A stretch of DNA of 64,000 nt, taken from the NCBI GenBank assembly GCA_963920635.1, contig OY987298.1, positions 69,399,949 through 69,463,948 of the forward strand, written 5' to 3'. A program made the position numbers and the translations under genes. Positions within the stretch are counted from its first letter, which is position 1. Every line of letters starts with the position of its first letter. The notes under the pieces were generated by a model. The model had not been told where the DNA came from. It saw only the letters and a program-made list of their open reading frames with translations, and ran no database searches. This document shows, in pieces, positions 1-64,000 of the stretch. This DNA is from Pseudeuparius sepicola (Eukaryota > Arthropoda > Insecta > Coleoptera > Anthribidae).

Positions 1-290
1 TCAAATAACTTTTTTCGAAAAAACAACAAATAAGGTCTATTTGGGTCATTTATTTAATTAAAGATCATTTTGACAGGTATGTCAAATGACGCCACAACTT
101 TTAAGTCTCATTTTGAATCTTTTTGGAAACAGAGATGGTCGCCTAAGAACAGTTAGCCAAAAATAAAAAAATCCCTTATGGTTCCAACTTTTTGGCGGGA
201 ACTGCATATACAAGGTGTCCCGTTAATAATGGTACATATTGCAATTCCATACATTTTGTGCCAAAACATTACGATTGAGCTCAATAACTA
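1..290. other. Left flank, nothing recognised
   Basis: AT-rich sequence left of the duplicated unit. It is not repeated in front of copy 2, so the duplication boundary is at about 291. I see no convincing coding signal. Confidence 0.5.
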
Positions 291-1831
291 CATATCTATT
301 AAAAAACAGGCTAAAAGCAGAATTCCAAACGAAGTTTTTCTGCACAAGGAAATAGCTAATAATCGGCAAGAAATATGTAACCTTTTTTCGTTTCTTTAGG
401 AGCGTTTTTGAGCCCGAGCGTTTAAATTTTGATTTTAATCAGGTTTCCTCTATCTCTGTCAATAACAATTATAATCTCAATTCCATTAAGTTGGAGGAGA
501 GGGAAGTACTCGAGGAGCTCCGAGCTTTCGATGTCAGTGAGAGTGCTGGGCCGGATGAACTTCCGGTGCTCTTTGTCAAAAATTGCGCCGCTTCTTTGTC
601 CGCACCAGTTACTATGCTTTTTAACCAGTCATTGGACACCGGTGAGTTTCCAGATGCCTGGAAGCGTGCCCTTGTTGTCCCAATTTTTAAGAGTGGTAAA
701 AGAGATGATATAAAAAATTATCGCCCTATAAGTATACTATCGGTAATTCCTAAAATTTTTGAAAAGTTGGTCTATAGATACATATCTTCTCTAATTAGAA
801 ACTTGATATCACCGGAGCAGCACGGTTTCTTTGAGGGTAGATCTCTTGAATCCAATTTCCTAATATATAGCGAATTTTTGCATAAGCACTTGGACAAACA
901 AACAAATCCAGGTAGACGCGGTGTACACAGACTTCAGTAAGGCATTTGACAAGATAAGTCACAACATATTACTATCTCGGCTTGCTGAGGTTGGTCTGAA
1001 TGGCGTTCTCCTAAGATGGATGACTTCATATGTGAAAAACAGATCCCAATTTGTAGCTTTGCAGGGGTTCAGGTCTACAGAATACATACCAACATCTGGG
1101 GTTCCTCAAGGGTCCCATCTGGGACCAATTTTATTTATTATTTACATAAACGAAATTAAATCATGTTTCAGACACAGTATATTTTCTATTATACGCAGAT
1201 GATATGAAGGTTTACTTGGATGTGACTTCGACAATAGATGGCACTAGGATTCAGAAAGATCTAGACCGCCTAGTTGTTTTCTGCGAGGATAATGGATTAT
1301 TTCTAAATTTGGACAAATGTTGCTACATGACTTTTACAAGAAACTTTCAACCCATAGACTTTTCCTATAAATTAAATGGCGAAAATTTTAAACGGGTTAG
1401 CTATGTACGGGATCTGGGCATCATATTTGATCCCAAGTTAATATTTGACCTCCATATTGATAGTGTAATTAATTCATCCATGAGAATGCTGGGATACATC
1501 AAACGCAAGTGTGCTTGTTTTTCGAACGCCAAGCCTCTTTTGGCCGTCTATAATGCTTTTGTTCTAAGTAAATTGAGTTTTGGCAGTGTTATCTGGAACC
1601 TCCAGTATAAAATGTATGTGTCTAGACTAGAAAATGTTCAAAATAAATTTTTAAAATTTCTTTGTTTCAAAACAAATAACAACCAACTACAATATGTAAT
1701 TATTGGAAAATAGAAGGGTGGTGTCTGACGTCCTGGTGATATACAAGTTGTATAACAATAATAAGAAACTACGAGCTATTCAACATCCCTTTCAGAAGAA
1801 CAAATTGTTCCCTAAACTCGCCTCTATGTAG
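291..1831 (+). pseudogene. Non-LTR retrotransposon reverse transcriptase, copy 1, frameshifted
   Basis: A jockey/CR1-type reverse transcriptase that copied element RNA into DNA. The sequence shows the GPDELP and NYRPISILS motifs (about 550-750), the YTDFSKAFD motif (from 921), the SGVPQGSHLGPILF block (about 1096-1137) and the YADD active site at 1192-1203. These lie in different frames, so there are frameshifts near 908 and near 1170, and another near 1695 before the last readable stretch. The 5' end is truncated at about 291: no endonuclease domain or ORF1 is present. Copy 2 carries the same frameshifts, so the element was dead before the duplication. The clade beyond jockey/CR1-like is not fixed. 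Confidence 0.88.
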
Positions 1832-1982
1832 ATCCTTGAGACATTGTAACTACATGAATGGACTAATACACCACTTTTTTTTATTTGCTCATGGGATAGT
1901 ATTGGGTGAGATATACTTGCTGTATTTTTTTTAATTTTTTTTTCACCCCCGTTTTGCCGCAATTAATTTTTAAAGTTCAATA

Positions 1983-1988
1983 TACGTA
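1983..1988. other. Target-site duplication TACGTA, left
   Basis: TACGTA directly precedes the giant palindromic element, and an identical copy follows it at 16951-16956. The uninterrupted locus in copy 2 has a single TACGTA at 24173-24178, which defines the insertion to the base. Confidence 0.92.
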
Positions 1989-2040
1989 AGTAGTAATACA
2001 AAGAGAGTTCTAACCCACGACCTTGAAAAAAGCGTGCAAA

Positions 2041-2310
2041 GTGGCTAAGTCATGCCCGAGGTCACGTGACGTCACCGGATGACCCCAGTTGACCCCTAGA
2101 TCCTGATAGATTAACCTTTGACCTTTGGGCCACGTGTGACCCCCAGTTGACCCCCCCCCCCACTCCAACGGCGGGTGTCAGCCCCCACTCCAACGACGGG
2201 GCAACCCCCACTCCAACGGCTTGATGGGGTGAGGTCTATATATTCGTGCGCAAGAGCAGTTTTCCCGTTATATACACTTACAATTTCCTACAGTCTGATT
2301 TGCCGAGTTC
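2041..2310 (+). promoter_or_regulatory. Terminal promoter/enhancer of the small-gene cassette, left arm
   Basis: An E-box CACGTG (2063-2068) overlaps a perfect CRE, TGACGTCA (2067-2074). A second CACGTG lies at 2131-2136, and TTTGACCTTTGGG (2117-2129) resembles a nuclear-receptor half-site. Repeated CCAGTTGACCCC words follow, then three copies of CCCCACTCCAACG (about 2157-2220). A TATATATT box lies at 2235-2244, a second TATATA at about 2270, and an initiator-like CAGTCTG at about 2291. The ATG of the 102-aa ORF is at 2314. Factor binding is inferred from the motifs only. Confidence 0.6.
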
Positions 2311-2313
2311 AAA

Positions 2314-2622
2314 ATGCAGTCGTTCCTGAATCACCTGAACAAGAATTTGATCTTCAAGAAATTCGAAAGCGTTCAAAATATGGAGGTGGGTGAAAATTTT
2401 CAAATCACGAGCGTGGACAAAGTCAACACGCAATACGGAGAGAAGGTCTACGTCGAGTTCGAAGAATTTAAGACGGTGCTGCCGCAACGATACACGGCCG
2501 AGTTTACGCCCCAACGGATCGAAGAAATTAATAGGGATATCGGTAACGGAAGGAGGTATTACATGAAGAGTCTTGGACCCGTCGGCCGATCTACAAATAT
2601 CGAATTTATTGTAGAACCATGA
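2314..2622 (+). CDS. 102-aa small protein of the palindromic element, left copy
   Basis: The sequence shows an intact 102-codon ORF behind a TATA-type promoter, ending in TGA at 2620-2622. The identical ORF lies inverted at 16318-16626. Its codon usage is more GC-rich than the surrounding arm, as expected for a maintained gene. The protein has an N-terminal basic stretch (NHLNKNLIFKKF), a probable beta-rich middle (KYG-type turn YGEKVYVEF near residue 42) and a LPQRYTAEF segment. There is no signal peptide and no membrane segment. I recall the pattern TKxG...FLPxRY from small ORFs of insect repetitive elements and think a small OB-like nucleic-acid-binding fold possible, but this is weak inference. 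Function unknown. The start at 2314 is the first ATG of the frame that follows the promoter. Confidence 0.7.
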   Translation: MQSFLNHLNKNLIFKKFESVQNMEVGENFQITSVDKVNTQYGEKVYVEFEEFKTVLPQRYTAEFTPQRIEEINRDIGNGRRYYMKSLGPVGRSTNIEFIVEP

Positions 2623-2741
2623 CGAAGCTGGAGTACAGAAGAAAACTGCAACAATATTTGAAGAATTTAGAAGCATTGAAATATGAACTTATGTTATATG
2701 AAATTAAAATGAAGATAAAACATATTGACTTACACAATTAA
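2619..2741 (+). CDS. 40-aa helical small protein overlapping the 102-aa ORF, left copy
   Basis: The stop of the upstream ORF overlaps this start as ATGA (2619-2622). The 40-residue product begins MTKLEYRRKLQQYLKNLEAL and is rich in Leu, Lys, Glu and Tyr with heptad-like spacing, so a single amphipathic helix or short coiled coil is likely. TAA at 2739-2741 is followed after 5 nt by AATAAA. The same arrangement is kept in the right arm. ATGA overlaps are known in viruses and compact transposons, where a terminating ribosome restarts. That mechanism here is inference, and so is the coding status of so short an ORF. Confidence 0.5.
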   Translation: MTKLEYRRKLQQYLKNLEALKYELMLYEIKMKIKHIDLHN

Positions 2742-2746
2742 TTTTT

Positions 2747-2752
2747 AATAAA
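2747..2752 (+). terminator. PolyA signal of the small-gene cassette, left arm
   Basis: AATAAA starts 6 nt after the stop of the 40-aa ORF and is followed by a GT/T-rich stretch (about 2767-2782) that fits a downstream element. Confidence 0.65.
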
Positions 2753-3701
2753 CGTTTAAAAATCTTTTGTTGTGTTTTTTTATAAGAATCTTTGTGTTGA
2801 AGGGAAAACACCTGAAGCATCATATTATAATAAAACTCTCACTCTAAGCAATAATATCACTCTATTCCACTGTTATGTGTATACAGGGTGATTCTTAACT
2901 TATACACATAATAGGAGGAACGGAGGCCGAAGGCCTCCGTCCGACTGGCATGTAGTTGCCCGAACAAAATCCACCCTTCCCCCTTGCACGCGTTTCGCGC
3001 ATGCGCAGTTCCGCACTTTTAATACCTATGAAAATTCGAAAAATTTTGAAAATTTTTTATTCAAAAAATGTAATTTTAAAAAGGTCCTGATCCTATAATC
3101 CCGATAACATTTTGGGAAATTTTCATTTTTTGACGGTGAAATGTACAAGACAAGACTCAGACGAATGTTTTATATACAAGTGCAGATAGAATTTTTTCGA
3201 GTGACTGATAAAAACAGTTATTATAATAGTTAGTCGGAAGGCCCCAGATAACATAGGAAATTTTGTTTGAACAAAATCTGTAAAAAAAATCCAAGACGTG
3301 AAAATGTAGGTAGAATTTTCGAATAAGTTTTGTATACCGGTAAAAATATATGTAAAGGTAAAAATAACGTCAGTTTCACTTGGAAAAAAATGATGAAAAA
3401 ATTTCAGTAAAAAAAATACGATGTAGAGGTTGTACCAAAAAAAAATTGGAAATAATTATTTATTCCAGTAAAATATACACAAGACCGAAAAAGGTAATTG
3501 CGCGGCTGTCCCATTTTATACACCCTAACTGTTTCAGTTCATCTCGTTTGGAAAAATTGTAGGGGTTATTACTTTTTTAAATACCGGTTTCCTCAACCTT
3601 ATTTGAAAGTAAATATTTTTTAGTTCCCCACAGAAGGAAATAATGACGATATTTTATACCGGTGGATTCAAAAAATATATAAGGTTAGGAAAAAACCTTG
3701 G
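2753..3701 (+). repeat. Outer arm region with diverged repeat units
   Basis: No gene. Includes a perfect GC-rich hairpin built on CGGAGGCCGAAGGCCTCCG (about 2936-2956), a CAGGGTG word near 2885, diverged copies of the ~155-bp repeat seen at 8090-9365 (3140-3340), and a CTGTCCCATTTTATA word at 3506. Mirrored in 15239-16187. Confidence 0.5.
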
Positions 3702-3703
3702 TA

Positions 3704-4971
3704 AAGCCTATTCATTTAATTTATACCCTGACGTCATCGTTTGGTGTTTTTTGCTGCCAATATAAATTCTAGTGACACTACAAAAATGCCACACAACTAA
3801 TAGTTAATTTTCATCTGTCATGTTGGCATAATAGGGCTGGGTTGCAATAATAATATTCAAATTTTTCGTTAAAATTTTGACACAGTTTGTCACTTAATTT
3901 TAAAAATGCCGCGCAAGATAGGTTCTCAAAATCTTGATAAACGCGCGCAGGGTATGGTGCGTGCTTTGAGCGAATATTTTGAGAGGGAAAGGGAAAACGG
4001 GGGTCGGCTGCTTCCGCTTTGTGCTGTAAAAGATGTAAGTACTTTTTATTTTATTTCACTGATATAAATTTCGATAATTTCTAAAAAATCATATTTTTGT
4101 TTCTATTTAAGAGGGTTGCAGCAGCTCTAGGAATTAGTTTTGACACGGTCAAAACAATTATTTCAAAAGGACCAGCTACTCGAACTGCAAGGAGAGAAAG
4201 AAAAAACCTGTACCTATCAACATTGATGATTTCGAACAGACAGCAATCCGAAATGTGATATATGAAATGTATATAGGGACAGTATGTTAAAGAATTTTGC
4301 CAATTAGCCCCAATATGCGTCTAATTTTATAATTATTCTTTTAGAAAAGCACTTTACAGTGAACGCCCTAAAAGCGAAATTAGAAGAAAGAGATATTTTT
4401 CATGGTGGTAGAACATCTTTATGGAAAATATTGAGGAACATTGGATTTAAGTTCCGCAAAGATGATCCTCGACGTGGACTTTATGGAGGTGCCTATAATA
4501 TTGCCATAAAACGTATTAAATTTTTAAGAAATCATATGCAAGCAAAAAGAGAAGAAACACGAGAGTTTGTTTACTTGGAAGAAACATGGATTTTCCAAGA
4601 TTTTCCAAGATTTTGAATTAAGGGAAATATTTTCTTTGTAAATTTCCACTGCTTTATTTTTACATAAAGGCGTATCAGATGGTCCAAAAAATTTTTTAAA
4701 TTAATTATTCGGAAATAGTGAATTTTTTTCATTTTTAAGTACCTATTAACACAGAATAGCTGTGGTATTAAGCTTTTCCTCATTTTTATTCACATGGCCT
4801 ATTAAGGTTTCATATTAAGAAAACACAGTGTACATTAACTAACCTGTAAATGGTTTAAAAGTCAAATATTGTGGCAGCTGAAGTCTTCGTATTTGCAATT
4901 TGTCATAAAGTTTGGCAACGCTGTTATGCTAGTATCGATGACGTCAGGGTATAAATTAAATGAATAGGCTT
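3704..4971 (+). mobile_element. Tc1/mariner-type transposon inserted in left arm
   Basis: 1268 bp with inverted repeats of about 36 bp starting AAGCCTATTCATTT and ending in its complement, flanked by TA at 3702-3703 and 4972-4973. The right arm reads CCTTGGTAGGCAAAC (complement, about 15233-15247) with a single TA, so it preserves the empty site. The insertion therefore came after the two arms existed, and arm-to-arm conversion has not spread or erased it. It contains a broken transposase. Confidence 0.93.
3906..4616 (+). pseudogene. Tc1/mariner (IS630-type) transposase, intron-bearing, broken
   Basis: Three exons are readable. Exon 1 (3906-4034) starts MPRKIGSQNLDKR and ends AVKD before GTAAGT. 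Exon 2 (4112-4281) gives a helix-turn-helix (RVAAALGISFDTVKTI) and ends before GTATGT. Exon 3 (4350-4616) has the LKAKLEERDIF and SLWKILRNIGFKFRK blocks and VYLEETWIF, where the family has LDETW with the first catalytic Asp, so Asp is replaced by Glu. A 1-nt frameshift lies in the A run near 4200. The frame stops shortly after the first catalytic motif, and the remaining DDE/D domain is missing. It is inactive; movement would need a transposase supplied in trans. Confidence 0.75.
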
Positions 4972-4973
4972 TA

Positions 4974-5326
4974 GGCAAACGCGGCTCTGCTGACCAGACA
5001 AAAAAAAAACCTTAGTCGACAAATAATGGCCTATAAGAAGGGTGCGTGATTCCACGTATCAGTTCGAGTGCTCCAAGATGCAAGTAAGTATATACCAGCT
5101 GTCCCATTTTTAAACAGCTAGATATTTGGAAACCTTTCGTAAAAAAATTCCCAAGGATTACATGAGCAAAAGAAAGAAAAAAATGTAAATATACTAGCTG
5201 TCCCATTTATAAACCGCTTGATATCTTGGAAACGAAAACTTATATAAAGGAAGTAAAAGCTATATCTTAATAGGCGGAGGACCGACTGTCATTCAGACAG
5301 GTGAAAATTTTTTGTGATTTTTTGTA
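4974..5326 (+). other. Arm segment with CTGTCCCATTT words
   Basis: No gene. Words close to CTGTCCCATTTATA occur at about 5099 and 5198, as also at 3506 and 6484, each followed by an AGATATTTGGAAA-like sequence in the two central copies. Confidence 0.45.
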
Positions 5327-5717
5327 GAAGTTTTTTTGCCAAAATTTTTTTTTACCAAAATTTTTTTTTACCAAAATTTTTGTTTTGCAAAATTTTTTTT
5401 TGTCAAATTTTTTTTTGCAAAATTTTTTTTCCCAAATTTTTTTTTCGTCAAAACTTTTTTCCCCAAATTTTTTTTTGTAAAATTTTTTTTTTGACAATTT
5501 TTTTTGCCAAAATTTCTTTTTGCCAAATTTTTTTTTGCCAAATTTTTTTTTTGTCAAAATTTTTTTTGTCAAAATTTTTTTTTGCCAAATTTTTTTTTTG
5601 TCAAAATTTTTTTTTGTAAACTTTTTTTTGACATTTTTTTTGCCAAATTTTTTTTTGTCGAATTTTTTTTTGCCATTTTTTTTCGCCAAATTCTTTTTCG
5701 ACAAAATTTTTTTTGAT
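5327..5717 (+). repeat. Low-complexity GCCAAAATTTTTTTT array, left arm
   Basis: About 28-30 degenerate units of 12-15 bp, of the form GCCAAA or GTCAAA followed by a T run. It is open in several frames (Phe/Lys-rich translations), but this is a repeat artefact, not a gene. The right-arm counterpart is about 59 bp longer. Confidence 0.9.
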
Positions 5718-8089
5718 ACAAATATAATTGCTAACGTTTAATTTGTTTACCCCATTTACGAAAATGATAACAAAATTGGATCAGACAAGATGTTTTTTCG
5801 AAGTATAGTTTTTAAACACAGGGTGCCACCACCGGTTTTACGATATAGGTTTCAAAATGCGACGCAAGTACATAAAAAAAATACCCTAGAGATAAGAAAA
5901 CAAAATACAACTCACCGAAAGATTCTTGATGATGTATAAAAAGAAATCAGGTTACATCTAATGCCCCAGACAGTAAAATAAACATCCCCGAGCTATCAGA
6001 TATAACCAAACATCATTTTTCTAACGGCACAGTCATTTTCACGGGAAAAACAACCAGTAACCGTTTAAATTCCATAGATAGGTACTGCCGTAATCGAAAA
6101 TTTCACTGAACTACGCGTATCTATTATACTGAAGTAGGTACTGATACACTTCCATCTTTCCAAAGAAAAACAAACACGAAACTCAGACTTTTCATATATT
6201 TATTACAACGCCTCGATAGAGTCTTTATCTGTGGCCACGACCGAGAATCTACTGAAGCAAGTGCGACGCATAGGACGTGAAAAGTGCCGAGTTGGTTTTA
6301 TTAAACGATGAAACTTATACCTACGTATATATAAAATAAATGAGAAATATGCCAGAGATGTGAAACCTAATTGTGTTGCAAGTTTGAGGGTCCAAAAAAA
6401 ATATTGGCTTTAATTTTTTAAGGTGAGAAACACATCTAACAGCCAGTTTGGAAATATACAAGGCAAAAAAAGTAGTGATGTGGCTGTCCCATTTTATGTT
6501 TTATACAGGTTGGGTTATTTTAGAATAGTTGTTCAATAGACCGAGACAACATCATAAACGCTTCCCGTTAGAACAGAATCTGATGAAAAGAAAAATTCCA
6601 TCTGGGTCAAGCTACTACATAACCAAAATAAAAAATACTGAACGTTATAAAATTTAAAAAATCATATTTTCAACGGATTTTTATCCTCTGAAAATTGTTC
6701 TTGTGTAAAATTCAGTTTCACTGGGTCAAGCTAGGTGGTAACTATATAACCAAAATAAAAAATACTGAACGTTATAAAATTTAAAAAATCATATTTTCAA
6801 GGGATTTTTGTCCTCTGAAAATTGGTTTTGTGTAAATTGAGTTTCAATAAGTTACTAATTGAGATAATAGGAAAAAAATCTTAAGAATCTCTTATAGAAT
6901 TCTGAGACAACGACCCTGAGAGTAAATATCATACAAAAATCTTTGTGCGTTGACTTTCAACTCAATTTAATAATTAGGTTTAATAATGACAATTTTCTCG
7001 ATTATCTAGAATCAAAAATATTGCGAGTGGCAATTCACAATTTTCTAGATATCATGTGAAGCCTTAATTTTGCGTCGTAAGTTAGAGGATCCAAAAATAT
7101 TGGCTTAAATTGTTTAGTAAATGCGATTAAAATATGTTTAGTTTATCAACAGTTAATTGTAACAGCTTATAATCTTAGAAGCTAAACTCTTTAAAAAAAT
7201 TTTTAGACAAAAAGTTGTAGTTTAATAATGGTCAGTTGGATTCCTTTTGAATCATGTTTGCATATTACCTACAAGGAGTTACAACCTCAAAACATAGAAA
7301 TCGCTCATTTTAAACCGATTTAATAAAAATTTCACCAAAACAATACTTTCACTCATATGATACACTTCTGATTAATAAAAAAGGCACCATAGGTAGTAAT
7401 AATAAGATATTCAACGGAATTTTTATCGACTGTTTGCCCATTTTGCTAGCTTTTGGGGGTATTCCTTGATATTTTAGACCGATAAAAATGAATAATAAAA
7501 ATTTCACCAAAACAATACTTTCACTCATATAATACACTTCTGATTAATAAAAAAGGCACCATAGGTAGTAGTAATAAGATATTCAACGGAATTTTTATCG
7601 ACTGTTTGCCCATTTTGCTAGCTTTTGGGGGTATTCCTTGATATTTTAGACGGATAAAAATGAATAACTAAAATACAAAACGCACTGTTGACTTTACTTA
7701 CGTGAATAGTAAGCCTATAATACGTATCGAAAACAGAGAAATATTCAGGTCAAGAAAAAAATGGCCTAATTTACAAGTTTGTAAATCAAAAACTACCTTT
7801 TGGCTTTTCATTTTGATGAGAAAATACGTCTAATTAGTAAGTCAAATAAATGGGACATCATGAAAGATATACTAATAATTGAACAAATGCTATCTTAGTT
7901 CTATAGGCAGAAAGGTACTATGGGTAGTAATAGTTTTGGGATCAAAAGACGACCTGTTAGCTTTTAAATTTGTTAAGAAAATACGTCTAATGAAATCGAA
8001 AGTAGTAACTAGGTTTTGGTTAACATTTCGTTAACGCGTTGATGAATAAGAATGCAAGTGAAAAGTAGACCGAATTTCCCAAAAAACGG
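5718..8089 (+). other. Left-arm interior, no gene
   Basis: AT-rich and without convincing ORFs. Holds short direct duplications: a ~120-bp pair around 6605-6720 and 6721-6840 (both with AACGTTATAAAATTTAAAAA), and a ~165-bp pair at 7330-7495 and 7496-7665 (both with TTTTGCTAGCTTTTGGGGG). Mirrored in 12062-14434. Confidence 0.5.
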
Positions 8090-9365
8090 TGAGTGACCAA
8101 ACAAGTTATTATAAAAAGTGGCTCGGGAGACCGATGTAACCTAGAAAACGCCTTTCCTTCGAATAGAAAGTAAAAAAAAGTTGCAAAATGGGACTTAGAT
8201 GAATATTTGATGCAAGTGAAAAGTAGGCAGAATTTTCGAAAATCGGGGACGGATCAAAAAATATTAAGTTGATCGGGAGGTTGAGATAACCTATGAAACA
8301 CCTTTCATTCCGACAGAATCTGACAAAAAATTCCAAGAAAATTTTAGACGACTGTTTGCAAGTGAAAAGTATACATAATTTTTTTGAAAAAACTGAGACT
8401 GACCAAAAAAAATAGATATTAGAAAATTTTGCTCGGGAGATCGAGGTAACATAGAAAACGCCTTTCATCCGAATATAATCTGAAATAAATTCCGAGATGG
8501 GACTTAGACGAATGTTTGATGCAAGTGGAAAGTAGACCGAATTGCCGAAAAACGCGGGAGGTCGAGGTAACCTAGGAAAAACGCCTTTTATTCGAACAGA
8601 ATCTGACAAAAAAATCCAAGACGAATGTTTGATGCAATTGAAAGGTAGACAGAATTTTAGAAAAACGGCAACTGATCAAAAAAATATATATTCGAAAATT
8701 TTGGTCGGGAGCCCGAGGTAACCTAGAAAACGCCTTTCGTTCTAACAGAATCCGACAAAAAAATTCCAAGACGGGATGGTAGTGGGACGAATGTTTGACG
8801 GAAGTTAAAAGTAGACAGAATATTAAAAAACGAGAACCGACCAAATAGTTATTAGAAAAAGTGGCTCAGGAGGTCGAGGTAACCTAGGAAATGCCTTTAG
8901 TTTGAAAAGAATCTGACAAACAAAAAATCCAAGACGAATATTTGATGCAATTGAAAGGTAGACAGGATTTTAGAAAAACGGCAACTGATCAAAAAAATAT
9001 ATATTCGAAAATTTTGGTCGGGAGCCCGAGGTAACCTAGAAAATGCCTTTCGTTCGAACAGAATCCGACAAAAAAATTCCAAGACGGGATGGTAGTTGGA
9101 CGAGTGTTTGACGCAAGTTAAAAGTAGACAGAATATTAAAAAACGAGAACCGACCAAATAGTTATTAGAAGAAGTGGCTCGGGAGGTCGAGGTAACCTAG
9201 GAAATGCCTTTCGTTCGAACAGAATTCGACAAAAAAAAATTCCAAGACATGACTTAGAAAAATATTCATTTGATGCAGATGAAAAAGAGACAGCATTTCC
9301 AAAAAAAACTTCGACTGACCTAAAAGTTATTAGAAAAAGTTGCTCGGGAGGCCGATGTCTAGCAA
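8090..9365 (+). repeat. Tandem array of ~155-bp units, left arm
   Basis: About eight diverged units marked by CGAGGTAACCTAG words near 8131, 8280, 8438, 8562, 8713, 8874, 9027, 9188 and a partial one at 9352. Each has GTTCGAACAGAATC, a CCAAGACG word and an ACAGAATTTT word. Short ORFs here are by-products of the periodicity. The right arm holds the mirror array. Confidence 0.88.
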
Positions 9366-9477
9366 AATATAACACCATTGCACCAGAGTTATTTCCATCT
9401 ACGTAACATTATTGGCGTGGTGGTCGACTAATCGCGTTCACTATTAAATTAATTATGACTGGTCAAATACGTATATA

Positions 9478-9880
9478 ATGCAAATTAAAAAACGCTTTAA
9501 CGAAGCGTTTACAATGCGTTAACGAGGATTGACAGCGCGTTAACGAGGCGTTACCAACGCGTTTAACGCGTGAAAGAAGCGTTATCAACGTGTTAAACGC
9601 GTGAAAGAAGCGTTATTCATGCGTTACGCGTTAACGAAGCGTTATCAACGCGTTAACAACGCGTTATCCATGCGTTAACTACTAGTTATCGATTCGTTAA
9701 CAATGCGTTAACGAACAACGCATTAACGAACAACGCGTTAACGAAACGTTAACGACGTGTCAGCAAAGTTTTAACAAAGCGTTAACGAAGCTTTAACATC
9801 GCGTCAATGCGTTAAGACGCGTTAAAACCGCGTTAACGAATCTTTGACGACGCATTAACGAAGCGTTGACGAGTGTGGAA
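9478..9880 (+). repeat. CpG-rich GTTAACGCGTTAACGAAGC array, left of centre
   Basis: Twenty-odd degenerate ~12-20-bp repeats built from GTTAAC and AACGCGTT words, each nearly self-complementary. CpG density is far above the surrounding AT-rich DNA. Its position about 170 bp from the axis of symmetry suggests a binding or replication role, but no function is shown. Confidence 0.85.
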
Positions 9881-10054
9881 GTGCGTGGACCCTCCAACTC
9901 CCAGAATCGCAACTTACACCAGATCAAACTCAACTGTGGAATCTTGTGACGTCACAGAGATGCTACTTTACATTTCTTTTAAGTAGTTAACCTAACCTAA
10001 CATTATTGTCGCGGTGACCAAGAGGTTATCGACTGGTGAACCGATTGCCATTGG

Positions 10055-10096
10055 ATTTGGGAGAGGTGTATCAAAGGCGGATTAAGTCAGTTTTGA
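10055..10096. other. 42-bp single-copy spacer at palindrome centre
   Basis: The only unpaired part of the element. The left arm ends ATTGCCATTGG (10054) and the right arm starts CCAATGGTAAT (10097), with one mismatch in the last bases. Just outside it on each side is TTAGGTTAGGTTA, two units of the insect telomere motif. Confidence 0.9.
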
Positions 10097-10271
10097 CCAA
10101 TGGTAATCGGTTCACCAGTCGATAACCTCTTGGTCACCGCGACAATAATGTTAGGTTAGGTTAACTACTTAAAAGAAATGTAAAGTAGCATCTCTGTGAC
10201 GTCACAAGATTCCACAGTTGAGTTTGATCTGGTGTAAGTTGCGATTCTGGGAGTTGGAGGGTCCACGCACT

Positions 10272-10673
10272 TCCACACTCGTCAACGCTTCGTTAATGCG
10301 TCGTCAAAGATTCGTTAACGCGGTTTTAACGCGTCTTAACGCATTGACGCGATGTTAAAGCTTCGTTAACGCTTTGTTAAAACTTTGCTGACACGTCGTT
10401 AACGTTTCGTTAACGCGTTGTTCGTTAATGCGTTGTTCGTTAACGCATTGTTAACGAATCGATAACTAGTAGTTAACGCATGGATAACGCGTTGTTAACG
10501 CGTTGATAACGCTTCGTTAACGCGTAACGCATGAATAACGCTTCTTTCACGCGTTTAACACGTTGATAACGCTTCTTTCACGCGTTTAACGCGTTGGTAA
10601 CGCCTCGTTAACGCGCTGTCAATCCTCGTTAACGCATTGTAAACGCTTCGTTAAAGCGTTTTTTAATTTGCAT
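10272..10673 (-). repeat. CpG-rich GTTAACGCG array, right of centre
   Basis: Mirror of 9478-9880. Confidence 0.85.
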
Positions 10674-10785
10674 TATATACGTATTTGACCAGTCATAATT
10701 AATTTAATAGTGAACGCGATTAGTCGACCACCACGCCAATAATGTTACGTAGATGGAAATAACTCTGGTGCAATGGTGTTATATT

Positions 10786-12061
10786 TTGCTAGACATCGGC
10801 CTCCCGAGCAACTTTTTCTAATAACTTTTAGGTCAGTCGAAGTTTTTTTTGGAAATGCTGTCTCTTTTTCATCTGCATCAAATGAATATTTTTCTAAGTC
10901 ATGTCTTGGAATTTTTTTTTGTCGAATTCTGTTCGAACGAAAGGCATTTCCTAGGTTACCTCGACCTCCCGAGCCACTTCTTCTAATAACTATTTGGTCG
11001 GTTCTCGTTTTTTAATATTCTGTCTACTTTTAACTTGCGTCAAACACTCGTCCAACTACCATCCCGTCTTGGAATTTTTTTGTCGGATTCTGTTCGAACG
11101 AAAGGCATTTTCTAGGTTACCTCGGGCTCCCGACCAAAATTTTCGAATATATATTTTTTTGATCAGTTGCCGTTTTTCTAAAATCCTGTCTACCTTTCAA
11201 TTGCATCAAATATTCGTCTTGGATTTTTTGTTTGTCAGATTCTTTTCAAACTAAAGGCATTTCCTAGGTTACCTCGACCTCCTGAGCCACTTTTTCTAAT
11301 AACTATTTGGTCGGTTCTCGTTTTTTAATATTCTGTCTACTTTTAACTTCCGTCAAACATTCGTCCCACTACCATCCCGTCTTGGAATTTTTTTGTCGGA
11401 TTCTGTTAGAACGAAAGGCGTTTTCTAGGTTACCTCGGGCTCCCGACCAAAATTTTCGAATATATATTTTTTTGATCAGTTGCCGTTTTTCTAAAATTCT
11501 GTCTACCTTTCAATTGCATCAAACATTCGTCTTGGATTTTTTTGTCAGATTCTGTTCGAATAAAAGGCGTTTTTCCTAGGTTACCTCGACCTCCCGCGTT
11601 TTTCGGCAATTCGGTCTACTTTCCACTTGCATCAAACATTCGTCTAAGTCCCATCTCGGAATTTATTTCAGATTATATTCGGATGAAAGGCGTTTTCTAT
11701 GTTACCTCGATCTCCCGAGCAAAATTTTCTAATATCTATTTTTTTTGGTCAGTCTCAGTTTTTTCAAAAAAATTATGTATACTTTTCACTTGCAAACAGT
11801 CGTCTAAAATTTTCTTGGAATTTTTTGTCAGATTCTGTCGGAATGAAAGGTGTTTCATAGGTTATCTCAACCTCCCGATCAACTTAATATTTTTTGATCC
11901 GTCCCCGATTTTCGAAAATTCTGCCTACTTTTCACTTGCATCAAATATTCATCTAAGTCCCATTTTGCAACTTTTTTTTACTTTCTATTCGAAGGAAAGG
12001 CGTTTTCTAGGTTACATCGGTCTCCCGAGCCACTTTTTATAATAACTTGTTTGGTCACTCA
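10786..12061 (-). repeat. Tandem array of ~155-bp units, right arm
   Basis: Mirror of 8090-9365, with the same number of units. Confidence 0.88.
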
Positions 12062-14434
12062 CCGTTTTTTGGGAAATTCGGTCTACTTTTCACTTGCATT
12101 CTTATTCATCAACGCGTTAACGAAATGTTAACCAAAACCTAGTTACTACTTTCGATTTCATTAGACGTATTTTCTTAACAAATTTAAAAGCTAACAGGTC
12201 GTCTTTTGATCCAAAACTATTACTACCCATAGTACCTTTCTGCCTATAGAACTAAGATAGCATTTGTTCAATTATTAGTATATCTTTCATGATGTCCCAT
12301 TTATTTGACTTACTAATTAGACGTATTTTCTCATCAAAATGAAAAGCCAAAAGGTAGTTTTTGATTTACAAACTTGTAAATTAGGCCATTTTTTTCTTGA
12401 CCTGAATATTTCTCTGTTTTCGATACGTATTATAGGCTTACTATTCACGTAAGTAAAGTCAACAGTGCGTTTTGTATTTTAGTTATTCATTTTTATCCGT
12501 CTAAAATATCAAGGAATACCCCCAAAAGCTAGCAAAATGGGCAAACAGTCGATAAAAATTCCGTTGAATATCTTATTACTACTACCTATGGTGCCTTTTT
12601 TATTAATCAGAAGTGTATTATATGAGTGAAAGTATTGTTTTGGTGAAATTTTTATTATTCATTTTTATCGGTCTAAAATATCAAGGAATACCCCCAAAAG
12701 CTAGCAAAATGGGCAAACAGTCGATAAAAATTCCGTTGAATATCTTATTATTACTACCTATGGTGCCTTTTTTATTAATCAGAAGTGTATCATATGAGTG
12801 AAAGTATTGTTTTGGTGAAATTTTTATTAAATCGGTTTAAAATGAGCGATTTCTATGTTTTGAGGTTGTAACTCCTTGTAGGTAATATGCAAACATGATT
12901 CAAAAGGAATCCAACTGACCATTATTAAACTACAACTTTTTGTCTAAAAATTTTTTTAAAGAGTTTAGCTTCTAAGATTATAAGCTGTTACAATTAACTG
13001 TTGATAAACTAAACATATTTTAATCGCATTTACTAAACAATTTAAGCCAATATTTTTGGATCCTCTAACTTACGACGCAAAATTAAGGCTTCACATGATA
13101 TCTAGAAAATTGTGAATTGCCACTCGCAATATTTTTGATTCTAGATAATCGAGAAAATTGTCATTATTAAACCTAATTATTAAATTGAGTTGAAAGTCAA
13201 CGCACAAAGATTTTTGTATGATATTTACTCTCAGGGTGGTTGTCTCAGAATTCTATAAGAGATTCTTAAGATTTTTTTCCTATTATCTCAATTAGTAACT
13301 TATTGAAACTCAATTTACACAAAACCAATTTTCAGAGGACAAAAATCCCTTGAAAATATGATTTTTTAAATTTTATAACGTTCAGTATTTTTTATTTTGG
13401 TTATATAGTTACCACCTAGCTTGACCCAGTGAAACTGAATTTTACACAAGAACAATTTTCAGAGGATAAAAATCCGTTGAAAATATGATTTTTTAAATTT
13501 TATAACGTTCAGTATTTTTTATTTTGGTTATGTAGTAGCTTGACCCAGATGGAATTTTTCTTTTCATCAGATTCTGTTCTAACGGGAAGCGTTTATGATG
13601 TTGTCTCGGTCTATTGAACAACTATTCTAAAATAACCCAACCTGTATAAAACATAAAATGGGACAGCCACATCACTACTTTTTTTGCCTTGTATATTTCC
13701 AAACTGGCTGTTAGATGTGTTTCTCACCTTAAAAAATTAAAGCCAATATTTTTTTTGGACCCTCAAACTTGCAACACAATTAGGTTTCACATCTCTGGCA
13801 TATTTCTCATTTATTTTATATATACGTAGGTATAAGTTTCATCGTTTAATAAAACCAACTCGGCATTTTTCACGTCCTATGCGTCGCACTTGCTTCAGTA
13901 GATTCTCGGTCGTGGCCACAGATAAAGACTCTATCGAGGCGTTGTAATAAATATATGAAAAGTCTGAGTTTCGTGTTTGTTTTTCTTTGGAAAGATGGAA
14001 GTGTATCAGTACCTACTTCAGTATAATAGATACGCGTAGTTCAGTGAAATTTTGGATTACGGCAGTACCTATCTATGGAATTTAAACGGTTACTGGTTGT
14101 TTTTCCCGTGAAAATGACTGTGCCGTTAGAAAAATGATGTTTGGTTATATCTGATAGCTCGGGGATGTTTATTTTACTGTCTGGGGCATTAGATGTAACC
14201 TGATTTCTTTTTATACATCATCAAGAATCTTTCGGTGAGTTGTATTTTGTTTTCTTATCTCTAGGGTATTTTTTTTATGTACTTGCGTCGCATTTTGAAA
14301 CCTATATCGTAAAACCGGTGGTGGCACCCTGTGTTTAAAAACTATACTTCGAAAAAACATCTTGTCTGATCCAATTTTGTTATCATTTTCGTAAATGGGG
14401 TAAACAAATTAAACGTTAGCAATTATATTTGTAT
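12062..14434 (-). other. Right-arm interior, no gene
   Basis: Mirror of 5718-8089. Nothing coding seen. Confidence 0.5.
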
Positions 14435-14882
14435 CAAAAAAAATTTTGTCGAAAAAGAATTTGGCAAAAAAAAATGGCAAAAAAAAATTTGACAAAAAAA
14501 AATTTGGCAAAAAAAATGTCAAAAAAAAGTTTACAAAAAAAAATTTTGACAAAAAAAAAATTTGGCAAAAAAAAATTTTGACAAAAAAAATTTTGACAAA
14601 AAAAAATTTGGCAAAAAAAAATTTGGCAAAAAAAAATTTGGCAAAAAGAAATTTTGGCAAAAAAAATTGTCAAAAAAAAAATTTGACAAAAAAAAATTTG
14701 GGGAAAAAAGTTTTGACGAAAAAAAAATTTGGGAAAAAAAATTTTGCAAAAAAAAATTTGACAAAAAAAAATTTTGCAAAATAAAAATTTTGGTAAAAAA
14801 AAATTTTGGTAAAAAAAAATTTTGGCAAAAAAAAAATTTTGGCAAAAAAAAATTGACAAAAAAAAATTTTGGCAAAAAACTT
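14435..14882 (-). repeat. Low-complexity array, right arm (expanded)
   Basis: Mirror of 5327-5717 but about 59 bp longer, equal to roughly four extra units. Extra GGCAAAAAAAAATTT units lie around 14600-14650 and 14820-14880. Confidence 0.88.
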
Positions 14883-16187
14883 CTACAAAAAATCACAAAA
14901 AATTTTCACCTGTCTGAATGACAGTCGGTCCTCCGCCTATTAAGATATAGCTTTTACTTCCTTTATATAAGTTTTCGTTTCCAAGATATCAAGCGGTTTA
15001 TAAATGGGACAGCTGGTATATTTACATTTTTTTCTTTCTTTTGCTCATGTAATCCTTGGGAATTTTTTTACGAAAGGTTTCCAAATATCTAGCTGTTTAA
15101 AAATGGGACAGCTGGTATATACTTACTTGCATCTTGGAGCACTCGAACTGATACGTGGAATCACGCACCCTTCTTATAGGCCATTATTTGTCGACTAAGG
15201 TTTTTTTTTTGTCTGGTCAGCAGAGCCGCGTTTGCCTACCAAGGTTTTTTCCTAACCTTATATATTTTTTGAATCCACCGGTATAAAATATCGTCATTAT
15301 TTCCTTCTGTGGGGAACTAAAAAATATTTACTTTCAAATAAGGTTGAGGAAACCGGTATTTAAAAAAGTAATAACCCCTACAATTTTTCCAAACGAGATG
15401 AACTGAAACAGCTAGGGTGTATAAAATGGGACAGCCGCGCAATTACCTTTTTCGGTCTTGTGTATATTTTACTGGAATAAATAATTATTTCCAATTTTTT
15501 TTTGGTACAACCTCTACATCGTATTTTTTTTACTGAAATTTTTTCATCATTTTTTTCCAAGTGAAACTGACGTTATTTTTACCTTTACATATATTTTTAC
15601 CGGTATACAAAACTTATTCGAAAATTCTACCTACATTTTCACGTCTTGGATTTTTTTTACAGATTTTGTTCAAACAAAATTTCCTATGTTATCTGGGGCC
15701 TTCCGACTAACTATTATAATAACTGTTTTTATCAGTCACTCGAAAAAATTCTATCTGCACTTGTATATAAAACATTCGTCTGAGTCTTGTCTTGTACATT
15801 TCACCGTCAAAAAATGAAAATTTCCCAAAATGTTATCGGGATTATAGGATCAGGACCTTTTTAAAATTACATTTTTTGAATAAAAAATTTTCAAAATTTT
15901 TCGAATTTTCATAGGTATCAAAAGTGCGGAACTGCGCATGCGCGAAACGCGTGCAAGGGGGAAGGGTGGATTTTGTTCGGGCAACTACATGCCAGTCGGA
16001 CGGAGGCCTTCGGCCTCCGTTCCTCCTATTATGTGTATAAGTTAAGAATCACCCTGTATACACATAACAGTGGAATAGAGTGATATTATTGCTTAGAGTG
16101 AGAGTTTTATTATAATATGATGCTTCAGGTGTTTTCCCTTCAACACAAAGATTCTTATAAAAAAACACAACAAAAGATTTTTAAACG
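14883..16187 (-). other. Right outer arm, no gene; contains mariner empty site
   Basis: Mirror of 2753-5326 without the mariner. The TA at about 15239-15240 is the unoccupied counterpart of the insertion at 3702/4973. Confidence 0.6.
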
Positions 16188-16193
16188 TTTATT
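16188..16193 (-). terminator. PolyA signal of the small-gene cassette, right arm
   Basis: Reads AATAAA on the minus strand, 6 nt past the 40-aa ORF stop. Confidence 0.65.
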
Positions 16194-16198
16194 AAAAA

Positions 16199-16321
16199 TT
16201 AATTGTGTAAGTCAATATGTTTTATCTTCATTTTAATTTCATATAACATAAGTTCATATTTCAATGCTTCTAAATTCTTCAAATATTGTTGCAGTTTTCT
16301 TCTGTACTCCAGCTTCGTCAT
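16199..16321 (-). CDS. 40-aa helical small protein, right copy
   Basis: Same 40-aa ORF as 2619-2741 on the other arm, with the same ATGA overlap with the upstream ORF (16318-16321). Intact, with no difference seen. Confidence 0.5.
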   Translation of the reverse strand: MTKLEYRRKLQQYLKNLEALKYELMLYEIKMKIKHIDLHN

Positions 16322-16626
16322 GGTTCTACAATAAATTCGATATTTGTAGATCGGCCGACGGGTCCAAGACTCTTCATGTAATACCTCCTTCCGTTACCGA
16401 TATCCCTATTAATTTCTTCGATCCGTTGGGGCGTAAACTCGGCCGTGTATCGTTGCGGCAGCACCGTCTTAAATTCTTCGAACTCGACGTAGACCTTCTC
16501 TCCGTATTGCGTGTTGACTTTGTCCACGCTCGTGATTTGAAAATTTTCACCCACCTCCATATTTTGAACGCTTTCGAATTTCTTGAAGATCAAATTCTTG
16601 TTCAGGTGATTCAGGAACGACTGCAT
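16318..16626 (-). CDS. 102-aa small protein of the palindromic element, right copy
   Basis: The translated protein is identical to that of 2314-2622. Both copies point from the element end inward, so the element carries two divergently placed cassettes reading toward its centre. Conservation of the reading frame in both arms shows the sequence was intact when the arms formed, but does not by itself prove selection. Function unknown. Confidence 0.7.
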   Translation of the reverse strand: MQSFLNHLNKNLIFKKFESVQNMEVGENFQITSVDKVNTQYGEKVYVEFEEFKTVLPQRYTAEFTPQRIEEINRDIGNGRRYYMKSLGPVGRSTNIEFIVEP

Positions 16627-16629
16627 TTT

Positions 16630-16900
16630 GAACTCGGCAAATCAGACTGTAGGAAATTGTAAGTGTATATAACGGGAAAACTGCTCTTGCGCACGAATAT
16701 ATAGACCTCACCCCATCAAGCCGTTGGAGTGGGGGTTGCCCCGTCGTTGGAGTGGGGGCTGACACCCGCCGTTGGAGTGGGGGGGGGGTCAACTGGGGGT
16801 CACACGTGGCCCAAAGGTCAAAGGTTAATCTATCAGGATCTAGGGGTCAACTGGGGTCATCCGGTGACGTCACGTGACCTCGGGCATGACGTAGCCACTT
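16630..16900 (-). promoter_or_regulatory. Terminal promoter/enhancer, right arm
   Basis: Mirror of 2041-2310: TATA box 16696-16705, CCCCACTCCAACG repeats about 16720-16785, and overlapping CRE/E-box at 16865-16876. The C run differs by one base from the left arm. Confidence 0.6.
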
Positions 16901-16950
16901 TGCACGCTTTTTTCAAGGTCGTGGGTTAGAACTCTCTTTGTATTACTACT

Positions 16951-16956
16951 TACGTA
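16951..16956. other. Target-site duplication TACGTA, right
   Basis: Partner of 1983-1988; the flank after it (ACTACCTGTTGG) matches copy 2 from 24179. Confidence 0.92.
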
Positions 16957-19900
16957 ACTACCTGTTGGATTTTATTTTTCCCTAAATTTACCGCCATGGC
17001 ACCAGGTTTGGCAACGCCGCCCCTCAATGCCAAGCTGTCAGCCTGCGAAAACATAAACATAACCTATTTTGTGGAGTCACAAATCGGAATATCGGATCTC
17101 GGATCCCGAGGCCCCGCGTGTTTTACAAGCTTTTATTTTTTATGATTTGAACTATTTTCACCATTCATTCTAATAATCCATGACGGAAATGAACCATTCT
17201 ATTTTGCTGAGGAAAATGCTGGGAACACTAGGTATTGGTATTGATGATTCGGACGTTATGCTGGTTGGTTTACAAAACTTTTTTTTATAGGAAACAAGTC
17301 GATTTTATCTATAAAACGACACAATTCGTAAGTACCTAACTGAACTTGCATAAATTAAATATCTAGACTTGCTGATATATTAAAGACAATAGAGAACCAA
17401 CCAGGTGTAACATTTTAGCTGAAGATTTTAGATTAGTGGCTCTGCCAAACGATTTTTTACTTGTTATCAAGTATATTCCACCGACTGCTAGTTGTTTGAA
17501 GAAACTGATGATATTTTAGCCTCAATACCTAGTGTCGCAGAATAAATAGCTTCACCTGTTTATATATTATATTATAAACTAAACTGAGAAAAGTTAATCC
17601 TATAGACGTCAAGCACTTACCTGGTCCGAATATAAAAAAATTATTACTTTAATTTCATGAGCCCTTACTTACAAGAAGTAGTTAGACCTGCATCGGTTCA
17701 AAAATGTAACGCTAGAATATTGGAGAAGGTGCCAGTTCTTGGCGATGTTAGAAATATAACATGTAAAACGCAATAAAGCCAAGTTTTCAGTCGAAAAACT
17801 TTATTGTCATAGCTTGAACTATTTTAGACCCATTTAGGTAAATTATATTGTGATTGCCGAAGCATCCTCATAAAAAATGAGAATTTTTTCACTATACATA
17901 TTATACCTATATTCATTCTGGAAAATAAATTTTCATAAGCATATTTTGTGATTGTGGTTAATAGAAGTTAAAAATAAAAAAATATAATGCAGCAGCCAGC
18001 AAAAAATTAAGATTTCTTTAATTTGCAAGAAAAAAAAAACATTATTTTGCACTCTATGGCAGAACCTCAAATAAGTTATCTATTAAATTTAGTGAAAATA
18101 TTCCAAAATCAAATAATACAGTTTTCATGTCGCATGCACAGAGTGTAACAAACTGGATTTTTTTGGGGGGTTTCTTCTATTCTGGGAAGAGATGGACAAA
18201 GAGTAGGTAGGTGTACTGTGCTCGATTTTTGAGGGCAATGGAAAGCAGTTGAATCTCAAAATCTCGATTCGTTTCGGAGATACAGGGCATTTTTCGTTTT
18301 TTCCCTCCTTGTAATACGTTTTGATTTTTGCCAAAAATCTTCCTTCATACTACTCCAACGTATAATAATTATTGAGGTATGTTGGTATGTCTTTGTCAAC
18401 TATCCTGTAAGGTAGACTTTCATATTTTTTTATTGCACTTGTGTTGACTTTTTCCAATATAACAATCTACTGATGTTGTCCATGATTCTTCGCTATTTCC
18501 AGGAAGTCAGCAAAGAAAAGCAATACCTTGCTTACATTCATCTAAAATAAGTTTTCCATTAATATGTACCTACCTGCAAAAATTTTACAAGCGTACTTAG
18601 TTCTATTATTAGTTGACAAAGTTAATGTCACTAGTGCAGAAAAGTACAACTTTCCGCATCAAAATGGATGCGACAAAGTGTACTACTACGGACTTAATTA
18701 CTTAAATACTTCATTAGATCATACAAATACCCGCAAAAACTAGTCATTGACGGTCAAGCACTTGATATCGAATGAAACTCTGCTGTCGAACTTGCACTAG
18801 ATTATTTAAATTAGTTCTTAATCATGGTTCTCACATGTAGATATCAACGATCGTTTTTACAAACGCATGATTTCTTGTTTTGATAATCGATTTCAACATT
18901 GGGGTGTGCGACACCCCCATGCCCCCTCCCCCATATCTTAACTATAGGTATATACACAATAAGTATTTCTTTACTGTACTAGCAACTAAACTAGAAGCAC
19001 AAAAAGCTGTAACTACGTATGTGCCACGATGTATGATCCTCGTACATCGTGGTATGTGCATAATTTAGGACTAATCTGCTTATGTTGGGTAATTACAACA
19101 TAATATACCTACTTCCACAACTATTCAGTTGAATTTCTTCATTTTTAACCACAGTGTCATTAACATTTTTCTTATTAATTTTGTGCTCGGGGGTAATTTT
19201 TGCCTTAACCGGGCATTATGCATTCATTGCTATGTTCTTTCCTCTGCGTGTCTCCAATAACATTGCTACCATAATATTTATTCTCTAGTCTACCTAAAAC
19301 CAGAATTTAAGCTATATCATCATCATTAAGCAATATTAAAACAATATACAAATCAAATAACAAACATACCTCTTCATTTCTCCATGTTTTGCTCCCCGTT
19401 TTTATTGATAAAATTGACACACCATATCAAAATCTATGCAAGGCAAGTTATCAGGACAAGCTTTAACAAATCTTGTCTTCATTATAAACCGAAAAAATAA
19501 AGTATTCACAGCAAGATTCTTTTAAAACTAAGAATAGAATTTATGTAGTTTTCACTAAGGTTATTAACCTTGGTTTCCGCGTTCCGCCGGCGAAAGTGAG
19601 GTTATATGCAAAGTGCGGCGTTGCCGATGATTTTCTTTAAAGCATTGAGTAATATGTCATCTGTCATATTTTATAGGGGGCATCTAATAAGTTCAGAATG
19701 GGATCAGTAAAATCCAAATATTTCATTGAAATGCTACGAAATTTGATTATTTCTCATCAGGCGCATACAAACTGAATCTAATAATTTGCCTGGGAATGCT
19801 TGGTTATATAAAAAAAGACGAAATAAGTACTAAGAAAATAGCAGGTACTTATTGAAATTAGGGATCGTGACGTCACATTCCCTACTTTTGCGACCGTTTT

Positions 19901-20123
19901 TTTCAATTTTTGAGCAAACTAATGGGAAAAAAAATCTGTTGGTTGGGTTTCGTGATTATCTAGACATGTTTTACAAATTCCAAGGCAAAAAATTATTTTT
20001 CATTCCTAAGTATACTTGTCCATTGTTATGTCGATTTGTTTTCCATGTCACTGCCAAAGATAAAGAAAGCACGAAGAGATTATTTTTTGTCGATGTCGAC
20101 ATCTTCAATAGCATAAGTACCTA
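16957..20123 (+). other. Duplicated-unit flank, copy 1, no firm gene
   Basis: No supported gene. A short ATG-led stretch at about 17180-17291 (MTEMNHSILLRKMLGTLGIG...) has a coding look but no confirmed exon boundaries. The GC-richer stretch 16990-17130 ends in GAGGCCCCGCGTG. A near-perfect hairpin ACGATGTATGATCCTCGTACATCGT lies at about 19026-19050. Repeated in 24179-27370. Confidence 0.4.
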
Positions 20124-20159
20124 TACAGGGTGGCCCACCACGAACTGCATCGATCTATA

Positions 20160-21273
20160 CAGGGTGGAACTGAATCATGGTACACCCCACTTTTTTCCCT
20201 TGTTTTTTGAGATACAATTTTGAAATTTGGCATGTCGATGTTACTTTATAAATGTCACTTTTTGACGTGTAAATTCATTTATTTCCGCTTCCGGTTTTAC
20301 CGGAAGTGACATTCACTTTTGTTTTTTAAATTGAACACCCTGTATATTATTTAAGTTTCTGATTCTCCTCGATGTACTGAAACCAACGATGCCTCACAAG
20401 TGACATTTTGGCTGACAGAAAGTGGTTTTTCTTTAACTTATTTGGATTTTTAATAATAAACTAAGGTGGCTATGAAACAAATGAACTTCGACAAACTGAA
20501 CATCTTTAATGAACTGTCAAACCGTCTGTCTACAGAAAAGTACTTCTCTTATAATAAACTACGGTATCAATGTGTTGTCGACTAAAACAATTGCAAAAAT
20601 AGTGCTTGCAAAATGTCTCAAAGTTAGAAAAGATCGGAAAAAGTGGATATGTTGCTGATTTATGGAGAGTGCCAAAAAATGCCGTTGTTGCTAAAAACTT
20701 GTACGCCAAACGATATCCTTATCCTGAAAGACAATGCCCTGCAAGAAATAATTATTTACACCGCCTGAAAACGTAACTTAGAATAGAGCCAAAATTAATC
20801 TTGTGTAAGTTTGCGGCATTTTGCAAACACTATTTTTGCAATTGTTTTAGTTAACAACACATTGATACCGTAGTTTATTATAAGAGAAGTACTTTTCTGT
20901 AGACAGACGGTTTGACAGTTCATTAAAGATGTTCAGTTTGTCGAAGTTCATTTGTTTCATAGCCACCTTTAGTTTATTATTGCAAATCCAAATAAGTTAA
21001 AGAAAAACCACTTTGTGTCAGCCAAAATGTCACTTGTGACGCATCGTTGGTTTCAGTACAGGGAGGAGAATCCGAAACTTAAATAATATACAGGGTGTTC
21101 CATTTAAAAAACAAAAGTGAATGTCACTTCCGGTAAAACCGGAAGCCGAAATAAATGAATTTACACGTCAAAAAGTGACATTTATAAAGTAACATCAACA
21201 TGCCAAATTTCAAAATTGTATCTCAAAAAACAAGGGAAAAAAGTGGGGTGTACCATGATTCAGTTCCACCCTG
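20160..21273 (+). mobile_element. CAGGGTGGAAC-tipped mariner-like element, inner, copy 1
   Basis: 1114 bp with TA on both sides (20158-20159, 21274-21275). Arms of about 450 bp: 20160-20612 pairs with about 20815-21273. Within each arm, about 35 bp from a CAGGGTGTTC word, is a CTTCCGGTTTTACCGGAAG-type palindrome. The centre holds a transposase remnant. Confidence 0.82.
20613..20776 (+). pseudogene. DUF4817-type helix-turn-helix remnant of a mariner-like transposase, copy 1
   Basis: Reads MSQS, then a TAG stop, then KRSEKVDMLLIYGECQK. A 1-nt frameshift follows in the A run near 20678, then NAVVAKNLYAKRYPYPERQC to a stop at 20774-20776. The YGEC...A...LYAxRYP signature is the N-terminal DNA-binding domain found with IS630/mariner-type DDE transposases of insects. 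The catalytic domain is absent. This explains the TA duplication and CAGGGTG tips of the surrounding element. Confidence 0.6.
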
Positions 21274-21876
21274 TATATGGAAAAATAAAAGTAGTAAAAT
21301 TATAAAAATAGGAAACCTTACACAAAGTTGTCATCATTTTTAGTGGTGAATAAGATCGCAATAAAAAAAATGGGGGTTTCCATTTGAAAATTTCGAGATT
21401 TTAGCACATTTTGAATGTAATTTTTATTCATATTTTGTGAACACCCTGTATAAGAACGGATTTATTTCTCAGCAGAGATCACTACGTCAGGGCATCTGTT
21501 ACTCGATGCCAGAAATTCGTTTTGAAATTTCACGGTTTCCTCGTATAAATTGCTAATTGACTTTAGGTCTGTACCTGTAATTTTTTTTGGAAAAATGCAA
21601 ATAGCTCAAAAACGGTTGGATTTAGACATAGGACATGTTGCATGTTTTTGTTCCAAAATGATGCCTAGAATCCAAAAATGCAATAATATACAGGGTGTTC
21701 CATTTGAGATAAGAAAGTTGATATCGACTTCCGGTATAACCGGAAATGCCAGATTCACCAAAATATTTTAGTTGAGCAGCGCCCATCGGCATTGGTGAGG
21801 TGCCAAATTTTCATAATTTTACTACTTTTAGTTTTCCATATATAGATCGATGCAGTTCGTGGTGGGCCACCCTGTA

Positions 21877-22474
21877 TAAATAGAAAAGTTGTTTGCACTT
21901 TGTTTTTCGGATAAACTCTCTTCATTTTTTTAATGTATTTATCTCTTTTTTTTTTACCTCTAACAGAACTAATGTGCGATATGCATTGTTATTTTTTCTT
22001 TACCTATTAACATAATTTATCTGATAACAATGATGTAGATATATAATTTATTGTTCACTCATTACTTTTTTGAATTCCTAACTATAATATTAGCATGATG
22101 TACAGTTCACAGTGTGCGACCTGTGTATTCATTTACATTATATAATTAATAGTGGATATTGTAGTGGGTCATTCCCTGACCTGTAGTATCCCTGTTGTCC
22201 AAATAAATAAATAAATAAACATCTACCGGTCAAATCTCAATGGTTACTGAGATACAGGGCGTTGAAATTCATTTTTTTAAATTGAATTATGGCTATATCT
22301 CCCAAAATAATGAAGCTCCTAAACTGAAATTTGGCACTGTTATATTTATGGGGATGGAGTTGTAAATTTCATTGTATCTCATAGAGGGCGCCACTTGCTT
22401 TGTTTTTGGATCGTGCTTTTACTTGTAACTTTGTTGAGGTCATCTTTTTGGTCTTGCAGGTCCATCATTCTAAT
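21877..22474 (+). other. Flank with AAAT-repeat tail, copy 1
   Basis: No gene. CCAAATAAATAAATAAATAA at about 22198-22218, after 3'-UTR-like sequence, looks like the tail of a non-LTR element. The final CATCATTCTAAT is the duplication boundary. Confidence 0.45.
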
Positions 22475-22480
22475 AAAAAA
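22475..22480. other. Junction of the tandem duplication (A6)
   Basis: The end of unit 1 (ATCATTCTAAT) is joined to the start of unit 2 (CATATCTATT) through AAAAAA, which is found at neither outer boundary (291 and 29722). Confidence 0.8.
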
Positions 22481-24021
22481 CATATCTATTAAAAAACAGG
22501 CTAAAAGCAGAATTCCAAACGAAGTTTTTCTGCACAAGGAAATAGCTAATAATCGGCAAGAAATATGTAACCTTTTTTCGTTTCTTTAGGAGCGTTTTTG
22601 AGCCCGAGCGTTTAAATTTTGATTTTAATCAGGTTTCCTCTATCTCTGTCAATAACAATTATAATCTCAATTCCATTAAGTTGGAGGAGAGGGAAGTACT
22701 CGAGGAGCTCCGAGCTTTCGATGTCAGTGAGAGTGCTGGGCCGGATGAACTTCCGGTGCTCTTTGTCAAAAATTGCGCCGCTTCTTTGTCCGCACCAGTT
22801 ACTATGCTTTTTAACCAGTCATTGGACACCGGTGAGTTTCCAGATGCCTGGAAGCGTGCCCTTGTTGTCCCAATTTTTAAGAGTGGTAAAAGAGATGATA
22901 TAAAAAATTATCGCCCTATAAGTATACTATCGGTAATTCCTAAAATTTTTGAAAAGTTGGTCTATAGATACATATCTTCTCTAATTAGAAACTTGATATC
23001 ACCGGAGCAGCACGGTTTCTTTGAGGGTAGATCTCTTGAATCCAATTTCCTAATATATAGCGAATTTTTGCATAAGCACTTGGACAAACAAACAAATCCA
23101 GGTAGACGCGGTGTACACAGACTTCAGTAAGGCATTTGACAAGATAAGTCACAACATATTACTATCTCGGCTTGCTGAGGTTGGTCTGAATGGCGTTCTC
23201 CTAAGATGGATGACTTCATATGTGAAAAACAGATCCCAATTTGTAGCTTTGCAGGGGTTCAGGTCTACAGAATACATACCAACATCTGGGGTTCCTCAAG
23301 GGTCCCATCTGGGACCAATTTTATTTATTATTTACATAAACGAAATTAAATCATGTTTCAGACACAGTATATTTTCTATTATACGCAGATGATATGAAGG
23401 TTTACTTGGATGTGACTTCGACAATAGACTGCACTAGGATTCAGAAAGATCTAGACCGCCTAGTTGTTTTCTGCGAGGATAATGGATTATTTCTAAATTT
23501 GGACAAATGTTGCTACATGACTTTTACAAGAAACTTTCAACCCATAGACTTTTCCTATAAATTAAATGGCGAAAATTTTAAACGGGTTAGCTATGTACGG
23601 GATCTGGGCATCATATTTGATCCCAAGTTAATATTTGACCTCCATATTGATAGTGTAATTAATTCATCCATGAGAATGCTGGGATACATCAAACGCAAGT
23701 GTGCTTGTTTTTCGAACGCCAAGCCTCTTTTGGCCGTCTATAATGCTTTTGTTCTAAGTAAATTGAGTTTTGGCAGTGTTATCTGGAACCTCCAGTATAA
23801 AATGTATGTGTCTAGACTAGAAAATGTTCAAAATAAATTTTTAAAATTTCTTTGTTTCAAAACAAATAACAACCAACTACAATATGTAATTATTGGAAAA
23901 TAGAAGGGTGGTGTCTGACGTCCTGGTGATATACAAGTTGTATAACAATAATAAGAAACTACGAGCTATTCAACATCCCTTTCAGAAGAACAAATTGTTC
24001 CCTAAACTCGCCTCTATGTAG
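22481..24021 (+). pseudogene. Non-LTR reverse transcriptase, copy 2, frameshifted
   Basis: Near-identical to 291-1831 with the same frameshifts; YADD at 23382-23393. One coding difference seen: IDC (about 23425) against IDG in copy 1. Its 3' flank runs uninterrupted through the TACGTA target. Confidence 0.88.
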
Positions 24022-24172
24022 ATCCTTGAGACATTGTAACTACATGAATGGACTAATACACCACTTTTTTTTATTTGCTCATGGGATAGTATTGGGTGAG
24101 ATATACTTGCTGTATTTTTTTAAATTTTTTTTTCGCCCCCGTTTTGCCGCAATTAATTTTTAAAGTTCAATA

Positions 24173-24178
24173 TACGTA
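24173..24178. other. Empty insertion site of the giant palindromic element
   Basis: Single TACGTA between sequence matching 1982 leftward and 16957 rightward. Confidence 0.92.
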
Positions 24179-27100
24179 ACTACCTGTTGGATTTTATTTT
24201 TCCCTAAATTTACCGCCATGGCACCAGGTTTGGCAACGCCGCCCCTCAATGCCAAGCTGTCAGCCTGCGAAAACATAAACATAACCTATTTTGTGGCGTC
24301 ACAAATCGGAATATCGGATCTCGGATCCCGAGGCCCCGCGTGTTTTACAAGCTTTTATTTTTTATGATTTGAACTATTTTCACCATTCATTCTAATAATC
24401 CATGACGGAAATGAACCATTCTATTTTGCTGAGGAAAATGCTGGGAACACTAGGTATTGGTATTGATGATTCGGACGTTATGCTGGTTGGTTTACAAAAC
24501 TTTTTTTTATAGGAAACAAGTCGATTTTATCTATAAAACGACACAATTCGTAAGTACCTAACTGAACTTGCATAAATTAAATATCTAGACTTGCTGATAT
24601 ATTAAAGACAATAGAGAACCAACCAGGTGTAACATTTTAGCTGACGATTTTAGATTAGTGGCTCTGCCAAACGATTTTTTACTTGTTATCAAGTATATTC
24701 CACCGACTGCTAGTTGTTTGAAGAAACTGATGATATTTTAGCCTCAATACCTAGTGTCGCAGAATAAATAGCTTCACCTGTTTATTCTGTGCTAGTGTTA
24801 ATCAACAGCATTGATTGGTTATAAACTAAACTGAGAAAAGTTAATCCTATAGACGTCAAGCACTTACCTGGTCCGAATATAAAAAAATTATTACTTTAAT
24901 TTCATGAGCCCTTACTTACAAGAAGTAGTTAGACCTGCATCGGTTCAAAAATGTAACGCTAGAATATTGGAGAAGGTGCCAGTTCTTGGCGATGTTAGAA
25001 ATATAACATGTAAAACGCAATAAAGCCAAGTTTTCAGTCGAAAAACTTTATTGTCATAGCTTGAACTATTTTAGACCCATTTAGGTAAATTATATTGTGA
25101 TTGCCGAAGCATCCTCATAAAAAATGAGAATTTTTTCACTATACATATTATACCTATATTCATTCTGGAAAATAAATTTTCATAAGCATATTTTGTGATT
25201 GTGGTTAATAGAAGTTAAAAATAAAAAAATATAATGCAGCAGCCAGCAAAAAATTAAGATTTCTTTAATTTGCAAGAAAAAAAAAACATTATTTTGCACT
25301 CTATGGCAGAACCTCAAATAAGTTATCTATTAAATTTAGTGAAAATATTCCAAAATCAAATAATACAGTTTTCATGTCGCATGCACAGAGTGTAACAAAC
25401 TGGATTTTTTTGGGGGGTTTCTTCTATTCTGGGAAGAGATGGACAAAGAGTAGGTAGGTGTACTGTGCTCGATTTTTGAGGGCAATGGAAAGCAGTTGAA
25501 TCTCAAAATCTCGATTCGTTTCGGAGATACAGGGCATTTTTCGTTTTTTCCCTCCTTGTAATACGTTTTGATTTTTGCCAAAAATCTTCCTTCATACTAC
25601 TCCAACGTATAATAATTATTGAGGTATGTTGGTATGTCTTTGTCAACTATCCTGTAAGGTAGACTTTCATATTTTTTTATTGCACTTGTGTTGACTTTTT
25701 CCAATATAACAATCTACTGATGTTGTCCATGATTCTTCGCTATTTCCAGGAAGTCAGCAAAGAAAAGCAATACCTTGCTTACATTCATCTAAAATAAGTT
25801 TTCCATTAATATGTACCTACCTGCAAAAATTTTACAAGCGTACTTAGTTCTATTATTAGTTGACAAAGTTAATGTCACTAGTGCAGAAAAGTACAACTTT
25901 CCGCATCAAAATGGATGCGACAAAGTGTACTACTACGGACTTAATTACTTAAATACTTCATTAGATCATACAAATACCCGCAAAAACTAGTCATTGACGG
26001 TCAAGCACTTGATATCGAATGAAACTCTGCTGTCGAACTTGCACTAGATTATTTAAATTAGTTCTTAATCATGGTTCTCACATGTAGATATCAACGATCG
26101 TTTTTACAAACGCATGATTTCTTGTTTTGATAATCGATTTCAACATTGGGGTGTGCGACACCCCCATGCCCCCTCCCCCATATCTTAACTATAGGTATAT
26201 ACACAATAAGTATTTCTTTACTGTACTAGCAACTAAACTAGAAGCACAAAAAGCTGTAACTACGTATGTGCCACGATGTATGATCCTCGTACATCGTGGT
26301 ATGTGCATAATTTAGGACTAATCTGCTTATGTTGGGTAATTACAACATAATATACCTACTTCCACAACTATTCAGTTGAATTTCTTCATTTTTAACCACA
26401 GTGTCATTAACATTTTTCTTATTAATTTTGTGCTCGGGGGTAATTTTTGCCTTAACCGGGCATTATGCATTCATTGCTATGTTCTTTCCTCTGCGTGTCT
26501 CCAATAACATTGCTACCATAATATTTATTCTCTAGTCTACCTAAAACCAGAATTTAAGCTATATCATCATCATTAAGCAATATTAAAACAATATACAAAT
26601 CAAATAACAAACATACCTCTTCATTTCTCCATGTTTTGCTCCCCGTTTTTATTGATAAAATTGACACACCATATCAAAATCTATGCAAGGCAAGTTATCA
26701 GGACAAGCTTTAACAAATCTTGTCTTCATTATAAACCGAAAAAATAAAGTATTCACAGCAAGATTCTTTTAAAACTAAGAATAGAATTTATGTAGTTTTC
26801 ACTAAGGTTATTAACCTTGGTTTCCGCGTTCCGCCGGCGAAAGTGAGGTTATATGCAAAGTGCGGCGTTGCCGATGATTTTCTTTAAAGCATTGAGTAAT
26901 ATGTCATCTGTCATATTTTATAGGGGGCATCTAATAAGTTCAGAATGGGATCAGTAAAATCCAAATATTTCATTGAAATGCTACGAAATTTGATTATTTC
27001 TCATCAGGCGCATACAAACTGAATCTAATAATTTGCCTGGGAATGCTTGGTTATATAAAAAAAGACGAAATAAGTACTAAGAAAATAGCAGGTACTTATT

Positions 27101-27370
27101 GAAATTAGGGATCGTGACGTCACATTCCCTACTTTTGCGACCGTTTTTTTCAATTTTTGAGCAAACTAATGGGAAAAAAAATCTGTTGGTTGGGTTTCGT
27201 GATTATCTAGACATGTTTTACAAATTCCAAGGCAAAAAATTATTTTTCATTCCTAAGTATACTTGTCCATTGTTATGTCGATTTGTTTTCCATGTCACTG
27301 CCAAAGATAAAGAAAGCACGAAGAGATTATTTTTTGTCGATGTCGACATCTTCAATAGCATAAGTACCTA
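24179..27370 (+). other. Duplicated-unit flank, copy 2
   Basis: Same content as 16957-20123. Near 24785-24820 it carries CTGTGCTAGTGTTAATC-type sequence where copy 1 has a shorter TATATTATATTA stretch. Confidence 0.5.
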
Positions 27371-27406
27371 TACAGGGTGGCCCACCACGAACTGCATCGA
27401 TCTATA

Positions 27407-28521
27407 CAGGGTGGAACTGAATCATGGTACACCCCACTTTTTTCCCTTGTTTTTTGAGATACAATTTTGAAATTTGGCATGTCGATGTTACTTTATACAT
27501 GTCACTTTTTGACGTGTAAATTCATTTATTTCCGCTTCCGGTTTTACCGGAAGTGACATTCACTTTTGTTTTTTAAATTGAACACCCTGTATATTATTTA
27601 AGTTTCTGATTCTCCTCGATGTACTGAAACCAACGATGCCTCACAAGTGACATTTTGGCTGACAGAAAGTGGTTTTTCTTTAACTTATTTGGATTTTTAA
27701 TAATAAACTAAAGGTGGCTATGAAACAAATGAACTTCGACAAACTGAACATCTTTAATGAACTGTCAAACCGTCTGTCTACAGAAAAGTACTTCTCTTAT
27801 AATAAACTACTGTATCAATGTGTTGTCGACTAAAACAATTGCAAAAATAGTGCTTGCAAAATGTCTCAAAGTTAGAAAAGATCGGAAAAAGTGGATATGT
27901 TGCTGATTTATGGAGAGTGCCAAAAAATGCCGTTGTTGCTAAAAACTTGTACGCCAAACGATATCCTTATCCTGAAAGACAATGCCCTGCAAGAAATAAT
28001 TATTTACACCGCCTGAAAACGTAACTTAGAATAGAGCCAAAATTAATCTTGTGTAAGTTTGCGGCATTTTGCAAACACTATTTTTGCAATTGTTTTAGTT
28101 AACAACACATTGATACCGTAGTTTATTATAAGAGAAGTACTTTTCTGTAGACAGACGGTTTGACAGTTCATTAAAGATGTTCAGTTTGTCGAAGTTCATT
28201 TGTTTCATAGCCACCTTTAGTTTATTATTGCAAATCCAAATAAGTTAAAGAAAAACCACTTTGTGTCAGCCAAAATGTCACTTGTGACGCATCGTTGGTT
28301 TCAGTACAGTGAGGAGAATCCGAAACTTAAATAATATACAGGGTGTTCCATTTAAAAAACAAAAGTGAATGTCACTTCCGGTAAAACCGGAAGCGGAAAT
28401 AAATGAATTTACACGTCAAAAAGTGACATTTATAAAGTAACATCAACATGCCAAATTTCAAAATTGTATCTCAAAAAACAAGGGAAAAAAGTGGGGTGTA
28501 CCATGATTCAGTTCCACCCTG
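27407..28521 (+). mobile_element. CAGGGTGGAAC-tipped mariner-like element, inner, copy 2
   Basis: Copy of 20160-21273. One base longer (CTAAAGGTGGC against CTAAGGTGGC). Confidence 0.82.
27861..28024 (+). pseudogene. DUF4817-type transposase remnant, copy 2
   Basis: Same broken domain as 20613-20776, including the TAG stop and the frameshift, so it was already decayed before the duplication. Confidence 0.6.
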
Positions 28522-29122
28522 TATATGGAAAAATAAAAGTAGTAAAATTATAAAAATAGGAAACCTTACACAAAGTTGTCATCATTTTTAGTGGTGAATA
28601 AGATCGCAATAAAAAAAATGGGGGTTTCCATTTGAAAATTTCGAGATTTAAGCACATTTTGAATGTAATTTTTATTCATATTTTGTGAACACCCTGTATA
28701 AGAACGGATTTATTTCTCAGCAGAGATCACTACGTCAGGGCATCTGTTACTCGATGCCAGAAATTCGTTTTGAAATTTCACGGTTTCCTCGTATAAATTG
28801 CTAATTGACTTTAGGTCTGTACCTGTAATTTTTTTTGGAAAAATGCAAATAGCTCAAAAACGGTTGGATTTAGACATAGGACATGTTGCATGTTTTTGTT
28901 CCAAAATGATGCCTAGAATCCAAAAATGCAATAATATACAGGGTGTTCCATTTGAGATAAGAAAGTTGATATCGACTTCCGGTATAACCGGAAATGCCAG
29001 ATTCACCAAAATATTTTAGTTGAGCAGCGCCCATCGGCATTGGTGAGGTGCCAAATTTTCATAATTTTACTACTTTTAGTTTTCCATATATAGATCGATG
29101 CAGTTCGTGGTGGGCCACCCTG

Positions 29123-29770
29123 TATAAATAGAAAAGTTGTTTGCACTTTGTTTTTCGGATAAACTCTCTTCATTTTTTTAATGTATTTATCTCTTTTTTT
29201 TTTACCTCTAACAGAACTAATGTGCGATATGCATTGTTATTTTTTCTTTACCTATTAACATAATTTATCTGATAACCATGATGTAGATATATAATTTATT
29301 GTTCACTCATTACTTTTTTGAATTCCTAACTATAATATTAGCATGATGTACAGTTCACAGTGTGCGACCTGTGTATTCATTTACATTATATAATTAATAG
29401 TGGATATTGTAGTGGGTCATTCCCTGACCTGTAGTATCCCTGTTGTCCAAATAAATAAATAAATAAACATCTACCGGTCAAATCTCAATGGTTACTGAGA
29501 TACAGGGCGTTGAAATTCATTTTTTTAAATTGAATTATGGCTATATCTCCCAAAATAATGAAGCACCTAAACTGAAATTTGGCACTGTTATATTTATGGG
29601 GATGGAGTTGTAAATTTCATTGTATCTCATAGAGGGCGCCACTTGCTTTGTTTTTGGATCGTGCTTTTACTTGTAACTTTGTTGAGGTCATCTTTTTGGT
29701 CTTGCAGGTCCATCATTCTAATGCACCTTTTCATTCTGCAACAAAAAAGTACTCTCGCTTCAGAATGATA
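29123..29770 (+). other. End of unit copy 2 and right boundary
   Basis: 29123-29722 repeats 21875-22474 and includes the AAAT tail. From 29723 the sequence is single copy. No gene seen. Confidence 0.5.
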
Positions 29771-30109
29771 AAATCAACCGTTTGCATTGAAATTGACAAA
29801 ATGTGCCCCAAAACACCTACTATAACTCCAACATTCGAAACATAAAATTATCACCTACCGCTTTCAAATGTTACAGGTCAACTCTACAATCAAATTGAAG
29901 AAAAAAATGCTAAATGGACATTGGTTAAAATACCATTTAAAATCAACCGTTTACGTTGAAATTGACAAAATGTGCCCCAAAACACCTACTATAACTCCAA
30001 CATTCGAAACATAAAATTATCACCTACCGCTTTCAAATGTTACAGGTCAACTCTACAATCAAATTGAAGAAAAAAAATGCTAAGTGGACATTGGTTAAAA
30101 TACCATTCG
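29771..30109 (+). repeat. Two tandem 169-bp units
   Basis: AAATCAACCGTTT starts each unit (29771 and 29940). Differences include TTGCATTG against TTACGTTG and one extra A. No coding role seen. Confidence 0.85.
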
Positions 30110-30396
30110 TTTTCTTGAAATAGGGTGTTCAAATTTTGCAGTTTCAATCAGTTCCCTTTTGAGAGTGAAAATTTTTTGGTACATTGTTCATATGGATTTT
30201 TTTCTCACCTTAAATGGTACAGTTGATCTGTAACATTTCAAAGCGGTAATTTATAGAATATGGCAGATTCCGAATTTTAGCAAGTTGCACACATTGAAGC
30301 TCATTCTCTCCCCTCTATTCCTTTATTTTAAGCTAATACTCTCCTTTTGTGTCTAATAATATGTTTTTCTTGAAAATCGTCATTAAAAGCACAGAA
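30110..30396 (+). other. Unassigned AT-rich stretch
   Basis: Nothing recognised. Confidence 0.4.
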
Positions 30397-30431
30397 ATCG
30401 TACAATAATGTAGCCCATTATTGTACGATTT
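30397..30431. repeat. Hairpin AATCGTACAATAATG
   Basis: AATCGTACAATAATG, a short loop, then CATTATTGTACGATT. The same word recurs at 33655-33670 upstream of the second 5S-like repeat. Confidence 0.7.
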
Positions 30432-30499
30432 TTTTAATAAGTAGGCCTTGTCGAGATGTAAACATCAAACATCAGACGCGGAGAAATCGCCCGTCAAAA

Positions 30500-30805
30500 G
30501 TGACCAAATATTCAAAACCCGGCCGATAAAGGCTCATTTAACTTTTCGTACAGATTGAGAAATTGTTTCCTATAGAAGCGCAATCCTTCAGTATACATAG
30601 TTTAGTAAATTTGAAAATCAATAGATTTGTTGTGTAGGCTGCACAAGAAGCAGCAGTTTGGTTTTTCTGTCAGAAGGTGCCGTACATCATTATACTTGTC
30701 CTAGGTAGAGCGATCGGTAAAGTCAAGCAACGCCGCGCGTAGTCGGTTCGTGGACGGGTGATCCCTTATTATTATTTTCTTGCCTAATAAAACATTTTTT
30801 TGGCC
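30500..30805 (+). repeat. 5S rRNA-like repeat (SINE3-like or 5S relic), copy A
   Basis: 30674-30768 resembles 5S rRNA: GATCGGTAAAGTCAAGCAAC matches the box A region and TGGACGGGTGATCCC the box C region of the internal RNA polymerase III promoter. A T run follows at about 30793. About 175 bp upstream is shared with copy B at 33716. Both copies are diverged from functional 5S, so this is a relic or short interspersed element. Confidence 0.5.
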
Positions 30806-30978
30806 AGAGGCCTCAGCAACTAAACTCCACATGAGTCATAAAAAGTTGAACTTCAATGCCTTGGTACATAAATAACTATTATACTTATACACACCAAACC
30901 AAACATATTGGTAGAAACATCTAGATATTATCATCTAAATTTTTCATAATATAAAAAGGTATTATTTATTAATTGCAG

Positions 30979-31059
30979 GAGGAAAGGTTTGAACAGTGGG
31001 CTGCTGCTTTTAATGCCATGTGTGAAGAAGTTGACAAACATGAATTGGAGATTGAGTAA
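30979..31059 (+). CDS. Terminal coding exon of an unidentified host gene
   Basis: A pyrimidine/AT-rich tract and TTGCAG acceptor precede GAGGAAAGG. The phase-0 exon encodes 26 residues beginning EERFEQWAAAFNAMCEEVDK and ends in TAA. The peptide is acidic and helix-prone. A 3' UTR of about 90 nt leads to AATAAA at 31152-31157. Upstream exons are not visible; they probably lie left of the repeats or outside the window. The length of clean frame and the splice and polyA signals support a real gene. Identity unknown. Confidence 0.55.
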   Translation, partial: EERFEQWAAAFNAMCEEVDKHELEIE

Positions 31060-31151
31060 CTATTTATATTTATTTAACTGTATTAATGTGTTTTTTACCT
31101 TTTGTATATATTTTCTTTTATTTATATTGTGTTTGGTAAAATATTTTTTTA

Positions 31152-31157
31152 AATAAA
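31152..31157 (+). terminator. PolyA signal of the terminal exon
   Basis: AATAAA followed by a T/GT-rich stretch (31158-31195). Confidence 0.55.
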
Positions 31158-31159
31158 CT

Positions 31160-32573
31160 TTTTCATATCATGTACGTTATTTTTATTTTGTTTTTACAAT
31201 CATAATACCTAACCAGTTTATTTGTAAGAGATCAGATGACAGGGAACATGATTATATGGTGTATAGGGGTTTCTCAAAATAGTTTTACAGAATCCTTCTC
31301 GCACTTCTTGGAGTCTGCTTTGACAGTGCCGTGACGTTAAGACATCATTTCAGTAATATCACAATATCTGCCTACAACAATTTGGATTCAGACATTGTTG
31401 TGGCTTCACAAATATTTAGGTGGTAAAAAATCTATTCTTTTCACTCACCCATTCTAAACCGGAGTATTGTGCCATCAGAAAATTTCTTAAACATTTGAGT
31501 ATAAACTTTTTATGAATGTGATTTGTTATTTGCTCCAAATCTGCCATTGAGTGCTTTTCATAATTTCATGTTATACAGGGGAGATTGAACAAACTACAAT
31601 GTGTAGTAAGTACCACACGATAGAGAACCTCCAAGAAATATATAAAATTCCTATACATTTACATCCAAATGCCTTTTGTGCACTACTGACCCACAGTGTT
31701 GGCTATTTTGTCATAGCTGACAGTTTTACAATAGGTCTCTGCCAGTCAATCCTCAATTTGACATTGCATTGCACACTAGTGGAATTTGAAGCTAGCCTAC
31801 TGAGACTGACACAGAAGAGTTTGCTGCGTGAATGTACCTTAGGTACTTTAAAATTATTAAGATTGGAGCCCCTATACTTAATATTATTCACTATACAATA
31901 AATAATCACTACAGCCTGTGCTTTTCTTCATACATTTAAAGTTCTAAGGTGCCATTAAAGTACAACGTATAATATATTATTCATAGGGTCAGTAAATTTC
32001 CAAGTAATTTGTTCAATATGCGTGCTTAACAATAGGAAAATATTAGTTTAGTTTATTGACAGAGTTTGGTGTGAAAATAATGATCTGTGAATATTCGATT
32101 TCAAAATGCTGAAAACATCTTCATGAATTAAAAATGTTCCCGAGTTGGAGCTTAGTGGAGATAAGGTGTTTTGCAAAGCTTGTACAAAAATATGTATTTT
32201 TGTTTTTTTTTGTGTGCAATTTTTAGGGTTGAAAGTATAGAATGTCTGCAGTTCATTTTGTTTGCTTTTAGTATCTTTGGTATTAAGTCACACCCTAACA
32301 CATTTTACAGTGAAAATACTGAATAAACAATTTTTTTCTACTCCTATACTAGTAACATACCTATTAAGTAACGGTTTACGTTATAAGTAAGTCCATTCTT
32401 ACGAACTCTGACACGTAATAAAAAAAATTACATACTTATCTGTTCTTAATTAAAACACAATTATTATCACGGGTGCCTTGTTAGGACGGCATTCGCGCCA
32501 CCATAGCAACCAACCAACATACTAATTGTTGCCTGTCAGATAATCAGAAGTATAGTTTATCTATTGTAATCAG
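31160..32573. other. Intergenic stretch with one unrecognised ORF
   Basis: The plus strand is open for 116 codons at 31551-31901 (starts MLFIISCYTGEIEQ, then Leu-rich). It matches no family I know and has no clear promoter or splice signals, so I do not call it a gene. The rest is AT-rich. Confidence 0.35.
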
Positions 32574-33522
32574 AGACTTGCCATCAATAGACTGCGCGTA
32601 GCGTACGGTTAGCTATAAGCCCCTGTTGTCAAGATAGGATAGGCAACCAACTGTTCATTGCGGGGCAGAAGTATGCTCTCAATTCTACACAAGTTTGGTT
32701 TTAGAACAATGAATTTATCTTTAAAATTACGGAGAAAATCGGGTTTATCACTTTCACTGGGACACCCTGTACACAATTAGCGAAAGCAGAGGATGAAATT
32801 TCTGTTTTAAGCAAAAGTCTCTCGTAGGCGTCCTCGAACTGCTTAGCTGTTGGGTTATTATGATCTTGACTTACTTTGTATGTCAAGAAATAATCAAAAA
32901 TTTTTGTGTTTATCAGATCGTTCACCATATTCTGAACACTTATCATAGATATAATGAGACCTTTGAAACCCGTCTTTCTACATGTCGTTAAAATATTTTG
33001 TGCATCAAGAGTATGAATGATATATTGAATGGAACTTTTAAAAAACGTTGTAAAGGAAGTAATATTTTCTAGAGTTAACGGTTTTCCGAAACTACTCAAC
33101 TTTGACAACAAATTTCTGGAATTTAAAGCGTCAAATATATCATTAATTTTTCGGCAAAAATTGAAGTTCGTCAGAATCTGCGAATGATTTTAAGTTAAGG
33201 TCTTTGTTGCAGTCTGCAGAAATCCAGAGAATCTGCTACACTTATGCTAAAAACCTGGGCCGCTAATCTCACTTTCATAATTATTTCTGGTCTGAAATTA
33301 ATGTGTTTTGTTCGACCTTCAGTTTGTTGTAAAGAGACCAACGTTTTAAAAAGTTCCCATTTAATTGGTCGTCGCGTGTTCATCTTTTTTAGGACCTAAC
33401 GAAGTAAAACTCGCGACTCGCGGATGCCGGACACGATTTATTGCCTCGCAGCGTTTTGTGGGTTGCATACTGTGTCGACAACACCTTAGAAGCTTTACGC
33501 ACAGTCTATTGATGGCAAGTCT
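32574..33522 (-). mobile_element. P-element-superfamily relic with inverted ends
   Basis: AGACTTGCCATCAATAGACT at 32574 is repeated inverted at about 33498-33522. Between them lies a minus-strand P-type transposase fragment. No clean 8-bp target duplication could be identified; the ends may extend a few bases into a TAATCAG word. Confidence 0.65.
32701..33383 (-). pseudogene. P-element/THAP9-like transposase fragment
   Basis: Two minus-strand frames. The upstream one (33383-33195) has NTRRPIKWELFKTLVSLQQT and KVRLAAQVFSISVADSL. The downstream one (about 33160-32701) has DALNSRN, CRKTGFKGLIISMISVQN, and YKVSQDH joined directly to NNPTAKQFEDAYERLL. These are central and C-terminal blocks of P-element/THAP9 transposases, RNase H-like enzymes. 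The family's segment between SQDH and NNPT (about 14 residues) is missing, frames are broken near 33195, and the THAP zinc-finger end is absent. Inactive. Confidence 0.75.
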
Positions 33523-33529
33523 GATTATA

Positions 33530-33730
33530 ATAGTTTTTTCTTGAAATCGGCAGTAAAGTGTCCCAAAATCGAATATTAGGTCACTTTTGACAGGCGATGG
33601 CTACGCTTCTGACGTTTGATGTTTACATGTCGCCAAGGCCTACTTATTGAAAAAATCGTACAATAATGGGCTACTTCAGTGCCGATTTCTGAGCTCACAA
33701 ATCGGCACTGAAGTGACCTAATATTCAAAA
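33530..33730. repeat. Compound inverted repeat upstream of 5S-like copy B
   Basis: CTAATATTC-type and GGCACTGAAGTGACC words are present in both orientations (33540-33600 against 33700-33735). 33590-33670 is an inverted relative of 30400-30500. Confidence 0.5.
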
Positions 33731-34017
33731 CCCTGCCACAAAAGGCCCATTTAACTTTTCGCACACATTGCGAAATTGTTACCGATAGCAGCGCAATCTT
33801 TCAGTATAAATATTTTAGTATGTTTGAATATCAATAGATTTGTGATGGAGGCTGCACAACAAGCAGCAGTTTGGTTTGTCTGTTCGAAGGTGCCGTGTCT
33901 TATCATACTTGACCTATGTAGAGCGATCGTCAAAGTCAAGCAACGCCCCGTGCAGTTGGTTCATGGACGGGTGATCCCTTATGATTATTTTCTTGCCTAA
34001 TAAAACATTTTTTTTTT
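33716..34017 (+). repeat. 5S rRNA-like repeat, copy B
   Basis: 33886-33980 parallels copy A: GAGCGATCGTCAAAGTCAAG, then CATGGACGGGTGATCCC, then CCTAATAAAACA and a T9 run (34009-34017) that could stop RNA polymerase III. Diverged from copy A and from functional 5S. Confidence 0.5.
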
Positions 34018-34039
34018 CCGATTTCAAAAAAATATATAA

Positions 34040-34640
34040 TATGTACCTCGGCACTGAAGTTCTTTTTATGACTCATGTGGTTTATTTGCCTCGGCCAGAG
34101 GCCTTGACAACTAAATTCCACATGATTCATAAAAAGTTGAACTTCAGTGCCTTGGTACATCATAACTAACTATTGTTGAACTTCAGTGCCTTGGTACATA
34201 AATAACTATTCTTTCGTCGAAGAAAAATTATAATAGTACAAAACTAGAGTTGTAAGCTTATTACATACTCGTGGAATTACAGCACTCGCCGCTGCGCGGC
34301 TCGTGCGCAACTTTTCCGCTCATACGTAATAAGCTGTTTACAACTCTCGCTATGTAATATACTATTTTATTACTCAACGTTTAAATAGTTAGTAAGTTGA
34401 ACATTTTACGGGATAAACTAGACCGTTGGGTGAGGAATAAACCAGACATAACGCTATCTACCCATTTGATTGATAACTGCTTTAAGTTGGGAAGAGTCAA
34501 GACAGCGTCCGTGGTTTATTTGCCTCGGCCAGAGGCCTTGGCAACTAAATTCCACATGAGTCGTAAAAAGTTGAACTTCAGTGCCTTGGTACATCATAAC
34601 TATTATAACTATTGTTGAACTTCAGTGCCTTGGTACGAGA
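34040..34640. repeat. Inverted and direct GGCACTGAAGTTC/TTGAACTTCAGTGCC repeats
   Basis: A hairpin at about 34050-34165 has TGCCTCGGCCAGAGGCCTTG at its centre. Parts recur at 34170-34200 and 34510-34635, and at 30800-30880. Mobile or MITE-like; unclassified. Confidence 0.6.
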
Positions 34641-34792
34641 ATGGTAAAAACAGAACAAGTGTTCTCTGGTAAAGATAAAGATATTGTGCTCCCTTAACTT
34701 ACAGCAAATGAATAAAATAATAATTTTTTAAGAATATTGTTTTTCGAGCTTCCTACAAGACTTTATATCTCTTACGTTTTCATTGGTTAAAT

Positions 34793-34978
34793 AGGCCGAT
34801 CCCGGCGGCACTGCAAATGCCGGGCCAACCCGCGACGGCGGCGGAGCAAGCCCCCGGCCGCCGTCAATTTCCAAAAATCAGTTTAAATATTCTGGCCCCG
34901 CATGCGGGGCGTATCAGATATTAAGCTGATAAGAACAGATACTACACTTTGATCTTAGCCAAAAGGCCGAGAAGCGAT
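34793..34978 (-). ncRNA. U2: U2 spliceosomal snRNA gene
   Basis: Reading the minus strand from 34978: ATCGCTTCTCGGCC start, GTAGTA branch-point-recognition core in AAAGTGTAGTATCTG, CTTATCAGCTTAATATC, a GC-rich stem-loop II, Sm site GATTTTTGG, stem-loop III closed by GACGGCGG/CCGCCGTC, and the terminal loop TTTGCAGTGCC near CCGCCGGGA. Length of about 186 nt matches metazoan U2. Compensated stems and an intact Sm site argue for a functional gene rather than a pseudogene. U2 pairs with the intron branch site in the spliceosome. It may be one of several genomic copies. Confidence 0.93.
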
Positions 34979-35002
34979 GCAGAAACAATCCAAAAAACCC
35001 CT

Positions 35003-35024
35003 ACTATGGATTGGGAAAGAGTAG
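35003..35024 (-). promoter_or_regulatory. Possible proximal sequence element of U2
   Basis: Minus strand reads CTACTCTTTCCCAATCCATA, echoing the TTCCCAA core of insect snRNA elements. It lies about 25-46 nt upstream of the U2 start, closer than the usual spacing in Drosophila, so this is tentative. Confidence 0.35.
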
Positions 35025-35039
35025 AACCCGGCGAGATGG

Positions 35040-35559
35040 ACGCTGGCGTCACCTATCGGCGGCGGGGCGGACTGCAGTCTGACCCGGGCGTCGCGTGGCG
35101 GTGTTTCTCGGGTTAATTCGCCTGGAAATTTACGTGGTTTGGTGCGTTGTAAAAAAAAGCGAAAAGAAAACGTCGAAAAAATTATTTTTTCCGGACATTT
35201 TTATTTTCGGCGATTTAATGGTAACTTTCAGGAATTTTGCGGGTTTCCGGCGCTCTAACACCGTGTAATATTTTGGTACTATTTATTTTCCAGGCTAAGC
35301 AGGACACTATTTGGGAATATTAACCTAACAAAAATTTATCTTTTAACACACCATATATGAAGACTTAAAACCTTGAGCATTTCCATTCATTTTCCCGCTC
35401 TCGCTCTGCCCTCCGCCTTTTAATACATTGATTATCTAACCTACGCCACTGCTGAGCCTTTATCAATCTGTGCCTTTATCGTTTCCTCTGGCCTCTGGGG
35501 CGATGGACGATGGACGAGGCGAGGAATGAGTCATCGCCGAAAGTGTAAAATTATTATTA
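35040..35559. other. Intergenic region between U2 and the first exon
   Basis: GC-richer than the average of the window near 35030-35100, then mixed. No gene found. Confidence 0.4.
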
Positions 35560-35995
35560 TTGTGTGAAGTGGTCCAGTTCGGTCGCGTTCGACTCATCTC
35601 GTTCACCATCGCTTGCCCAGCTTCATTGTTATTGGACGACAGGCCGGCTCTCTCTCTCTTTGACGGCCAGCGCCACTACTTGCATTATTTTTAGTTCTGA
35701 TGTCATACCAGTGTGCGTTTCTGCGAAGGGGTTTCCCAGTGCGGGCTGAGTCATCCCTTTCTGGTATTTTTTTCTTTCAGTTTGTTTTGTGATTGCGAAC
35801 GTTTGTTGTTTTCATATCGAAATCTGAGCTTTGTACGTTTATCGTTTAGTTACGTCGTGTTTATAGCCCCAACAACATATGTTACGTTCTGTTGTTTATT
35901 TGGTTGTTTATAAGTACTAGGTTAAATTCGTGTTTTCTTGTTGTGGCTCAAATTAACACCTGTTTGTGTACAATTGTGCGCGGAGAAACAAAAAC
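35560..35995 (+). promoter_or_regulatory. Putative promoter/5' UTR of the gene starting at 35996
   Basis: CpG-bearing, moderately GC sequence unlike the flanking AT-rich repeats, with a CT repeat (CTCTCTCTCTCTTTGACGG, about 35649-35667) of GAGA-factor type. Several short upstream ATGs are present. No TATA box seen. Confidence 0.4.
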
Positions 35996-36124
35996 ATGAA
36001 GCTGGAACTTAGTGATGGCATGTCAAATAATTCGGATTTTTCAAATGACAGTGACAATTCTGAACAATCAACCACCGAGTTTGTGACGGCAACAGTGGGG
36101 GGAATTTTGCTGACACCTACTACA
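35996..36124 (+). CDS. Probable first coding exon of an unidentified host gene
   Basis: ATG in good context (AAAACATG) opens 43 codons beginning MKLELSDGMSNNSDFSNDSD and ending ILLTPTT, directly before GTAAGT (36125). The exon is in phase 0. The peptide is acidic, Ser/Asn/Asp-rich and likely disordered, as in the N-termini of many transcriptional regulators. An in-frame ATG at 35966 is possible but in a weaker context. Later exons are not found among the repeats downstream; a long first intron would be normal. Identity unknown. Confidence 0.5.
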
Positions 36125-36331
36125 GTAAGTTTTTTGTTTATGTATAAATATATTTGTTAAAATGACGTGTCACAGATTAGGCTTTACTTTGTTTTTCTTG
36201 CCGTAATGCCAGATTATTAATCGTTTTTGCGTAGAGTGTCTTGGAAACATAAGCGTACCATTGTTGCAAAGTGTGCTTTGGAATATTTTTTAATGGTTCA
36301 GTAAAAATTCAGTTGTTAAATAGTTAAATTT

Positions 36332-36815
36332 AAGGTGAATTCATGCAGCTTTCTATAAGAATAGCAATAAGAATAGTAATAATAATAAAAGTTAAAACTA
36401 TTGATCTAATTGCGCCCATTCATGCAGCTGGAATAAGAATAGTAATAGCAATAAGAAATAAGAACTGACCTTGAAGTTGGTTAACTTTTAACTTTATTAT
36501 TATTATATCAAGATTGCATGTGCACATGCGCGAACACTCGCGAAAGGCAAGAAAAGACCAAAACATTGCAAATTAATGTGAAAATAGATTTTATAAGGGG
36601 CAACCTTTAGCTCCGATGATCCCTAAATTCAGTAATCATCCCTTTTTAACATTTAAAATTTTATGGTTATGTTGATAAATCGATAATTTTGGCTTATTAC
36701 TATTGTTATTCCGGGTATGCATGATAGGTACCACTTAAAGTTATTGATATTGCTATTCCTATGACTATTATTATTCTTATTTCTATTCTTATAGAATGCT
36801 GCACGAATCCACCTT
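36332..36815. mobile_element. MITE with inverted repeats around AAGGTGAATTC
   Basis: AAGGTGAATTCATGCAGC at the left and GCTGCACGAATCCACCTT at the right. The next ~45 bp (ATAAGAATAGCAATAAG type) are also complementary. An internal duplicate GCAGCTGGAATAAGAATAG lies at about 36424. No ORF. Confidence 0.7.
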
Positions 36816-37425
36816 TAATTGATTAAAAATAAATCATAATAAGCATACCACGAAAGTACCTACATGGTCTGACCTTCAGAGTGTGCGGTGAACACGGGCC
36901 CAGAGCTGCTAGGGGCTCACCGCCACCAAGATTCATGCAGGGCGCATACATTTCGGTTTTTCCGATAGAGCCGATAGGTATTTTTGTAACAAACTATAAT
37001 AGCAAAAAAGTCAGTAACAAGCACAATTCAAAAATTTAAAAAATACTCCAGTCGAACAAATTTAATGGTGCACAAGGCGTACACGGGTTTTTTCTAGGAG
37101 GTAAGAATTTCAAAATATAAATATAACTTGCAAAAGTATTGAAAATGGGACATCCTTTACAATGTTTGACATTGTTACACCACTTTCAAACATAAAAAAA
37201 AAACACAGGGGTCCACCTGAAATTTTGAACGCAGGCCTACTCTTCCTTAGTTATGCCACTGTCTAACATTAGGGTATGTACTGAACTGTCAAACATATTT
37301 AGATAGATATAATATTTAGATTCCTTGTAAAAACATGCCTTAATAATGTATAATTAGAAATGTCCATCCTCCTTGGTTTTGGTTTAAAAAATAAAAACGA
37401 AAACCGCAATTTTCAGTTAGGTAAG
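36816..37425. other. Unassigned stretch
   Basis: No gene. Short GC-rich patch at 36885-36930 (CACGGGCCCAGAGCTGC). Confidence 0.4.
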
Positions 37426-37427
37426 TA

Positions 37428-39138
37428 GGGTCGATTCGCCAGTAAGCCGGACACAGCCAATAGTCGGACAAAACTTGCATATTGAATAATAACTAGAAAA
37501 TGCGATACAGATTTGGCCTTCTAAAGTTAAAATCGCAAATCTTGCAACCTTGTTATTATATTAGATATTTTTCATTTCTGCACTTGTCATCCTGGAAACG
37601 ATAAAAGTGCGCCAAAGTTAACGTGTCTGTGCTCTCTTCAAATGTTTAGGTGAACAATAAGTGTGGAGCAGTTTTATTAAGTTTAGATAAATTTGATTTA
37701 GTCAATTTAAGGAGTAGGATACAGTTTCATATATTAGAAATGATCTAAATTTGCATTATAAATCACAAAAATATGTGTTTTGCCCGATTTGGTGGGTAAA
37801 ATTGAATGGACGGCACACTGGTAAATTATTCTGTTATAAAATAAATGATCAGTCCATATACCTCCGCCTTTTTTCACTTATTAACAATAGCATTGACCAT
37901 CCTTTTTTATTTCATGTAGTGAACCAAAAGTGTAAAATGGTAGTCAGTGGTCGGACAGCGAAATCTAAATACAGAGAAGGATTAAGTAAAATAAATTTTG
38001 TCCGACCACTAACTGAGGTGTAATTTTCAACGCTTCGGAAGTCGGACAATTATTTTTTCTCCGTTTTCTTGAGGGGGTTTTCTGATTAGTTTTTTGTTAT
38101 TTTCATTATTTTCTGTTATGGCGCCCAAAACCAAAGGAAAATTTCACCAATATGACAATGGATCTTTAATAAAAGCGGTAGAAGCTGTTCGTATTGGCGG
38201 GAAATTGCGTGAAATATGAGGAAATTATGGGGTTCCTAAATTTACCGCGCAGGACCGTATTAAAGGCAATTTCGGCGATATTTTTAAACAAATGGGCCTG
38301 GATCCTGTTTTGAAAAGAAGAAACGAAAAAGTTAATGGCTTGGATTACGAACTTGGCGAGGTGCGGTTTTCCCATACAAAAAAAATATGCTAGAGGATAA
38401 TGTCCAAAAAAATTTTCTAATTATTTTTTATACACTTTACCTTCTTTCCTAAGAGTCGCCAAAGAATGTTATCTAAGCAAAATAGTTTTTAATTATTTTT
38501 TATTTTGTAAGTGTTCATTTTTATTTTTGTTATATGACGAAACTAAGTTTTTGCTAACTCTATATAGAAGTAAAATAAATATATTTACAATAATAGGTAC
38601 TTCCCAAGGTAGATATAGGTACTATCTATTTAGGTAGGTATCATAATCTTTGAAAAAACTCCCATTCTCCTAAAATACCCAAATCTAAAGTACATAGTAA
38701 ATAAATTCAGTCCCTTTTCTTCATAATGGAATACTTTTAGATATCATTTTCAAATTAATTGTGATCTAATAAAATAATACATATATTATGTACTTATACA
38801 TATAATATATTACATTCCCAAATTTATCCTACCAAACAATATTCCAAAATACGGGCCTGTGGGATTGACCAATCAGGAGATGTCCGATTACTAACAACTA
38901 CTTGGCCGACCACTGGCAAATACTGTCCGACCATCAGCAAAATAGCCTTTTTTCTCTAATAAATTTAATAAAAAATAACCTTTGGGTTTATAAAATATAA
39001 CAGTTATATTTAATCAAAGACAAATAATGAAACTACATCTTGGAAAAGTTTCAGTCGCATTAACGGAGTGCATATAATTTTAACTGAAAATTTAAATTTA
39101 GATGTGCCTAAACTGTCCGACCACCGGCGAATTGACCC
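37428..39138 (+). mobile_element. Pogo/Tigger-like DNA transposon
   Basis: 1711 bp between TA dinucleotides (37426-37427, 39139-39140). Ends GGGTCGATTCGCCAG and CGGCGAATTGACCC are imperfect inverted repeats. The motif GTCGGAC or its complement recurs at 37463, 37950, 38000, 38041, 38925 and 39115. Contains a broken transposase. An ORF at 37751-38023 (90 codons, unrecognised) lies in the 5' part. Confidence 0.82.
38118..38385 (+). pseudogene. Pogo/Tigger-like transposase N-terminal remnant
   Basis: MAPKTKGKFHQYDNGSLIKA opens a Psq-type helix-turn-helix with GNYGVPKFTAQDRIKG. A TGA stop lies at 38217-38219. After GLDPVL the frame shifts, and EETKKLMAWITNLARCGFP, the start of a CENP-B-type helix-turn-helix, continues in another frame. 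The DDE catalytic part is missing. Inactive. Confidence 0.72.
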
Positions 39139-39140
39139 TA

Positions 39141-39485
39141 CCTATTTGTCAATTTCACATTATTTTCAAAACAATTTTTTTACTATATTACCGAGCATCA
39201 AATTTGGCAACATTGCCCCAATTAGCTGACCTCAAACCAAGATCCCCATTGGGTGGAGCGAAATAGCTCAATTTTTTTTCTTAAATATCAAAATGTAGTA
39301 GGATTCTAAAATATGATATTCCAGTTCGAGTTCCAGTTATTGCCACTCGTGAACATTCATAAGATAAGTATATCGTGAACGTCTTGTATACAACCATTTG
39401 TGGACATTCATAAGATATTCCAGCAATATCCCAAAACTGCACATTCCTAAGGTGAACGTGCCTGTAATGTATTGAAGTTAAATTT
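39141..39485. other. Unassigned stretch
   Basis: No gene. Contains two CATTCATAAGATA words (about 39354 and 39406). Confidence 0.4.
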
Positions 39486-41240
39486 TAATAATAATAATAA
39501 CGTCTTTATTTGTAATGTACATATACAGGAGAAAAAATGTATATTACATTATTTAGCAAAAAGTAAGAAACCAAAATGGCGATGTTTAGCATTTGCTACT
39601 CTTACACTCAACCATTTGGTTCATTTGCATTTTGATGTTCCAATTTAACTCACAAATCAATAATGACAAAATAATTTTAAGCAGTTAAATATTTAGATCA
39701 GCAAGCAAAAGTGTCTTAATACTTTGTCGAAAACGTGATAAGGACATGTCTTTGTATCTATTGTCAAGTGAATTATACCCCCCCCTTAACACGGCCCTGC
39801 TTGTTTTATCTGGATTGATGCTTAGATTGTGATCCGCCGAATATCTACAGACATTATTGAAATCTGCTTGCAAAGCGGAAACCAAATTTTGGATATTTTC
39901 AACTTTGAAACTGTGAATTATTTGAGTATCATCTGCGAAGGACTGAATGTCGGAACTCTCAACAGTCAAAGCTAAGTCGAATGTATAAATTAGAAAAAGA
40001 AGTGGTCCAAGAATGGACCCCTGAGGTGAGGGCCGTATCTAGCAAAAATTTTTGTAGGGGTTCAGGATTGGCTCAAGCTTTTGTGGGGCTGGGTGCCAGA
40101 TGAAAGTGCGGGGCCCCGGCAACGAATTATTTAATCCATTAAGGACAAATTTTTGAAAATTGATAGGTACGCCACTTGAATGGTATATTTTTTGCATGTC
40201 ACTTTTTAAAAAAGTAGGCCGGGGTGATGAGTTTAGATCACTTCAGTGACATACTTATAATAGAAATTAATTTCAGGTGGGGAGGGACATTTCTTGTGAA
40301 TTTCTTTCAAACAAGTGCATTAAAAATAATTCTGTAAAATGCGCTGCAGGTGAAATTTTTTATAAATTAGTCTTGGGAAATCCCAATATCTTCAGATTTT
40401 CAAGCTGCAGTGAATATTTTCAAATTCTGAAATGGTTTCGGCCCCGCTCTTTTAAATACGCTATTGACTGGATAACCCTGTACACGGGACTCTGAAGCGC
40501 GGGGCTAGTCAAATCCCAGGCCCCGTACACCGTACTGTTCGCACCCGCCTTGAGCCGGCCATGGAGGGGTTAGACCAGTGGCTATTGAAGTTGAAAAAAA
40601 ATTACTATTTTTATATGGTTTTTAATAAAAAAAACTGAAACAGGTTTAAGTTGAACAAGTTTAACATTAAAACTTTAAAAATATTAAATATTAATTATAA
40701 TAATAGCTGAATATTCCTTCTCGCATTTATACCTATCCCTTTTCTACTTATTTGATTTTTATTATTACGTATATATTCCTACACATTCTTCGCCTGGCCT
40801 GACGACGCCTTTAGAATTGCCAGTAGGTATGATAAAAGATTTCTTCAAATACAAATCACTAATCTATTCATAAAGACTCTGGGAATCCCCTATTCTCCTA
40901 ATCCATGGCTATTGTCCAGTGTTGCCAGTTATGTTTTATTTTATTAGAAAGCATATTCTGATGATAAAACTCGGTACCTACTGCACTGATCTAAAAATTG
41001 TGTTTTGTTGGCAGTTTTCGGGCAGGTTTCCATGCTCTACTGGAAAACCAGTTTAATAAATTATTACACTCACTGATGCTCGGGGAGCACGTTCTAGTGG
41101 TGGTGCAAAAGCATATAAAATGGTGGTATTTTGGTGGGGGGGGGGGTTCACCCCAAAACCCCCCTCAGATACGGCCCTGCCTGAGGTACTCCAGAAGGTA
41201 AAGTAGCGACATTTGATGTTCCATTTGTAAATATTTATAG
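39486..41240 (-). pseudogene. Non-LTR reverse transcriptase relic, split by a hAT element
   Basis: On the minus strand ATLPSGVPQGSILGP reads across the hAT insertion (41220-41180 joined to 40027-39990), followed by the SFADDTQIIHSF active-site block (about 39930) and LSINPDKTS, then a stop at 39685. The 3' end runs to a (TAA)n tract at 39485-39499, the usual tail of several non-LTR clades. The 5' part is lost beyond about 41240. Not close to the 291-1831 element. Confidence 0.72.
40028..41179. mobile_element. hAT-type element inserted in the reverse transcriptase relic
   Basis: 1152 bp with 8-bp duplication CCTGAGGT (40020-40027, 41180-41187) and ends GAGGGCCGTATCT / AGATACGGCCCTG. hAT elements typically start CAGGG with an 8-bp duplication; the left first base is C to G here. 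No transposase was recognised, so it is non-autonomous. Contains a G11 run near 41140. Confidence 0.85.
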
Positions 41241-41614
41241 AACCACTAAGTTAGGAATATGTTACACAAGATATTGTGGAAATATGCATCATTTGTACAT
41301 TCATCTAACATATTATATTTGTATATTCCTCGGTATATGAAAATATCATGGGTATATGCAGTTACTGAACATCGAGCTGAACATATTCGTAAAATTGTAA
41401 CAATGTTTTATAAATATGGGGGAATAGGTATTTTTTTGCACATTGTAGGAACTTATTCTGTATATTCATAAAATATTAGATGCTATATGGGTAGTTGGAA
41501 GACCCTTTCCGGTAGAATTACTTTTTGCACCCTGTGCATCCTAAGGGTATACACCCGAAACACCTATTTGTCTTTTTTAACAGAACTTTTCATTACCACT
41601 TTTATTTGACTTCA
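41241..41614. other. Unassigned stretch
   Basis: No gene recognised. Confidence 0.4.
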
Positions 41615-42340
41615 CCTGTTAGTATGTATGTTGGTTAGTACCTATGTGTGGGTCAAATATTGCACTCAACCTAGTATACTCAATATTGGAATTTGTTCAA
41701 AATGGCGGTGTGACGTACTAAATACAACATGGCTGCCACCCCAAGATTACCTATTTCTTCACAACCTCCTTGTTTTGGATATCAAATGAAAAGGTTTGAC
41801 GAGTAGAAAACAATAAGATGCATGTCGTCATACTAAATCCAATATGGCGAATGTCCCAAGATGGTGGACGCCCGAGCGGATGCCCCAAGATGGCGGACTA
41901 AATTTTTTTACCACCCTCATGACGAATAAAATAAGTTTAGGTTTTCGTTAAGGTACTTCAGTGCCAAATTGAGACAAGCTTTTTTAAATCAAAAAGCTTG
42001 TCCCGCAAATTGTAAAAATACTTAGGCAAGTAGGTAAGTACTTGCTTATCAACCAGTCACTGTTTATATGAATATTATGAATATTTCGCGCGACAAGCTT
42101 TTCGATTTCGAAAAGCTTGTCACAATTTGGCAATGAATTACCTTAACGAAAACATAAACTTATTTTAATTTTTTTTTTAGTATAAAAGCTTGTTTTTAAA
42201 AACTTTTTTATTTTTTGCAAGATAGATTATTTAAAAAAGAAAAAATCATTTTCTGTATTCAATTCAGAAGGTTTTTTTCCTCTTGATATTTTTCATTAAC
42301 TTGATAGTTTGACTTTTTTGTTCCCTATTTTAAAAATTAA
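41615..42340 (-). repeat. Composite dispersed repeat (CCGCCATCTTG family), copy 1
   Basis: Inverse orientation: GTATGTATG tract, AGGTTGTGAAG and GATGGCGGAC words, then a foldback at 41925-42168 with AAGTTTAGGTTTTCGTTAAG arms and inner GACAAGCTTTT hairpins. Relatives at 48530-49330 and 57989-59030. Confidence 0.6.
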
Positions 42341-42994
42341 ACATACACGGCGGGCTTAATTTTTATTACCTACTTTATTTCCTACATTCGGACGCATTTA
42401 AATAAAAAAGTATTTTAAGGAAATTTAACTAAATGAAAATGGTAGGGAGGGAGTCAATTTTTTAAATTTAAATTTGTTTAGGTATGTGAGCAACCCACCT
42501 TACAATGACTTTCTACAAAATGTCAAAGCCCTGATAAAAAAAACCTGGGACACCCTCTAAACACCCTTGCAATGCATTAAGATGAATGTACATCCTTTTT
42601 TTGTTCTTTTCCTGGTCTTGCACTACTTACAGTGAATGAGAATTTGAATGGAATCGCGAAATCTTCAGACAAATCATCTAGGTAAAAGTATAATCAGTAG
42701 CAAAACCTAAGAATTTTTTTCCGGCAGCTCCTTCGGGTGTCGTTGCCCGGCGACTCATTCAGGTGCCGTTGCAATGGAGGCACAGCCTTCTTTTTATTTC
42801 GTTTCAAGGTATAGTAGAAAAAATAATTCGAAATTTAATCTGAAAACAATATGTTATTCTATCAATAAACCAAATTTTTGATACATTATTAGGGACATTC
42901 CAAAAAGTAAAAAATGGTTTTTGTACCCATAACTTAACAAATATGCCACGTTTTGAAGACATATTCTGATTTAAACTCTTTTCAAGGATTGTTG
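42341..42994. other. Unassigned stretch
   Basis: No gene seen; two similar CGGTGTCGTTGCC-like words near 42735-42770. Confidence 0.35.
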
Positions 42995-43098
42995 ATACCT
43001 ACGTCACAACTCCCGTCCTTGTCTGACTCGTGAATATACAGCCGATATCCATCGTATATTCATGAGTAAGACAAGGACGGGAGTTGTGACGTAGGTAT
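42995..43098. repeat. Hairpin with 45-bp arms
   Basis: ATACCTACGTCACAACTCCC... pairs with the complement ending at 43098 around the loop AGCCGATATCCATC; few mismatches. One arm recurs, diverged, at 55727-55775. Confidence 0.85.
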
Positions 43099-43223
43099 GA
43101 ATATTCGTTGAACGGAGTTTAGTGTTCAAGTAAGGCATAGTCTTCCTGGAATCAACTCGTGCTCTTATGAATCCATCTCTTTCATCTGTACTGCAAACAG
43201 CTGCGGAAGCCTCAGTGACAAGT

Positions 43224-43610
43224 TTAACACATCATTCTATACACTGCGTGACACATGGATACTTCCCAAAATGAACTGTTTGTAGCCACGGCTGTTAATA
43301 AATATTCGAATATCTTCAGTGGAAACTCTAGAGAGAACAGGCGGGAGAAATTTCGAACACTAACTTTATTAAGAGATGTCTTTTCAAACACCAAACTCCT
43401 TGCCTTTAGAATATGGAGAAGCCCAAGTTCTCGCACCTGGATCCTGACATCGGATATCATACTGAAAAGAATGTTTTTGTGGTCGGCAAAGAATCTGTTT
43501 CGTTGGATCACAGCGTCAGCAACATCTCGAAATTCTTTATCTAGATAGGTACCGAGACACTGAATAGTGACCGGTGTGAAGAGAGCCACCGGTTTATATC
43601 CAGCCACCAA
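43224..43610 (-). CDS. Unidentified 128-codon ORF, possibly a fragment of an element-encoded protein
   Basis: Minus-strand ORF starting MVAGYKPVALFTPVTIQCLG, with DKEFRDVADAVIQRN and RELGLLHILKARSL. The composition is protein-like and unlike the flanking repeats, and I have the impression of a family repeated in insect genomes, but I cannot name it. No start-site or splice evidence; it may be a fragment. Confidence 0.35.
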   Translation of the reverse strand: MVAGYKPVALFTPVTIQCLGTYLDKEFRDVADAVIQRNRFFADHKNILFSMISDVRIQVRELGLLHILKARSLVFEKTSLNKVSVRNFSRLFSLEFPLKIFEYLLTAVATNSSFWEVSMCHAVYRMMC

Positions 43611-43969
43611 TATACTAGGCGAGTCAAATTAAAACTTTCCAATAAAAATATTTTTTTTACGATTACAAAAGGGGGGAACGTTTCATATTCGAGGGGCACA
43701 TTAAACGCACGAAAATATCGCCCCCAGCACTTGCAATCCCCAAGACTACCCCTAGCTCGACCCCTAGTACCCATCTTTGGTGGATTTCCAAAAAAAATAG
43801 CATATGCCCAACATTTTTTCAGTATCTGAAAAAACTTTTAGTCGGATGGCGTAGTTAAACGTGCTGAACAGGCAAATGACTCCTCCATAACTTACCCCCA
43901 ATTTACAAAAAACACTCCTAGAAGCTATGTTTTTCTTTGTTGTGGATAATTTTGGGTGGGGCGATGTAG
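43611..43969. other. Unassigned stretch before the satellite
   Basis: No gene seen. Confidence 0.35.
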
Positions 43970-44830
43970 GAATATGAGCGCCGGCGACAAAAAAACCAAG
44001 TTTTTAGGGCCACTTTGCCACCCAGAGGGTGGCAAATTATAGGGACGGCACTATCTTCTCCGAAACGGTCATCTAGTCACTTGTGTGGAATATGAGCGCC
44101 AGCGACCAAAAAACAGTGTTTTTACGCCCACTTTTCTCGAATATGGGGGTGTGGGGGGTGACCCAGAGGGTGGCAAATTATAGGAACGGCACTGTCTTCT
44201 CCGAAACGGTCATCTAGTCACTTGTGCGGAATATGAGCGCCGGCGACCAAAAAACAAAGTTTTTACGGCCCCTTTTCTCGGATAGGGGGGTGTGGGGGGT
44301 GACCCAGAGGGTAGCAAATTATAGCGACGGCACTATCTTCTCCGAAACGGTCATCTAGTCACTTGTGCGGAATATGAGCGCCGGCGACCAAAAAACAAAG
44401 TTTTTACGGCCACTTTTCTCGAATGGGGGGGTGTGGGGGGTGACCCAGAGGGTGGCAAATTATAGGAACGGCACTGTCTTCTCCGAAACGGTCATCTAGT
44501 CACTTGTGCGGAATATGAGCGCCGGCGACCAAAAAACAAAGTTTTTACGGCCACTTTTCTCGAATGGGGGGGTGTGGGGGGTGACCCAGAGAGTGGCAAA
44601 TTATAGCGACGGCACTATCTTCGAAACGGTCATCTAGTCACTTGTGCGGAATACGAGTGCCGACGACCAAAAAACAAAGTTTTTACGGCCCCTTTTCTCG
44701 GATAGGGGGATGTGGGGGGTGACCCAGAGGGTGACAAATTATAGCGACGGCACTATCTTCTCCGAAACGGTCATCTAGTCACTTGTGAATATGAGCGCCG
44801 GCGACCAAAAAACAATGTTTTTACGGCCAT
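43970..44830 (+). repeat. 141-bp tandem satellite, about 6 units
   Basis: GGAATATGAGCGCCGGCGACC recurs (last base aside) near 44086, 44228, 44369, 44511, 44648 and 44790, after a shorter first unit at 43970. Each unit has CTCCGAAACGGTCATCTAG and a GTGTGGGGGGTGACCCAGAG block. Units differ at a few sites. Confidence 0.93.
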
Positions 44831-45717
44831 AAAAATAGTGCCTTTACTAACTTGTTTAATAAAATACAAAGGAAAATTAAACAGATGATGGTGCCGTTTA
44901 CATTATTTTGTGCTCTTCCACGTAACCATCGATAAGTACAGTAGCTTTAAACTCCAAGTTGAGTAGATACATATAAAACATTACACATAATGTCAATATA
45001 ATAATAGCAATTATTATTAAATGAAACAACATGCTTAATAACATCGAAAACAGGACAGTCATAAGAGAAATTAAAATACTATTATAGTTTGTTTATAATA
45101 TAAATATAATAAATATTTATATAAGATTATGGTTTATTACGAAGATACTTCCTATATCTCGACGTAAATTCGGACATACTAGCTGAAGTCTGATACAACT
45201 ATGGGAATGCTATTAAATATTTTAGATGCAGTATATGAAAACGAGCGTTGAAACTGTGCTGTGGAACCAACAATAATTCGGCTTTTCTTGTCGCGCGACT
45301 ATGAACATCACTTTATTTTATTAATTTCTCTGAGAGGTAGAGTGGTGTGTCAGAACGAATAATTTTGAAGATGAGACAGGAAGCATGCATGGTAAATCTT
45401 TGACTAATATTAAACATATTTGATTCATTAAACCGAGTCGAAATATGATCAAATTAGTAAATTTATTTATAGTTAAAACGAATACATGAGTTTTGAATTT
45501 TTTGTAGAGTATAGTTATTGACCTGAGCTATACCTACATCAAATGTGTAATTTATCGAAATAATTGATTTTTTGCTGCTACGGCAAGATATAAAACTAAT
45601 ATTCTAAAAATCAACTAAAACGTATTCTTAAAAAATGCAATAAAAATAGCTCGAAAAATAGCAGATATTTGAAAAAACATGCGAGAAGATATTTAAATTA
45701 AAGGTTCGAAAATATCA
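44831..45717. other. AT-rich stretch, no gene
   Basis: Nothing recognised. Confidence 0.4.
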
Positions 45718-45940
45718 CCCTACTGTGCTTCGCAGTACCCAAGCCGATTGTAAAATTCAGTTCTAACATTGGCTAGCACTTCAGGGAAATATTTTCAAAC
45801 ACATTAATGATCTGTGCTTGCAAGTTGTCCAAATTACGTGGTCTTTCATGTTGGTGACCAAAAATGGGTTCTTTGGCGTAGGTATCCCCAAAGAAAGAAG
45901 TCATTGCGTGACAAATCGAGTGATCGTGGTGGCCAATTCA
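45718..45940 (-). pseudogene. Mariner/Tc-like transposase C-terminal fragment
   Basis: Minus strand from 45940: NWPPRSLDLSRNDFFLWGYL, matching the WPPRSPDLTPxDFFLWG block before the third catalytic residue. After a frameshift it continues FYNRLGYCEAQ-like. Broken by stops. Confidence 0.65.
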
Positions 45941-45944
45941 TTGT

Positions 45945-46170
45945 GCGAGTATAACCTTATATAGAAAAAAAATTCTTAAATGATGATGAATATTCGCCCT
46001 TAAAATATGGATGAACTTTAGTGTTTTATGTTCAATGTAGTTTATTTACCGAATCAAGAGGTTGTATACAAATTTAGACTGTGGGGAAATTGAGGGGGAA
46101 ATGCAACCATACTTTAAGGGCGAATACTCATAATCATTTATGACATTTTTTCTTATGTAAGGTTAAACTT
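45945..46170. repeat. Inverted repeat and unassigned sequence
   Basis: AACCTTATATAGAAAAAAA... at 45951-46008 pairs imperfectly with 46094-46166 (both with TTCGCCCTTAAA in opposite orientation). Confidence 0.55.
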
Positions 46171-46320
46171 TCAAAGGTTTCATTTTCGAAAAAATTGGCA
46201 TCAAGGGTGCTAAATTTGAAGTTTCAAGTTCGAATATTTTCCAAACGCTTGAAACAAACATATTAGGTACATGTATACATCATTGAAATTGTTACCATTA
46301 GCAGATTTCAAATATCTAAA

Positions 46321-46394
46321 AATATATAGGGTGTTCCATTAAAAAAACACATAAGTTTGGTTTGGCACCACTTTTCTGAACACCCTGTATAAAA
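46321..46394. mobile_element. Short CAGGGTGTTC-type MITE
   Basis: TATAGGGTGTTCCATT at left, GAACACCCTGTATA at right; 74 bp, solo ends. Confidence 0.45.
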
Positions 46395-46548
46395 CTAAAT
46401 AAACGCTGAAAAAAGCTTGCTTTGGCATCTACAACTTTTATCTAAAACTTTCTTCCTAACTTCAAAAATATAGAAAATAAGGGGGGTGTAAAAATATAGC
46501 TACGTGATCACATGGTACCGAGGGGGATATCACTGCCCAAATTTTGTA

Positions 46549-48342
46549 CAGGGTGTCCGAAACTCGACGCCCCAGGGTTATTTGAGACAGACAAAAACAG
46601 GCAGTTAAAATTTGACTTGTGGGTTTCTTGTAGGACCACTCAAGTTTACTTTTAGGCCAAAAAGATAGTTTTTGGGGATTTGGGAAATATAGGTTATGAC
46701 TTATGAAGGTATATTTTTGACAGATGCTTCGACAGATGTATAATAATTTTATTATTAGTTATAAAAATATAACTGTATGACCGAATAACACACAATGAAA
46801 AAGTTGATATGCTTTTAGTCTATGGAGAAGCTGAAAAAATGCTAGAAGGGCCGTTAGAATTTTATGAACGTCACGTTCATGATCACAAAATGTTTATTTG
46901 ATTAGACAAAAACTTAAGGGAGAACCATAATGCATTTTCTACCCGCAATGGCAAATCAATTAGAAGAATAGTTCGCAACAATTATGCAACAGTTAAAGTG
47001 TTACAATATTTTGAAGATTATCCGAGAAACTCAATTAGACAAGCTAGTAGAGAATTAAATTTGAAGAAGTCGTCTATACAACGAATTATGAAAGAAAACA
47101 AATATCATGACTTTAAATTACATTATGTAGAAGATTTGGGAGAGGCAAATAAAGAAAAAAGGCTTGATTATATTGCTGAAATCATGGTGGTGACCGAGAT
47201 TGTTGACAAGCTTATTTTCAGACATATGCTTTCGACAGACGGGTCGTTTTGTTAGTAATGGTTTACCTAACGGTAAAAATTAACATTATTGGTCCACTGA
47301 AAATCCTCATATTGTCAATCCAATTCGGAAAATGGGGCACCTAGGCATTAATGTATGGTGTGGCATAATTGGTCATCATTTAGTTGGGCCACATTTTTAC
47401 GAAGGAGTTTTAACTGGAATAACATACCTCAAATTTGCCATTACAGTTAAGGAGAACCAAATGGTTTCAACACGACGGAGCTCCAGCACACAAGGATAAC
47501 ATTGTAAAAGAATTTCTAAATGATTAGTTTGGAAACAAATGGATTGGAATAAATGGTCCCATAAAATGGCCAGGAAAGTCGCCAGATTTAACACCATTAG
47601 ATTTCAAACCTCCATCTCGGAATATTGATCATTTAATAGTAAAAATAGAAAATGCCTGTCTTCAAATAACACCAGATGTATTAAGAAAGGTCACTAAGAC
47701 AGAAGTTAGACGCCGTCTAGATTTATCTTTATTAAAAGAAGGAAGTCGCATTGAAAATTATTTATAAGTAAGAACCTACCTAGCATTTATTTTTATATTG
47801 CTGGTTTTTGTTTTTCAATAAAATTGTTAGGTTTTTAAATATTATACAAAATAAGTGTTTATAATAACAGTTTTTCTTAAAAAGGCGTTCATACAGTTAG
47901 GTATATTTTTATAACTAATAATAAAATTTTAATACTTTTTCCATAATACATCTGTCCGAGCATTCTATCAAAAATATACCTTGATAAGTCATGGCTAACT
48001 CGATTTTCATTACAAATAATACCATGGCTTATTTTTAATATTTTCACAAAATTTGTTTAATTAATTTATTTAATAATACGCATAAAACTTTTTAACGAAA
48101 CAATATATAAAAAAATACGAAAGTTTATCAGAAAAACGTGTTCTTTCCAAATATAAAGAGAAACAGGTATGGTCCTGGGAAAAGTATATATTTGATGACG
48201 TCATAACCTATATTACTAAAAACTATCTTTTCGGCCCAAAAGCAAGCTTGAGTGGTCCTACAAGAAACCCACAAGTCATATTTTTACTGGCTGTTTTGGT
48301 TTGCCTATAATAACACTGGGGTGTTGAGTTTGGGACACCCTG
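46549..48342 (+). mobile_element. CAGGGTGTCC-tipped mariner-like transposon
   Basis: 1794 bp between TA dinucleotides (46547-46548, 48343-48344). Terminal inverted repeats of about 150 bp, including GTGGGTTTCTTGTAGGACC. Encloses an almost full-length but broken transposase. Confidence 0.85.
46794..47767 (+). pseudogene. DUF4817/DDE mariner-like transposase, broken
   Basis: N-terminus VDMLLVYGEAEK (DUF4817-type); then NSIRQASRELNLKKSSIQRI (helix-turn-helix); VWCGIIGHHLVGPHFYEGVL (about 47352-47420); the DGAPAH block around 47476 and WIGINGPIKWPGKSPDLTPL (about 47540-47600), which carries the second and approaches the third catalytic position; ends SRIENYL at 47767. Several frame changes and stops (for example TAG after FLND near 47523). 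Order and spacing match insect DUF4817 transposases, so it is the reference for the shorter relics at 20613 and 50501. Confidence 0.78.
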
Positions 48343-48352
48343 TACACTAAAA

Positions 48353-48495
48353 ATTCCTACACGACAGGAATTCCTATAATTCCACGGAATTCCTGGAATT
48401 ACATTAAAATTCGAATGTAATTCTTGGAACTAAATTAAATACCAGCAAAATTCCTTCGACTTCCTAGAATTTTATTGTAATTCTTCGCGAATTTT
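48353..48495 (+). repeat. Degenerate GGAATTCC-rich array
   Basis: GGAATTCCT or GGAATT words recur every 12-20 bp. Confidence 0.6.
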
Positions 48496-48529
48496 CTCTT
48501 GAAATATTCATAAAAGTAGGTACCTACCA

Positions 48530-49330
48530 ATTCATTTTATTGGACTGTGATTGGTTGAGAAGCAAGTACCTAGTTGCCAAAGTATGTTTTTTCTTTTCAA
48601 TTCGCGCGACAACCTTTTTGATTTATAAAAACTTGTCGCAATTTCGCATAGAATTATCTTAAAGAAAACCTAGACTTTTTTAGACTATTTTACTCGTTTT
48701 AGTAGGTACATGGCTTAAAAAGCTTGTTTTTAAAAAGGTTTTTTTTATCTTTTTTTTATTTTATTCGTTTTAGTACATGGCTTAAATAAAAGCTTGTTTT
48801 TAAAAAGGTTTTTTTACCTTTTATTTTGTGCTTTTTAGTACCTACTTATTTGATTCCCATACCAGGAGGGTGGTAAGGAAATTTAGTCCGCCATCTTGGA
48901 GCATCCCTATATTGGATTTAGTATGACGTCACCGGACGTCACTTACCTTATTATTTTGTACTCTTCAAACCTTTTCATTTGATACCCCCCATTAAGGGGG
49001 TTGAAAAGAAAATGCAATCCGCCATCTTGGAGCGGCGGCCATATGGAATTTAGTGTGATGTCACTAACTTTATCGTTTTCTACTCTTCAAGTCCTTTCAT
49101 TTGATATCCATATTAATAGGGTTGACAAAAAATACATCATCCGCCATCTTGTGGCGACGGCCATTTTGAAATTATTACAATATTGAGTATTGCATATTGT
49201 ATTGTCACCAGAACTAAAGGTGTATGCAAAATTTCAGCTCAATCAGATGTCAAGAACTGGTTCTAATTCAGCTTGCAAGATTCGACCCACACATACATAC
49301 ATACATACATACTAACTGGGCAAGTTGTAA
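48530..49330 (+). repeat. Composite dispersed repeat (CCGCCATCTTG family), copy 2
   Basis: Hairpin-like GCGCGACAACC/TTGTCGC, two AAAAGCTTGTTTTTAAAAAGG direct repeats (about 48718 and 48788), three CCGCCATCTTG blocks each followed by a TCATTTGATA or ATGACGTC word, then CAGCTCAATC and (ACAT)n at 49292-49313. Confidence 0.6.
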
Positions 49331-49916
49331 AAAACATCAAAATTCCAAAAAATTAAAATATGATCTATCCGTTTCGAATTTCATATTTGCACCTAATTAT
49401 TAATTTCAAGCCACTTTTCCTTATAAGCTTTTTTTGTAACTTTAAATATTAAGATAGTTTACTCTTGAGGAAATTTTTAAAAAGTTACATTGACAGTTAA
49501 AACTCTCTCCTACACAACTTTTGTTGGGGTCATTTTTCAATCAAGGACAAGCACCAACTTTTATCAAGAATAAAATTTTGTAACAAATAAAGATAAAGAA
49601 TTAAAAAGTTGACCATGTTTCCAACTTTTTGGGACACACTGTATAAAGCAAATGACATAGGTTTATAAATGTAGGCGCGTTTACAATCTATATTTTTATT
49701 ATTAAAATAAAAATGCCACATAATTTATTGTATATCTCGTGAATGGTGTACTTATTTAGGTGTACATACATACAGGGTGATTCATATAGCATTCTACCCC
49801 TTAACTTTTTTGTTTTTAATTTTGGGAAAAAATGTAAATATGAAAATTGTATAAGATTTTCTTGCGATTTTAGTTGTGTATTCAGAAAAACAAATGAATG
49901 TCGCGTTTTGGATATA
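49331..49916. other. Unassigned stretch with a solo CAGGGTGATTC tip
   Basis: No gene. TACAGGGTGATTCATATAG at 49771 looks like a lone transposon end. Confidence 0.4.
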
Positions 49917-50500
49917 TACAGAGTGATTCACGTAAGTGGTTCGTTAGAAGTTTACGGGACAGGAATGCGAATTTTCATTGAAATTTTGGTTACGTATATA
50001 ACAGGTTGTAAACTTTCTTTCTAAAATATTTTCAACTTCCGATCTTTTCCGGTTATACCGGAAGTCGATAGCAACTTTGTTATTTCAAATAGAACACCCT
50101 ATATATTATTACACCATTTGGTTCCCTATTAAATTGCAAATCTTTTTTCTGAATATAATGTGTACCCTGTTCCCAACCCTTTTCGAGATATTCGCAAATT
50201 TTTGATTTTTTGAGTGTTACAGCCATCGACCTTAGTGATGATAACTTTGAAATTTATGAATCTGGAATACTGAAATTTTGGACTATCGTAGGTGAAAGTC
50301 AACTTTATTAAATGGTCTGTATGCCATTTCATAATATTGTACAGGGTATTCGGGAAAAAATTCCCAATATCAACATCGAAAAATTGAAAAATCTCATTTT
50401 TTTTCAAATGGAACCCAATGACTGAAATGCTTGTGAAAAGACATGGATTTTTCATTTGTGATTGTCATTTATTGTGTTCCAAACAATGAAATATTAACTG

Positions 50501-50722
50501 TTGACAAGAATGGCTCAAATTAACTATTCTAACGAAGATATTTTGAATATGTTTTACAATCATGGGGCGTGTAAAAGAATTTTAGAAAGAACAATTATTA
50601 GAGTTTTTAATGGAAGACATTTACATTTACCACCTTTGACGAAAAGAAAATTCAGAAAGTTCGAACGAAATTTCATAGTCCATGGCAAGGTCCAAACAAA
50701 GAGAGCAAATGTAAATACGTAA
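50501..50722 (+). pseudogene. DUF4817-type transposase N-terminal relic
   Basis: AQINYSNEDILNMFYNHGAC aligns by eye with the YSxEEMVDMxFVYGAC start of these domains, followed by R...LTKRKFRKFERNFIVHG where the family has a PxxxTFxRLxxRLREHG block. No catalytic domain: the element is interrupted at 50764 by another transposon and the rest is gone. Confidence 0.5.
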
Positions 50723-50765
50723 CAGGTAAATAGCATAATATGAATAAAGTGTTTTACTATACCTA

Positions 50766-52001
50766 CAGGGTGTCTACTTTTAAGTGTATACAAATCGATA
50801 AAAAATGTATTTTGTGAGATATTTTCAAAAACCTTTTTTTGTTCGAAAGGTCTTCAAAAAACGCTTCTTTTGACGTTTTTACTTTTGTCAAAATGCAAAT
50901 CCAGGGACGGCTACGATTTTTTTTATACCCCGATTTTCACAAAAACCATTTAGCGATTTTTTTATTTAAAATCTGACACAACAGCGTTAATCAGGACACC
51001 CCAAACCCCCATATACTAAATTTGAACAAAAAATGTAGAGGGTGTTCGGTTCTACACCGTGTTAAAGTTGAGCAAAATAGGGACTTCAAAGGCACCTGGC
51101 GAGCCAAGCGTGCCATGGAATTATTTCAAAACAGTGGAAGAATTAACAGGACCACCCAAAGTGTTGACGGAAGAAATTGCAAGAAGAAATATACAGGATG
51201 TTTTTCTCTACAGCGTCTCAAATTTCCGATTTTTTTCGAATTTTATGCTGGTCAAGTTGGCCAAAAATTAAGATTAACAGAACTGTCAAATTTATTGTAT
51301 TGACTTGTTTTTTAATTTCCATGGCAGATCTGATTTTTGCGAATATTTTTATTAAGAATTTAAACTATCTGGACGGATTTTTTAAAATTATTACCTAACA
51401 AAAACTAGAATATTGTTCGTAAACACAAGGAAAATGACTGAATGACTCTTTATATATTTTTTAATTTAATTTATTTTACATTTAGTAACATTGTTTCAAT
51501 AATCCAAGTCAAACTTGACCAGCATAAAATTCGAAAAAAATCGGAAATTTGAGACGCTGTAGAGAAAAACATCCTGTATATTTATTCTTGCAATTTCTTC
51601 CGTCAACACTTTGGGTGGTCCTGTTAATTCTTCCACTGTTTTGAAATAATTCCATGGCACGCTTGGCTCGCCAGGTGCCTTTGAAGTCCCTATTTTGCTC
51701 AACTTTAACACGGTGTAGAACCGAACACCCTCTACATTTTTTGTTCAAATTTAGTATATGGGGGTTTTGGGGTGTCCAGATTAACGCTGTTGTGTCAGAT
51801 TTTAAATAAATCGCTAAATGGTTTTTGTGAAAATCGGGGTATAAAAAAAATCGTAGCCGTCCCTGGATTTGCATTTTGACAAAAGTAAAAACGTCAAAAG
51901 AAGCGTTTTTTGAAGACCTTTCGAACAAAAAAAGGTTTTTGAAAATATCTCACAAAATACATTCTTTATCGATTTGTATACACTTAAAAGTAGACACCCT
52001 G
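50766..52001 (+). mobile_element. CAGGGTGTCTAC-tipped foldback element, nested
   Basis: 1236 bp between TA dinucleotides (50764-50765, 52002-52003). Arms of about 490 bp (50766-51259 and 51512-52001) with few differences, spacer about 250 bp. The arms read in part SKAPGEPSVPWNYFKTVEEL, which could be a captured MADF/SANT-like domain fragment, but it lies within a palindrome and is not called a gene. Confidence 0.83.
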
Positions 52002-52847
52002 TATGTAGTTTCTTGCTTTTTCTTCTAGTACCTATTATTATGTAATTGTTAGTATTATTTAATTTTGTATTGTTGCTTCTCATGGAAAAAATATTATTAA
52101 ATAGCCCTTAACCTTGTCATATAATTGCGTTATTTCATTTTCCATGGCCCCCTATAATGTGACGCTCCTTGAGAAATGGCATCTTTGTTGATACAGAGCA
52201 GAAAAAATACGTATTTTGCGTAATAACGAAGCAACCGCTTTATTTAGACATATAGTGTGTTATATCTTTTTGAACTATCTTTTCACAAGCATTTCAATGG
52301 TGCAATAAAAAACATGGGTTCCATTTGAAAAAAATGAGATTTTTCAATTTTTCGATGTTGATATTGGGAATTTTTTCCCGAACACCCTGTACAATATTTT
52401 GAAATGGCATACAGACCATTTAATAAAGTTGACTTTCGCCTACGACGGTCCAAAATTTCAGTTTTCCAAATTCATAAATTTCAAAGTTATCATCACTATG
52501 GTCGATGGCTGCAACCTCAGAGAAATAATCCTTGGTTATTTCTCTGAGGCTGCAACACTCAAAAAAATAAAAAATTTGCGAATATCTCGAAAAGGGTTAG
52601 GAATAGGGTACACATTATATTCAGAAAAAAAAAATGGAATTTAATAGGGAACCAAATGGTGTAATAATATATAGGGTGTTCTTCAAAGTTGCTATCGACT
52701 TCCGGTATAACCGGAAGTGATCGGAAGTTGAAAATATTTTAGAAGGAAAGTTTACAACCTGTTATACAAGTAACCAAAATTTCAAATAAAAATTCGCACT
52801 CCTTCCCCGTAAACTTCTAATGAACCACTTACGTGAATCACCCTGTA

Positions 52848-53839
52848 TACCAAACTTATGTTCTTTTAGATGGAACTCTAAATACTCTATGGAGAGAAAT
52901 AATCTTCATACCTAATAACTTTTGTTCGATTACTAAAAATCATAATCAGCGATAAATATGAGGTAGAATGCAGCGATAAAAAATAAATAAATAAAGTTGG
53001 GCTTTGTGTGGGAGTTGAATCCGGGACCTACGAAACTTATTAAAATTGACACATATTTTGCGTTGCTACATACATTTTATTAATGCTCCTTTCTGCGTAA
53101 GGGTGGCTAGCAACCATTTCCGCACCTACACTCTATTCAATCAAAATGCAAGTTGGGCGTAAACATTTACACGATGGAAACACGTGAACAATTCTGAGGA
53201 CTAATACGGGGCAGGGCCGCATTAAGGACGATCTCTGTGAATTTTATAATATAAAATATTAAAATAATATGCCCCAGTATTAAGAACTTTAAAAACAAAC
53301 TTTTATGACACACCTAGTCATTCACTTACCTGCAAATTTCTACTATTAACACAAATCGTAGGTCCAACAATTAATAAACAGCGAAAGAATTATATCGGAA
53401 AAAATTAAAAGTCCACTTGCAACTCAATACACCTCTGCAATAAATAACGACGCGCTGAACTCGCCTGCCGGCCAATAGCAAGCCGATCACGTGCTAGCCA
53501 TGCAATAACTTTTGTTTATCTTTCACTTGCGTTTAGTTTGAATAGAGTTTAGCAACCAAAATAACAGAGCACCTCGAACATTTTTTTTTTTCATTCTGAA
53601 CTAGTATTCCGAGGAAATTCCTTTTTCTGCAAACAAAAGTAATGTGTACTTTACATTTCTGTAAAACGGAATTATTCCTTTTGTATTTTCATTACATTTT
53701 TCTCAAATGTAACGGGTAATGTAATAATTACTTTAAAAAGTAATTTGGCCCAGCTCTGCCCGCATACGTAATTTGTTTGTTTATACGTTACCTTTTCTAA
53801 AAAAAAAACACCTTTCATTAGGAATACAGATGAGGCTAG
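52848..53839. other. Unassigned stretch
   Basis: No gene found. AT-rich up to about 53400; contains AAATAAATAAATAAAG at about 52981 next to GGGAGTTGAATCCGGGACC, which resembles a repeat 3' end rather than a tRNA. Confidence 0.35.
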
Positions 53840-54200
53840 GTCGAGCTTAGTCGCGATCATATTAGACTATTGGAAGTTCAACCGCACGATAGTGACATTC
53901 AAAAGCGGGGCAGGCAAGTGAACGTCTCGCCCGGTACACGCCAGTGCTCCCCTGCATTATATGCACCCCTGTTTCGGGGATGCCGGGCCGTCGTATTGAT
54001 TGGGGCGGCCCTGGCGCGACGCCCGAACCGTGAGGGTGGTCAGTCACCGGAACTCCCGGAGCGTGCAACGCCTTCCCCCCCCCCCCTCCCCCTATCTGCA
54101 TTGTGGCTCTTTCAGAGGCGCTACCCGCATCCTCGGGCCGCACTTTTCAGACAGCTCTGGTTCCTTCTGCTAGGTTTCATTTACTTAGAAAATTAGGATT
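53840..54200. other. GC-rich island, unassigned
   Basis: Sharp rise in GC, C11 run at about 54076-54086, open frames on both strands typical of GC-rich DNA. No domain recognised; could be a repeat fragment. Confidence 0.4.
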
Positions 54201-55189
54201 TTTGTACCATGCAAATAACGGTATGACAGCTAGCGAACAAAAGTGAAACTCTTCTGCGCACCTACGTCACTGAGACAAAAGCGCGGCCAATTTATAAAAA
54301 TAGTCTTAAAAAATAGTCGCACTGACATTTACCAGTTATCAATTTTACGTCAAGTTTAATTCAACTTTTTTCAATTTTGATGTTACGAAAATGAAATGCC
54401 GACTTCTGTGGTCTAATTAAACCCCAAAAAAATGCAATTTGAAGGCGAAGAGAAGTAACGTGTAAAGTAAAACCTGTAAACAGCCAGATTTAACAAAGAG
54501 ATGGATTGGGACCTTTGTGGCCGAAAATTTATGATATTAAACACGGGTAAGTACTTAAACTCTGTTCAACGAATATTCTGAAGCCAACTTTAAAGACAGG
54601 CCATGCCGCTAAAGCATAATCGCGTAGTCAAGTGACCAACTTAGTCCTATATATAATAAAAGGCATTTTTGAGATAAGTAGAAAAAACAAATTTCGTAAC
54701 AATTTGGCGAGTTTTCTTTCTTCTATTACATTATTGTTTTTTTTTTGCATCCAGGCTTTCTCTAATTGTTTTTTCAACATTTTCAACCTGCCTCAGCTGT
54801 TTTGGGCTGAGAGTTAAACGGCACTGCACTCAAATATTTTGGCACATTCTCAAAAATTGTTGGGACAGCACCTTCCTTTAGCTTAGGTGATATTCTCTAT
54901 AGGTATTTTTCTCCCACAACACATTTGTCTACTTTAATTGTTTCTTTAAAATGTGTTAGCCACACATACTTAAGGGTTTCTTAGAAATTAAATCTCAGTT
55001 GGAATTTGACGAATCCATTTTTGGCCCAAATTTTCATCCCGAGGCAAAGCAAATGTTATGGTGACATTTTCATCCTGGCTTTTGTAATATGTATAAATAT
55101 AATAGGTATAAACAGACCCAATATTTGGTATTTAGGTTATTTTTACGAATTAAAAATGAAAACTCACCTCAGTATACTGTAAATATTGA
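54201..55189. other. AT-rich stretch, no gene
   Basis: Nothing recognised. Confidence 0.35.
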
Positions 55190-55560
55190 CGAGGTCCCAG
55201 TTGATCGGCAGCCGAAAGGCCTAATAGGAACCGTATCAGGACGTGGGTCGACAACGAAAATCCTCGAGTACGTTACAACACTGATTTATTTCGCACAAGG
55301 TGAATGGTGAATACAAAATTCACAAACCCGAACGTGGTCAACGGGAACGGCTTCCAGCCACCTGGACCGTCTGAACTCGCGGATCTCCCGTAAGCAGTTT
55401 ACCCAGGTCCGGGGGGAGAATTCCCCTTACAGCGCTCACGCGTCGGTGCAAGCGGCACCAATACTCCTGGACGACACGACTCCCACCCAGAGGCCATAAT
55501 AACACCTGGGCGGTTCCCCTCCGCCAGGACACACGCGCACTAGATACAAACTTGTTTCTA
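55190..55560. other. GC-rich block, possibly part of a retroelement LTR
   Basis: Sharp-edged GC-rich block with GGGGGGAGAATTCCCC and GGCGGTTCCCCTCCGCC. Composition suggests inserted DNA, but no partner repeat is in the window. Confidence 0.3.
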
Positions 55561-56642
55561 AAATATAAACTAAGACGTTTAAAAACACTTTTAACATTTA
55601 AAACATCTCAAAACCCAAGCTGCCGCTTTCAGTTATGTGACAAATGACATGTAACGTCGGACTAAGATGGTCACGTGATTTTTGTGCGCCATGGCCTGTC
55701 TATCGTCGGCCTCGCGAATGCCCATACCTACGTCACAGCTTCCGTCCTTGTCTGACCTGTGAATATACGACCCTTTAGACAAGGAAAGAGAGAGGATGCC
55801 TAACAGCACTCGCGGCCGTGTTACCGACTGCCACATCGCACGACAGGCCAGTTGCGTAGCATGAAACGCGTTCTTAGCCAATATCACAAAAAAGTTAAAC
55901 ATGAAAAGGTAGTTAATTTTGACTTACATGTAATTTGAAATATTGGTATTTATTTGCAGATAATTTCCCTAATGTAAAGCTAGTGTCAAGTGCTGAAATA
56001 TATTTATTTGCGACGAAACCAGCCCATATTTTATGAAACTATCATAATCAATTAAGAAATTTTCGCAACTTGAACTTCCGCCATTTTCCAGGAGTTTTGA
56101 AAATTATATATTGCATTCTATTAGGTAGGCAGGCATACCTTTGTTGTAGGTAATAAAATCATATTTATTTACATATTATTATGTTTATGTACCTACAAGT
56201 AAATAAAAATGTATGGTGAAAAATGTTGAGGTATTATTAAAAACCTATAGATTGATGAGACCACCTATATACGTATTATAAAAAGTAGATAATTTATTTT
56301 TCAACTATCCTTGGATAATTTTATACAGCTTTTTAGCTACTTTTTTATGTAAGAAACAACATTAATTAAAACCGATCCTTAGATCCATACATTCACTCTC
56401 AATTATTGTTTCCGAGATAGTGAAAAACTTAAATGTATTTAAATGCTGTAGGTTTAAACTAAACATATCCATTCAGATGCCGTGTGCCATTTTCAATTTA
56501 ATAATTTGGTGTACCTATATGCGGCTGCCTAGGTCACTATAAACGAGTAAAATTTCCACTTAAAAATAAAAGGTAGCCATGCTTTTGTCGCACGAGCGTC
56601 ACAGCCGACATGACAGGACCTGCCCGTGGACATGCTGTTATG
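55561..56642. other. Unassigned stretch
   Basis: No gene. A diverged arm of the 42995 hairpin lies at 55727-55775. Confidence 0.35.
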
Positions 56643-57390
56643 TGTGAACCGTGGATTTTTTGTTATCACCAATCCGAGGCCCAAATAGTATGGCACTTTC
56701 TGATGAACAAAAAGGAGAAGTCTTTGCGGATCACTTTCAGGAACAGTTTTCCGAAAATAAAATTGTAAACATGAATCAGAATTGGAAAAATATAGTTCAC
56801 ATAAATAGCCAAAATGGTTTAAGTCAAATTATAATACAGTAACAAGACATTGTGACATAGCGGAATTAAAATCTATTATTAAAAGTCTTCATATCAGAAA
56901 AGCTCCTGGTGAAGATTTAATAACTAACAATGTCTAAAACTAATGTCACGGACAACTGGAAAAAACTATAGTAATATTAATACCTAAAAAATCTGGATCA
57001 GACTTTCCTCAATATTATCGACCAATAAGACTTCTACCAGCTGTCACTAAAGTGGCAGAAAAAGTAATACTTAGACGCCTGCAAGATGAAATTGACATGA
57101 ATAATATAATAGTTTGGTTTCAGAAGAATGCATTCATTCTACAGAAATGCAAGTAGTTAGGTAAATCAATTATTGAAAAAATGTGCGATGGTTTTCAAAC
57201 TGGTTTTTCTACTAAGTTGGGAATCAGGAACCTTTGGCACTTAGGACATACTTCCTTCGCTATAACAAAGTTAATATCATTATTTCTCCACAATAGAACA
57301 TTTCCAGTTAAAATAGAACAATCTGTATCAAGTTCTAGGGAAATAAATGCAGGTATTCTTCAGGGTTTGGTACTTGGGCCAGTTGGCCGT
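56643..57390 (+). pseudogene. Jockey-like reverse transcriptase relic
   Basis: GPNSMALSDEQKGEVFADHF, then RKAPGEDLI, DFPQYYRPIRLLPAVTKVAE and AGILQGLVLGPV in changing frames with stops. Order fits the front half of a jockey-clade reverse transcriptase. The catalytic FADD region is absent: the relic ends at about 57390. Confidence 0.75.
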
Positions 57391-57988
57391 TAACAATTAT
57401 ATATTTTTTAATTTTTATTGTTGAAAATATTACAGTGAGATATTAACATGATCAGGATAAAGTGCTTTACTATTTTAAACACACTAAATAGCACCTCAGC
57501 CTTAGGAAGTGAAATAACACGTTTTATTATCGTCGTTTATAAAAAGCTTTCACGACCGTCGTTAATATGAAACTAGGCTTATGGGATAGGTATTCTGTTG
57601 GAGTCTAGTCGAGTGTTAAGTACTAAACATTTCACTGATCATCGCAGCCAGCATCTTCAGTAGTCTCTTATAATGTGCTTGATCGCAGATGATGATCATA
57701 AGTATAAATTTTTACTTATTTCGCACCGTCAAGTTGTTGCAGATAAAATAAAAAGTTCATTTTATTTCAAAAAGCTACATAACATAATCTCTAGTTTACC
57801 ACTTCCCCTAAGCTGTACATACTTCTTCTTTTGTTTATTTGCGTTTGATCGATCTTTTGTGTCTGTTAACTTGAATGTGAGTACTTTCTCAAGGATTACG
57901 ATATCCCATATTTTAATTTTTAGAGCTCTAATCCACATTTAACACCTCTCTTTTGAAAGAAAGTGTTTTGAAGAGCTGCAGGGATCTA
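57391..57988. other. Unassigned stretch
   Basis: No gene recognised. Confidence 0.35.
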
Positions 57989-58320
57989 AATAAATTAAAA
58001 GTAAAAAAATATTTTTAAAAAAAGCTTTTATTTAAATGCGCTAAAAAGAATAAAATAATCTTTTCTTTTAAAACTTTTACTATCAACTTATAACGTCATT
58101 CCACAATTTATATGATATAAAAGCTTGTCGCGAGATTTAAGTAGTGGTATTTACTTAGTTTGAAAACTTAAATCTCGCGACAAGCTTTTATATCATATAA
58201 ATTGTGGAATGACGTTATAAGTTGATAGTAAAAGTTTTAAAAGAAAAGATTATTTTATTCTTTTTAGCGCATTTAAATAAAAGCTTTTTTTTTTTAATAT
58301 TTTTTTACTTTTAATTTATT
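57989..58320. repeat. Near-perfect palindrome, ~152-bp arms, 27-bp spacer
   Basis: Arms 57989-58140 and 58168-58320 around a spacer at 58141-58167. The arms carry CTCGCGACAAGCTTTTATAT. Differences only in T/A runs near the outer end. Belongs to the composite dispersed repeat family. Confidence 0.92.
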
Positions 58321-58440
58321 TTGTAATTTTTAGTTTGGCCAGGTGTCTGAGTCTATTCATCTCAGTTAACGCATCATTGTTGCAAGGTCGTTTGCCGGTT
58401 AGTTTAGAACAGTCTAGCTCTTCAATGAGGAGACCTTCTA

Positions 58441-58917
58441 ATGACCATCTTGGGTGTTCCGCCATGTTGGATTTAGAATGACGTCACACATATAATCATG
58501 CATTGTCATCCAAATTAAACGTGTGTACAAAATTTCAGCTCGATCGGTTGAAATTTAACTAGTCCGCCATCTTGAGTGTTCCGCCATGTTGGATTTAGAA
58601 TGACGTCACACATATAATCATGCATTGTCATCCAAATTAAACGTGTGTACAAAATTTCAGCTCGATCGGTTGAAATTTAACTAGTCCGCCATCTTGAGTG
58701 TTCCGCCATGTTGGATTTAGAATGACGTCACACATATAATCATGCATTGTCATCCAAATTAAACGTGTGTACAAAATTTCAGCTCGATCGGTTGAAATTT
58801 AACTAGTCCGCCATCTTGGGTGATCCGCCATGTTGGATTTAGAATGACGTCACACATATAATCATGCATTGTCATCCAAATTAAACGTGTGTACAAAATT
58901 TCAGCTCGATCGGTTGA
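58441..58917 (+). repeat. ~122-bp tandem satellite, four units
   Basis: CCGCCATCTTGAGTGTTCCG and TTTAGAATGACGTCACAC recur at about 58447 (partial), 58563, 58685 and 58807. Each unit ends in TTCAGCTCGATCGGTTGAA. Nearly identical units mean recent expansion of one module of the dispersed repeat. Confidence 0.93.
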
Positions 58918-58962
58918 AGATATCTGCTTCAAAATTGAGTTGCAAGATTCCACCCGAACAAA

Positions 58963-58993
<31 letters not shown>

Positions 58994-58996
58994 CAT
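58963..58996 (+). repeat. (ACAT)n microsatellite
   Basis: About eight ACAT units; follows the 122-bp satellite as in the related repeat at 49292. Confidence 0.9.
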
Positions 58997-60830
58997 TGCA
59001 AGTTAAATAAAAGCTTTTAAAATAGGTACATTGTCCCTGTTCCACTGGACAAAAGGAAGGCGCGATGAGAACTAACCCACGTTCAATATTTATTTTATGG
59101 TCTCCTACGATTTACGGTTCCCTTCGGCGTCCCCGAAGGGGAGCAATAGGACAGTACCGCAGTTTATTGTGTTTGTCATCCAATCATCAAAATTGTAATC
59201 AGAAACAAAGCTGTGTGCAAAATTTCAGCTCGATCGGATAACGGGAAGTGGCAGAAATTTGGGACTGAAATTACAGAATTTCCAACATAAGAAATCCATT
59301 GGAAAAGAACAAAGACTATTTAAATATCGGCAACACCGGCAGCTCCGGCAACCGGGCGATAGCCCACCTACCCCCCTTCGCTAATTGGTGGAAATTGTAG
59401 GGGTGCGGGCCGGTGTGTCGGCGTCGCGTCGGTGAGAGGGTGAGGCGCCCAGACGGCTGGTCCCCAACCGGCCTGATGAGACGCTCTAACTTGCACGTTT
59501 TCGAATGGGCTTAGCAAGTTAAACAATTGCGGCTTATGAGTAGACAAGGCAAGGTGCAAATAGAAGCAGCAGAAGAATTTAATTACCCTCTAAACTACTA
59601 CACTGTCGACATCGACAATAGAGTGTATCATTTTTGATTGGTTACGCGTCATTCAATATTATGGTATTGTTCGTTTTCGCGTGGATACTAATTTTAACTT
59701 ATTAATAGGTACTTACAATTAATAAACAATAGCAATAAATAAAACGTGTTAATAATGGGAGATTTAAATACTGACCAGAACCCTTTGCTTTTACTTAATT
59801 TGTTTTCTTAACAATTGATACTTGATTATTATCTGGACAGGTAGAACATACATATCTACACATTACAGTACCTACAATACGATTAAGGTAGATCACCTAA
59901 AGTGTCATTAAAACTTACATTGTCTTTTACTTCTTTTTTATTAAATATATGTTAAAATATTGCAGGTAGAGCGGACATTACATTAAAATATGGTAGAGCG
60001 CAGACTACAGTAGGGTAACGCAGGTAGAGCGCATACTACAGTGGCACCAACTTTTTTCTAGCCTTGGGTACCCTTGCGGGACAACTTCACTGTATGGGCC
60101 TTTGAGCTATAGTAAAACATACGACCGCCAGTCGCTCTAAGAAATATTCAGCTTGGGATACTGTTTGCAGGATGAATCTTTACTGGGCTTGCTCGGCGTT
60201 GCCGGATCGCAAAAAACCTGTACAAATTCTGGTGCACTAGCGTAATGACTTTGGTTTATTGTATTTCCTAAAGAGAATTATATTTGGAAGTTTGGCAACA
60301 TTCGAAATTTTTTACTCGCATTCTTGAGGCTCGTATTCTCTCGTAAGATGGACTATACCTACTGCCTGTGGTCGCAAAGAGTTTGGACCGAGTACGAACA
60401 TTTTTATTATTAGATTTTATTTTGGGCTATGTTGGTGCATGTTATTCCACGACTTGAAATTGAAACCATAATATAATAATATGGAAGTGTTTTATGTAAA
60501 AATATTGCATCACTGGCCCAAGGAATGAACTTGGCTTAAAATTTTGCGAATTTGCACCAATATTCGGTTGTTACACATTAACTATTTTAAAAAATCGTAT
60601 TTTTCTACTTAATATTGATTTTAAATGTATTTGTGTTGTTATGATTTAGTAAGATAGCAACCAGTAAATAAGTGTCTTAGGTTATTTGCGGGAAAAAATA
60701 TGGAGTACCGATTTGAAGGGAAATAATTTAAAAACGAACATCTTGTTATCTTTCTGAAAATTGGCATAGAGGCACAATAATACGAACACGTTTTCTTAAT
60801 AACTTTTTTGCAGTGATCACTTTACTCCCT
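58997..60830. other. Unassigned stretch with a GC-rich patch
   Basis: No gene. Hairpin CCCTTCGGCGTCCCCGAAGGGG at 59121-59142 (last bases apart). GC-rich patch at 59375-59480. A CAGCTCGATCGG word at about 59228. Confidence 0.35.
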
Positions 60831-60915
60831 CTTTTGGGGAACTAAAGTGCGCCATTTTCTCCATTGGGACTAAAATAATTTAGTCCCAAGGGAGTAAAGA
60901 ATTTTAGTCCTTTGG
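60831..60915. repeat. Imperfect inverted repeats with GGGACTAAA words
   Basis: Core hairpin GGGACTAAAATAATTTAGTC at 60866-60885, plus GGGAGTAAAG and CTTTACTCCC words further out (60823-60897). A relative lies at about 62695-62800. Confidence 0.65.
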
Positions 60916-61353
60916 GATTAAAAGTAACAAAAACAATAGAAACTATTACAAACGAAATGCAGTAGATAAAGGCTATAAAAATAAATTCGGAGTGAACTAT
61001 TTTCGATCAATATTAATAGTAATATTACTGCAATTGGAAATATTGATAAATTTGTTAACATCGGAATCTGAGTGAATTAGGTTATTTACTGATGTACAAC
61101 ACATAGATGTTGATGTTGACGCTGTACTTAGTTGAATTTCGAACGTATTCTTCAATTATTGTTCTAGATGTTGGGGCACGTTGATAACAAAATGAATTTC
61201 ACATTCATGCCTTAACTTTTCAAGATCTATCCAGTGGTGTAACTGATGGTTGGTACCAATACCAACGTACCAACTGTTGGTACCAATGAAATTGTGTCAC
61301 CATGGTACCAACTGGTACCAGCACCATTAGGTAGCCCTTGAAAAGTTAGATAA

Positions 61354-62032
61354 TCAAATATGAAAACACCGGCACATCCATTAGAACTTGGATGTTGGTA
61401 TATTACCAGTTGCCAAAATTTATAGTCCCATAAAGCCGCTAATTTTCTGTCTGTAAAAATCTATTGGGGACGTGAAATTTTATCATCTTTTTAATATTTC
61501 TACGGCTATAAGATGCAAGTTTCACAAGGATAGGGCTCCCAGTCAGATCCTTGTTGATTTCCACATATTTGGAAGATACAGTGGTGAATGGCCAATGAGC
61601 CTGTTTCCTGTGTCGCTTCTTCTTCACATTATTTTGTAGTTTTCTGGATTCAACACCAACCTAACTTTTTTTTGAAGGTGTTTACTATGTTTTGTGAAAT
61701 TTCGGCTCTGGTACTATCAGCTTGATGCTAGATGGCGCCACTGGTTGGTTTCTCACCTCCAAGTGCAAGTTACACTATTATAAGTGCTACCGTTTCGGTT
61801 TGAGTCGTTCGGGAAGGTTATGGCCACCTTGATGAACCTAATAAGGGGAAACAGCTGTCGTAGTCTATCTTCTCGAACGATTCAAATATGAAAACACCGG
61901 CACATCCATTAGAACTTGGATGTTGGTGTTGGTATGATTACCAGTTGCCAAAATTTATAGTCCCATAAAGCCGCTAACTTTCTTTCTGTAAAAATCTATT
62001 GGGGACGTGAAATTTTATCATCTTTTTAATAT
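61354..62032 (+). repeat. Direct repeat of ~146 bp, 528 bp apart
   Basis: 61354-61499 and 61882-62032 both start TCAAATATGAAAACACCGGC. The second has six extra bases (a duplicated TGTTGG word). A cluster of GGTACCA words lies just upstream (61240-61325). Confidence 0.88.
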
Positions 62033-63290
62033 TTTAATTAATTTTTTTATTCTTTTTAATATTTATTATTTTTTGTGGATTTTTAAATTTTAGCAGAGAA
62101 CAATGTTCTCTGATTTTAGTTCCTGCGATGCAAAATATAGCGTATGTATAGTAAAATTATTTTAAGAAGTCCTTACTGGGACTGTCAATTGGTAATTTCG
62201 CCATCCTAAGTTGGCATCAATGCAGCAAAAAATGCAACCGGGTCATAAGTGCAGGTCAGTAACGAGCCCATTTGCACAATGAATTACTACTAATAGTTTG
62301 AAGTTTGAACCCTTTTGAACGATCCGGAAAACCTTCACTGTCACTTTCACAACACCGAAATAAAATTTGCCTGAGTACGCACCATAGACGCTGTCGCAAG
62401 TAGGTGATTCTACCAAAATACCAAAATGAAAGTGTTTTCATGACGTTTGAAATTATTATTAAAATGAGTTGTAGTCATAGTTATTTTTATTTGTAGCCGT
62501 ATAATCGTGATTGCAATAGGGTGTTTATTTTATTATGTCTTTTTTTTCGTTTCACTTGGGTATCTTTTCACATCATACATCAATGAGTGACGTCATTAAC
62601 TGGTTGAGACACATGTACCAATGTTATACCCATGGTTAACAGAAAATTCCTAGGGATTTTGTGGAGAATGTCATCTGACAAAATCGGGACTTCTTACAGT
62701 AATCGGGGTATACCACGGTACTAAAGTGACTCTTAATCCTTCGAGTGATCCAGCAATCTTCACTCTCGGGATTAAAGGACGCACTGTAGTCCCTTGGTAC
62801 ATAATATACTAGTTCCGATATTTCCAAGGCAAATCCGAATTTTCCCAATTTTCAATTTTAAATGTCAAATTTGACAGGCATGGACTATGACGTCACGTCC
62901 CTCTTTAGGCGCAATGTTGTGAAAAAAAAATAGCGAAAATGTGAGGCCACGTCCCGCTACAATAAAGTGAGTAATTTTTTTTGGGGTGGGTGCTAAAAGA
63001 GCACCCACTAATAAACCGTGGAATTTATCAAAATTCTAATAAAGTAGGTTTAAAGCAATCAGTTTTGTCCACAAGTTCATTAAGAATTTTTTTCGGTAAC
63101 TAACTCTTGAAACAAAAAAATGAAATCCGAAGAAATTTCGGCGGTTTTAGGGTTTTTCAAAAATAGCTCCATGGTATCATGGATTCTCAATGTTTCTGCA
63201 CAAAGCTAGCCTATTAAAAAGGCAATTTTTTCTTTCAAATAAAGTTCTCTGAAAATGCATAAATGACGATTATATTTTCGAGTGGTCCTC
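62033..63290. other. AT-rich stretch, no gene
   Basis: Nothing supported. Confidence 0.35.
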
Positions 63291-64000
63291 CATCAGTAGA
63301 CACCCTGTATAGTTACAGGGCCGTAGATAATAAGGGGTTGGGGGGTTGAGAAAAAGAGAACAACATGATGTGATTTTATAATTTCCTGTGCCCTCATTTA
63401 AACTGTTGTCCTCAAAATTTTAAAAAAATCTCCTGCGACACATTTTAGTGAACAACCACCTAAGTATACTTGCTTTAAAAAATAATAAAAACATTTCTGT
63501 ATATCTGTGGTCAGATGGCAATATCTGGTATGTCGGTTTTACTTAATTTTACAGGAGAGCGTATTTTAAACTTTTAAACGGCTCTTACATATTATGTAAA
63601 CCGTGTTTATGCGAAAGTTATATACAGAGTGTCCCACTTAAGAGTGAAACAACCTTATAACTTCTTTAATATTTAACCGACCAGAACGAAATTTTTATCA
63701 AAGGTAGATGGCATTGTGACCTACTTATTTCCAAAAAATTAGTTCGAAAATCGTGTTAGGATTTTTTTTTTAATTACTGAAAGAAGTTGTTCAGAATCGA
63801 TCCAGGACCCTAAACCCTAAATTTTGTCAAAATCAAAAAATATTAAATAAAAAAATTAATGGCCAAAAATAGCAAGTTAAGAATTTTCTGCGTTTAGAAA
63901 AGTGTGTCATGGAAGTTTTGAGAGCTAAGTAGTTGTTTTCAAAACGTAATCATTTCAAAATAAATTTAAAAATAATTTTTTTTTTTTTTAATTTTTACTT
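63291..64000. other. Right edge with solo transposon tips
   Basis: GACACCCTGTATA at 63298 is a mariner-like tip; CAGGGCCGTAGAT at 63316 resembles the hAT tip at 41179; ACAGAGTGTCCCAC at about 63625 is another tip. Their partners are outside the window or lost. No gene. Confidence 0.45.

Follow-up and report, generated by a model that had tools for sequence, protein, structure and literature searches.

The element and its target site

The window, a stretch of 64,000 nucleotides from the genome of the anthribid beetle Pseudeuparius sepicola (contig OY987298.1), contains at positions 1989-16950 a 13.7-kb palindrome made of two arms of about 6.8 kb around a 42-bp spacer (10055-10096). The interval measures 14,962 bp with an insertion carried by one arm; with that insertion and one TA removed, the element is 13,692 bp long, the size given in an earlier note on this DNA. 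Comparison of the window sequence with itself also shows that the note had placed the arms, the spacer and the bounding 6-bp repeats correctly. The features are as follows.

1983..1988, no strand: left copy of the target-site duplication, TACGTA, 6 bp (the empty site has one)
1989..10054, plus strand: left arm, starting AGTAGT and measuring 6.8 kb once the nested insertion is discounted
2314..2622, plus strand: 102-aa ORF of the left arm, preceded by a TATA-like sequence and followed by AATAAA, both spotted by eye
2619..2741, plus strand: 40-aa ORF, its ATG overlapping the stop codon of the 102-aa frame; repeated in mirror image in the right arm
2921..2939, no strand: hairpin, inner stem with a GAA loop
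3704..4971, plus strand: Tc1/mariner-like insertion of 1,268 bp, left arm only; named by eye
5331..5715, plus strand: array of 15-16-bp units; mirror array at 14435-14879
7777..10054, plus strand: inner part of the arm, present in type A and absent from the type-B pieces compared
8557..9248, plus strand: 313-bp tandem repeat, 2.2 copies
9491..9872, plus strand: AACGCGTTAAC-type repeats close to the centre
10055..10096, no strand: central spacer, 42 bp, non-palindromic, which we read as the loop of a founding fold-back
10097..16950, minus strand: right arm, finishing ACTACT
16318..16626, minus strand: right-arm copy of the 102-aa ORF
16951..16956, no strand: right copy of the target-site duplication, TACGTA, 6 bp
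24173..24178, no strand: empty target site, a single TACGTA inside a tandem copy of the flanks

Outside the low-complexity stretch 5321-5719 the alignment of the two arms spans 6,389 columns and shows eight substitutions and two single-base gaps; within that stretch the arm lengths also differ. The spacer is flanked by 7 paired bases and then by a G/A difference at position 10047, the single arm mismatch adjoining it. Chance is ruled out as the source of these arms: an inner arm of 2,120 bp shows, after rounding, 100% complementarity. The insertion in the left arm has 36-bp inverted ends and broken transposase-like frames (identified by eye) and lies between duplicated TAs at 3702-3703 and 4972-4973; the right arm has the uninterrupted site.

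TACGTA is self-reverse-complementary and, taken alone, could simply be the outermost part of the inverted arms. The flanks at 290-1989 and 16951-22474 are, however, repeated in tandem at 22480-29722 (99.8% and 99.4% identity), and because this tandem copy has a single TACGTA at 24173-24178, the pair around the element is a target-site duplication; an empty site in the same window thus confirms the bounding duplication that had been proposed. When the boundaries of other copies were checked against 6-bp duplications, perfect ones were found in nine of the 11 copies with both ends read, the window copy included. Eight of nine further end pairs have other perfect 6-bp duplications and a tenth pair has none; all nine duplications differ in sequence, and two of the 11 copies have no duplication. 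The element ends in AGTAGT...ACTACT, in agreement with the AG...CT ends already noted, and fits the Maverick motif: (AGT)2//(ACT)2 is, in the available text of PMC8097293, the commonest end motif of vertebrate Mavericks, a comparison that covers vertebrate members. Among the 40 family ends compared, 39 start with AGTAGTAATACAAAG.

A family of two types

Near-identical ends occur at at least 29 places in the host assembly. The 40 ends compared are the best-scoring 40 of 861 candidates and are biased to young, intact copies. Type A, found at seven of the 29 places, has the inner arm of the window copy; type B, at 19 of the 29, carries a centre of about 4.9 kb, or part of it, with an acetyltransferase-like gene, and has arms of 5.6 kb. 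The breakpoint between the types falls directly after position 7776. The claim that everything is arm therefore describes the window copy and fails for the family, given the type-B centre at those 19 places.

The 42-bp spacer is identical in the five copies read at the centre. Four of these agree in the spacer, the 7 flanking bases and the difference at 10047; the fifth has the identical spacer and a deletion of its near side. The same spacer in five copies implies that one founder palindrome has moved and, at the level of sequence comparison, the shared mirror point together with different duplications at several loci shows the mirrored form itself to have travelled through the genome. The element looks like genuine mobile DNA, nearly all of it one sequence plus its mirror copy. 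No non-palindromic form of the inner sequence was found among the copies examined. Eight arm deletions with different left ends stop near the left foot of the hairpin at 2921..2939, and the window copy has the same deletion in both arms, just left of this hairpin; about 738 bp is missing from each of its arms, and the full distance is kept in 25 of the 38 other ends compared.

In eight arms from four palindromes, every one of the 27 two-arm substitutions lies on both arms of one copy, and the sole pattern that crosses copies is position 10047, which tracks the orientation of the spacer. One-arm substitutions in type A number 22 where both arms were compared and 36 overall. In type B, eight of nine two-arm patterns fall on mate arms and one does not, and a single arm (C2_68_L) has 43 private changes. 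As a pattern in these alignments, then, the arms evolve in concert with the spacer and its adjoining bases exempt, and equalisation is weaker among type-B copies than among type-A palindromes.

Coding content

The 102-aa protein is identical in 39 of the 40 family ends, which were selected for similarity in this region; the 40-aa ORF is open in all 40, being identical in 39 and changed at two positions in one. A single-sequence model of the 102-aa protein gives an OB-fold-like strand order at low confidence (mean pLDDT 63), with no PDB or BFVD structural match reaching E 0.001 and no relative of solved structure found; no Pfam match lies above cut-off (the best, DUF3919 at E 0.039, is below its own). 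A role in single-strand binding is only a guess. No relatives of this protein, of the acetyltransferase-like protein or of a 171-aa type-B protein were found in the collections searched, which possibly hold few animal genes, and the element's initial 21 bases are absent from the viral contigs searched.

The longest ORF of the window element is 166 aa, and in the type-B copy C4_55 the stop-to-stop frames of the centre reach at most 189 aa; the type-B coding survey covered this centre in full and those of other copies in part. Neither the window element nor the C4_55 centre yielded a recognisable polymerase or integrase; two ORFs of the window element and four of C4_55 had no Pfam match to the RVE integrase, and no frame is long enough for one. 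A gypsy-like integrase stretch seen by eye in copy L039 looks like a retroelement fragment. Elsewhere the host genome has 152 DNA_pol_B_2 matches, many of them inside open frames 1,254-1,279 aa long. None of the copies examined is autonomous in the sense of having PolB and integrase between these ends.

Discussion

The element resembles Polintons/Mavericks in its 6-bp target duplications (nine of 11 copies), in having the (AGT)2//(ACT)2 ends of most vertebrate members as given in the available text of PMC8097293, in the presence of terminal inverted repeats and in the abundance of polymerase-B genes in the same genome. It differs in that none of pPolB, RVE integrase, ATPase and protease, the usual Polinton gene set according to the accessible part of PMC4028283, was recognised among the ORFs scanned here, and in its arms of 5.6-6.8 kb, type A being practically without a centre. 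These arms are far longer than the inverted repeats of several hundred bp reported in the available portion of PMC12220804, where the survey filter allowed up to 8 kb. We consider it fairly probable that this is a non-autonomous Polinton/Maverick-type element, founded as a palindrome by fold-back, which moved as a palindrome and whose arms were equalised between jumps. Of the two options in the earlier note, the non-autonomous Polinton-like element is supported by the duplications, the AGTAGT...ACTACT ends, the lack of a recognised polymerase or integrase and the PolB genes elsewhere; the head-to-head dimer is not supported in the form proposed. Since PolB and integrase were found between these ends in no copy examined, "non-autonomous, Polinton-type" is at most what can be assigned.

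In the Polinton-type reading, a retroviral-type integrase supplied in trans would insert two identical AGTAGT ends, leaving the 6-bp duplications observed; a helper element would be its source, with the PolB genes of the genome as the helper pool. The palindrome may have arisen once, when a longer linear relative was replicating and one strand doubled back on itself at a short, imperfect stem before being copied, which would have duplicated one end and about 6.8 kb of adjoining sequence around the 42-base loop. We infer such a snap-back inverted duplication as the founding event, and likewise the helper and a hairpin stage. The palindrome then moved in that form, as the same spacer, the near-identical inner arms and the different duplications at several loci show, and the pattern of the substitutions shows arms made equal between jumps while the spacer and adjacent bases escaped. 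The likeliest means of equalisation would be a displaced single strand forming a long hairpin, a possible replication intermediate, where repair would remove mismatches or one arm would be copied anew. Both type-B arms reach 5.6 kb, so long repeats are possible without a one-off snap-back, which speaks against its being necessary.

Protein-primed linear genomes such as the linear yeast plasmids and adenovirus give palindromic or snap-back deletion derivatives. Here too one end is doubled around a short loop and the palindrome still propagates, but it does so inserted and multiplied in chromosomes. A stronger form of the idea, tentative and in our judgement rather doubtful, is that a Polinton-dependent parasite replicates as a one-ended hairpin in which one arm of about 6.8 kb templates the other in each cycle. 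Every round would restore a palindrome whose arms are identical, and the helper integrase would insert it because it carries one and the same good end on either side.

The same element could instead have its arms kept alike by chromosomal gene conversion with no replication hairpin, a serious contender that we nevertheless lean against. In Y-chromosome palindromes chromosomal gene conversion keeps the arms alike, and these palindromes share with this family near-identical arms and an exempt spacer, but the present palindromes are a dispersed mobile family only kilobases in size. Conversion would yield the same both-arm changes with the spacer exempt, and it accommodates the persistence of one-arm lesions (the mariner-like insertion and one-arm deletions at the spacer). 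The arms are young, yet all 27 two-arm changes fall on mates, and type-B arms 4.9 kb apart show equalisation, if weaker; both observations count somewhat against conversion and are compatible with it too. A cut-and-paste Foldback-type transposon (Galileo/FB), with long repetitive inverted repeats grown by inter-copy exchange and an ordinary transposase, seems unlikely. Like Foldback and Galileo, the element is nearly all inverted repeat, with tandem sub-repeats in long arms and signs of inter-copy exchange, a process described for Galileo in the available text of PMC3573991, and arm C2_68_L is unlike its mate. That same text gives Galileo a 7-bp duplication, however, against 6 bp here, the AGTAGT...ACTACT ends fit Mavericks, and the present family goes back to one founder palindrome whose 42-bp spacer is fixed. 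No transposase of its own was recognised in the element, which is neutral between the Foldback-type and Polinton-type readings.

Two further explanations were set aside. The first is a dimer, joined head to head, of a linear replicon that has a hairpin telomere and whose second natural end lies at the centre. It would suit the anatomy of a one-ended replicon and has a precedent in a hairpin linear yeast plasmid, reportedly described by Kikuchi in 1985. We regard it as improbable, given that the centre and the outer end have no match of at least 100 bp among the matches listed and that the same arms in sister copies surround a gene-bearing centre. Long palindromes are also an assembly hazard, and two haplotypes placed end to end could account for the tandem copy of the flanks; an artefact from a folded-back read or from haplotypes joined head to head is nonetheless extremely unlikely, for one arm carries the mariner-like insertion with its TA duplication where the opposite arm is cleanly empty, the same spacer recurs at four other loci (three with both flanks read and duplicated), and the window locus has an exact duplication and an empty site.

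No report of a palindromic Polinton was recognised by title or abstract opening in the literature searched, the scope of which excluded most subscription papers. Protein-primed replication of Polintons has been inferred mostly from their genes. A mobile palindrome with equal arms and an asymmetric spacer may be a natural record of Polinton-type replication, and a hairpin or panhandle stage becomes testable by sequence comparison and DNA blots. The family also suggests that an element practically without a centre can spread, two good ends being sufficient. Near-perfect palindromes of about 14 kb are normally unstable, and the Polinton-type reading offers an explanation for their being scattered through a genome. 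If the one-ended hairpin parasite is real, it would be to Polintons what a defective-interfering genome is to a virus, maintained as a germ-line transposon family.

Results

Self-comparison of the window bore out the claim of the earlier note that two long arms surround a 42-bp spacer, and the features needed here are as follows.

1989-16950, inverted repeat, the palindromic element
10055-10096, 42-bp spacer between the arms
left arm only, nested insertion of 1,268 bp with TA on either side, its inverted ends 36 bp long
290-1989 and 16951-22474, sequence flanking the element
22480-29722, second copy of that flank, as one run
34786-34978, gene for U2 spliceosomal RNA on the minus strand, matched over its full length at 170 bits

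Outside a low-complexity array, which differs in length between the arms, arm and arm are separated by 8 substitutions in 6,389 columns (3/1,713, 1/349, 3/2,057 and 1/2,270 by block) and two gaps; the G/A mismatch at 10047 is the eighth base counted from the spacer. The 1,268-bp insertion (its broken frames, named by eye, look like a Tc1/mariner transposase) is confined to the left arm and stands opposite an empty TA site in the right. The arms therefore have separate histories since then, and a read folded on itself would not yield these.

The hexamer TACGTA at the bounds of the element is self-complementary and by itself might belong to the repeat. Both flanks recur as one run at 22480-29722 (identity 99.8% and 99.4%), where the element is absent and TACGTA occurs once only, so that the bounding pair is a 6-bp duplication of the target site. 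The tandem arrangement (290-22474 and 22480-29722, with a 5-base join) is of a segment of about 7.2 kb with reverse-transcriptase-like frames, and is either a true duplication or two haplotypes in series; since both give an empty site, that site stands either way. Between the flank copies, 20 of 7,211 aligned bases are substituted, against 8 of 6,389 columns between the arms, which fits insertion after the flank duplication.

When 611 bases of the left end were used as a query against the assembly of the window (769 Mb, 16 contigs), the best 40 of 861 candidate ends had identities of 99-100% and fell into 29 places, 11 with both ends (the window included) and 18 with one; family copy numbers are thus lower bounds, and the copies sampled are those closest to the left end of the window. 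Among these 40 ends, 39 start with AGTAGTAATACAAAG. Ten pairs beyond the window were retrieved. Perfect 6-bp duplications, all different, were found in nine of the 11 copies with both ends read, window included, and C3_14.0 and C1_98.67 (the two other copies) had none.

Most of 1989-7776 is common to every pair compared (the tenth from 4972 on). In type A, 7776 is followed by 7777-10054 and its mirror. This type accounts for 7/29 places: the pairs of the window, C3_62.45, C1_97.98 and C1_65.5, and, from mid-arm samples of the 18 single-end places, L052 (with spacer), L058 and L064 (inner arm read only). In type B (19/29 places: seven paired copies and 12 of the 18 mid-arm samples, with C4_55.65 as reference) the inverted repeat runs about 463 bp further past 7776, and in C4_55.65 it encloses a single-copy centre of about 4.9 kb. 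Mid-arm samples L049, L059 and L060 were assigned to neither type. The centre of C4_55.65 encodes a protein matching Acetyltransf_1 (E 3.5e-07) and a second, of 171 aa, without a family match; none of its unspliced stop-to-stop frames exceeds 189 aa. C3_14.0 contains a 1,782-aa frame that, read by eye, appears Pao/BEL-like.

The 42-bp spacer is letter-identical in five copies, in four of which the adjoining bases and the G/A at 10047 are likewise identical. The window, C3_62.45 and C1_65.5 retain both sides of the spacer for all 30 bases of the comparison; one side stops 19 bases out in L052 and about 5 bases out in C1_97.98, as a deletion in one arm would leave it. The duplications of the type-A pairs, four in all, are TACGTA, TAGGAA, ATTGCA and GTGCAA. 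Given the common spacer and flanking bases, the palindrome would most simply have formed once and then moved.

Eight type-A arm pieces from the four pairs were aligned over 5,925 columns, which exclude the array of low complexity and certain tandem repeats, with five arm-pieces missing (C1_97_R twice, C1_97_L twice, C1_65_L once). All 27 substitutions present on exactly two arms were on both arms of one copy; one-arm substitutions numbered 22 in pieces available from both arms of a copy and 36 overall. The lone pattern crossing copies was 10047, which tracks spacer orientation. About 738 bp after 2911 is absent from both window arms and kept in both arms of C3_62.45 and one of C1_65.5. Arm-to-arm transfer of changes therefore outpaces the branching of copies, the bases beside the spacer excepted. 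In type B (six pairs, three arm-pieces missing) eight of nine two-arm patterns were on mate arms and one was not, two sites near the inner repeat edge track centre orientation (12/12 and 11/12 arms), and C2_68_L has 43 private changes; equalisation there is the same in kind but weaker.

Two consecutive ORFs of 102 and 40 aa, the stop of the first overlapping the start of the second, are the most clearly gene-like part of the arms. In 39 of 40 ends, all selected for similarity in that very stretch, the 102-aa protein has the same sequence; family, structure and sequence searches found no relative, and its predicted fold is uncertain. A strong hairpin with a GAA loop (L009:1747-1810, end by count; z -9.8 against shuffles) occupies the same site in other copies. 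Eight arm deletions with differing left ends stop at its left foot, to within about 20 bases, and at least two more (L030, L037) end away from it. At about 894-2995 of L039 the arm meets, at this hairpin, a gypsy-like integrase/env-like stretch (by eye) on the other strand. The L035 copy (C6:10914105) seems to sit within the arm of another copy, since its preceding 20 bases equal window 6731-6750.

Discussion

The ends and duplications of the family recall those of Mavericks. In the vertebrate elements the commonest end motif is (AGT)2//(ACT)2 and intact copies have 6-bp duplications, as here (PMC8097293); 6 bp is given as the typical duplication left by rve integrases (PMC12220804).

For a family that duplicates 6 bp on insertion, carries a common spacer, moves as a palindrome and equalises its arms with the centre exempt, we propose that an integrase of retroviral type would be provided by Polintons in the same genome and that replication would take place in a linear form. 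The palindrome could have originated by fold-back at a short imperfect stem, in which 10047 would be a G-T mismatch, and the arms could be equalised through a hairpin stage. Fold prediction gives the expected stem and loop, as any palindrome must, and is hence no evidence for the mechanism.

Among the matches listed, only one polymerase-B stretch, C1:79840207-79841463 of the host assembly (G000), is less than 20 kb from the 29 places; it lies outside the start of the element whose end is at C1:79843318, and that element may have inserted into a Polinton or next to one. At least 15 polymerase-B matches share a score of 100.3, and at least 12 of these lie in open frames of 1,254 aa, which suggests that Polintons expanded recently in the host genome. 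With 152 polymerase-B matches, many in open frames of 1,254-1,279 aa, the genome holds possible helpers in number.
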